Source of the DNA: a virus
Strand: one strand, 5' to 3'
IMG/VR virus record: IMGVR_UViG_3300000116_000109
Location: 2,660-31,681 of that record
DNA length: 29,022 nt
Shown one piece after another: positions 1 to 29,022 of this stretch; positions within the stretch are counted from its first letter, which is position 1, and each line of letters begins with the position of its first letter. Position numbers and translations under genes: made by a program. The notes beneath the pieces are model-generated. The model was not told the DNA's origin, ran no database searches, and worked only from the letters and a program-made list of their open reading frames with translations.

Positions 1-150
1 TATAAGTTGAATTTTTCCTTGATGCAGTACCATAAATATTCATTAACTGAGATTGAAAATCTTATTCCTTGGGAACGAGACATTTATGTTGAGCTATTGA
101 GAGCGCATTTAGAAGAAGAGAAACTTAAGCAACAGCAAAATGGGTCCTGA
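1..150 (+). CDS. 3' end of small baseplate hub/assembly protein, T4 gp26/gp51-like (5' truncated)
   Basis: The window opens inside a reading frame that ends at TGA 148-150, so only the last 49 codons are visible. The fragment contains a helical segment with the motif ENLIPWERDIYVELL and a charged, glutamine-rich tail. A PWER-I-Y-V motif close to the C terminus is typical of small myovirus baseplate or tail-assembly proteins in the T4 gp26/gp51 group. The next gene starts inside its last codons (11-base overlap), which suggests translational coupling. The family call rests on this short motif plus position before hub genes, so the exact T4 equivalent is uncertain. Confidence 0.55.
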   Translation, partial: YKLNFSLMQYHKYSLTEIENLIPWERDIYVELLRAHLEEEKLKQQQNGS

Positions 151-2116
151 CGAGTTAGATGATTTACTAGCAAGCATACGAGCAGAGTCAAAGGGAGGCT
201 CTGCTCTTGCTTTGTATGAAGGAACTCGTGCAACTGATTTAGTCAGTGAAAAGATAGACGAAAGAATATTAAATCTTCTTGGACTTGACGACGTATTTGA
301 TATTGATTATGCAACTTATATTTCCTTATTAAAGGAAAGGGCAGCTGCTGCCAGAATGACTGGCAAGAATCTTGCTACTGAAGAAGCAGAGTTAGTCACC
401 AACGAATTCAAGAGAGTCAAAGGAAAAGTTGGTAGATTTAAAATACAAAAGAAGAAAATAACAGCATCAAGTATTGCAGTAAGAAAACCAATAAAAGCAG
501 TAAATCAAAAAGCACTGATGCCTGCTCCTGCGGCTGGTGGCGAAGAATTAATTCCTGTTGTAAAGGATATTGATACGAAACTTGATGAACTTCTTGCTGC
601 AGTAAAAGCAGACTTTAAAGCAGAAGAAGAAAGAGAAAAGCAAGAAAAGAAAAGCGAAGAGAATCAAAGAAGAAGAGCAAGAGAAAAGAAAATGGAGGCA
701 AAGGAGTCTCCAATTATTAAGTCTCTGAAGAGTACTGCAAAGAAAATCGTATCTCCTTTCCAAGCAATTTTAGATAGAATTTTTAGATTCATAGGATTTA
801 CATTGCTTGGACATGTTGTTGATAAATTCTTCAAGTGGTTCAGCGATGAAAATAATAAGAAAAAGATAGAAACTATTGGTAGATTCTTAAAGGATTGGTG
901 GCCTTCTTTAGCATTTGCTGCTGGATTATTTTTAACTCCATTTGGATCATTTGTTCGTGGCACTTTAAAATTGTTAAGATTTTTTGTGCCTCAGATGGTG
1001 AGGTTTATGGCTGCTCATCCACTTTTGTTTGCTACCGCGGCCGCTGGAGTTGGTGCATATGCAGCAACTCAGATGAATGAACAAAAGAGAAAAGAATTTA
1101 AGAAAACAGAACCATCTATAGTTCTTCCAGAGGAAACTGCTAAAACTGGCAAAATGCCAGGAGTTCCTCAACTACAACAAGAACAAGTCCTTCAAAGAGG
1201 ATTTGGTGGAATGTTTAATAATGGTGGTATCGTAAGAACAAAATCATTCTTTGGTAATAAATCAATTGCAAATGTTAATGATATTGCATTTGATGGTGGT
1301 GGTTCAATTACTAAAGACACTGGACTTGATATTACTGGTGCTGGCCCTGATACTCAATTAATTGCTGCTGCTCCCGGTGAGATTGTTATACCAAGAAAGA
1401 CAGTTAATAAGTATGGTTCAAAATTCTTTATGAATTTAATACATTCTTCTGGAATGAGTGGTAACCCAAGGTTTGTAAACAATATTCAGTTAGCACAAAA
1501 CGGTGGAATTGTTGGTGCATTGGGAAATATGGGACTGCCTGGAACTGGAACTGTAATGTCACCACTAACCAGAGGTGATTCAACTGTTGCTGGTTATCAA
1601 CAAAAACTTCTTGGAATTCCTTTAGGGAGCTCAACTTTCCCAAGAGACGCAAGTGGTTATGGGACTGGATATTCTCAATCTGAAATGGCAAGATATGAGC
1701 AGTTTAATAAACAAAAATATTTTACAAATGCTGCCGGTGCTCTGCCGAAATTAGTCGATCGTTCAAATATTGTTGGCGATGCCTTTAAGAATTTTGGCAG
1801 AAATGTTCAGACAATTAGAGATGCTGCGAGGCGTCAAGAAGAAATGATGAGGAAACTTGGATATGAACCTGATGGTTATACAAATTTTAGCGGACAATCA
1901 ATTAATTTAGGGCCTCAGTCCTCTATAAAACCAATTGGAACTCCCGTAGTTACTACTGAAACAAAAATGATTGTCTTACCTCCAAAGACAACCGTTGCAA
2001 AGAAACCTGATTATAATGTTAAATCTGGAACTGATATTCCAGACTTCAGTCCTATTGCTGCTGTAGCTCATAGAATGAAAGTGACTGAAGCACTTGGCAT
2101 TTCTAATCTGGTGTAA
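140..2116 (+). CDS. large tail structural protein, tape-measure-like features
   Basis: This 658-aa protein starts at ATG 140. It has an acidic helical N terminus, then a highly charged Lys/Glu/Arg coiled coil (about residues 140-200), then a hydrophobic region (about 215-315) opening with RFIGFTLLGHVVDKFFKWF and containing further membrane-like helices. The middle (about 355-440) is Gly/Asn-rich and includes GPDTQLIAAAPGEIVIPRK, a pattern recalling C-terminal segments of phage tape-measure proteins (GPDT...PGE-V-P). The segment GFTLLG..VDK recurs in the next gene, so the two are related in their centres. Placement between a gp26-like gene and the lysozyme/hub genes fits a tail-tube-lumen or baseplate-hub role. 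No enzymatic motif is visible. The tape-measure role is inference. Confidence 0.7.
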   Translation: MGPDELDDLLASIRAESKGGSALALYEGTRATDLVSEKIDERILNLLGLDDVFDIDYATYISLLKERAAAARMTGKNLATEEAELVTNEFKRVKGKVGRFKIQKKKITASSIAVRKPIKAVNQKALMPAPAAGGEELIPVVKDIDTKLDELLAAVKADFKAEEEREKQEKKSEENQRRRAREKKMEAKESPIIKSLKSTAKKIVSPFQAILDRIFRFIGFTLLGHVVDKFFKWFSDENNKKKIETIGRFLKDWWPSLAFAAGLFLTPFGSFVRGTLKLLRFFVPQMVRFMAAHPLLFATAAAGVGAYAATQMNEQKRKEFKKTEPSIVLPEETAKTGKMPGVPQLQQEQVLQRGFGGMFNNGGIVRTKSFFGNKSIANVNDIAFDGGGSITKDTGLDITGAGPDTQLIAAAPGEIVIPRKTVNKYGSKFFMNLIHSSGMSGNPRFVNNIQLAQNGGIVGALGNMGLPGTGTVMSPLTRGDSTVAGYQQKLLGIPLGSSTFPRDASGYGTGYSQSEMARYEQFNKQKYFTNAAGALPKLVDRSNIVGDAFKNFGRNVQTIRDAARRQEEMMRKLGYEPDGYTNFSGQSINLGPQSSIKPIGTPVVTTETKMIVLPPKTTVAKKPDYNVKSGTDIPDFSPIAAVAHRMKVTEALGISNLV

Positions 2117-2128
2117 TAGGAGAATAAA

Positions 2129-4630
2129 ATGGTAGTAAGTTCTCAAAAGTTTTTACCATCAGGAAAGTCAGGTTCTTTAGCGGTAAGGCCCACTGCTAAA
2201 CTTTCAATGATTCGCAAACCTTTGGTTGCGACATCTTCTGATGGTGAAGCACAAAAAACTGTACTTGATGTTCGTAATAAAGTCACTTCCCTTACATTTA
2301 TTTTTAAAAGAAAGAAAATTTTAAAGAAAAAAATTCTTGATAGAAAGAGAAAGTTAGTAGAGACAGAAAAGAATAAAAAAAGAGAAGAAGAATTAGAATC
2401 CAAAAGAAAAAAAGGTGGAAAGAAAGATGATGAAAAATTATTAATAACACCTCCAGGCGGAAACATTATTGATTCTCTTACAAGATTTGCTGGGTTTACT
2501 TTACTTGGGTTTATAGTTGATAAGTATTCGAAATTTTTTCCAAAGTTGATAGAGTTTGGAAAAACCATACAACCTGCAATAGAAATTTTTAGTAGTTTTG
2601 CTAAAAATCTTGTTGGTGGTACGATTGATTTTATTGAGAATGGATATAAAGCATATGATAAAGTTCGTGCTGGAATCAAAAATATTGGTGGTGAAGGAGC
2701 ACAAAAAACTTTTGATGAGTTTTCTAAAAATTTAAATTTAATTTTGAATGGTGCCATCATGGCATCAATGTTGATTGCAAGTACTGCTCCTGGAAAAAAA
2801 TCTGGAGGAGTGTCTCGCGGTGGTGGGTATGGTGCTGGTTATGCTGCTGGATATGCTGCTGGACTTGCGTCTAGAGGTAGAGGTCCTAGATATCGTTCTC
2901 CCGGACAAGCAGCAGCAGGTGGCACTTTCCAGGAAAATCTATCAAGACAAGCACTCTCCAGAGAAAGAATGCTTGCTGATGCTGGCCCTAGAGGACCATT
3001 AGATAGAATGCGTCGTGGTTTTAGAGGAGCTGGCGCACAACTTCAAACTGGAACATTGTTCCAGAGAGGTTCTGGTTTACAAAAAGCACTTTATAATGCT
3101 CCAGGAAAATTAAAAGGTGTAACTTCAAGCCTTGGTAAAGTTGGCAGTGTTGGTGGTAGAATTTTTGGTAGAATACCCATCATTGGTGGACTAATTGATT
3201 TTGCAATCAATCTTGCGATGGGTGAAGATCCTGGAAGAGCAGCAGCAAAAGCAGTAGGTGCTACTGTTGGTTCTGCACTTGGAACTTTTATTCCAGTTCC
3301 TTTTGCCGGTACTATTCTTGGTGGTATTCTTGGTGACATTGTTGGCGGAGCAATGTATGATACTTTGGTTGGGAGTAAAATCAAACCTCAAGCAAAGGCA
3401 CAAGGAGGAACAGTAACATCTGGACAATCCAGAGTTTCTCCTACAAGAAGAATTAAAAAAACTAAAACAAAACAAAGAAAAGTTTATGTTCCACAAAAAA
3501 CACAACCTGGAAAAGATTTTGGTGGAAAACTGAAGATAGAACAACTGTATGGTGAAGATAAACCAGGAGAGAAGAGTGCATTGAGAGCTCTTAAAAAGAG
3601 CTCTGAAGATTTGAAAAAAATGAAATCAATGCACGGCATAGTTGGTGGAATTCTAGGTGCTGGTATTGACATGGCACTCGGACAGAAACCAGATAAAAAA
3701 CTTGCAAATTCTCTTGGAAGTATGTTTGGTTCTGTTATTGAAGCATCAGTTAATGCGGAACTAAATTCTTCATTTAATGATATTTCAAAGGCAATTGCTA
3801 TGGCAAGTGGTGGAGTAGTTCCATCAAGAGAGATTGGTGCTAGAATGAGTGTCGGTGAAAGGATTGGTAAGTATATTTCTAATGCTTTTTCAATCGCACT
3901 TGAAAGTTCTGCTACTAGAGTATTGCAAAACTTAAATCAAGAAGTGAATCGTGAAGGTGGCTCCACCCTCGATGGAGACGGTGGAGCCCCCCGGCGCGGT
4001 GGCGGAGGATCAAAAGGATTGTGGCAGGGCGAAGCTGCTAGTATTCCACCAGAGGGGAAAGCTCTATTAGATGCTATTGCTGGTTCAGAATCTAGTGGTT
4101 ATAATTCCAGGTATCCATCCAAAGCATTTAGTGGATATGATGATCACCCAAGAATTGATGAACGTATTTTAAGCGGTCCAAACAAAGGACTTACAAGTAA
4201 TGCTGCTGGTAGATATCAATTCTTATCTACAACTTGGGATCAGTACAAAAGACCTGGTGCTAAGTTTACACCAGAAGAACAAGATATTGCAGCGTATAGA
4301 TTAGCAATTGCTGCTTATGGATATGGTGAGCAAGGACTTCTGAAAGCACTTAGAGAAGATCCTACAAAAGTTGCCAATAAGTTGAGTAAAACTTGGACAT
4401 CTTTGCCCGGTGGTATAGAACCAAATAATGCTACAGGGGGATTCTTGTCTAGATTTAATACAAAAGTAAAAGAATATAAACTCGAACCTGCTAAACCAGC
4501 AGCTGCTAAACCAGAACCAGTAAAAGGCCAAAAAGTGTCTTATAATGGTTTGAATCAACAAACTTCTTATGAATTAGCAATTCATGAGAGGAATGTTTTC
4601 CTCTATCAACAAGAAACAGTTCTTGCTTAA
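2129..4630 (+). CDS. baseplate hub/tail protein with C-terminal GH104-type murein lytic transglycosylase domain
   Basis: This 833-aa protein has a good ribosome-binding site (AGGAG just before ATG 2129). Order: a basic coiled coil (about residues 55-110), a hydrophobic block opening FAGFTLLGFIVDKYSKFF (about 130-180) shared with the preceding gene, Gly/Ala-rich helical regions (about 210-430), an Arg/Gly-rich linker (about 610-630), and a lysozyme-like domain (about 640-790). The domain resembles lambda endolysin R: SESSGYNSRYP, then DDHPRI, then NAAGRYQFLSTTWDQYK, then WTSLPGG, matching R's SEG...YSDHPRK...AGRYQLLSRWWDAY...WASLPG. Glu654 in the SES motif aligns with the catalytic Glu of R. 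It probably cuts peptidoglycan locally during tail penetration, a job done in T4 by gp5 lysozyme, which is a different fold class. The hydrophobic N-terminal part could also be tape-measure-like. Confidence 0.82.
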   Translation: MVVSSQKFLPSGKSGSLAVRPTAKLSMIRKPLVATSSDGEAQKTVLDVRNKVTSLTFIFKRKKILKKKILDRKRKLVETEKNKKREEELESKRKKGGKKDDEKLLITPPGGNIIDSLTRFAGFTLLGFIVDKYSKFFPKLIEFGKTIQPAIEIFSSFAKNLVGGTIDFIENGYKAYDKVRAGIKNIGGEGAQKTFDEFSKNLNLILNGAIMASMLIASTAPGKKSGGVSRGGGYGAGYAAGYAAGLASRGRGPRYRSPGQAAAGGTFQENLSRQALSRERMLADAGPRGPLDRMRRGFRGAGAQLQTGTLFQRGSGLQKALYNAPGKLKGVTSSLGKVGSVGGRIFGRIPIIGGLIDFAINLAMGEDPGRAAAKAVGATVGSALGTFIPVPFAGTILGGILGDIVGGAMYDTLVGSKIKPQAKAQGGTVTSGQSRVSPTRRIKKTKTKQRKVYVPQKTQPGKDFGGKLKIEQLYGEDKPGEKSALRALKKSSEDLKKMKSMHGIVGGILGAGIDMALGQKPDKKLANSLGSMFGSVIEASVNAELNSSFNDISKAIAMASGGVVPSREIGARMSVGERIGKYISNAFSIALESSATRVLQNLNQEVNREGGSTLDGDGGAPRRGGGGSKGLWQGEAASIPPEGKALLDAIAGSESSGYNSRYPSKAFSGYDDHPRIDERILSGPNKGLTSNAAGRYQFLSTTWDQYKRPGAKFTPEEQDIAAYRLAIAAYGYGEQGLLKALREDPTKVANKLSKTWTSLPGGIEPNNATGGFLSRFNTKVKEYKLEPAKPAAAKPEPVKGQKVSYNGLNQQTSYELAIHERNVFLYQQETVLA
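3959..3988. repeat. GC-rich perfect inverted repeat in the domain linker
   Basis: GGCTCCACC (3959-3967) and GGTGGAGCC (3980-3988) are perfect 9-bp arms around a 12-nt loop. They lie inside a visibly GC-rich stretch in an otherwise AT-rich gene, exactly where the encoded Gly/Arg-rich linker precedes the lysozyme-like domain. There is no T-tract, so it is not an intrinsic terminator. Confidence 0.75.
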
Positions 4631-4646
4631 ATAGTAATAAAAATAT

Positions 4647-6014
4647 ATGTCAAAGGACTCACTAACATTTAAAAAATTCGAAATCTATTCTAATGATGAT
4701 GAGTCTTCCTCTGTAGATTTAAGAGGAGGAACTCCTAGAATAGAGTATCGTGAGAGTGTTTTCTTGCCATATGTTGTAGTTGTTTGTAATATCGTTGATA
4801 CTGGCAATGCGGTGTTGGTTGATGATAGATACGTCAGTGTCCTTGAAGCAATCAAATGTCAAGGTGTAGAAAAGGTTGACTTTGCAATTGAAGATTCATT
4901 GGGTAATAAGATTAATCTGGATGGTGACGATTATCATTTAAGAGTAGCTGCAACGAGTGAGATTAGCACATCATTTAAAGCAACGACTTTTAAATTATCT
5001 CTTGTTTCTCCAGAAGCATTTGATAATTTAGTAATAGAAAATGAATGTAGAAATGCTTATGGTGGAAAGATATCTGACATAGTAAAATTAATTATTAAAA
5101 ATAATCTTAAGTCAACCAAAGAAACAACGAACTTTGATGTGACTCTTGATACTTTTAATCAACAAGGAAAGAGTAGAAAACCTTTTGATATGATTCTTGA
5201 TTTACAAAAGATATGTATTCCAGAGTCAGTTCAAACTGATAGTGGTAAAACTTCAAAGGGACACCTTGCTGGATACTTGTTCTGGCAAACCTCTGAGGGT
5301 TGGAACTTCAAATCTTTAGATAATCTCTTTAAGTTCAGTGGAAGTTATCTCAAGTATATTGACAATAGAGGTAGAGCAATAAAGAATTACATTGAAACTA
5401 AGAGAGCAGATAATAATATTCCTTCAGGATTCACTGATAAGATATTGCATTATCGTGTTCATAGAACCATTGATGCACTAAGACAATTTGAAACTGGTGC
5501 ATTCGGAACACTTCTGGAGACATGGGATCCTATCAATTGTAGTTATGATAAAACTAATTCTGTAATTACAACAGAAGAAGGAAATGGAATCCGAGCAGGA
5601 AAAAATCTCCCAAACTTCGGAAAGTATGCTGGGAAAGCAACAAAAAGAATTGCAAACAAATCTAAAGCAAAGGGGCAAACTGTTGTTTATGGTGATAATA
5701 TAGAACAGCAAGTTGAAAAAACTGACAAAGAAAATTATTCTGTAGATGATGTTACACAACAAGCACTACAGAACTACAAACAAAAAATGAATATGTCCGC
5801 TGAGATTGTTATTCCTGCTGACTTTAGTTTACATGCAGGAGATTTAATATACTGCGAATTCCAGGAACTATCCTCTGGAAAAACGATTCTCTCAAGTAAC
5901 AATCGTGATAGCGGTATATATATGATAGCAGATCTTTGTCATTTCGGTAATCGTTCAAAGACGTTTACAGGGCTTCACTTAGTCAGAGATTCTTATGGAG
6001 TAAAAAATGGATAA
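4647..6014 (+). CDS. baseplate hub subunit, T4 gp27-like
   Basis: This 455-aa protein lacks a clear Shine-Dalgarno sequence before ATG 4647. It is beta-rich with no membrane segment. Features include RIEYRESVFLPYVVVV near the N terminus, a helix AYGGKISDIVKLIIKNNL (about residues 138-155), and a C-terminal barrel-like segment with GDLIYCEF, then GIYMIADLCHF and LHLVRDSYG. The organisation, a protein set against a following spike-type gene and ending with a strand pair carrying a 'D-L-Y/F...Y-M-I-D/A...H-L' pattern, recalls T4 gp27 and other control-protein-D hub proteins that form the trimeric torus on which the spike sits. Sequence similarity is remote and judged by eye. Its position right after the tail lysozyme supports a hub role. 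Confidence 0.6.
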   Translation: MSKDSLTFKKFEIYSNDDESSSVDLRGGTPRIEYRESVFLPYVVVVCNIVDTGNAVLVDDRYVSVLEAIKCQGVEKVDFAIEDSLGNKINLDGDDYHLRVAATSEISTSFKATTFKLSLVSPEAFDNLVIENECRNAYGGKISDIVKLIIKNNLKSTKETTNFDVTLDTFNQQGKSRKPFDMILDLQKICIPESVQTDSGKTSKGHLAGYLFWQTSEGWNFKSLDNLFKFSGSYLKYIDNRGRAIKNYIETKRADNNIPSGFTDKILHYRVHRTIDALRQFETGAFGTLLETWDPINCSYDKTNSVITTEEGNGIRAGKNLPNFGKYAGKATKRIANKSKAKGQTVVYGDNIEQQVEKTDKENYSVDDVTQQALQNYKQKMNMSAEIVIPADFSLHAGDLIYCEFQELSSGKTILSSNNRDSGIYMIADLCHFGNRSKTFTGLHLVRDSYGVKNG

Positions 6015-6219
6015 CATCGAACAACACATTCAAAAAGATAAAGAGATTCTGGATAACCCAACAATCTCTCCACAAATGCGTCGCCATACTGAAGAAGAGT
6101 TGGCAGACTTAAAAGCATATGCAGAACGTCACCCAGAAGATCATCACGATCCCACACCACTAGAACTCTATTGCGATACTCATCCTGATGCATCTGAGTG
6201 CAGAGTATACGAGGACTGA
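6007..6219 (+). CDS. CP12-like small protein (C-terminal GAPDH-binding motif only)
   Basis: This 70-aa acidic protein starts 8 bases inside the preceding gene. Residues 52-70 read LELYCDTHPDASECRVYED, which closely matches the C-terminal end of cyanobacterial CP12 (consensus YC..NP...ECR-Y-D/E-D). Cys56 and Cys65 have the canonical 8-residue spacing with the central proline. In cyanobacteria CP12 links GAPDH and phosphoribulokinase and shuts the Calvin cycle; the C-terminal pair binds GAPDH and the N-terminal Cys pair mediates the PRK side. Here the N-terminal 50 residues are a helical, Cys-free segment, so only half of the redox switch is present. Phage-encoded CP12 is an established cyanophage auxiliary metabolic theme, but sitting between hub genes it could equally have a structural role. 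Confidence 0.72.
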   Translation: MDNIEQHIQKDKEILDNPTISPQMRRHTEEELADLKAYAERHPEDHHDPTPLELYCDTHPDASECRVYED

Positions 6220-6226
6220 TTAACTG

Positions 6227-9085
6227 ATGGGAAAAATTATTGCCCAGATTGTAGACAGAAGTCGTGATAAAACCATTAAACCTGTCAAAGGGTTTAGTGG
6301 TGTTGAGACGATTCGGACTGTCTACGAACGTTATAAAATCTGGATACCAAGCCAGATGGATGCCAACATTCCAGTTGAACAGTTGGAGTGGGCAAGAAAG
6401 AAAACCATGAATTCTGGACATGGAGGAATCGAATCCTTTGAATCAATAATTCAGACAGGTTCTTTTGTTGTAATTGAGGAAGATGATAACGGTGACTGGG
6501 TAATTGATGAAGTATTGCCAAACGTTGTTTGTGATGAGATTTCTTCGGAATTTGTTTTTGGAAAAGCATCAAGCGGTTTCTCTCCAACATATTATCAAGG
6601 ACTCCAAAAAGTCCCAACTACAGCTCAAACACCCGATGGTGGTGGTTTAGTTTGTGAACTACCTCAAACTCCACAAGCGTCACTGGAAGACGAGAAGCAG
6701 CAAAAGCATAACAAAACTGAAACAATATACACTGCATGTAAGAAAGTTGATTTTGATGCTGCCAATGAAGAAATCGAAAAACTTATCAAGGATGTTGAGG
6801 ACTTAAGAACAGGACTTCTTGGAGAAGATAGTTTTTTAGCGACAAGTCAAGAATTTGTTAATCAGGTTCAGGATAAAGTTAATTCAGCATCAGCAAAGAT
6901 TGCAGAACTGACTGCTGATTTGGTGCAAGAAATAAGAAAATATGTACTTAGAAAAGTCAATGCAGGTATCAATGACTTAACTGGAAATGCACCATTAAGT
7001 ACCAGATATATTGTAAACGAAGCAAAGGATAAAGGACTTAGCACTCTATCTTGTCTCTTCGCAAAAATATTAGCAAATCTTGAGAATTTAATTTATGACC
7101 TACTGAGTCAATTGATTGATTATGTTCTTAATACCTCAACGTGTTTAATTGAGAATTTTATTTCTAATTTTATTGGACAAATAGTTGCTCAGTTAACAGA
7201 ATTAATTAATATAATATTAGAACCAATATCAAGTCTTCTTGGTTCTGTAATTAGTTTCACTAGTGAAATCTTAGATTTTGTTATTTCAATTCTTGACTTT
7301 CTATTATGTAAAGAAGAAAATCTTTGCCCTCAAATTGAGAAATATAATCCTCTTGATGGCCCTGTAGTGTCAGGTGGTTCTCTTACTTTAGATATTAATT
7401 CAATATTTGAAAGTGCCAAAGGAGTAGCAGATAGTTTCCAAGGTATTATTGATATACCAGAGAACATAGAAGATTATGAGTTTGTCTTTGATGCACAAGC
7501 AGCACTTGACGCAACATTAGATTCTTGTAATGTTGGATTTGAAGAGTGTGGTGTTCCTAGTGTAGTATTCTGGGGTGGCTCTGGTTCTGGTGCAACGGGC
7601 AATGCAGTAGTCAATGCTGTTGGTGATATTATTGGTGTTGATTTAGTACTGCCTGGGGATTATGAACAAGCACCTATTATTGACTTTGAGGATAACTGTG
7701 GAAATGGAGTAGGTGCTGAAGCTATTCCTGTTCTTGGTGAGGTTACGGTAGAGACTGGAATAGGCACCGATGGAACTGGAATTGTTGTTGATGTTGTTGA
7801 TGTTGATGATGTTGGAGTAGGAACTGGAACCACTACAACTACAGGTATTACTGGTGTTGTAATAACGAATCCTGGATATGGATATCTTCCCTCTCCAAAT
7901 GGTTCAAAGGGAGGAATGGGTAGAGTATGGGCAGATAGATGTCAAACTGTAGTAAGAAGAGCTAATAGAAGTTGGGATGCACCATATAGTGAAGGTAATA
8001 TTATTCGACTGTATTATGGAGATAGAATAACATTACCTGGGCAAAGTGAAGTTGTAATTGACTGTGACTTCAACGCTATAGAACTTCCTGGATGTATAGA
8101 AACTGGGGAGAAATATTGTTATAAAGATATGCGTGGTTTTGATGATGGTTCATCTGGAACGTCTTTGGAGAACTTCAACATTAAGAGCATGGTTGGATTT
8201 GATGATATCAGAGGTTCAAATCCAAGAGTTACTCCACCAATTTCTATTGAGCACCAAAATCTTGTAAAGCAACTCAGCGAAACAGAAAGAGGAAGAGAAT
8301 TATTTGAGGAAGAAAGAAAACTTGTAGAGTCTGGTGCTGTTACTGATTTTGGCCGTCCAGATCAGTTTGGATTTACTAATGACTATCCTTATGCAAGAGA
8401 ACTTGGATTTAGTGATAGTGATATTAGATATTATCTTGAAGGTTTCTACTCTAAGATTCTTGGCAAGAGACTTGGCCCTTTGATGAAACTAAAGTTGGAA
8501 GATCCAAACTTTGGCCCTTTACCAAAGGCACTGAGAGGTGGTGGAACTTCTGGTATATTTGATTGTGAAACAGATTATCCTTATGCACTTTCATTGGGAT
8601 TCAATGATAAAGACATTCGTTATTATCTTGAAAATGTTTATCGTGGAAAGATAGATGAATGTATGCAGAGAAAATTAAATGATGCAAACTTTGGTAGAGT
8701 TGATTATTATGTTGAACTGACTGCTCCTGGATGTCCCCCAGATCAACTGGTTGGTGACTATGAAGTTATCAGTGAAATTGGTGACGTTTATATTGATGAT
8801 GGTGGATTTGGATATCAACCAGGAGATACTGCAACAGTATTAGATTGCTCTGGCAATCCTGATGCTTCTGCTAAGGTTGAAATAACTGTCGATCAACGTG
8901 GAGTTATTACTAATGCAAAAGTGATTAATCCTGGAGCAAATTACACATGTATTCCTGAAATTATCATAAATACTGACACAGGATACAATGCAAGATTAAT
9001 TCCTGTTCTCAAATTTACGAGAGCGGAAGATGTTCCTCCTGGCACACAAGTTCTCCAAGTCATTGATTGTGTAGGTAGAGTATAA
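6227..9085 (+). CDS. large baseplate hub structural protein with hydrophobic helical region and internal repeats
   Basis: This 952-aa protein follows the CP12-like gene by 7 bases. The N terminus (about 1-110) is beta-rich with SFVVIEEDDNGDWVIDEV, which could be an OB-like or gp5-N-like domain. Residues about 185-265 are amphipathic helices, followed by about 100 residues of strongly hydrophobic helix (about 270-365, Leu/Ile/Phe-rich with scattered Cys). Later parts hold beta repeats of the type VITNPGYGYLP (about 545-560) and VYIDDGGFGYQPGD plus VINPGANYTC near the C terminus, and two copies of a DYPYA..LGF.D.DIRYYLE unit (from residues 719 and 783). Cyanophage hub regions commonly carry such a giant protein. 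Its precise baseplate position cannot be read from sequence. TAATG overlap couples it to the spike gene. Confidence 0.7.
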   Translation: MGKIIAQIVDRSRDKTIKPVKGFSGVETIRTVYERYKIWIPSQMDANIPVEQLEWARKKTMNSGHGGIESFESIIQTGSFVVIEEDDNGDWVIDEVLPNVVCDEISSEFVFGKASSGFSPTYYQGLQKVPTTAQTPDGGGLVCELPQTPQASLEDEKQQKHNKTETIYTACKKVDFDAANEEIEKLIKDVEDLRTGLLGEDSFLATSQEFVNQVQDKVNSASAKIAELTADLVQEIRKYVLRKVNAGINDLTGNAPLSTRYIVNEAKDKGLSTLSCLFAKILANLENLIYDLLSQLIDYVLNTSTCLIENFISNFIGQIVAQLTELINIILEPISSLLGSVISFTSEILDFVISILDFLLCKEENLCPQIEKYNPLDGPVVSGGSLTLDINSIFESAKGVADSFQGIIDIPENIEDYEFVFDAQAALDATLDSCNVGFEECGVPSVVFWGGSGSGATGNAVVNAVGDIIGVDLVLPGDYEQAPIIDFEDNCGNGVGAEAIPVLGEVTVETGIGTDGTGIVVDVVDVDDVGVGTGTTTTTGITGVVITNPGYGYLPSPNGSKGGMGRVWADRCQTVVRRANRSWDAPYSEGNIIRLYYGDRITLPGQSEVVIDCDFNAIELPGCIETGEKYCYKDMRGFDDGSSGTSLENFNIKSMVGFDDIRGSNPRVTPPISIEHQNLVKQLSETERGRELFEEERKLVESGAVTDFGRPDQFGFTNDYPYARELGFSDSDIRYYLEGFYSKILGKRLGPLMKLKLEDPNFGPLPKALRGGGTSGIFDCETDYPYALSLGFNDKDIRYYLENVYRGKIDECMQRKLNDANFGRVDYYVELTAPGCPPDQLVGDYEVISEIGDVYIDDGGFGYQPGDTATVLDCSGNPDASAKVEITVDQRGVITNAKVINPGANYTCIPEIIINTDTGYNARLIPVLKFTRAEDVPPGTQVLQVIDCVGRV
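8381..8695 (+). repeat. two-copy protein repeat (DYPYA/DIRYYLE) within the 952-aa hub protein
   Basis: Copy 1 is encoded at 8381-8515 and copy 2 at 8573-8695, offset 192 bases (64 codons). Both start DYPYA, continue LGF-(S/N)-D-x-DIRYYLE, and end (D/A)NFG. Copy 2 is four residues shorter. A small helical duplicated module. Confidence 0.8.
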
Positions 9086-9759
9086 TGGCAGAAACAGAAT
9101 CCAAATCATTTAGGAAAGTATGCACTGAGGAAGGTGAAGTAGTATTTGGTGATACATGTAAAAACAATGTGAAGATGGCAGTTATGATTCGCCGTCTTTT
9201 TCCTAATGCAAACTTTCAAACCTCACATTATATTGCACTTCAGATGAGTGGTGCTCTTGATGGTGCTATCATTGCTAGTGCTCCATCAGTATTTACTGTT
9301 CTTTGTGGAGAAAAACCAGTCAAGGTTGACTCTGAAGGTAACTTCAACCTTAGCAATACTACTGGTAACAAAAGTGAGGGAATTGGTGCATATATTCGTT
9401 CTGAAAATGGTGATATTGTTTTAAGTGCTCCTAATGGTAGAGTCAGAATCATGGCAAGAGATATTGATTTGATTGCTAAGGGTAATGGAAGTACCACTGG
9501 TTATGTAAATGTCAGAGCAAATTCTACTATCGATTCTGATGCACCCACAATTAACATGCAAGCTGCAGATGCAATTGGCCTTGCTGCTGAAAGAAACTTA
9601 AATGTAAATGTCCCAGGTACATACAAGGTTTCTTGTGGAAATTCTAAACTTGTTGAAGGGCCTGATGTTTCAATTACAACCGGTTTGCTAGGTTCTGGTT
9701 CAAATACGATACTTCAATCTGCAGAAGGACTTTTAAAGTTAATTCAGAGTATACTATAA
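9085..9759 (+). CDS. baseplate central spike protein, gp5 C-terminal/VgrG-like beta-helix
   Basis: This 224-aa protein starts in a TAATG overlap with the previous gene. Residues about 95-190 show short alternating beta strands with turns: YIRSENGDIVLSAPNGRVRI, then ARDIDLIAKGNG, then GYVNVRANSTI, then INMQAADAIGLAAERN. This pattern of consecutive 'G-I-x-L/S-A-x-G-x-I/V' strands is characteristic of the triple-stranded beta-helix in T4 gp5C, VgrG and related needles. No lysozyme domain is present, consistent with murein cutting being placed on the 833-aa protein. It probably trimerises on the gp27-like hub and forms the membrane-piercing tip. The fold call comes from pattern recognition, not alignment. 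Confidence 0.68.
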   Translation: MAETESKSFRKVCTEEGEVVFGDTCKNNVKMAVMIRRLFPNANFQTSHYIALQMSGALDGAIIASAPSVFTVLCGEKPVKVDSEGNFNLSNTTGNKSEGIGAYIRSENGDIVLSAPNGRVRIMARDIDLIAKGNGSTTGYVNVRANSTIDSDAPTINMQAADAIGLAAERNLNVNVPGTYKVSCGNSKLVEGPDVSITTGLLGSGSNTILQSAEGLLKLIQSIL

Positions 9760-9760
9760 C

Positions 9761-10774
9761 ATGGAAGTAACTGATATTCACGTAGGTAAACAACTACAAG
9801 TAAATTATAGTGTTCAGGGACTAACACCGAATCCTCCTCTTGTATATGGATTTGGACCAACTGCTGTTCCTGGCACTGGATTTTTTAATGGTGGTATACT
9901 GGTTGGAAGTCCATTATCTTACCCAATACCTAATGTTCCAGAAGCAACCTTGATGGTTGGAAGAGCAGAACCAGTTTCAAATCCACTTGCTTCTGTTGCA
10001 CCATCTATTTTTAAAGTTACTTCAAGAGCTTCCATAACTCCAGTAGGAACTCCAATTGATGTAATGTTGGGAGATCCTACTGGCCCTGTTGGAGTTACTT
10101 GTTTTTGTGGCATTCAACCATTTACTGTCCAATCTGGATCTATTAATTTAGTTACTCTTGCTTCCTATAGTTTAGTTTCTCCTTTTAGAAATGAGGTTGG
10201 AGCTTCAGAAGACATAGGAGCAAAAGTTTTTGGTGGTTCGAAAGCAGAATTGGGAGTTGATTCAAACTTATCCCTTGCATATAACTCCGCACCTATAATC
10301 GGAAATGCTCCACTTGACGTGCCAGATTATAAGTCATCAGTTACTACGTTAAATGCAACATATTTCTTAGCAAAAAGTAAAAAATCATTTGATATTCCCC
10401 ACCCAACTAAAGAGAATCATAGACTTCGTTACATTTGCTTAGAAGGGCCTGGTGCAGAAGTTTATTTCCGTGGAAAATTAGAGGATACTAATGTAATAGA
10501 AGTACCTGATTATTGGACAGGTTTGGTAGATGCAGAAACAATTACAGTAAATTTAACTCCGATTGGATGTTATCAAGAATTATTTGTTGAAAAAATTGAG
10601 TGGGGAAGTAGAATTATAATCAAAAATAATGCTGGTGGGCCAATCAAATGCCATTACACTGTATATGGAGAAAGAAAAGATGTTGAAAAGAACATTCCTG
10701 AATATGAGGGATTGACACCAGAGGATTATCCAGGAGATAATAGTAACTATGTGATTAATGGGGGTATAAAATAA
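9761..10774 (+). CDS. virion structural protein with C-terminal beta domain shared with the 87-aa gene
   Basis: This 337-aa protein starts one base after the spike stop. The N-terminal half (about 1-160) is rich in Gly, Pro and hydrophobic strands (GTGFFNGGILVGSPLSYPIP; GPVGVTCFCGIQP). Residues about 205-310 form a separate domain: KSFDIPHP, then HRLRYICLEGPGAEVYFRGK, then YWTGLVD, then ITVNLTPIGC, then PIKCHYTVYGER. The second part of that domain, with the almost identical ITVNLTPIG, is found again in the 87-aa gene at 12182. This 'HPxKxxxRLRYxCLEGPExxVYxRG' pattern is common at the ends of phage fibre or wedge proteins. It is likely a baseplate or fibre-attachment component. The exact assignment is unknown. 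Confidence 0.65.
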   Translation: MEVTDIHVGKQLQVNYSVQGLTPNPPLVYGFGPTAVPGTGFFNGGILVGSPLSYPIPNVPEATLMVGRAEPVSNPLASVAPSIFKVTSRASITPVGTPIDVMLGDPTGPVGVTCFCGIQPFTVQSGSINLVTLASYSLVSPFRNEVGASEDIGAKVFGGSKAELGVDSNLSLAYNSAPIIGNAPLDVPDYKSSVTTLNATYFLAKSKKSFDIPHPTKENHRLRYICLEGPGAEVYFRGKLEDTNVIEVPDYWTGLVDAETITVNLTPIGCYQELFVEKIEWGSRIIIKNNAGGPIKCHYTVYGERKDVEKNIPEYEGLTPEDYPGDNSNYVINGGIK

Positions 10775-12177
10775 TGGCAAGCACAAGTAGAACATTTGAT
10801 ATTAATCAAATTGTAAGTGAAAAGTATTCACAACAAACAAATACAATTGATTTTGCAAAAACTCAAATTGTAATTCTTGATGAAGCAAAGGAACCATATA
10901 AGGCAGCATTATATGGTATTGATGCTTCTCTTTACCAAGACATTCAAGATGTCAATGATACTCTGGTTGCTGTTACGTCTGCATATCAAGCAAGAATTGA
11001 TGCTGGATGTAGAACTGATTTGTTTTGGGCACAGACTGGATTTACCACTGTTCCAACAAACACTTGGACGTATCAATGTACAAGAGTTAGTTATGTAGGA
11101 TATTCCACAGCATATCAAATTCCTGCTGGAGTAGGACTTGGTTCTACTGGAACTCCAATTCCTGATAACTATGGTTATCTAACTGACAATATGCATGGAA
11201 TTAAACAATATTCGGAACCTTATTTTGAAGATTTGTTAGATACCTATGTTGGTTCTGGTATTGGTACAATTGGAGTTGGAACATCCGAATTGTATATTCT
11301 TGCGCCAGTTAATACAACAGGAATACAGGGATTAGAAGTTGGGCAGATTGTTACATCATCAAAAGATTTAGTATTTGCTAGTAATGTGAATACTATTGTT
11401 GGTATTGGTACGACTATTAAAGACTTGTCTACAATTCCTGATTTGGGAATTACAACAAACAAGAGCACCATTAATGTACTTACTCTTGAAAATCAAGCAA
11501 TTGGAAGCGCAGAAGCGCCTGAAGAGGATAATAGTTATGTGACATTTACTGTCTTGATAGATCCTAATGATTTGCCAGACGATTTTGCTATTGATTTTAA
11601 TTCGCCAGCATATACACCACAAACTGTTTCAATGATGAATAGTTCTAGTGTTGGTTCTGCAACATCAACTGTTTATGATAATTCAGGAAAACCAAATATT
11701 TCTCAACAATGGAATCAGTTTCTTAATGGTTTCCCTAATCCAGATGATGAAGATTCTGAGATATCACCTCCTAATGTTGGAGCAGGTATTACTCATTATC
11801 TTGTTGGATTTAGTAGTGAACCAACATATCTTGGAGTCGCTGCAACAGTAGGACAGATTGTTACATCAACAACTCAATTTGGATATCCATTATCTCCTGT
11901 TGGTTATGCTACTTTACCAGCATGTCCAACTGAAGAAGCAGCATTAACTGCTGCAATTTCGGCAAGAGATGCAAAAGAAGCGGAGTTCTCTTCTGGTATC
12001 GGTACTTTTAATAGCAAACTTAATTTAGTAAATGCATTGAGAGAAGATATGTCAGAATTGAACCTGAGGATATGGGCATATAGAATGCAAATCGGTCAAG
12101 CACAAACAAATCAAACCAAATATAATACTTTTAGTGCATTAATCAACGAAAATCAAGATTTAATCGATAATATTTAA
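10774..12177 (+). CDS. virion structural protein, function unassigned
   Basis: This 467-aa protein starts in a TAATG overlap with the previous stop. The N-terminal 90 residues are helical and end in an aromatic patch (DLFWAQTGFTTVPTNTWTY). The middle (about 110-380) is beta-rich with GVGLGSTGTP and GIGTTI motifs typical of cyanophage fibre and baseplate proteins, and contains two similar segments, VGQIVTSSKDL and VGQIVTSTTQF, about 175 residues apart. The last 80 residues (about 385-467) are a long amphipathic helix suggesting a coiled coil, possibly for trimerisation. It is flanked by two genes sharing a domain, so it probably acts with them in the same baseplate or fibre-base substructure. 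I do not recognise a T4 counterpart. Confidence 0.62.
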   Translation: MASTSRTFDINQIVSEKYSQQTNTIDFAKTQIVILDEAKEPYKAALYGIDASLYQDIQDVNDTLVAVTSAYQARIDAGCRTDLFWAQTGFTTVPTNTWTYQCTRVSYVGYSTAYQIPAGVGLGSTGTPIPDNYGYLTDNMHGIKQYSEPYFEDLLDTYVGSGIGTIGVGTSELYILAPVNTTGIQGLEVGQIVTSSKDLVFASNVNTIVGIGTTIKDLSTIPDLGITTNKSTINVLTLENQAIGSAEAPEEDNSYVTFTVLIDPNDLPDDFAIDFNSPAYTPQTVSMMNSSSVGSATSTVYDNSGKPNISQQWNQFLNGFPNPDDEDSEISPPNVGAGITHYLVGFSSEPTYLGVAATVGQIVTSTTQFGYPLSPVGYATLPACPTEEAALTAAISARDAKEAEFSSGIGTFNSKLNLVNALREDMSELNLRIWAYRMQIGQAQTNQTKYNTFSALINENQDLIDNI

Positions 12178-12181
12178 AATT

Positions 12182-12445
12182 ATGAAAGACTATCAATTTA
12201 TTAAATCAAATAAGGAGTATGCTCTACTTTCTGGCAGAGCTAAAAGTACAGTCATTAAACTTCCTGAAGAGTGGGAAGAATTTGTTGACTTGTCTAAAAT
12301 TACAGTAAACTTAACTCCAATTGGAGCAAATCAAAATCTTATTGTAAAAAGGACACAGGGACGTGAGGTGCATCTGCAAACGAACGGGTTGCCCGTGGAC
12401 TGCTACTACATGATTATGGGTGAGGTGCTTGACAAGGACGCTTGA
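12182..12445 (+). CDS. small structural protein homologous to the C-terminal domain of the 337-aa protein
   Basis: This 87-aa protein starts five bases after the previous stop. It contains VIKLPEEWEEFVDLSKITVNL and ends with a strand pattern (PVDCYYMIMGEV) that aligns with residues about 240-310 of the protein at 9761 (VIEVPDYW...ITVNLTPIG...IKCHYTVYGE). The DNA around the shared motif is also close (25 of 27 bases match between 10541-10567 and 12299-12325, counted by eye), suggesting a duplication. It is a stand-alone copy of a beta domain and may cap or decorate the same structure. Its last third is clearly GC-richer than neighbouring DNA and holds the -35 box of the promoter at 12429. Confidence 0.68.
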   Translation: MKDYQFIKSNKEYALLSGRAKSTVIKLPEEWEEFVDLSKITVNLTPIGANQNLIVKRTQGREVHLQTNGLPVDCYYMIMGEVLDKDA

Positions 12446-12457
12446 GCACCCTATAAT
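12429..12457 (+). promoter_or_regulatory. consensus sigma-70 promoter (host-type, early-like)
   Basis: TTGACA (12429-12434), a spacer of exactly 17 nt, then TATAAT (12452-12457): both hexamers match the consensus. The expected start lies near 12463-12466, just before the 60-aa gene and tRNA-Leu. The -35 box is inside the end of the preceding coding sequence. Cyanophage early promoters are host sigma-70-like, whereas structural genes use T4-late-like boxes, so this likely gives the islet separate and earlier transcription. Confidence 0.85.
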
Positions 12458-12480
12458 ATACAGGTAATCAAACGAACCCC

Positions 12481-12663
12481 ATGCAAGACGAATTCCTCAC
12501 CCGTTGTGTAGTAGATCCTGTTAAGCGCAGTATCTACCTTTATTCGAATGAGGGTGATGAAAAAACTGTTACTTGTGAAACAGTTGAACAATTCATGAAC
12601 GTATTGGAATTTGTGCGTGCTACTTGTAACGAAGAAACCATTGCATATGCTAGTCCACTCTGA
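12481..12663 (+). CDS. conserved small acidic protein, unknown function
   Basis: This 60-aa protein is the first gene after the sigma-70 promoter, with ATG at 12481 about 15-18 bases into the predicted transcript and no strong Shine-Dalgarno sequence. It begins MQDEFLTRCVVDPVKRSIYL and continues with an acidic helix (ETVEQFMNVLEFVRATC). It looks like the small early proteins common in T4-like cyanophages, but no function is known to me. Three Cys residues are present with no obvious metal-binding spacing. Its end overlaps a possible upstream start of the next gene. Confidence 0.6.
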   Translation: MQDEFLTRCVVDPVKRSIYLYSNEGDEKTVTCETVEQFMNVLEFVRATCNEETIAYASPL

Positions 12664-12698
12664 TAAGCTATACGAAGAAGTCCTCAAGTTTTATAGGT

Positions 12699-12890
12699 AT
12701 GCGCCCAGAAACCAGAAAGTCAATGGAGATGCTATTCTCCGCAAAATGGAATCTTCCAAAAGCAGCAAAGAATGCTGGTTTAACCAACAAGGAGATGAAA
12801 ATTACATTTAACGAATATTGTACTTTTCATCCTTCTACTTACGAAAATCCTAAAGAAGTTTTACTGCCCCGACCACATTTCCCTGGATAG
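12699..12890 (+). CDS. small helical, HTH-like protein (possibly the 3' part of a frameshifted gene)
   Basis: This 63-aa reading frame starts at ATG 12699. Its core, RKSMEMLFSAKWNLPKAAKN followed by AGLTNKEMKITF, has the spacing of a helix-turn-helix (A-x-x-A-G-L-T), so DNA binding is possible. Immediately upstream, in another frame, 12647-12697 encodes a sensible helical peptide ending KLYEEVLKFYR, which would fuse naturally to MRPETRK by a +1 shift near 12695-12699. The native gene may therefore be 12647-12890 with a frameshift, or there may be two overlapping genes. It ends nine bases before the tRNA-Leu gene. Confidence 0.55.
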   Translation: MRPETRKSMEMLFSAKWNLPKAAKNAGLTNKEMKITFNEYCTFHPSTYENPKEVLLPRPHFPG

Positions 12891-12899
12891 GGTTTTTCT

Positions 12900-12984
12900 G
12901 CGAGTATGGCGGAATCGGTAGACGCACCAGACTTAAAATCTGTTGGGCATTGTGCCCGTGGGAGTTCAAGTCTCCCTACTCGCA
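12900..12984 (+). tRNA. tRNA-Leu (anticodon UAA)
   Basis: The sequence folds as a class II tRNA. The acceptor stem GCGAGTA pairs with TACTCGC (12977-12983), with discriminator A at 12984. The anticodon loop CTTAAAA carries TAA at 12934-12936. A long variable arm (TGGGC/GCCCG) is present, and the T arm GGGAG-TTCAAGT-CTCCC is canonical. No CCA is encoded. UUA is a frequent Leu codon in the AT-rich genes here, so supplementing it is plausible. Confidence 0.95.
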
Positions 12985-12985
12985 T

Positions 12986-13008
12986 TACCCTAAATATCCT
13001 TTAGGGTA
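12986..13008 (+). other. perfect 9-bp hairpin just after tRNA-Leu
   Basis: TACCCTAAA (12986-12994) pairs with TTTAGGGTA (13000-13008) around a TATCC loop. There is no U-tract after it, so a strong intrinsic terminator is unlikely. It may delimit tRNA 3' processing or stabilise the upstream RNA. The left arm and loop also contain CTAAATA, which resembles a late box. Confidence 0.6.
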
Positions 13009-13020
13009 CGAATTAGTCCC

Positions 13021-13290
13021 ATGAAATACCGTATAGACGCTAGATACGTTTGGTATAATAAGGGAAAAATGATAGTCTTAATGTATTTCATACAAGGACT
13101 TCCATTTACTTTTGATGAATTGCCTGATGATGGACTCTACGATTTGAGTGCTATTGAGTTAGCAGATTGTGAAAGAAGATGGGAACCAGAAGAGGTTTAT
13201 AAAACATCTTTCTATTTAATTGAAGAAGAAATGCATCCCCTTATGTTTGATGTAGAATTAGAAAATCCAGAGTGTATGCCTGCAGACTAA
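13021..13290 (+). CDS. small acidic protein of unknown function
   Basis: This 89-aa protein starts at ATG 13021, 12 bases after the hairpin, with no clear ribosome-binding site. It is basic and aromatic at the N terminus (KYRIDARYVWYNKGKMIVLM) and strongly acidic afterwards (FDELPDDGLYDLSAIEL, then RRWEPEEVYKTS). No known domain is recognised. It sits between the two tRNA genes in the islet, a usual place for small cyanophage accessory genes. Confidence 0.5.
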   Translation: MKYRIDARYVWYNKGKMIVLMYFIQGLPFTFDELPDDGLYDLSAIELADCERRWEPEEVYKTSFYLIEEEMHPLMFDVELENPECMPAD

Positions 13291-13293
13291 AAA

Positions 13294-13374
13294 GTGATAA
13301 ATTTTATTGATGATTTTTTAGATGAAGACAAGTATCATGATTTGTATGAATATTGTCTCCATGCACCATGTTAA
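13294..13374 (+). pseudogene. N-terminal remnant of a 2OG-Fe(II) oxygenase gene
   Basis: A 26-codon frame starting with GTG 13294 (three bases after the previous stop) encodes a peptide with the core INFIDDFLDEDKYHDLYEYC and stops at TAA 13372. 'I-x-x-I-D-x-F-L' followed by an amphipathic helix is how many cyanophage 2OG/Fe(II) oxygenases begin. The rest of such a gene is missing, and tRNA-Thr begins six bases later. It appears to be a truncated gene start. A genuine mini-gene is possible but less likely. Confidence 0.5.
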
Positions 13375-13380
13375 ATATAT

Positions 13381-13454
13381 GCCACTTTAGCTCAGTTGGA
13401 TAGAGCAACGGTTTTGTAAACCGTAGGTCGTCGGTTCAAGTCCGACAAGTGGCT
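13381..13454 (+). tRNA. tRNA-Thr (anticodon UGU)
   Basis: Complete cloverleaf: acceptor GCCACTT pairs with AAGTGGC (13447-13453), discriminator T at 13454. The D arm is GCTC/GAGC. The anticodon stem ACGGT/ACCGT encloses loop TTTGTAA with anticodon TGT at 13415-13417. The T arm GTCGG-TTCAAGT-CCGAC is canonical. No CCA is encoded. ACA is common in the structural genes, so this tRNA may aid their translation. Confidence 0.95.
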
Positions 13455-13472
13455 TTTTAAATATTCTACAAT

Positions 13473-14093
13473 ATGTCCTATCAGTGCGTCATATATAATC
13501 CACAACTTCCAAATCAAATCATAACTGAAGTGGAAAATGAAATTAGTGCTAATGTAGAAGTTGTTAATTCTTCTGTAGATAATTTTGAAAATAAAATCTT
13601 GCTAAAATCAGTAAGAAGTTCAAAACACGCTTGGATTTCTACAGATTACTGGATTGCTTCTCACATTTGGTTTTATATTCAAAAAGCAAATGAAAGTAAT
13701 TTTTTATATGACATAACAAAATTTGAAAACGATGTCATACAATATACAACATATGACGTTGGAGATCATTATAATTGGCATGTAGATTATTCTATATCTA
13801 CTAATATTAACAAAAGCGTTGGTAATAATTTTGAAGAAAATACTCTAAACTCTGTTTTAGTAAAAAATCAAGAAATAAGAAAATTATCTTTTGTAATGCA
13901 GTTATCTGATCCTTCTGATTATGAAGGAGGAGAATTACAGTTTCTTGACGATTCTGATAATATATATTATGCTCCTAAAGAAAAAGGAACTATAATAGTT
14001 TTTGACTCTAGAACGAAACATAGAGTTAGAAAAATTAAAAAAGGTTTCAGAAAAAGTATTGTTGGTTGGGTTATGGGTCCAAGATGGAAATGA
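13473..14093 (+). CDS. 2OG-Fe(II) oxygenase, PKHD/prolyl-hydroxylase-like
   Basis: This 206-aa protein shows the double-stranded beta-helix landmarks of a 2-oxoglutarate/Fe(II) dioxygenase. The HxD pair is His103-x-Asp105 in YNWHVDYS, followed by RKLSFVMQLSD, the turn YEGGELQF, the distal His183 in FDSRTKHRV, and Arg193 (ten residues on) for 2-oxoglutarate binding. It ends with the signature GW-x-x-GPRWK. The family hydroxylates protein or small-molecule substrates; the substrate here is unknown. The gene starts 18 bases after tRNA-Thr and its stop overlaps the next start (ATGA). A close paralogue lacking both His residues lies at 25206. Confidence 0.85.
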   Translation: MSYQCVIYNPQLPNQIITEVENEISANVEVVNSSVDNFENKILLKSVRSSKHAWISTDYWIASHIWFYIQKANESNFLYDITKFENDVIQYTTYDVGDHYNWHVDYSISTNINKSVGNNFEENTLNSVLVKNQEIRKLSFVMQLSDPSDYEGGELQFLDDSDNIYYAPKEKGTIIVFDSRTKHRVRKIKKGFRKSIVGWVMGPRWK

Positions 14094-14713
14094 ACGTTGA
14101 ACTATTGCCTCTTTTCAGTACACCTGTTTTTGTTGTTGATATCGAGGAGGATTTAGGTGATATCTCCACCTTTATAAAGTATTTTGAGTATCAAGATATA
14201 AATGTAGATGGAGATAATGAATGTGCTACAACTAAAAAATTAAATGTCCTTGAACATGCAGAATTGCTTGAGCTCAAGAAAACTATAATTAAACACTTCA
14301 ATTATATTAAAAATGAAGTGTTTAAGTATACTGATACTCAATTTGAGATTACTACATCTTGGGGAACTAGGGTAGGAAAAAACTCTACTAGTCATTATCA
14401 CAATCATAGAAATGCATTGTATAGTGGAGTATTTTATTTTGAAAATTATGGAAAAAATAATTCTTTCATAGAATTTTCTTCTTTCTCTAAAGAACAATTT
14501 GATTTGAATAATTCGGAGAGAAATATTTTTAATAGTGAGAATTGGACTATTGAAACCAAGAAGAACAGACTAATTATTTTCCCAAGCAATATTTACCATA
14601 GAGTAGTATACAAGAACTGTAATTTGTATAGATATTCTTTAGCTTTCAATTTAATTCCAACAAAATCATTTGGGTATCTTGATAGCAGTGTCAATATAAA
14701 TCTAGTAAGATGA
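14090..14713 (+). CDS. putative 2OG-Fe(II) oxygenase, PF13759-like
   Basis: I prefer ATG 14090 (207 aa), which forms an ATGA overlap with the previous stop; in-frame ATGs also exist at 14066 and 14084. The start ELLPLFSTPVFVVDI is typical of this phage oxygenase group, which begins with 'LFxTPVxxxD'. The metal site is likely the HxH-type His102/His104 in SHYHNHRNALYSGVFYF, with distal His170 (FPSNIYHRV) and Arg181 (YRYSLAFN). Such proteins are common in T4-like cyanophages, often near tail-fibre genes, and their substrates are not known. The following 56-aa gene also begins in an ATGA overlap. Confidence 0.8.
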   Translation: MNVELLPLFSTPVFVVDIEEDLGDISTFIKYFEYQDINVDGDNECATTKKLNVLEHAELLELKKTIIKHFNYIKNEVFKYTDTQFEITTSWGTRVGKNSTSHYHNHRNALYSGVFYFENYGKNNSFIEFSSFSKEQFDLNNSERNIFNSENWTIETKKNRLIIFPSNIYHRVVYKNCNLYRYSLAFNLIPTKSFGYLDSSVNINLVR

Positions 14714-14880
14714 AAATAAATCTCTGGTATTCCAAAAGCATGGCTCAATGGAGATGGACTTTATGTACTAAAAAATATAATAAATGTCATCAAGATGAAC
14801 AGCACTCTGGACAAAGAGAAAATCTTAGAGATGCCATGAACGATGTTGCAAATACAGTGGAGTATATTTTAAATGGTTGA
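14710..14880 (+). CDS. small conserved Trp-rich/helical protein, unknown function
   Basis: This 56-aa gene starts at ATG 14710 in an ATGA overlap with the preceding stop and ends at TGA 14878, overlapping the next start by 8 bases. It begins MKINLWYSKSMAQWRWTL and ends with an amphipathic helix (RDAMNDVANTVEYILNG). Tight coupling on both sides argues strongly that it is translated and functionally tied to the oxygenases. I recognise this kind of small protein from cyanophage oxygenase neighbourhoods, but no function is established. Confidence 0.62.
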   Translation: MKINLWYSKSMAQWRWTLCTKKYNKCHQDEQHSGQRENLRDAMNDVANTVEYILNG

Positions 14881-15442
14881 TAATTTTATTTTAGAGTTAG
14901 ATAATTTTTTGACGCCAGAACAGTGCGAACATTACATTGACTATTTTGAGGCAATGAAAGAGAACGGGTTTACTAACACTAGACTTAATCAAAATCGAAA
15001 ACCTCATGATGTTGAAGATCAGGAACATTTCATTCACGAATGTGTACAATATACATCTTTTAGGCCAGGGAAAATTCTTATTGATGAATTTTGGGAAAAT
15101 GCGTATCCAAAGTATGCAGAAAAATATAGCATTCTTCTTGATTCTTCAGAACATAATATAGATAAATTAAAAATTCAGAAGACAGAACCTGGGCAAGGAT
15201 ATCATTCATGGCACTATGAAACTCTTGGTAAAGTAAATCGCGATAGACTTTTATTTTTTATTGTATACTTAAACGATATTGAAGAAGGTGGAGAAACTGA
15301 ATTTCTTTATCTTAGAAAAAGAATTAAAGCAAAGCAAGGAAAACTAATTATGGCACCTGCAGGATTTACTCATACTCATAGAGGAAATCCTCCCCTAAGC
15401 GAAACAAAATATATTATGACAGGGTGGGTGGAATATACGTAA
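14873..15442 (+). CDS. 2OG-Fe(II) oxygenase, prolyl 4-hydroxylase-like
   Basis: This 189-aa protein begins with an FLTPEQCEHYIDYFE helix like prolyl 4-hydroxylases. Catalytic region: His114-x-Glu116 in YHSWHYE, the GGETEFLY turn (139-146), His169 in THTHRGNPP, and Lys179 ten residues later in TKYIMTGW, which would bind the 2-oxoglutarate carboxylate. The metal-binding acid is Glu rather than the usual Asp. That is tolerated in some members but could lower or alter activity. It overlaps the 56-aa gene upstream and the Mom-like gene downstream. Substrate unknown. Confidence 0.85.
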   Translation: MVDNFILELDNFLTPEQCEHYIDYFEAMKENGFTNTRLNQNRKPHDVEDQEHFIHECVQYTSFRPGKILIDEFWENAYPKYAEKYSILLDSSEHNIDKLKIQKTEPGQGYHSWHYETLGKVNRDRLLFFIVYLNDIEEGGETEFLYLRKRIKAKQGKLIMAPAGFTHTHRGNPPLSETKYIMTGWVEYT

Positions 15443-16086
15443 ATCAACACATAATAAGCAATTATACTCAAGTGAAATCAGATTTTTATATAGATAGAGT
15501 TAGTAAAGAAGAAATCAAAGAACTTCTTTATACCCATCACTACTTGAAAGACGAGTCCAAAGATTTCAAATCAGGGTATAACTATGGACTTTTTAAGCGC
15601 ACTGAATGGGAATGCCCTCTTAGGATTGGGGAGTGCCTTGCTGCTTGCGTTTTTACTGGCCTCCCAGTTCCAGAAATTGCCAGGGGAGCATTTGGATTAG
15701 AACGCAATCAGCAAGAAGGTTTATTTGAACTTTCTAGATTATGTGTTCATCCAGAAGTGCAGAAAGAAGAATATAATATTACATCTTGGTTCGTCAGTCG
15801 TTCTATTAAAAAATTCCGTAAAGATGCGAATGTTCGCGCTATTCTTAGTTATGCTGACTCTGCTCACCATAGTGGTATTATATACAGAGCTTGCAATTTC
15901 AACTATTACGGGTTGACAGACGCAAAGAAAGATTTTTATTATAGTGATGGAACTAAGCACTCAAGAGGAAGTGTAAAAGGCGCAGATGGTGAATGGAGAG
16001 ACAGAACCAGAAAACATAGATACTTGATGGTATTTGACAAAAAACTTCAAGTGTTGTGGAAAAAACAAAAATGTGATACTATATAA
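15424..16086 (+). CDS. Mom-like DNA adenine modification protein (GNAT-related)
   Basis: This 220-aa protein starts at GTG 15424 inside the preceding oxygenase (19-base overlap); start choice is uncertain because no ATG occurs early. It has the layout of the phage Mu Mom family: HYLKDESKDFKSGYNYGLF, then CVFTGLPVPE, then FELSRLCVHPEV, then TSWFVSRSIKKF, then ILSYADSAHHSGIIYRAC and NFNYYGLTD, ending with RKHRYLMVF. Mom carries out N6-carbamoylmethylation of adenine to protect phage DNA from restriction; Mom relatives are known in cyanophages. It lies at the end of a coupled oxygenase operon and shortly before a terminator, so the oxygenases may act in the same modification or defence-evasion pathway. 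That link is inference. Confidence 0.8.
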   Translation: MGGIYVNQHIISNYTQVKSDFYIDRVSKEEIKELLYTHHYLKDESKDFKSGYNYGLFKRTEWECPLRIGECLAACVFTGLPVPEIARGAFGLERNQQEGLFELSRLCVHPEVQKEEYNITSWFVSRSIKKFRKDANVRAILSYADSAHHSGIIYRACNFNYYGLTDAKKDFYYSDGTKHSRGSVKGADGEWRDRTRKHRYLMVFDKKLQVLWKKQKCDTI

Positions 16087-16125
16087 TAGTCCGTGTGAAG
16101 GAAGAGCGCACTTAATGTGCAGATG

Positions 16126-16154
16126 AGCATCCAAGTTTCTTGGGTGCTTTTTTC
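16126..16154 (+). terminator. rho-independent terminator of the islet
   Basis: A 10-bp stem, AGCATCCAAG (16126-16135) with CTTGGGTGCT (16139-16148, one G-T pair), closes a TTT loop and is followed by six T residues (16148-16153). It is the best intrinsic terminator in the window and lies 40 bases after the Mom-like gene, before the next fibre gene. Confidence 0.9.
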
Positions 16155-16158
16155 TTAT

Positions 16159-16167
16159 GATAAATAA
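16159..16167 (+). promoter_or_regulatory. T4-late-like promoter box (GATAAATAA)
   Basis: GATAAATAA, 29 bases before ATG 16197 and directly after the terminator. It resembles the TATAAATA late box recognised with gp55-type sigma factors. No -35 is needed for late promoters. Similar boxes precede several other fibre genes here. Confidence 0.55.
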
Positions 16168-16196
16168 TTTATAACAGAACTTATCGTGCAAATAAG

Positions 16197-19100
16197 ATGC
16201 CTCTCAGTCGTTTAGATAATTTCCTTAAAAATGCCCGTGGTAACATTTTATATGTAAACCCAAATGATTTAGACGCTACAGATAGTATTGAAAACCAGGG
16301 TAACTCTCTTGCTCGCCCATTTAAAACTATTCAGAGAGCACTCATTGAGGCATCCAGATTTTCATATCAGAGTGGATTAGATAATGATCGATTTGCAAAG
16401 ACAACCATTCTCTTGTATCCTGGAGAGCACCTTGTCGATAACCGTCCTGGATGGATTCCTGATGGTGAAGGTAATTTCAAATTAAGAAATGGTACGTCAT
16501 CTAGTAATTATGAGGCATGGTCTCTCACGACTAACTTTGATTTAACCACTGCTGATAATGCACTCTATAAGCTTAATAGTGTACATGGTGGTGTTATTCT
16601 ACCAAGAGGAACTTCAATTGTTGGTTTAGATCTTCGTAAAACAAAGATTCGTCCAAAATATGTTCCCGATCCAGCAAATGATAATATTGAATCATCTGCT
16701 GTTTTTAGATTAACTGGTGCTTGCTACCTTTGGCAGTTCAGTGTCTTCGATGGCAATCCTAACGGAAACGTATATAAAGATTATACAGAAAATATTTTTG
16801 TTCCAAATTTTTCACACAACAAGCTGACAGTATTTGAATATGCTGATGGCGTAAATGATGTCAAGATTAATGACAGTTTCATTAGTGATTTTGATGCCGC
16901 TAGAACTGATCTTGATATGTACTATGAGAAGGTTGGACTTGCATATGGTTCATCTTCTGGTAGACAAATTGAACCAAACTATCCATCAAGCGGACTTGAC
17001 ATTCAACCTAAGGTTGATGAATATCGTATTGTAGGACCTACTGGTGGACTTGTTGGTATCAGCAGTATTAAAGCAGGTGATGGCGTAACTCCTTCAGATA
17101 CAATCACAGTAACTTTAGAAGAAGCACTACCCGGACTTTCTGTCGATACTCCATTCCAAGTTTCTGGAATTACTGCTACTGGATATAGTGGACAATTTGT
17201 TGTAAGTGATGTAATTACAACTTCTGTTGATGGAACTAGTGTATTTAAATATAAAGTATCAAATCCACCAACAGATCCATTACCAACAGTTACTGGTTCT
17301 AGCATCAATCTTCAGACAGATACTGTTACTTCAGCATCTCCATATGTCTTTAATGTCTCTCTGAGATCTGTCTATGGTATGTGCGGTATGCACGCCGATG
17401 GCAGTAAAGCATCTGGATTTAAATCAATGGTTGTGGCTCAGTTCACAGGCATTGGACTTCAAAAAGATAAGAATGCTTTCGTTAAGTATAACGAAACGAG
17501 TGGAGAATATAAAGATAGCACATTTGCTGGTAATGAAAACATCAATACCGATTCCCGTGCAGTTTTCAAACCTTCATATAAAAACTTCCACATTAAAGCA
17601 TCAAATAATTCGTTTATTCAGATTGTATCTTGCTTTGCTATTGGGTATTCCGAGCACTTTATAGTTGAAAGTGGTGGAGATTTGTCTGTCACAAACTCTA
17701 ACTCTAACTTTGGCGCAAAGGCTATTGTATCTGATGGATTTAGAGAAGATTCATTTGCCAGAGATGATGTTGGTTATATTACTCATATCATTCCACCAAA
17801 AGAGTTGGAGACAACTGATGTTGCAATTGAATTCAATGCTCTTGACGTTTACCAAACTATTGTTGGCGTTGCATCCACAAGTCGCCTTTATCTTTACAAT
17901 CAGACAAACCAAGATGTTCTTCCTGACAGTGTAATTGAAGGATATAGAGTTGGAGCAAAAGAGAATGACAATCTAAATGTTCTAATCTCTCAAGGTGGTG
18001 TTACTCAGCAATATTCTGCAAGAATTGTAATGCCAGATTCTGAGTTGATGACAACTCAGAGTACATATAGAAAAGTATTTACAGTCGGTAGAAATTCTGG
18101 AATCAATAGTATTACTGCTAATACATTAACATTAACTGAAGATCATAACTTCAAGAGTGGAGAAACTATCCGTGTTTTATCTGAGGATGGACATCTTCCT
18201 GACGGTATTGATGAAAATATTGTTTACTTTGCAATTTCTGATGGTTTAAATCCAAATCAGATTCAAATTGCACAAACACTTAATGATGCTATTAATGGTG
18301 ATGATATTACTGTTAATAACAAAGGCGGAATTCTTAGAGTTGAAAGTAGAGTAAGTGATAAGATTTCTGGTGATATCGGGCACCCAATTCAATATGATGT
18401 TGATGCTGGACAATGGTACATTACTGTAGGAACAGCAGCAACAGACAATAGCATTTATTCAACTATTGTAGGACTTGGAACCACTTCTCTTGGCGATGCA
18501 ACACCAAGAACATTTATTAATCGTAAACCAGACACAAGAAGTGTAATTGATACTTCATATCGTATTCGTTATGTAATTCCTTCCGGTTCTGGTATTACAA
18601 CTGCTCGCCCACCAATTGATGGATATATTATTCAAGAGTCAAGTAGTGTAAATGGAGCATCAAATACAGAAGTTGCAAAATACTATAGTCCAACTGAAGT
18701 TTCTCTTTCCAACTTAGGTGAGTATAGAAACTTTAGTTTCCTTGCAAATGCACATTGGACTAGCAATACTGCATACTTCTTATCAGAACTACCTCACGAT
18801 TTAAAAATTGGCTCTCAAGTTTTGATTGAAAATGTAAAGAGTACAAATAATCCAGTTGGTACTGCAAACTCTGGATTTAATGGAACATATAATGTTACTG
18901 GTATCAGTAGTGCAAGAGAATTTACTGTCTCTCTTAATAGTATTTCTGGCCCTGGCGCATTTACAAACGACACTGATTCTAGAACCACTAGTCTCCCAAC
19001 CTTTACTCAGAAGAGATATTCTGGAACTTATATCGTCTATAGATCTCAGGAAGTTCAAGAGTACATTGCAGGATTACAAGATGGCATCTATCACTTATTT

Positions 19101-22058
19101 GTAACTAATGCTTCAAATACTCCATCTGTAACACCATTCTCTACTGAAAGATATTCTCAACCAATCCAAAATCTCTATGCTCAAACAAATAGAGATAATC
19201 CAGTATCAGATCCAAAACCAACAAAATCATTTGCTGTTCCATCTCCTATTGGAAAGGTTGTTGTTGATAACCCTCAAAACAGTGTTACTAGAGAGACTAT
19301 TGAGAAATCTCTGTTTGATTTTAACGTTGGTTTTGGAATTACTGCAATCACATCAAACAGCACAGGAACAGCACATACGTTCTACACAACTATTGATCAT
19401 GGGTTGAATAGAGTTGTTAGTGTTGGAATTGCTGACAGTGGTGTTGCATATGGAAATAGTAGTGCTGGATATCTTTATAATGCTAGATTAGTTTCTGCTG
19501 GTGCAGCAACTACTCAGGGACAATATGCTACTGCAAGACTTACTATTAACGGTACAGGTAATATTACTGCCGTCAAGATTATGGATGGTGGTAGTGCATA
19601 CAGCGTTGGCGACTCCCTTCAAGTCGTTGGCACTGCCACAACAACTGGACACAGCGTTGGTATTGTAACAGTTACTGAGATTTATAATAACATTGGTGAT
19701 ACTTTAAGCGTTGCTGGTGTTATTCCACACACCAATAACGATTTTAATTCTCTCTATAGAATCACTGGAATTGCAACAGATTCAGCAAAAGAAATTACAG
19801 TTTCTTCTGCATCAACAATCGGCGCAGCAACAACTCTTGGAGTAGGAATTACTAATCTTGCGAGTGCATCAGTAACTCTGACTGGACAATCTTTAGATGT
19901 AACTGGGTTTACCTACAATGCAATAACTGGTGTTGGTGTTGTCACAACATCCCAAAGACATGGATTGCATGTTGACAAAAAGATTAAATTAGGTGGTGCT
20001 GATAATCCTCTTTATAGAGGAGACTTTATTGTCAAGAAAATCAATAGTCTCAATTCATTTGATGTTAACATTGGATTAGGTACAGTAACTCCATCTACAT
20101 CTGGAACAATTAAGGTATATCAGTACGGTTATTCTTCTTCAGGTGGTAATGTTTCATTAGAAAATGAAAATATTGGCGGAAGACAGAACATAGAATATGC
20201 AGGTATTACTACAACATTATCTGCAACAGTTGCTACTGCTACTACTCCAAATATTGAAATTGCTGATATTGAAAAACTTGATATTAATATTGGCGATTAC
20301 TTATTAATTGAAGAAGAACTTGTAAGAGTAAAAACCACAGTTTCATCAAACCCCGTTAAAGTATTCAGAGGAGTACTTGGAACTAAGGCAAGTACTCACC
20401 TATCAAATACTGTTGTAAAAAGAGTCCATTGTCGTCCTATTGAGTTTAGAAGAAACTCTATCATTCGTGCTTCTGGACACACCTTTGAATATGTTGGTTT
20501 CGGTCCTGGTAATTACTCAACTGCTTTCCCAGACAAACAAGATCGCAGTCTTTCTTCTCAAGAAGAACTCTTAGCACAATCAACTAAGAGAGATGGTGGA
20601 ATCAATGTCTACACAGGCATGAACGATCAGGGAGACTTCTATGTTGGTAATAAGAGAGTAAGTTCTGCTACTGGACAAGAAGAAGTATTTGATTCTCCTG
20701 TTCCTACTGTTACTGGAGAAGACATTAATCCAGGTAGATTTAGTGTTGGATTCGATGTTCTTACTCCACTTGAAGCAACAATCAGTCGCTCTATCAAGGT
20801 TGAAGGTGGTGCAGACGGTAACATCCTTTCAGAATTTGACGGTCCTGTTGTATTCAACAACAAACTGACTTCAACATCAACCAAAGGTATTGAGGCATCA
20901 TCAATATTCCTGCAAGGTGATGCAACTGTTTCTAGAAAGTATACTGTTGGAATCTCTACTCCTTCACTTGCAGGAAACCCAGGAGACATTACATATAATG
21001 CTAATCCAGAAAAAGGCGGTTATCTTGGATGGATTTATACAACAGATAATGACTGGTATCGCTTTGGTGCTGTAAGTTATGAGCAAAACTTGAATGTTGC
21101 TATCTTCGATAAGGTTGGCATTGCAACAAACTCACCTGGACTGAATACACTTCAGGTTGGTTCTGGTTCTTCTATCTTTGCTGTTGATGGCACTGGTGTT
21201 GGCATCGGAACAACTGCAAATGGTTACGCACTTCATGTTATTGGTTCCACAAACATTGTTGGAACTGTAACTGCAACATCATTTGTTGGTGATGGTGCTG
21301 GATTAACAAATCTTGCAAACGACAGTCTCTGGGCTGGAACATCTGCAGGTGTTGGAACAGGTATCTATCCAATCAATCTTTCAAGAGTTGGTGTAGGAAC
21401 ATCTGTTCCCCATTACAACCTCGACGTTGGAACCACTGGAACTGGTACAACTGACTTAAAAGTTAGAAATAACTCAATCTTCGATGGCAACATCAATGCT
21501 CAAGATATCCTGGTTGGTAGTGCAATTACTGCAACGGCATATAGACTTGACAGTTCTTCAAGCAACATTCGCGCAGGTATTGTAACTGCAACAACGCTGG
21601 TTGTTGGAACTGCTGTTTCAACGTCTGGTTCTAATGTTGGATTCGGAACTGCAACTCCAAGAGCAAAAGCAGACTTTGAAGGTTCTGTTAAGTTCAAGAC
21701 ATATTCTGAATACGTTGAAGCACTTGATATCTCAGGTGGTAATGTAAACGTTGATTTATCAGTTGCACAGACATTCACATTGACAGTCGATTCTCCAGTT
21801 TCTCAGTTTACATTATTAAATCCACCATCTGGTTCGACTGCATTTACAATTAAGATTACTCAGAATTCTACTGGATATTCTGTTGGCATAGATACATTTA
21901 AGAATAGTGGTGGAACTACAATTCCAGTTTATTGGCCTGGCGGTGGAGTCTTACCTGTTGTTACTACAACTGCAAATAAGACAGACATCTACTCGTTCAA
22001 GACATTTGATGGCGGTTCATCACTTTACGGTGTAGTTGGAGGACAAAACTTCGCATGA
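16197..22058 (+). CDS. giant virion structural protein, tail fibre/baseplate-associated (1953 aa)
   Basis: The N terminus, MPLSRLDNFLKNARGNILYV, continues with a beta-helix-like region (LARPFKTIQRALIEASRFSY; ILLYPGEH) resembling the start of pectate-lyase-like solenoids. The middle is a series of beta-rich Ig-like or 'GSGYxxGDxLxV' repeats (VKIMDGGSAYSVGDSLQVVG). Residues about 1420-1510 contain a segment typical of cyanophage virion proteins (IIRASGHTFEYVGFGPGNYS; then KRDGGINVYTGMNDQGDFYV). The C-terminal 280 residues carry fibre repeats of the VTATSFVGDGAGLTNLA type and a terminal beta domain (residues about 1840-1953). It probably forms a long trimeric fibre or wedge extension. The stop overlaps the next start (ATGA). 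Confidence 0.75.
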   Translation: MPLSRLDNFLKNARGNILYVNPNDLDATDSIENQGNSLARPFKTIQRALIEASRFSYQSGLDNDRFAKTTILLYPGEHLVDNRPGWIPDGEGNFKLRNGTSSSNYEAWSLTTNFDLTTADNALYKLNSVHGGVILPRGTSIVGLDLRKTKIRPKYVPDPANDNIESSAVFRLTGACYLWQFSVFDGNPNGNVYKDYTENIFVPNFSHNKLTVFEYADGVNDVKINDSFISDFDAARTDLDMYYEKVGLAYGSSSGRQIEPNYPSSGLDIQPKVDEYRIVGPTGGLVGISSIKAGDGVTPSDTITVTLEEALPGLSVDTPFQVSGITATGYSGQFVVSDVITTSVDGTSVFKYKVSNPPTDPLPTVTGSSINLQTDTVTSASPYVFNVSLRSVYGMCGMHADGSKASGFKSMVVAQFTGIGLQKDKNAFVKYNETSGEYKDSTFAGNENINTDSRAVFKPSYKNFHIKASNNSFIQIVSCFAIGYSEHFIVESGGDLSVTNSNSNFGAKAIVSDGFREDSFARDDVGYITHIIPPKELETTDVAIEFNALDVYQTIVGVASTSRLYLYNQTNQDVLPDSVIEGYRVGAKENDNLNVLISQGGVTQQYSARIVMPDSELMTTQSTYRKVFTVGRNSGINSITANTLTLTEDHNFKSGETIRVLSEDGHLPDGIDENIVYFAISDGLNPNQIQIAQTLNDAINGDDITVNNKGGILRVESRVSDKISGDIGHPIQYDVDAGQWYITVGTAATDNSIYSTIVGLGTTSLGDATPRTFINRKPDTRSVIDTSYRIRYVIPSGSGITTARPPIDGYIIQESSSVNGASNTEVAKYYSPTEVSLSNLGEYRNFSFLANAHWTSNTAYFLSELPHDLKIGSQVLIENVKSTNNPVGTANSGFNGTYNVTGISSAREFTVSLNSISGPGAFTNDTDSRTTSLPTFTQKRYSGTYIVYRSQEVQEYIAGLQDGIYHLFVTNASNTPSVTPFSTERYSQPIQNLYAQTNRDNPVSDPKPTKSFAVPSPIGKVVVDNPQNSVTRETIEKSLFDFNVGFGITAITSNSTGTAHTFYTTIDHGLNRVVSVGIADSGVAYGNSSAGYLYNARLVSAGAATTQGQYATARLTINGTGNITAVKIMDGGSAYSVGDSLQVVGTATTTGHSVGIVTVTEIYNNIGDTLSVAGVIPHTNNDFNSLYRITGIATDSAKEITVSSASTIGAATTLGVGITNLASASVTLTGQSLDVTGFTYNAITGVGVVTTSQRHGLHVDKKIKLGGADNPLYRGDFIVKKINSLNSFDVNIGLGTVTPSTSGTIKVYQYGYSSSGGNVSLENENIGGRQNIEYAGITTTLSATVATATTPNIEIADIEKLDINIGDYLLIEEELVRVKTTVSSNPVKVFRGVLGTKASTHLSNTVVKRVHCRPIEFRRNSIIRASGHTFEYVGFGPGNYSTAFPDKQDRSLSSQEELLAQSTKRDGGINVYTGMNDQGDFYVGNKRVSSATGQEEVFDSPVPTVTGEDINPGRFSVGFDVLTPLEATISRSIKVEGGADGNILSEFDGPVVFNNKLTSTSTKGIEASSIFLQGDATVSRKYTVGISTPSLAGNPGDITYNANPEKGGYLGWIYTTDNDWYRFGAVSYEQNLNVAIFDKVGIATNSPGLNTLQVGSGSSIFAVDGTGVGIGTTANGYALHVIGSTNIVGTVTATSFVGDGAGLTNLANDSLWAGTSAGVGTGIYPINLSRVGVGTSVPHYNLDVGTTGTGTTDLKVRNNSIFDGNINAQDILVGSAITATAYRLDSSSSNIRAGIVTATTLVVGTAVSTSGSNVGFGTATPRAKADFEGSVKFKTYSEYVEALDISGGNVNVDLSVAQTFTLTVDSPVSQFTLLNPPSGSTAFTIKITQNSTGYSVGIDTFKNSGGTTIPVYWPGGGVLPVVTTTANKTDIYSFKTFDGGSSLYGVVGGQNFA

Positions 22059-23692
22059 TAGGACTAGCATACTATAGCGGAACACCAACAACCTTAGATT
22101 TAAACGGACCATATCTAAGATTTACATCTGAACCAGAAGGAACAACAGTTGATGATGGTGGTAGCGTTACTCTTTCGGGTATCGCTACCGCAGAATTTAA
22201 AACAAATCCTGATGCAACAAATACAGGATATATCTCATATCAATGGTATAGAGATGGTATTGCATTAGAAGACGGCACTAATGTTTCGGGTTCTCGTACT
22301 ACTGAATTAACTCTTTCCAATCTTTCTAACCCAGAAGATACTGGAAAGAGTTTTGTTTTGCGTGCTGATTATATACCTTCAGCATATCAATCAGAAGAAG
22401 GTGCCATAACTGCTGGTATTGCACGTTCAACTGGTTATGCAGTCAATGGCCCATTAGATACAGAGAGTTCTGTAATTGTCACAGTAAATCCCACAATTAC
22501 TATCAGTGCTCAACCATCTGATGATACTGCTGCCCAAACACAAGATGCAACATTTACTGTCGATGCATCAGCATCAGATGGTTCTGATATAACATATCAG
22601 TGGAATGTCAACGGAAGTCCTGTTTCTGATAGTGATACTGTAAGTGGTTCTACAACACCAACACTTACAATTTCTTCTCCTGATGTTTCTACGAATACTG
22701 TATCAGTTACAGTTACTCACCCTTCAGCAGGCAATTCACCTGTTACATCCGATGATGCAACTTGGACTGTTGTTTCTGCACGTTCTATTATTTCTTATGA
22801 TTCTGTAAGTGATGGTGGTTCTTATTATGGTACTGTAACTGGTATAAATCTGTTTGATGGTCCTTTGACTCTGACTGCAGATTCTGGAAATCCAACTAGA
22901 AGTATATCTCTTTGGGCTCCAGAAAAGGATGTAAAAGTTAGGGCAACAATGGCTGCTGGCGCAGGTTCAGGTAGAAATGGAAATAGAGGTGGATATGGCG
23001 GATTATCAGTCTTTGAATTTACATTATCTCAAAATACAGAGTATGTTATTAAATTGGGTGCTGCAACGATGCCTACTGGTGGTTCAAATGGTGGAGGCGG
23101 AGCAGCTTATATTTTCAAAAAAGGACAACTTCTTATTGCTTTAGGTGGTGGTGGAGGTGCAGGAAATAGTGGAAGAGGTGGTGATGGTGGAGGAGCTGGA
23201 GTATCTGGAGAAGGAGGTACGGGAAGATATAGTGGTGCTGGTGGACAATTATATGCTACTGGCACTCTACCTAGCACTGGATTTTTCCCAGGCGGAGCAG
23301 TTTATGGTGGTGTAAACTGGAGTTCTACAACAGCAGGAAGAGTTTCTGGTTGTACTATTGGCGAATATTATGCAAATATTGGTTATTCTCCTTGTAGTGA
23401 TGTTGGACAACAAAAATGGAGAAGTAATACTGGAAATGAAGTAAGTCAAACCGCAAGAATTCAAAGGGGATATAAACCAGGAACTGGACATAGAAACAAC
23501 GGAGGTAATGGTTCCGGAGATAATGGAGGTGGCGGTTCTGGTGCCTACGGAGGCAATGCAGGAACTTCCGGTGGTTCTGGTGGTGGCGGCGCTAGCGGAT
23601 ATTCTAATGGAGAGGCAACTATTGTTTCTACACAACTTGGCGGAAATACTAGTACCAATGCATATATTACTTTAGAGTACCTGGCAGAATAA
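22055..23692 (+). CDS. Ig-like plus polyglycine-rich tail fibre adhesin
   Basis: This 545-aa protein begins in an ATGA overlap with the giant fibre gene. It has two Ig-like domains: residues about 20-105 (ISYQWYRDG, ELTLSNLS) and 145-240 (ITYQWNVNG, LTISSPDVS). A beta linker (about 245-300) leads to a C-terminal Gly-rich region (about 300-545) with many GGGGGAG, GGGGSGAYGG and GGSGGGGASGYS runs, then a short hydrophobic end ITLEYLAE. Glycine-rich terminal domains are the receptor-binding part of gp38-type adhesins (polyglycine-II lattice with variable loops), and this protein has that overall character. It likely sits at a fibre tip and contacts the host surface. Homology to gp38 itself is not claimed. 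Confidence 0.78.
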   Translation: MIGLAYYSGTPTTLDLNGPYLRFTSEPEGTTVDDGGSVTLSGIATAEFKTNPDATNTGYISYQWYRDGIALEDGTNVSGSRTTELTLSNLSNPEDTGKSFVLRADYIPSAYQSEEGAITAGIARSTGYAVNGPLDTESSVIVTVNPTITISAQPSDDTAAQTQDATFTVDASASDGSDITYQWNVNGSPVSDSDTVSGSTTPTLTISSPDVSTNTVSVTVTHPSAGNSPVTSDDATWTVVSARSIISYDSVSDGGSYYGTVTGINLFDGPLTLTADSGNPTRSISLWAPEKDVKVRATMAAGAGSGRNGNRGGYGGLSVFEFTLSQNTEYVIKLGAATMPTGGSNGGGGAAYIFKKGQLLIALGGGGGAGNSGRGGDGGGAGVSGEGGTGRYSGAGGQLYATGTLPSTGFFPGGAVYGGVNWSSTTAGRVSGCTIGEYYANIGYSPCSDVGQQKWRSNTGNEVSQTARIQRGYKPGTGHRNNGGNGSGDNGGGGSGAYGGNAGTSGGSGGGGASGYSNGEATIVSTQLGGNTSTNAYITLEYLAE

Positions 23693-23696
23693 ATAA
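23689..23696 (+). promoter_or_regulatory. late-like promoter box (ATAAATAA) upstream of S74 fibre gene
   Basis: ATAAATAA overlaps the stop codon of the adhesin gene and sits 29 bases before ATG 23726; a GGGGGAG ribosome-binding-like run follows at 23709-23715. Same distance to the start as the box at 16159. Confidence 0.5.
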
Positions 23697-23725
23697 TAAA
23701 AAACACTGGGGGAGAGTGAACCCAA

Positions 23726-25174
23726 ATGGCTATCAATAAAAATTTTGTAGTCAAGAACGGATTAGAAGTAAGCACTAATCTTATTCTTGCAGATGCCATT
23801 ACTAATAAGGTAGGTATTGGTAGTACAATTCCATCCACTCAGTTAGATGTTATTGGTGGAATTGCATGTACTGACTTTAGAGCGGTTGGTGTTGCTACAA
23901 TTAAAACTTTAAAGGCAACAACTGGGATTGTCACCGATTTACTTGCAACTTATGGTACTGTTGGAATTGTAACTGCTGCTGCATTACAACCAACGCATGT
24001 AAATGTTTCTGGTGTACTAACTGCAGCAACTGCTCAGTTTGATGGAGTTACAACAATTGCTGTCGGTGTTGTCACATATCTGAGCGGAACGAATTTAAAT
24101 TATTCCGGTATCGGAACAATTCAAGATTCAGTTATTACTTCATTAAATGTAACTGGATTCTCAACTATTGCAGACTTAAATGTAACTGGGGTTGCAACTG
24201 TTGCTACGGTTGATATTAATGCGGGAGATATTGAAGTCACATCTGTAAGAACTTCAAACTTAAATGCAACTGGTGTTACTACCATTACATCACTCTCTGT
24301 TACTGGTTCAACATTTGAAAGATTAACTGTAAATAACTACAGCAATCTTGCTGGTGTTACTACAATTGATAATGCAACTGGAACTAATTTAAATTTCAGT
24401 GGTGTTGGCACAATAACAACAACTGAAGCAACCAGTGTACAATCAACAAATCTCAATGTAACTGGAGTTACAACTACCAATACATTTGAAGCATCAACTG
24501 CAGATATTGATATTCTCACTGTCAATAGCTATAGCAATCTTGCTGGTGTTACCACAATTGATAATGCAACTGGAACTAATCTAAATTTCAGTGGAATAGG
24601 TTCTGTTGGGGGAGTTTTATTCAGCAGTGGTATTATAACTTCTACAGCACTTGGAGCAGGAATTGTCACCTTCTATGGTGATGGAAGTCAATTACAATTC
24701 CTTCCATCAGCATCACCTGAAGGTTCTGATACTCAAGTACAGTTTAATGCTACCGGTGTTTTCTCTGGACATCCTGGATTTACATATAACTATGAAACCG
24801 TAGGTGCTACAAGTTTAAATGTTTCTACTGGTGCTACAATTGGAACAGACTTAATCGTCAGTAGAAATGTAAAAATTACTGGAGTTGCAACTGCACAAGA
24901 CTTCGATGCTCTTTCTGATGTCAACTTTAAAGAAAATATCAAAACCGTAGAAGGTGCATTAGATAAAGTAGAACAACTTCGTGGTGTAAGATTTAATTGG
25001 AAAGAATCTGGCAATCCATCTTATGGAGTTATTGCTCAAGAGTTGGAAGAAGTTCTTCCAGAATTGGTTCACGGAAGCGATCCTAGGACAGTTAATTACA
25101 ATGGAATTATTGGAGTATTGATTGAAGCAATTAAAGAACTCAAGAGTGAAATCAAAGATTTAAAGTCTCAATAA
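23726..25174 (+). CDS. tail fibre with C-terminal S74 intramolecular chaperone domain
   Basis: This 482-aa protein opens MAINKNFVVKNGLEVSTNLI, a common cyanophage fibre start, followed by many short beta repeats of the 'LNVTGVTT...' type with Val/Thr/Ser/Asn-rich composition. The final 86 residues match the endosialidase-type chaperone (S74 peptidase): LSDVNFKENIKTVEGALDKV, then LRGVRFNWKES, then YGVIAQELEEVLPELV, then a terminal coiled coil IEAIKELKSEIKDLKS. Ser397 and Lys402 sit at the usual Ser...Lys dyad positions, so self-cleavage just before Ser397 is expected after trimer folding. It is probably a trimeric host-recognition fibre. Confidence 0.88.
   Translation: MAINKNFVVKNGLEVSTNLILADAITNKVGIGSTIPSTQLDVIGGIACTDFRAVGVATIKTLKATTGIVTDLLATYGTVGIVTAAALQPTHVNVSGVLTAATAQFDGVTTIAVGVVTYLSGTNLNYSGIGTIQDSVITSLNVTGFSTIADLNVTGVATVATVDINAGDIEVTSVRTSNLNATGVTTITSLSVTGSTFERLTVNNYSNLAGVTTIDNATGTNLNFSGVGTITTTEATSVQSTNLNVTGVTTTNTFEASTADIDILTVNSYSNLAGVTTIDNATGTNLNFSGIGSVGGVLFSSGIITSTALGAGIVTFYGDGSQLQFLPSASPEGSDTQVQFNATGVFSGHPGFTYNYETVGATSLNVSTGATIGTDLIVSRNVKITGVATAQDFDALSDVNFKENIKTVEGALDKVEQLRGVRFNWKESGNPSYGVIAQELEEVLPELVHGSDPRTVNYNGIIGVLIEAIKELKSEIKDLKSQ
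24341..24598 (+). repeat. direct repeat (period 192 bp) within the S74 fibre gene
   Basis: Copies at 24341-24406 and 24533-24598 share almost all bases (AGCAATCTTGCTGGTGTTAC and onward), offset 192 bp or 64 codons. They encode SNLAGVTTIDNATGTNLNFS twice. The near-identity of DNA indicates recent duplication. Confidence 0.9.
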
Positions 25175-25177
25175 AAA

Positions 25178-25185
25178 ATAAATAT
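25178..25185 (+). promoter_or_regulatory. late-like promoter box (ATAAATAT)
   Basis: ATAAATAT lies in the 31-base gap after the S74 fibre gene, 28 bases before ATG 25206. Similar placement to the other late-like boxes in the window. Confidence 0.45.
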
Positions 25186-25205
25186 CTTTATATGAAAATG
25201 AAATT

Positions 25206-25706
25206 ATGAATCATACATCTGCGTGGATTTTTACCAATCTACCACCTGAAATAATAAACATAATAGAAGAAACCGCACAAGATAATATAATAAATTCTAA
25301 AATACATTGCAATTCATGGATTGGTGGTTTTTTATGGCATTACATACGAAAATTTAATAATGAAAATTTTAAGTATGACATCAATGACATTGAATGTGAT
25401 GGAATTGAATATATTGAGCAATCAACTGGAGACTCTACTACATGGAGAAATGATATACTTATAAACTCAGAGGAAGATTCAGAAACTGTTAGAAAGTTGT
25501 CCTTTATACTTCAACTTTCGGATCATGACTCCTATGAAGGAGGAAATGTTCAAATTATGAATCAATATGGACAAACATATTTTTTCCCTAGAATAAGAGG
25601 AACTATCATTGTATTCGATTCTAGATCTCAATATAGAATTTGTAAGATAAAGTCTGGAACCAGAAAAAGTCTTGCTGGATGTGTGACTGGGCCAAGATGG
25701 AGATGA
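25206..25706 (+). CDS. 2OG-oxygenase family protein lacking both metal-binding His residues (likely pseudo-enzyme)
   Basis: This 166-aa protein aligns by eye with the oxygenase at 13473, sharing RKLSFILQLSD, YEGG, GTIIVFDSRS, RKSLAG and the C-terminal GPRWR. The metal-binding residues differ: the HxD motif WHVD is WRND here (His to Arg), and the distal His of DSRTKHRV is Tyr in DSRSQYRI. The 2OG-binding Arg appears retained (TRKS). Without either His an Fe(II) site is unlikely, so it is probably a non-catalytic paralogue, perhaps a chaperone or scaffold. The frame is open and tidy, not a decaying pseudogene. It is followed after six bases by an intact-looking 2OG gene. Confidence 0.8.
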   Translation: MNHTSAWIFTNLPPEIINIIEETAQDNIINSKIHCNSWIGGFLWHYIRKFNNENFKYDINDIECDGIEYIEQSTGDSTTWRNDILINSEEDSETVRKLSFILQLSDHDSYEGGNVQIMNQYGQTYFFPRIRGTIIVFDSRSQYRICKIKSGTRKSLAGCVTGPRWR

Positions 25707-25712
25707 ACTGCT

Positions 25713-26324
25713 ATGGATTATTCGCCTACAAAATTTAAAGACTTTGATAAAACTGGATTTTTTATTGTTGAAAATATATGTAATGTAACAGAACTAATAG
25801 AAGAAGTTCCCGAAGAAAGAGGATATATCAGATACCTCAAACCTAATGATAAAGAATATAAACTTGGAAAACAATTTGTCAAAGAAGAATGTGATGATCA
25901 AATGAAGGGATGTTTTTCGAGGTATAAAAACCCAAGATATAAACATTTTCACACTAAACTGAGATTGATTTTGGAGGAAATAATTGGTAAAAAATTATAT
26001 AATACATTTTACTATGACAGATTTTATTTTCCAGGCAATGAATTAAAAAGGCATGTTGATAGACATGCGTGCGAAATATCAATTACACTTCACATTGGTT
26101 CTAATTTAAAACAAGACTGGCCTATCAGTATAGAATCTGTAGATGGAGAAGTTTATGATGTTGAATTAAATCCTGGAGATGCATTGGTGTATAAGGGATG
26201 TGATCGCCCTCATTGGAGAGATGTCATGATTGGAAGAGAATCAGCATACTATCACCAAGCATTTTTTCATTATGTTTTAGCAGATGGAACAAGATGCCAA
26301 TATGCATTTGATGTATGTAAATGA
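25713..26324 (+). CDS. 2OG-Fe(II) oxygenase-like protein
   Basis: This 203-aa protein begins MDYSPTKFKDFDKTGFFIVE, typical of phytanoyl-CoA-hydroxylase-like or general 2OG enzymes. His114-x-Asp116 sits in NELKRHVDRHACEISITLHI, with distal His167 in CDRPHWRD and a possible 2OG-binding Arg175. The stretch VELNPGDALVYKG is the usual beta strand before the distal His. This pattern (RHxDR...SxTLHIG...WPIxIE...PGDxLxYxG...H) is seen in a distinct group of oxygenases that includes rhizobial and marine proteins. It follows the His-less paralogue by six bases and may be co-expressed with it. Substrate unknown. Confidence 0.8.
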   Translation: MDYSPTKFKDFDKTGFFIVENICNVTELIEEVPEERGYIRYLKPNDKEYKLGKQFVKEECDDQMKGCFSRYKNPRYKHFHTKLRLILEEIIGKKLYNTFYYDRFYFPGNELKRHVDRHACEISITLHIGSNLKQDWPISIESVDGEVYDVELNPGDALVYKGCDRPHWRDVMIGRESAYYHQAFFHYVLADGTRCQYAFDVCK

Positions 26325-26333
26325 GTGAATTTA

Positions 26334-26341
26334 ATAAATAA
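26334..26341 (+). promoter_or_regulatory. late-like promoter box (ATAAATAA) upstream of mini-fibre cluster
   Basis: ATAAATAA, 29 bases before ATG 26371 and 9 bases after the previous stop. It would drive the run of small fibre-like genes from 26371. Confidence 0.5.
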
Positions 26342-26370
26342 TACTATCCAAGCCGAGTGAGTACACGAAG

Positions 26371-26748
26371 ATGGCTATTAAAATTTCAGGAACAACTGTA
26401 ATTGATGATAATAGAAGTCTAATCAACATAAACTCCGGCTTAGGTGTTGGCATTCAGTCAGGCGGAACTATTGTTGGTTATGGTGCTACTATCCTCAATT
26501 TTGTAGGAGCGGGCAATACTTTTAAAGTAGATGGTGATACGATTGACATTAGTATCGAAGGTGGTGGAGGATCTGGTGTTTCCTCAACAGGTATTTCAAC
26601 AGCAGTATTCTGGTCGAACCCATCATTTATTGGCACTAGTTATACTTTAAGTGAAGGAAGCAATAATTATGGTGCTTTCGGTCCACTTGTACTTGCAAGT
26701 GGAGAAACTATCACGGTTGGCACTGACAACACGTTTATAGTCGTTTAA
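26371..26748 (+). CDS. small tail-fibre-like structural protein
   Basis: This 125-aa protein starts MAIKISGTTVIDDNRSLINI, a typical opening of cyanophage fibre proteins. It continues with GVGIQSGGTIVGYGATILNF and a Gly-rich hinge (GGGGSG, about residues 65-70), ending with a beta segment rich in Thr/Ser. It has no catalytic motif. It appears to be a short fibre or fibre-cap. It is followed by a good ribosome-binding site (AGGAG, 26751-26755) for the first mini-fibre. Confidence 0.6.
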   Translation: MAIKISGTTVIDDNRSLININSGLGVGIQSGGTIVGYGATILNFVGAGNTFKVDGDTIDISIEGGGGSGVSSTGISTAVFWSNPSFIGTSYTLSEGSNNYGAFGPLVLASGETITVGTDNTFIVV

Positions 26749-26760
26749 TAGGAGAACTTT

Positions 26761-26976
26761 ATGTCTACTCTAAAAGTTGATAGATTAAGGAGTCTTACAG
26801 ATTCTGCCGTAGAATTTTCTAAAGGAGTTTCAGTAGCAACTGCATCAACCATAACTGGCAATATCAATTGTGGTGTATGTACTGCAGGTTACTTTTCTGG
26901 AAGTGGTTCTGGAATTACAAATATTCCCGGAGCAGCTGTCGGATTTGTGGTAGCACAAAACATTACATCGATTTAG
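26761..26976 (+). CDS. mini tail-fibre-like protein, tandem copy 1
   Basis: This 71-aa protein has a strong ribosome-binding site (AGGAG before ATG 26761). It opens STLKVDRLRSLTD and ends with CTAGYFSGSGSGITNIPG, corresponding to the 'ATAFxGDGSGLTNI' unit found in long fibre proteins. It is the first of three tandem paralogues (71, 75, 82 aa), each consisting of an N-terminal 'S-x-x-x-V-D/S-x-x-x-x' strand and one fibre repeat. It is probably a small virion or fibre component. The next gene starts 4 bases later. Confidence 0.6.
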   Translation: MSTLKVDRLRSLTDSAVEFSKGVSVATASTITGNINCGVCTAGYFSGSGSGITNIPGAAVGFVVAQNITSI

Positions 26977-26980
26977 AAAA

Positions 26981-27208
26981 ATGGCATCATTAATACAAGT
27001 ATCATCCGTTCAATCTCAAACAGCTGGATTAGCAGTTACTTTTTCTAATGGAATCATTATAGATCCCAGTCATTCTATTAGTGGGGCAGGTGGTTTAAAT
27101 GTGGTAGGTGTTTTAACTTCAATCTCGTTCAGTGGTGATGGTAGCGGAATGACAAACATTGGAGGAATTTTACCACCAAAAGCAATATCACTGTCAATTA
27201 TCATCTAA
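26981..27208 (+). CDS. mini tail-fibre-like protein, tandem copy 2
   Basis: This 75-aa protein starts ASLIQVSSVQSQTAGLAVTF and carries GGLNVVGVLTSISFSGDGSG, nearly the same as the core of copy 3 (GGLNVVGVLTATAFVGDGSQ). The end is a short hydrophobic tail (PPKAISLSIII). There is a 6-base gap to copy 3. Arrangement and similarity indicate tandem duplication with divergence. Confidence 0.6.
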   Translation: MASLIQVSSVQSQTAGLAVTFSNGIIIDPSHSISGAGGLNVVGVLTSISFSGDGSGMTNIGGILPPKAISLSIII

Positions 27209-27214
27209 AAAATC

Positions 27215-27463
27215 ATGTCAGCAATTCAAGTAGATCAGATTACAAATCAAGCCGGGACAGGAGCGCCAATCCTCACCCATGGAGCAACTATTCCTGTTGG
27301 TTATGCAATTACTTCTGCAGGAGGTTTAAATGTTGTTGGTGTGTTGACAGCTACAGCATTTGTTGGTGATGGTTCTCAATTAACAAATATCGTAACTTGC
27401 ACAGAAGGACAAACCATCGCATTCAAACTTTTGTTCAACTATGACAACTGTCATAGAGCTTAA
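27215..27463 (+). CDS. mini tail-fibre-like protein, tandem copy 3
   Basis: This 82-aa protein starts SAIQVDQITNQAGTGAPILT and includes VLTATAFVGDGSQLTNIVTC, followed by a C-terminal segment (EGQTIAFKLLFNYDNC) different from the other copies. It is the last of the tandem set. Its 3' end contains a perfect inverted repeat (27439-27456). Confidence 0.6.
   Translation: MSAIQVDQITNQAGTGAPILTHGATIPVGYAITSAGGLNVVGVLTATAFVGDGSQLTNIVTCTEGQTIAFKLLFNYDNCHRA
27439..27456. other. short inverted repeat at the end of copy 3
   Basis: CTATGACA and TGTCATAG are perfect 8-base arms around AC, followed after nine bases by a weak TTTT run. It might form a small hairpin at the end of the mini-fibre cluster, but does not meet the usual terminator pattern. 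Confidence 0.3.
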
Positions 27464-27487
27464 GTTTTAATTTAAATAAAAGTTCAC

Positions 27488-27496
27488 CTAAATAAA
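27488..27496 (+). promoter_or_regulatory. late-like promoter box (CTAAATAAA)
   Basis: CTAAATAAA, 19 bases before ATG 27516; another TTTAAATAAA lies at 27471-27480. A strong AGGAG ribosome-binding site (27504-27508) follows. Confidence 0.5.
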
Positions 27497-27515
27497 TTTA
27501 AAAAGGAGTTTAATC

Positions 27516-27893
27516 ATGGCAGCGCCAAATATTGTAGGAGTAACAACCATTACTGGTAAAACTACATATGTAAGTCTTGCAGATACAACAGAAACTGTAC
27601 TTGTAAGTAATGCAGCAGATTCTGGACACGTATATAAAATTAATAGCATCATCGTAGCAAATGATGATGGAACCAATTCAGCAGATATTACTGTTGCATA
27701 TAACACTGTAGCAGCCGGCGCTGGTGCTAATTACCACCTTGCCAAAACAGTTACTGTTGCTGCAGACACAACTCTGGTTGTTCTTGATAGAGCGAGTGCT
27801 CTTTATTTGGAAGAAAACAGATCTATCGTTGTTCAAGCATCTGCTGCTTCAGATCTTGATGTCGTTTGTTCTTATGAAGATATTTCATCCTGA
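27516..27893 (+). CDS. small beta-rich virion protein
   Basis: This 125-aa protein has a strong AGGAG ribosome-binding site and its own late-like box, suggesting abundant late expression. Sequence opens MAAPNIVGVTTITGKTTYVS and continues with alternating strands (TVLVSNAADSGHVYKINSII, then ADITVAYNT, then LVVLDRASALYLEENRSIVV). This is the look of a small jelly-roll or beta-sandwich decoration or fibre-associated protein common in cyanophages. No specific T4 equivalent is recognised. Confidence 0.6.
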   Translation: MAAPNIVGVTTITGKTTYVSLADTTETVLVSNAADSGHVYKINSIIVANDDGTNSADITVAYNTVAAGAGANYHLAKTVTVAADTTLVVLDRASALYLEENRSIVVQASAASDLDVVCSYEDISS

Positions 27894-27926
27894 TATAATT
27901 TAAACAAATAACATAGGAGCAAAAAA

Positions 27927-28403
27927 ATGGATTCAATTATTCCTGCAGTTCCGAATTTGTATTCTCATGATAGACAAGAACCAAGAGAACCAATTCAAAG
28001 AATTAGACTTGCAGACGGAACTACAAAAACCGATTTCGGAACCTTTACTGCACAAGATCTTTTAGATAACAATATAACTGGTCCATATACCAGACCATCA
28101 TTTAATGTCGAAACTCAGTTCCTTTCTTGGAATTCTGATACTCTTAAATATACCGTAAATGAGAACGATACTCTAACATCCGAGCAAATAGAGGGTGTGT
28201 TTAGAGGTGAAAGAGAGAGAAAATTGGCAAGCATCGATTGGACAGTTCTTCCAGATGCTCCCCTTACAGATTCTCAAAAAGAAGAAATGAAGGTGTACAG
28301 ACAAGCATTGAGAGATATGCCACAAAATATGGACATTACTTCTTTGACAGAAGAATCATATGAAGCAATTGTCTGGCCAGAGTATCCAACATTCTTACCA
28401 TAA
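27927..28403 (+). CDS. tail-fibre assembly chaperone-like protein (Phage_tail_APC type C terminus)
   Basis: This 158-aa protein starts after an AGGAG site (27915-27919). The N-terminal part is beta-rich (RIRLADGTTKTDFGTF). The C-terminal third has the classic pattern: ERERKLASIDWTVLPDAPLT, then EEMKVYRQALRDMPQ, then WPEYP. The motif 'R-x-x-x-L...DW..L.DAPL......YRQALRD.P......WP..P' is shared by phage tail-fibre assembly and tail chaperone proteins. Location between fibre genes and a glycine-rich adhesin fits a role in folding or attaching the adhesin. Whether it stays in the virion cannot be told. Confidence 0.75.
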   Translation: MDSIIPAVPNLYSHDRQEPREPIQRIRLADGTTKTDFGTFTAQDLLDNNITGPYTRPSFNVETQFLSWNSDTLKYTVNENDTLTSEQIEGVFRGERERKLASIDWTVLPDAPLTDSQKEEMKVYRQALRDMPQNMDITSLTEESYEAIVWPEYPTFLP

Positions 28404-28421
28404 ATTTACCTTTTTACTCTC

Positions 28422-29022
28422 ATGGCAGGTTTTAAATTTAACAAAAGATCAAGAGGACTCGACAGAATTACTGGTAGATATGCTGTAGGTTTTGGAACAC
28501 CTTTAGTAAGTACAGTTAATAGTACCAGTGCAGAAGTAACATGCAACATTACACAAATTTCCGGTTCGGGAATTACTACAGTTGCTTATGATTTTTATAA
28601 TGGCGGTACTAGTGACACGACACACCGAGTCGGTTTTATGACATTAACAGCCTATTCAAATTGGGCTCCAAAAAATTATGAAACAGGTAGTGGAAGAGTT
28701 ATTGGATACAGTATTTCCACTAGCACTCCTGCATCATATGGATTATGTGGAGGCGGCGGCCAAGGCTCATGGGGCGGCGGAGGTGGTGGCGGCCTAGGTT
28801 ATGGTAATGGCGACATAAGAGGTGGAACCTATAGAATTCAAATTGGAGCGCGTGGCCAATCAACTCACATTGTTCATTTCGATAATCCACTTTCTGCAAT
28901 TGTTGGAACTGGAAATTCAATTACTGCCAATGCTGGCAACGCCGCATCTAGATCTGGCGGCAGCTGCGGGACTGTTCCTACGTTTGGTTTTAACACTGTT
29001 TATGGCGGCGGTGGTGGTGGTA
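28422..29022 (+). CDS. glycine-rich adhesin-like protein (5' part, runs off window)
   Basis: An open frame starts at ATG 28422 and remains open to the last base (200 codons visible). It opens MAGFKFNKRSRGLDRITGRY, followed by a beta region (EVTCNITQISGSGITTVAYD; WAPKNYETGSG) and then Gly-rich segments (LCGGGGQGSWGGGGGGGLGY; YGGGGGG at the end). It resembles the glycine-rich C-terminal part of the adhesin at 22055, but has a different N terminus. It lies directly after the chaperone-like gene and may be its client. The C terminus is outside the window. Confidence 0.7.
   Translation, partial: MAGFKFNKRSRGLDRITGRYAVGFGTPLVSTVNSTSAEVTCNITQISGSGITTVAYDFYNGGTSDTTHRVGFMTLTAYSNWAPKNYETGSGRVIGYSISTSTPASYGLCGGGGQGSWGGGGGGGLGYGNGDIRGGTYRIQIGARGQSTHIVHFDNPLSAIVGTGNSITANAGNAASRSGGSCGTVPTFGFNTVYGGGGGG

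What the first reader, a model, noticed from the sequence alone, without database searches (positions are those of the whole stretch)
6007..6219. CP12-like gene with only the GAPDH-binding half, embedded in the baseplate hub operon
The C-terminal 19 residues nearly match cyanobacterial CP12 (Cys56/Cys65, central Pro, ECRVYED), but the N-terminal Cys pair is missing and replaced by a helical segment. It is coupled to hub genes rather than to metabolic genes. It could be a late-expressed or even virion-packaged CP12 mimic acting on GAPDH, or a structural protein that co-opted the motif.
Basis: partly seen in the sequence, partly recalled or inferred. Interest (0 to 1): 0.75.

Follow-up and report, generated by a model that had tools for sequence, protein, structure and literature searches.

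The report
Cyanophage CP12 gene in hub operon
This is a full-length copy of CP12, a small protein that many viruses of cyanobacteria carry and that is thought to switch off the host's carbon fixation; it sits among tail-baseplate genes and is probably made late in infection, but it is a known kind of gene rather than a new mimic or virion part.

Summary
The ORF at 6007-6219 (+, 70 aa) is real and is an ordinary cyanophage CP12. It matches Pfam CP12 over its whole length (E 5e-14, above cut-off); 425 phage records hold a match. "Only the GAPDH-binding half" is wrong: the N-terminal half aligns to host CP12. The missing N-terminal Cys pair is shared with all 19 full-length picocyanobacterial CP12s fetched. 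The C-terminal pair is kept in 80 of 80 and 79 of 79 environmental relatives examined.

The place between a tail protein and gp5 is confirmed; 10 of 14 named phages looked up have the tail protein directly upstream, and cp12 near gp5 was already published. Location changes often while the protein does not, which argues against a hub role. In S-SCSM1, gp5 and an upstream tail gene are noted as virion proteins, CP12 is not.

Possibly unreported: uncoupled cp12 genes carry a T4-type late-promoter element at a near-fixed distance (101 of 108 loci); tightly coupled ones like this have none (0 of 51) and probably ride the late hub operon. Late expression is likely, although P-HM2 cp12 was measured as middle.

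The parts
6007..6219 (+). cp12: 70-aa CP12-domain protein, C-terminal Cys56-Pro60-Cys65, no N-terminal Cys pair
6172..6219 (+). codons for residues Cys56 to Asp70 (plus stop): the conserved C-terminal Cys-x3-Pro-x4-Cys segment; [quoted passage not shown]
   Evidence: alignment to 3zdf/6gfo CP12 chains; conserved; binding domain as stated in PMC11257934
4647..6014 (+). upstream neighbour: tail protein (PHROG 350; counterpart of T4-GC15 in cyanophages), overlaps cp12 by 8 nt
6227..9085 (+). downstream neighbour: gp5-like baseplate hub subunit and tail lysozyme (PHROG 1922)
5997..6000 (+). GGAG, ribosome-binding-site-like, six bases before the cp12 ATG, inside the upstream gene
   Evidence: sequence; not tested for function
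32..38 (+). ATAAATA, T4-type late-promoter element 108 nt upstream of the first ORF of the run of same-strand genes that contains cp12; nearest exact match upstream of cp12
2129..4630 (+). tail-associated muramidase/endolysin-like gene of the same run of genes

Best explanation
The gene is a cyanophage cp12, an auxiliary metabolic gene of the picocyanobacterial 'C-only' CP12 form. When its C-terminal Cys pair is oxidised, the C-terminal segment is expected to bind and inhibit host Calvin-cycle GAPDH (Gap2) and so lower NADPH use by carbon fixation; carbon would then be turned towards the pentose phosphate pathway and nucleotide synthesis. [quoted passage not shown] In this phage the gene has no late-promoter element of its own and sits inside the hub operon by overlap, so it is probably transcribed late with the baseplate genes, as cytoplasmic cargo rather than a virion part. 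Shown here: family membership, conservation, location, location changes, promoter layout. From literature on other CP12s: GAPDH inhibition. Inferred: binding by this protein, timing, and benefit to the phage.
For: Pfam CP12 full length over cut-off; PHROG 627; 425 phage records with a match, many annotated CP12; PDB CP12-GAPDH chains by sequence and as the top two fold matches (weak, E 0.03). Two Cys and the central Pro in 80 of 80 relatives, two Cys in 79 of 79 examined of a second set. Host forms lack the N-terminal pair too. A Synechocystis strain whose CP12 lacks the N-terminal Cys grew like wild type in a test where one lacking the C-terminal Cys was strongly impaired (PMC11257934 section 21 read). 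Both halves are under purifying selection in the coupled class (dN/dS about 0.10 and 0.08). [quoted passage not shown] Late element: 0 of 51 coupled, 44 of 50 behind the tail gene with a gap, 57 of 58 elsewhere, against 139 of 614 other uncoupled ORFs.
Against: No binding or expression was measured for this protein. P-HM2 cp12, which also has ATAAATA at -31, was measured as a middle gene, so the element alone does not prove late timing; P-HM2 also has an overlapping TTGACA-17-TAGGAT. S-TIM5 and P-SSM2 cp12 lack the element at this place. A host-type promoter inside the upstream genes is not excluded; sigma-70-like matches in the first 13 kb are no more than in shuffles (47 against a mean of 41.7). 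The AWD core of canonical CP12 is absent.
Confidence: 0.88

Rival explanations
1. It is a structural or assembly component of the baseplate hub that happens to keep a CP12-like motif.
For: Tight overlap with the tail gene and 7 nt from gp5; the tail protein lies directly upstream of cp12 in 10 of 14 named phages looked up.
Against: P-HM2 has the tail gene abutting gp5 with nothing between and cp12 beside talC; S-TIM5 and S-SRM01 keep cp12 away from hub genes. Location changes 19 times on the best tree of 121 rows while the protein stays alignable (tree poorly resolved).
Confidence: 0.03
2. It is packaged in the virion and injected to act on GAPDH at once.
For: Late co-expression with hub genes would allow it; other regulatory proteins are detected in cyanophage virions.
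Against: Not named among detected proteins in the text or tables I read for S-SZBM1 (30 detected; Table 1 itself not in the section), S-CREM2 (52 detected, Table 3 read) and S-SCSM1 (45 detected; passages only; record notes). S-SM1: 41 proteins detected but its Table S8 was not readable. Small proteins can be missed.
Confidence: 0.04
3. A middle-expressed cp12 driven by a host-type promoter hidden in the upstream gene, in line with the middle timing measured for P-HM2.
For: AMGs including cp12 were all in the middle cluster in P-HM2.
Against: No enriched sigma-70-like sites; the P-HM2 gene sits elsewhere with its own TTGACA-17-TAGGAT, whereas the window gene overlaps the hub gene.
Confidence: 0.25

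Closest known systems
Cyanophage CP12 (T4-GC337; Sullivan et al. 2010 PMC3037559; Thompson et al. 2011, recalled and as cited in papers read)
   Same: Same family and size (213-285 nt genes in the table of PMC3037559), C-terminal Cys pair, no N-terminal pair, and 'near gp5' as one of its published places.
   Different: Here directly coupled on both sides (8-nt overlap, 7-nt gap) with no cpeT or tRNA cargo; a comparably tight layout is seen in S-T4, DSL-LC03 and S-SCSM1.
Synechococcus phages S-RSM4, S-WAM2, S-SCSM1, S-T4, DSL-LC03 hub loci
   Same: tail protein - cp12 - gp5 (or equivalent) order.
   Different: S-RSM4 keeps CTAAATA at -29 in a 21-nt gap; the window has neither gap nor element.
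Picocyanobacterial host CP12 (probably CP12-C(M) of the Figure 1 legend in PMC3906501; my equating is inference)
   Same: Full-length alignable, 44-56% identical for the 19 full-length cyanobacterial loci, no N-terminal Cys pair.
   Different: Two residues longer between the helices; host and phage forms are separate groups on the tree (100/100; 10 host rows).
Canonical CP12-N/C (T. elongatus 6gfo, Arabidopsis 6kez; organisms recalled)
   Same: C-terminal segment and overall helical layout.
   Different: No N-terminal Cys pair and no AWD core.

Membership tests
CP12 domain family (PF02672) | Score over the curated Pfam cut-off across the profile | tested here: met
   53.2 bits against 22.7, profile 3-70 of 70
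CP12 domain family (PF02672) | C-terminal Cys pair with central Pro (CxxxPxxxxC) | tested here: met
   Cys56-Pro60-Cys65; 80 of 80 relatives
CP12 domain family (PF02672) | CP12 fold: N-terminal helical hairpin, C-terminal helix | tested here: inconclusive
   Model pLDDT 93.4 with helices 4-16, 22-41, 51-58; top fold matches are CP12 chains 6ghl_F and 6gfo_F but only at E 0.03 and TM 0.36-0.40
CP12 domain family (PF02672) | Binds and inhibits photosynthetic GAPDH | not testable with these tools
   No binding or activity data for this protein
Canonical CP12-N/C | N-terminal Cys pair | tested here: not met
   Only two Cys in the protein; so it is not filed as CP12-N/C
Canonical CP12-N/C | AWD_VEE core | tested here: not met
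   RRHTEEEL where the 6gfo chain has AWDALEEL in the alignment
Cyanophage/picocyanobacterial C-only CP12 | C-terminal pair present, N-terminal pair absent, full-length alignable to host form | tested here: met
   19 of 19 full-length host loci and the phage set share it
Virion structural protein | Present in purified virions | not testable with these tools
   Literature only: not named in what I read of three virion proteomes of CP12-encoding phages
T4-type late gene | NATAAATA-type element upstream, or membership of a late operon | tested here: inconclusive
   No element at cp12 itself; nearest exact match at 32-38, start of the same run of genes; transcription not measured

The most novel reading that the evidence does not exclude
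Cyanophage cp12 is a late or late-sustained gene in most lineages. Wherever it lands, it either brings a T4-type late element at -22 to -43 of its start (mostly -26 to -35) or is fused into the late hub operon and lacks that element. The phage would thus clamp the Calvin cycle during virion assembly, not only during DNA replication as the 'middle AMG' picture from P-HM2 implies; the junction before gp5 would be a landing place that gives late timing.
Probability: 0.5. Interest if true: 0.5.

Novelty: new member of a known kind. Interest (0 to 1): 0.3.

Why it matters
It removes a proposed oddity (half-CP12 mimic in a baseplate) and replaces it with a testable point about timing. In P-HM2 the metabolic genes were all middle genes, thought to feed DNA replication. 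The layout here, seen as an own late-type element in 101 of 108 uncoupled loci and as fusion to the hub operon in 51 coupled ones, suggests that Calvin-cycle shutdown is tied to late transcription. If so, carbon fixation in infected cells would be suppressed through assembly, which bears on the carbon budget of infected picocyanobacteria.

Tried and rejected
Half-protein idea: rejected by the full-length profile match and host alignment. Chance motif: rejected. Structural co-option: judged unlikely from P-HM2's empty junction and from location changes. Sigma-70 promoter scan gave nothing above shuffles. ATAAATA is not enriched by number in the window (6 matches against 11.2 expected on both strands); only its placement is unusual: 6 of 8 [AC]TAAATA matches lie 20-45 nt upstream of an ORF start (the ORF list is mine). 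The zero in the coupled class is partly mechanical, since the element would have to lie inside a coding sequence: other coupled ORFs show 15 of 618. P-HM2 control: element at 11 of 37 structural, 0 of 13 replication and 3 of 12 metabolic genes (cp12, psbA, nrdC) in the stretches fetched; the sorting of genes into classes is mine from the annotation.

First hub counts by tblastn with one query were lower bounds (30 of 65 loci with both flanks had the tail gene upstream); one search used four queries. The tree rests on 75 columns, and its bootstrap had not settled. In one search six contigs with 400 nt or less upstream were still labelled 'elsewhere'; they were dropped, as was L111, a duplicate of S-SM1. 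Loci with under 120 nt upstream (L035, L036, L051, L147) were left out. P-SSM2 (divergent CP12, no element near the start) was not in the table; S-SZBM1, S-SCSM1, S-RIM8 and S-WAM2 were looked up later and are not in it either. Host loci were found with phage-derived patterns, which favours the C-only form.

Papers not held: Thompson 2011, Stanley 2013, Doron 2016 on Syn9 and P-TIM40 transcription, Puxty 2016 (the titles behind the last two identifiers are recalled, Puxty also from a reference list). Doron 2016 may already give the class of cp12 in Syn9, whose cp12 has CTAAATA at -33.

Full report
WHAT IS THERE. The ORF at 6007-6219 (+) encodes 70 residues ending PLELYCDTHPDASECRVYED. It overlaps the end of the upstream gene 4647-6014 by 8 nt and ends 7 nt before gene 6227-9085. 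The neighbours are a tail protein (PHROG 350, E 3.5e-52) and a gp5-like hub subunit and tail lysozyme (PHROG 1922, E 5e-47); a muramidase-like gene precedes them. The window is part of a 31,681-base virus record with one CP12 match.

WHAT IT IS. Pfam CP12 matches residues 2-69 on profile positions 3-70 of 70, 53.2 bits, cut-off 22.7, E 5.2e-14. PHROG 627, without a named function, matches at 1.7e-33. tblastn finds matches in 425 of 50,697 phage records, nearly all cyanophages; a few records of Salmonella and Listeria phages appear at the loose E limit of 10. Solved CP12 chains match by sequence: 6gfo 1.8e-5, plus 3zdf, 6kez, 3qv1, 2lj9. AlphaFold2 gives pLDDT 93.4, pTM 0.77, helices 4-16, 22-41, 51-58. 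The two best Foldseek matches are CP12 chains 6ghl_F and 6gfo_F (GAPDH with full-length CP12), but weakly (E 0.03, TM 0.36-0.40, rmsd above 10 A; none of 53 at or below 0.001), which could mean that the hinge between hairpin and C-terminus differs (the hinge reading is inference).

THE 'MISSING HALF'. All 80 relatives kept from a first viral scan carry exactly two Cys at the C-terminal places and the central Pro, in 51 distinct peptides. In a second scan aimed at the marine form, 79 of 79 examined have two Cys (one of the 80 not examined). The 19 full-length Synechococcus and Prochlorococcus CP12s fetched from genomes also lack the N-terminal pair and align along their whole length; they were found with phage-derived patterns. 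A review states that the marine picoplanktonic group lacks the classical form and that cyanophages are exceptions too (PMC3906501, passages). S. elongatus PCC 7942 CP12 lacks the pair yet forms the ternary complex (PMC9406205, passages). In Synechocystis, a variant without the N-terminal Cys grew like wild type while a variant without the C-terminal Cys was strongly impaired (PMC11257934, section 21 read). So the Cys pattern is shared with the hosts and compatible with GAPDH control. In the coupled class both halves are under purifying selection (mean dN/dS 0.10 over 51 pairs and 0.08 over 55; dS near saturation, pairs not independent).

WHERE IT SITS. Of 14 named phages whose cp12 context I looked up (my choice, not a random sample), 10 have the tail protein immediately upstream: S-T4, S-SM1, DSL-LC03, syn9, S-RSM4, P-TIM40, S-SZBM1, S-SCSM1, S-RIM8, S-WAM2 (in S-T4 and S-SZBM1 that gene is annotated hypothetical; for S-T4 it groups with the others by sequence, for S-SZBM1 the reading rests on gene order). 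S-SRM01, S-TIM5, P-HM2 and P-SSM2 do not. In S-T4, DSL-LC03, S-RSM4, S-SCSM1 and S-WAM2 gp5 or its equivalent follows directly (S-T4's is annotated hypothetical and is placed by similarity); in S-SM1, syn9, S-RIM8, S-SZBM1 and P-TIM40 further cargo lies between (cpeT in all five; tRNAs in S-SM1, syn9 and S-RIM8; a 2OG-Fe(II) oxygenase in S-SZBM1; ndhI and speD in P-TIM40). In P-HM2 the same tail gene ends where gp5 begins (14775) with nothing between, and cp12 lies beside talC. The junction is thus an optional cargo site. Sullivan et al. 2010 already noted cp12 at variable places including near gp5, and a hot-spot near gp5 with tRNAs (PMC3037559, passages). On a tree of 121 rows the label hub/elsewhere changes 19 times; with separate labels, well-supported branches alone force at least 12 or 13 changes for each (before six short contigs were dropped). 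The tree has few columns and is rough.

VIRION OR NOT. The neighbours are virion proteins in relatives: gp5 and T4-GC15 were detected in S-SM1 virions (PMC3037559 section 26 read). The S-SCSM1 record marks the gp5 product and the tape-measure gene two genes upstream of cp12 as 'virion protein', but neither CP12 nor the tail protein between them. S-CREM2 Table 3 (52 proteins, read in full) lists no CP12 although the genome carries cp12; where that cp12 sits I did not look up. The S-SZBM1 text names detected head and tail proteins including its gp5 (_61), one enzyme and five unknowns, and does not name CP12 (_64); Table 1 was not in the section. For S-SCSM1 I read passages only. This is evidence against packaging, limited by detection of small proteins.

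TIMING. A late promoter NATAAATA is published for S-PM2 and other cyanophages (PMC2984593, passages). In the window [AC]TAAATA occurs 8 times, all on the + strand, 6 of 8 at 20-45 nt before an ORF start (binomial 8e-9 against a zone of 2.6% of the window), although the number of ATAAATA is not above chance. None lies at cp12; the nearest exact match upstream is at 32-38, before the first ORF of the run of genes that contains cp12, and a TTAAATA lies 19 nt before the tail gene. Across 166 of 170 loci with at least 120 nt upstream, and after dropping six short contigs and one duplicate, the element at -18 to -45 is found in 0 of 51 tightly coupled cp12s, 44 of 50 behind the tail gene with a gap of 18 nt or more, and 57 of 58 elsewhere. 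Other uncoupled ORFs in the same loci have it in 139 of 614, other coupled ones in 15 of 618. With phylogenetic pairing, in 12 independent pairs differing in coupling, the element goes the opposite way in 11.7 on average (sign test median p 0.0005). In P-HM2 the element marks 11 of 37 structural and 0 of 13 replication genes, plus cp12, psbA and nrdC among 12 metabolic ones.

Against a simple late reading: P-HM2 cp12 was measured as middle and highly expressed (PMC5082946, passages and section 15). Its upstream region holds ATAAATA at -31 overlapped by TTGACA-17-TAGGAT. A dual middle-plus-late promoter there, and late only in the coupled genes, would fit both facts; this is inference. My searches (listings, with passages or sections of the papers named here) showed me no paper that describes this pattern; the Syn9 transcription paper most likely to bear on it is not held.

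MECHANISM AND VERDICT. Most likely the protein inhibits host Gap2 through its oxidised C-terminal segment, shifting carbon to the pentose phosphate pathway, as proposed for cyanophage CP12 in general (Thompson et al. 2011, recalled and as cited in PMC3906501 and PMC5082946). [quoted passage not shown] this is a correlation only. The finding is a new member of a known kind. What may be new is the consistent link between cp12 and late-type transcription.

Noticed in passing
L094 and L104 (same MAG isolate label, ERR598943_bin.25): Two clearly different CP12-like proteins (ECRVYDD type, and a type with EEFLKAL and ECLVYDD) appear in contigs of one Synechococcus assembly; the second type also occurs in L105, L106, L108, L109. 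A host paralogue may exist.
   Followed up: partly
L088, L089, L090: Contigs labelled Euryarchaeota and Rhodopirellula MAGs carry phage-type CP12 (56-59% identical to the query, 75 aa); probably mis-binned cyanophage DNA.
   Followed up: no
window 26761-27463: Three successive small ORFs (71, 75, 82 aa) look like tandem paralogues with a shared GDGSxxTNI-like stretch, also seen in larger ORFs of the window (16197-22058, 23726-25174).
   Followed up: no
window 9761-10774 and 12182-12445: The two ORFs match the same PHROGs (17490 and 28536), so the shorter may be a partial duplicate of the longer.
   Followed up: no
P-HM2 record NC_015284, upstream of psbA (171763): ATAAATA at -44 of psbA, apparently the only other metabolic gene besides cp12 with an intergenic late-type element in the P-HM2 stretches examined.
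   Followed up: no
window 23726-25174: C-terminal sequence resembles a peptidase S74-type intramolecular chaperone domain (recalled from sequence, not tested).
   Followed up: no

Follow-up and report, generated by a model that had tools for sequence, protein, structure and literature searches.

The window analysed here is the whole stretch of 29,022 nucleotides taken from the virus record IMGVR_UViG_3300000116_000109. Five genes are read from its sequence at 13473-16086, all on the plus strand, in agreement with the original prediction; we refer to them as OxA, OxB, P56, OxC and Mom. They lie within a probable early unit (12429-16149) that runs from promoter to terminator with two tRNA genes inside, sits between late tail genes, and is conserved in cultured and uncultured cyanophages. 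The features of this island, and the motif that follows it, are:

12429..12457, + strand: sigma-70-type promoter TTGACA-17-TATAAT (12/12 match), probably the early promoter of the island
12481..12663, + strand: w12481, small conserved cyanophage gene (phrog_662)
12699..12890, + strand: w12699, small conserved cyanophage gene (phrog_1308)
12899..12985, + strand: tRNA-Leu (taa), found with ARAGORN; position shared with S-SM2
13021..13290, + strand: w13021, conserved cyanophage gene (phrog_4134)
13381..13454, + strand: tRNA-Thr (tgt), found with ARAGORN; position shared with S-SM2, Bellamy and SynMITS9220M01
13473..14093, + strand: OxA, 2OG/Fe(II) oxygenase, PiuC/PKHD-like, variable cargo (PF13640, E 4e-14)
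14090..14713, + strand: OxB, 2OG/Fe(II) oxygenase, variable cargo (PF13759, E 1e-12; phrog_81)
14710..14880, + strand: P56, conserved Trp-rich small protein, ancestral resident of the site (phrog_2818)
14873..15442, + strand: OxC, 2OG/Fe(II) oxygenase, prolyl-4-hydroxylase-like, variable cargo (PF13640, E 6e-10)
15472..16086, + strand: Mom, Mom-family (GNAT-like) probable DNA adenine modification enzyme (PF25680, E 2e-20)
16125..16149, + strand: intrinsic terminator ending the island (11-bp stem, then a T run)
16159..16166, + strand: late promoter motif GATAAATA before the fibre gene, read from the sequence

The sequence confirms the predicted ATGA overlaps at 14090 and 14710 and the 8-bp overlap at 14873-14880. 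A further overlap of 19 bp between OxC and Mom, with Mom starting at GTG 15424, did not hold up, as the 16 extra codons have no conserved counterpart. Mom homologues begin at M/V-KSDFYIDR, which in the window is GTG 15472; since the homologue start is conserved there, we place the start of Mom at this codon, and a 29-bp gap therefore follows the end of OxC. Short ATGA overlaps are common in compact phage operons, and overlap alone does not imply joint function.

The identification of the last gene as Mom-type was borne out by a Pfam profile match to PF25680 (73.6 bits; curated cut-off 27.1), by a match to phrog_1384 in PHROGs (E 6e-30), and by the structure of Mu Mom, 8bv8 (S124A), being the top Foldseek match in the PDB (E 1.8e-8). 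The structure model behind this search is of low confidence (mean pLDDT 62) because its alignment contains close relatives only, and it was used for fold confirmation only. In the annotated Mu sequence S124, the serine mutated in 8bv8, sits in NSES, an NxxS motif. The window Mom has N102-I-T-S105, of which N102 and S105 are invariant in 47 sequences, and NxxS is common to the Moms of Mu, A511, Vaquero and CRP-212 in an alignment that we read by hand, since MAFFT set a 3-residue indel differently for Mu. With 8bv8 first in the fold search and its serine conserved, it is likely that the window Mom modifies adenines in DNA. In addition to PF25680, the GNAT-like fold and the catalytic-serine NxxS, it has the conserved HY, EL-x-R and S-[YF]-AD motifs in common with Mu Mom. 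The two proteins differ in sequence, with about 17-19% identity, and in context: there is no Com upstream in the window, and, whereas mom of Mu is a late gene (PMC4461284), the promoter of the T4-like cyanophage island that houses the window gene is probably an early one.

Hundreds of IMG/VR contigs (369 in one search, at least about 600 in others) encode relatives of the window Mom at 74-91% identity, and judged by sequence the protein belongs to a large clade known from hundreds of metagenomic contigs. Among 50,697 phage records, a comparison that records very near the window may lie outside, its closest relative is in Roseobacter phage CRP-212 (51%); cyanophages in the same collection, S-SSM7 and S-SSM6a, have only a distant Mom relative (25%). 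Alignment with the CRP-212 protein covers 91-98% of the length; that protein carries no Mom annotation and has MazG and RNR genes as its neighbours in a replication gene region, where neither P56 nor an oxygenase is matched by HMM. This unannotated Mom shares one open frame of 316 aa with a MazG domain (locus L162, 3980-4930), possibly a Mom-MazG fusion; the annotation of the record covers the MazG part only. Mom-REase fusion systems occur in jumbo phages (PMC7824862), which are similar in pairing Mom-family adenine modification with a large phage, although the window Mom has no fused endonuclease domain. Our literature search, in which subscription papers were only partly covered, found no paper on a cyanophage Mom or on this cluster.

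The expression signals of the island are conserved. Of 84 distinct loci, 69 have a promoter match of 11/12 or better at the corresponding position, as against 0 of 84 shuffles, and so do the cultured phages S-SM2, Bellamy, SynMITS9220M01 and S-B05. S-SM2, Bellamy and S-B05 have a comparable stem-loop and T run at the place of the terminator, and GATAAATAAT is also present in S-SM2 and Bellamy. Cyanomyoviruses are described as having sigma-70-like early promoters and NATAAATA late promoters, NATAAATA being the late promoter of S-PM2 (PMC2984593). The count of the late-promoter motif in the window is not above chance; hence, we use only its position before the fibre gene. Because the sigma-70 promoter is conserved and these two promoter classes have been described, the motifs suggest that the island is probably read early, within a late tail-gene region.

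Cultured phages show what this site looks like without the window's additions. S-SM2, Bellamy and SynMITS9220M01 have the order w12481, tRNA-Leu, w13021 relative, tRNA-Thr, P56, tail fibre, and S-B05 has the same protein order without a match to w13021; in none of the four is there a Mom or an oxygenase at the site. The window agrees with the first three in the order of promoter, tRNA-Leu, w13021, tRNA-Thr, P56 and tail fibre. What it has beyond them is OxA and OxB, placed between tRNA-Thr and P56, together with OxC and Mom, which stand between P56 and the fibre gene. Other fillings also occur. In S-SSM7, two annotated 2OG oxygenases lie upstream of P56 at the fibre gene, with no Mom there. 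In three metagenomic loci (L575, L577 and L582) a relative of OxA (45-46%) occupies the position of OxA without a Mom; after it come a relative of window gene 25713 and, right behind that, P56. A 175-kb contig that bears Mom, and that may be incomplete, has no match to PF13640 or PF13759. Comparison of these sequences shows an ancestral island comprising the promoter, w12481, w12699, tRNA-Leu, w13021, tRNA-Thr, P56 and the terminator, followed by the tail fibre gene.

P56, described in the original prediction as a small Trp-rich protein, is indeed a conserved one: L5, W6, W14-R15-W16, G34 and a C-terminal helix motif are conserved in 61 relatives. It has no Pfam family, PHROGs offers only phrog_2818 (function label 'unknown'), and its predicted beta-beta-beta-alpha fold (pLDDT 88.6) has no significant match in the PDB. 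P56 adjoins Mom far more often than the oxygenases do. Of 104 distinct Mom loci, 77 have P56 immediately upstream of Mom, the two genes usually being about 10 bp apart; in 15 the two are separated by other genes, and 12 have no P56. These positions, together with a P56-Mom pair in another phage backbone beside transaldolase and carbamoyltransferase genes (L006, 4855-5638), could be explained if P56 and Mom were a functional pair, P56 serving as a small partner or translational activator in the manner of Mu Com, with the oxygenases as incidental cargo. We regard this as unlikely, though it fares best among the alternatives. P56 is present without Mom in 82 cultured cyanophage records, including those with the same site, and in many contigs, including a second cyanophage group, and a dozen Mom loci manage without it. 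We rejected a Com-like regulatory role because of this occurrence without Mom and the lack of an invariant cysteine, Com being a CCCC zinc finger (PMC6483171); the locus also departs from the Mu com-mom operon in having no gene of this type overlapping Mom. Insertion of Mom beside a resident gene is the simpler reading, and we infer that P56 is such a resident gene and not a Mom subunit. The L006 pair suggests either transfer of P56 and Mom together or a second insertion of Mom beside P56. In the second cyanophage group (L093-L142), P56 is found near pstS, gnd and zwf, and usually adjoins a small CxxC zinc-finger-like gene (phrog_8074).

OxA, OxB and OxC score 53.8, 48.3 and 40.3 bits against 2OG/Fe(II) oxygenase profiles (Pfam cut-off 27). 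Their description as three different subtypes is fair at the level of Pfam and PHROG families, except that OxA and OxC share PF13640 and phrog_61. The nearest PDB sequences are PiuC structures for OxA (E 5e-4) and bacterial P4H structures for OxC (E 5e-5). A candidate HxD/E...H triad was read by eye, as WHVDY...KHRV in OxA, WHYE...THTH in OxC and, with uncertainty, HYHNH...YHRV in OxB. None of the three is of the TET/JBP or AlkB type, Pfam giving only PF13640 and PF13759 and the nearest PDB sequences being P4H and PiuC. OxA and OxB are AT-rich compared with their neighbours (GC of OxA 0.28; window 0.37). Known cyanophage genes resemble them: OxA is 44% identical to the PiuC (T4-GC_28) of S-MbCM25, and part of OxC matches a 2OG oxygenase gene (T4-GC_104) of S-MbCM100 at the DNA level. 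In those phages the PiuC and T4-GC_104 genes belong to a PiuC-'ferrochelatase' pair or have uvsY, uvsW and gp19 close by; Mom is not among their neighbours. A pair of this kind, as in S-MbCM25, also occurs in the window at 25206-26324, where another phrog_61 oxygenase (25206-25706), downstream of a structural gene, is followed by a 203-aa gene with the PHROGs label 'ferrochelatase', a label that we consider doubtful.

The location of the island directly upstream of a giant fibre gene raises the idea that virion proteins, the tail fibre for one, are substrates of the oxygenases, the island being a host-range or receptor-binding module. The resemblance of OxC to prolyl 4-hydroxylases and the further oxygenase beside a structural gene would fit. 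We nevertheless give this idea a low probability, slightly below that of a P56-Mom pair, since uvsY, uvsW and gp19 also have related cyanophage oxygenases as neighbours, and since the island seems to use an early promoter whereas fibre genes are late.

2OG enzymes act in other phage base hypermodifications. Hence, the five genes had been proposed to form a joint system, and a dedicated multistep pathway can be envisaged in which Mom adds an acetamide to adenine N6, one or more oxygenases hydroxylate it or prepare the substrate, and P56 is an accessory. The genes overlap on one strand in a probable operon, as such a pathway would predict. The same proposal called for recurrent co-occurrence of the oxygenases with Mom, and our counts showed none above background. 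Within 3.5 kb upstream of the fibre gene, with near-duplicates removed, genes of the OxA, OxB or OxC type were present at 14 of 81 Mom-plus sites (17%) and at 14 of 38 Mom-minus sites (37%; Fisher p 0.035), a difference that runs against the proposed link; within 2.5 kb, the counts were 9/82 and 12/43 (p 0.023). Mom-minus sites were gathered with a P56 query and Mom-plus sites with another, such that sampling differs between the groups; hence, the safe conclusion is that the oxygenases show no enrichment with Mom, and we do not claim depletion. No more than roughly a fifth of Mom loci have such oxygenases nearby, and their types differ, while sites lacking Mom have them at least as often. The joint system is also not supported by the contents of the site, which may hold P56 without Mom or oxygenase, OxA without Mom, or, as in the large contig, Mom with neither Pfam oxygenase family. 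With nearest PDB relatives of OxA and OxC that are PKHD and prolyl hydroxylases rather than TET- or AlkB-type enzymes, the multistep pathway is very improbable. Because the oxygenase genes come and go independently of Mom, the sequences argue that a single new DNA-modification pathway is probably not what the five genes encode.

The remaining hint of a link concerns OxC. In a tree of 102 sequences, the full-length OxC proteins adjacent to Mom (from the window, L008 and L066) form one clade with support 0.92; with the partial L022 sequence added, the four still group, with weak support (0.44) in a comparison of the C-terminal part. The Moms of these four loci are on separate branches, their common ancestor spanning 77 of 105. 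The gene order is OxB-P56-OxC-Mom in L008 and P56-OxB-OxC-Mom in L066. Sampling favours the grouping, as it was Mom that led to L008, L022 and L066; at the 158 loci where OxC relatives turned up independently of Mom, neither Mom nor P56 is close by, in searches that miss some relatives at this distance. With L008 OxC as the query, no relative was closer than 46%. An OxC clade alongside scattered Moms could mean, with a small chance, a functional pairing in a few phages. In a minority of phages, the OxC-type oxygenase immediately upstream of Mom might even be dedicated to it, hydroxylating the acetamido-adenine that Mom makes to give a new hypermodified base. The clade of Mom-linked OxC at four loci, whose Moms branch separately, would be compatible with this, but we hold it to be a long shot.

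We strongly favour a reading in which genes were inserted one after another into an accessory-gene island among the tail genes of a T4-like cyanophage, with Mom acting alone and the oxygenases as independent cargo. The island would have received Mom and, separately, oxygenases beside the resident P56, and a host-type RNA polymerase would transcribe it early. By analogy with Mu Mom, the window Mom, most likely a stand-alone DNA adenine modifier, would attach a methylcarbamoyl (acetamido) group to the N6 position of adenines in the DNA of the phage, and the modified adenines would block host restriction enzymes. The targets that the oxygenases hydroxylate would most likely be side chains of proteins or small molecules and not the Mom product, given the similarity of OxC to prolyl 4-hydroxylase and of OxA to PiuC.

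Among T4-like cyanophages known from metagenomes only, a Mom-type gene is common, and isolates in the searched collection lack it. Since the gene is common in these phages, N6-modified adenine may be widespread in the DNA of wild cyanophages. The island offers a clean before-and-after comparison for the role of Mom in a cyanophage. It also carries a caution: tight gene overlap at a cargo site is a poor basis for reading a pathway, for Mom and the oxygenases may each be present or missing at one and the same site.

The genes that separate P56 from Mom at 15 loci are oxygenases in seven, an unclassified 184-aa family (u9) in four and GIY-YIG homing endonucleases in four. The idea that only oxygenases are inserted there held for the first 9 separated loci, counting u9, and failed at 15 on account of the four GIY-YIG genes. 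As neither Pfam nor PHROGs recognises u9, we rejected its assignment as an oxygenase and left it unclassified. It is found at L020 (5467-6021), and also at L021, L028 and L324, and has a possible HxD...H pattern. GIY-YIG homing endonucleases lie directly upstream of Mom at L350 (3859-4482), L372 (3754-4482), L415, L472 and L395.

Follow-up and report, generated by a model that had tools for sequence, protein, structure and literature searches.

A candidate pseudo-oxygenase in a marine viral contig: a 2OG-Fe(II) oxygenase homologue without its two iron-binding histidines

Background

A marine T4-like phage typically encodes several 2OG-Fe(II) oxygenases whose substrates are unknown; a connection with nitrogen status or with DNA repair has been proposed (PMC3037559). 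The window analyzed here is a stretch of 29,022 nucleotides and part of a 31.7-kb viral contig fragment (IMG/VR record IMGVR_UViG_3300000116_000109). Its best matches are to cyanophages, and it carries genes for the baseplate and fibres, among them a Peptidase_S74 fibre, and for a tail assembly chaperone; on these grounds the virus is placed among the marine T4-like cyanomyoviruses. No close DNA relative of the window was found in the phage collection.

One open reading frame, at 25206, has the signature of such an oxygenase but lacks the histidines that would hold the iron. This raises the question whether the virus maintains an oxygenase fold without its chemistry, and in which role, or whether the gene is simply decaying. 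Our searches of the open-access literature turned up no description of a phage pseudo-2OG-oxygenase. Features are collected in Table 1, and genes are named by their first nucleotide in the window.

Table 1. Features of the window, numbered from its first nucleotide
Feature	Position	Strand	Remark
Peptidase_S74 fibre gene with its own S74 chaperone domain	23726-25174		5' neighbour of 25206
His-less 2OG-Fe(II) oxygenase homologue, proposed pseudo-oxygenase, 166 aa	25206..25706	+	PHROG 61 / T4-GC 412 type
Strand before HxD, Y72 to Q and Y78 to T (PHD2 Tyr303 and Tyr310 positions)	25419..25439	+	
Codon 81, AGA (Arg), replaces the first iron-binding His (CAY)	25446..25448	+	3/3 bases differ
Codon 83, GAT (Asp), retained Asp of HxD	25452..25454	+	
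Codon 143, TAT (Tyr), replaces the second iron-binding His	25632..25634	+	
Codon 153 (Arg), retained 2OG-carboxylate arginine, PHD2 Arg383 position	25662..25664	+	alignment
Codon 159, TGT (Cys), replaces a conserved Trp (PHD2 Trp389 position)	25680..25682	+	
GGAG, Shine-Dalgarno-like, within the final codons of 25206 and 10 bases ahead of the ATG of 25713	25699..25702	+	seen in sequence
Partner gene, T4-GC 615 / PHROG 2954, HxD...H...R intact	25713..26324	+	
Second T4-GC 412-type oxygenase, HxD...H and R intact	13473..14093	+	no 615 gene after it within the window

Loss of the iron ligands

The frame runs from ATG to TGA with zero internal stops. Its product matches PHROG 61 (E 6.6e-16), the product of 13473 (42% identity, E 3e-40 with BLASTP) and phage Bellamy (tblastn 2e-39). 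Against the Pfam family 2OG-FeII_Oxy_3 (PF13640) it scores 25.2 bits (E 3.3e-5), just under the gathering cut-off of 27, compared to 48.3 for an intact short homologue from the IMG/VR locus L027.

The original prediction had been made from the sequence in comparison with 13473, and the translation and the BLASTP alignment, in which the motifs align unambiguously, agree with it in detail: WHVD has become WRND (residues 80-83), DSRTKHR has become DSRSQYR (138-144), RKLSF, YEGG, GTIIVFDSR and GPRW are retained, and the frame is intact. Both metal-binding histidines are indeed lost: the HxD...H triad reads R81-D83-Y143 in this protein, whereas each of the 153 other distinct homologues with full coverage has His-Asp-His. 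The arginine that binds 2-oxoglutarate on the last core strand, which is aligned across all homologues, is present as R153. Absent as well are some 25 residues of the N-terminal half, corresponding to a conserved R-x-S-x-x-A-W segment.

The remaining histidines lie at positions 3, 34, 45 and 107. His45 was considered as a compensating ligand and rejected, as it occurs in most intact homologues too. A sequencing or frame error behind the loss was rejected likewise, as a clean frame and a step from His81 to AGA that takes three substitutions do not fit one.

It might be argued that the site still holds iron in a non-canonical way, by Asp83 and Tyr143, perhaps helped by Cys159, or that one protein ligand is enough. 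The retained Asp83 and 2-oxoglutarate arginine would fit such a site. Human AspH, which has two histidines only and of which single-His-ligand variants remain active, provides a precedent for fewer ligands (PMC10947486). The AspH cases, however, retain at least one histidine whereas 25206 has lost both; the equivalents of PHD2 Tyr303, Tyr310 and Trp389 are also gone, and no alternative metal triad is seen in the alignment. We therefore regard a working non-canonical site as highly improbable.

Changes across the catalytic pocket

In an alignment of 142 relatives, 48 columns reach a conservation of at least 97% and were used as the family-conserved set. The 25206 protein differs at 14 of these and keeps the other 34. 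The changes include Q68E, T70I, Y72Q, Y78T, H81R, H143Y, V145I, V157A and W159C; by motif spacing, their PHD2 counterparts are, in the same order, Met299, Ala301, Tyr303, Tyr310, His313, His374, Val376, Thr387 and Trp389. Among the residues kept are D83 and R153 (the positions of PHD2 Asp315 and Arg383), the GG of YEGG, FDSR, RKLS, Y57, W38 and W44.

The iron ligands and 2-oxoglutarate pocket residues of PHD2, including the role of Arg383, are listed in PMC6332328; the nine PHD2 counterparts above, Asp315 and Arg383 are all on that list. In the columns corresponding to this metal and 2-oxoglutarate pocket, 9 of 11 are changed, against 5 of 37 elsewhere (Fisher p = 5e-5); the p value is strong but should not be taken as exact, because the columns were mapped to PHD2 after the changes had been seen, using motif spacing and weak profile alignments. 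For the strand preceding HxD the mapping rests on motif spacing and a weak alignment to the viral P4H 5c5t, and a short profile of this strand yielded chance matches only when compared with the PDB. The same pocket bias is absent in all seven comparison sequences, several of which are equally diverged.

Predicted fold

The AlphaFold2 model of 25206 (built with 55 homologues) reaches a pLDDT of 89.6 and a pTM of 0.86 and adopts a prolyl-hydroxylase fold. Structurally it comes closest to bacterial P4H, PHD2, viral P4H and PKHD/PiuC hydroxylases, with Z 16.1 over 157 residues (rmsd 3.2) for PHD2 5l9b, and the model of the 13473 product returns the same list. Structure prediction thus agrees with a retained oxygenase fold. 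The model alone is no proof that the protein folds, since the alignment behind it is made up of intact homologues, which account for part of its confidence. By prediction, the double-stranded beta-helix is kept. A protein that has lost its catalytic residues and, as predicted here, retains the fold has the character of a pseudoenzyme.

Confidence is lowest in residues 81-90, beside the lost first histidine, where it averages 69. This bears on the idea of a repurposed pocket, in which the barrel would bind a new ligand (a carboxylate via Arg81 and Arg153, or a peptide) without redox chemistry and without any relation to 25713. The polar or charged nature of several replacements (Arg, Gln, Thr, Tyr, Cys) and the retention of Arg153 and Asp83 are in line with such a role, but the pocket region is precisely the least certain part of the model. 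A new ligand seems to us an improbable explanation.

A single case among homologues

Homologues gathered from IMG/VR loci and reference phages amount to 156 distinct sequences. The triad and the 2-oxoglutarate arginine (H-D-H-R) are found in 153 of them, 13473 included; two run off the end of their contig but still have the second histidine, and only 25206 reads R-D-Y-R. Other sequences that had been labelled as deviating in a first pass turned out to be contig-end truncations or alignment artefacts.

A second His-less member was not found in IMG/VR, where records very near the window were possibly not covered. Degenerate-codon scans of IMG/VR, two of them for residues other than His at one or the other ligand site and a third for Tyr, gave chance matches or nothing. 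With the His codons restored, two of the scan patterns recover 59/79 and 57/79 known members as a positive control; the scans could miss about one quarter of the variants, and also Gln, Leu, Pro or CGN-Arg codons. Fixation of the loss in a clade is consequently not borne out, as 25206 is a singleton in both the homologue alignment and the scans. On these sequences the His-less form is that of a single genome.

Elsewhere in the window, 13473 opens a run of three consecutive 2OG-Fe(II) oxygenase genes (13473, 14066 and 14873). A Mom-like DNA modification protein follows at 15424 (Pfam Mom match, E 2.3e-20), the whole spanning 13473-16086. That 25206 would be a recent duplicate of 13473 is not supported, given the 42% identity between the two and the lack of grouping in the tree, although the AU test allows a clade of both (p = 0.35). 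Another comparison is offered by L027 (IMG/VR 3300026260_000231), which contains two tandem 412-615 pairs (L027:79-2668). Its first 412 gene (L027:79-564) encodes a short form of 161 aa that misses the same N-terminal segment as 25206 and is changed at Q68, T70 and Y78; H-D-H-R is fully kept and a 615 gene comes next. This short form may represent an intermediate towards 25206. A sister relationship of the two has AU p = 0.31, the pairing with 13473 being equally allowed.

The terminal branch of 25206 is long (3.3 to 3.9 changes per column). It is not exceptional, however, because diverged members with an intact site have similarly long branches (3.1 for S-SSM5, 2.8 for Sf-CH11 and 2.4 for 13473).

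Selection versus decay

Synonymous sites are saturated between 25206 and even its nearest homologue, which is approximately 50% identical. The main competing explanation is decay in progress: redundant beside the intact 13473, the gene would have lost its active site and now be drifting, with a frame that is still unbroken. The presence of an intact 412 paralogue on the same contig, the singleton status, the missing N-terminal segment and the long terminal branch all fit this explanation. A stop-free frame by itself also fits a short neutral period. In a neutral simulation the frame stayed free of stops in 33%, 16% or 1% of the runs for 4, 7 or 13 conserved-column changes after relaxation, so with 4 or 7 changes the open frame alone is weak evidence against recent decay.

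Other observations point away from decay. The changes cluster in the pocket instead of being spread over the conserved columns as uniform decay would have them, and the branch is unexceptional next to those of the intact-site members. Moreover, since AGA and CAY have no base in common at any codon position, the loss of the first histidine is probably not recent, and still the frame is open. The simplest route would lead from CAY to CGY and then through two silent Arg steps, although other paths exist; along this route the arginine would have been kept while silent changes piled up. The joint neutral chance of His to AGA and an open frame is at most about 2e-6 at every tested divergence, a figure that comes without a matching likelihood under selection and concerns a codon picked after inspection, which is always somewhat improbable.

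The pocket clustering and the AGA codon weaken the case for decay, which we consider unlikely, though a serious contender, and 25206 may be under purifying selection. As for the maintained pseudo-enzyme of the original prediction, the lost canonical metal site, the fold predicted to be kept and the concentration of losses in the pocket speak in its favour; fixation in a clade is not supported for this singleton.

The 412-615 gene pair

As predicted, the oxygenase-like frame of 25713 starts six bases past the 25206 stop. It is found on the same strand and its product matches PHROG 2954 (E 2.5e-56). Of 153 distinct 615 matches, 149 carry the complete HxD...H...R motif, 25713 included. Among 76 close relatives of 25713 in IMG/VR loci, 69 are immediately preceded by a 412 gene, and for the remaining seven it lies roughly one gene farther upstream; conversely, 615 lies directly downstream of 74 of 76 412 genes in the nearest IMG/VR loci. 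These counts come from loci chosen with alignments that were built largely on paired genes. The order is the same in S-SM2, Bellamy and Sf-CH11, where 2-8 bases separate the two genes, and in S-SSM5, where they overlap by 28 bases. More distant 615 genes occur alone or beside other oxygenases (S-PM2, HTVC008M), and because distant homologues such as that of S-PM2 have no adjacent 412 the pair is not obligatory family-wide. The adjacency in close relatives nevertheless supports the suggested link between 25206 and the downstream oxygenase.

In Synechococcus phage S-T4, a 615 domain (E 1.7e-36) and a 2OG-oxygenase domain (E 2.9e-14) share one frame of 396 codons. This frame corresponds to L223:1273-2460; the annotated CDS begins at 1606, which removes much of the 615 domain. 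One half of PHROG 3531 is likewise matched by 615-type and the other half by 412-type proteins. The two-domain annotation of 023Pt_psg01 was examined as a further fusion and rejected, as it holds a single 615-type domain. The database label 'ferrochelatase' for T4-GC 615 / PHROG 2954 looks wrong: no Pfam ferrochelatase match was obtained for 25713, T4-GC 615 or PHROG 2954, the conserved HxD...H...R motif resembles that of 2OG-Fe(II) oxygenases, and the neighbour is an oxygenase. In gene order, 25206 occupies the 412 place in a two-gene unit, the products of which plausibly work together.

The GGAG near the end of 25206 makes translational coupling of the two genes possible. Coupling could even be all there is to it, with an irrelevant 25206 protein and a frame kept so that terminating ribosomes start 25713. 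The six-base gap, the GGAG and the short spacing or overlap in relatives would agree with that. Coupling accounts for the open frame, however, and not for the fold residues that have persisted (34 of the 48 conserved columns), which makes it very unlikely as the sole explanation.

The surroundings suggest yet another role, as the ORF is located between the Peptidase_S74 fibre gene and small fibre-like ORFs, and the protein might be a chaperone or scaffold of the adjacent tail fibres. At 26761-27463, several short ORFs have a common motif like GVLTxxSFSGDGSGxTNI and resemble repeated fibre-protein fragments. Proximity to fibres is uninformative on the His-less form, because His-positive 412-615 pairs adjoin fibre genes as well (S-SM2, Bellamy). 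The 23726 fibre, moreover, brings its own S74 chaperone domain. A role as fibre chaperone or scaffold is, to our mind, the most remote of the explanations considered.

Our preferred reading is that 25206 is a fold-retaining pseudo-oxygenase serving as structural or regulatory subunit of 25713, without iron or 2-oxoglutarate chemistry; we put its chances at about even. As the first member of the pair, 25206 would have given up iron and 2-oxoglutarate chemistry and would no longer bind iron. Arg81 could occupy the former iron site and form a salt bridge to the kept Asp83. Through a presumed physical interaction the protein would still act on the 25713 product, whose own motif is intact. Catalysis of the 412 type, if still needed, could come from the intact 13473 paralogue. 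A stronger version is a doubtful, more speculative extension: a pair in which the active subunit depends on a metal-free pseudo-oxygenase for its positioning or regulation, a duplicated intact copy having taken over the old activity.

The 412-615 pair and the natural S-T4 fusion suggest that the 2OG oxygenases of marine T4-like phages may be two-component enzymes and not loose singletons. A 412 copy that keeps its seat in the pair and loses its pocket would allow what 412 does structurally to be told apart from its catalysis, and such a naturally pocket-less copy makes the two-subunit idea directly testable. For the time being 25206 is a pseudoenzyme candidate, with a function deduced from its sequence and neighbourhood.

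Comparison with known systems

The nearest known systems are the T4-GC 412 oxygenases of PHROG 61 (S-SM2 SSM2_035, Bellamy gp46 and S-SSM5 SSSM5_042), which are homologous to 25206 over nearly the full length at 43-46% identity. Their genes have T4-GC 615 downstream, as does 25206. The proteins keep HxD...H, whereas 25206 has RxD...Y and misses the N-terminal segment and most conserved pocket residues. The short L027 protein belongs to the same length class and shares the missing segment, but differs in keeping its iron ligands.

At a larger distance, PHD2, prolyl 4-hydroxylase and PKHD-type (PiuC) hydroxylases have the double-stranded beta-helix in common with the 25206 model (Z 15-16). The identity is 11-17%, and 25206 lacks both histidine ligands as well as the aromatic pocket residues.

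Non-catalytic relatives of 2OG oxygenases exist in eukaryotes: JARID2, for example, has the oxygenase fold, performs no catalysis and acts via partners. JARID2 belongs to a different subfamily and a different host than 25206, and we liken the two as an analogy only.
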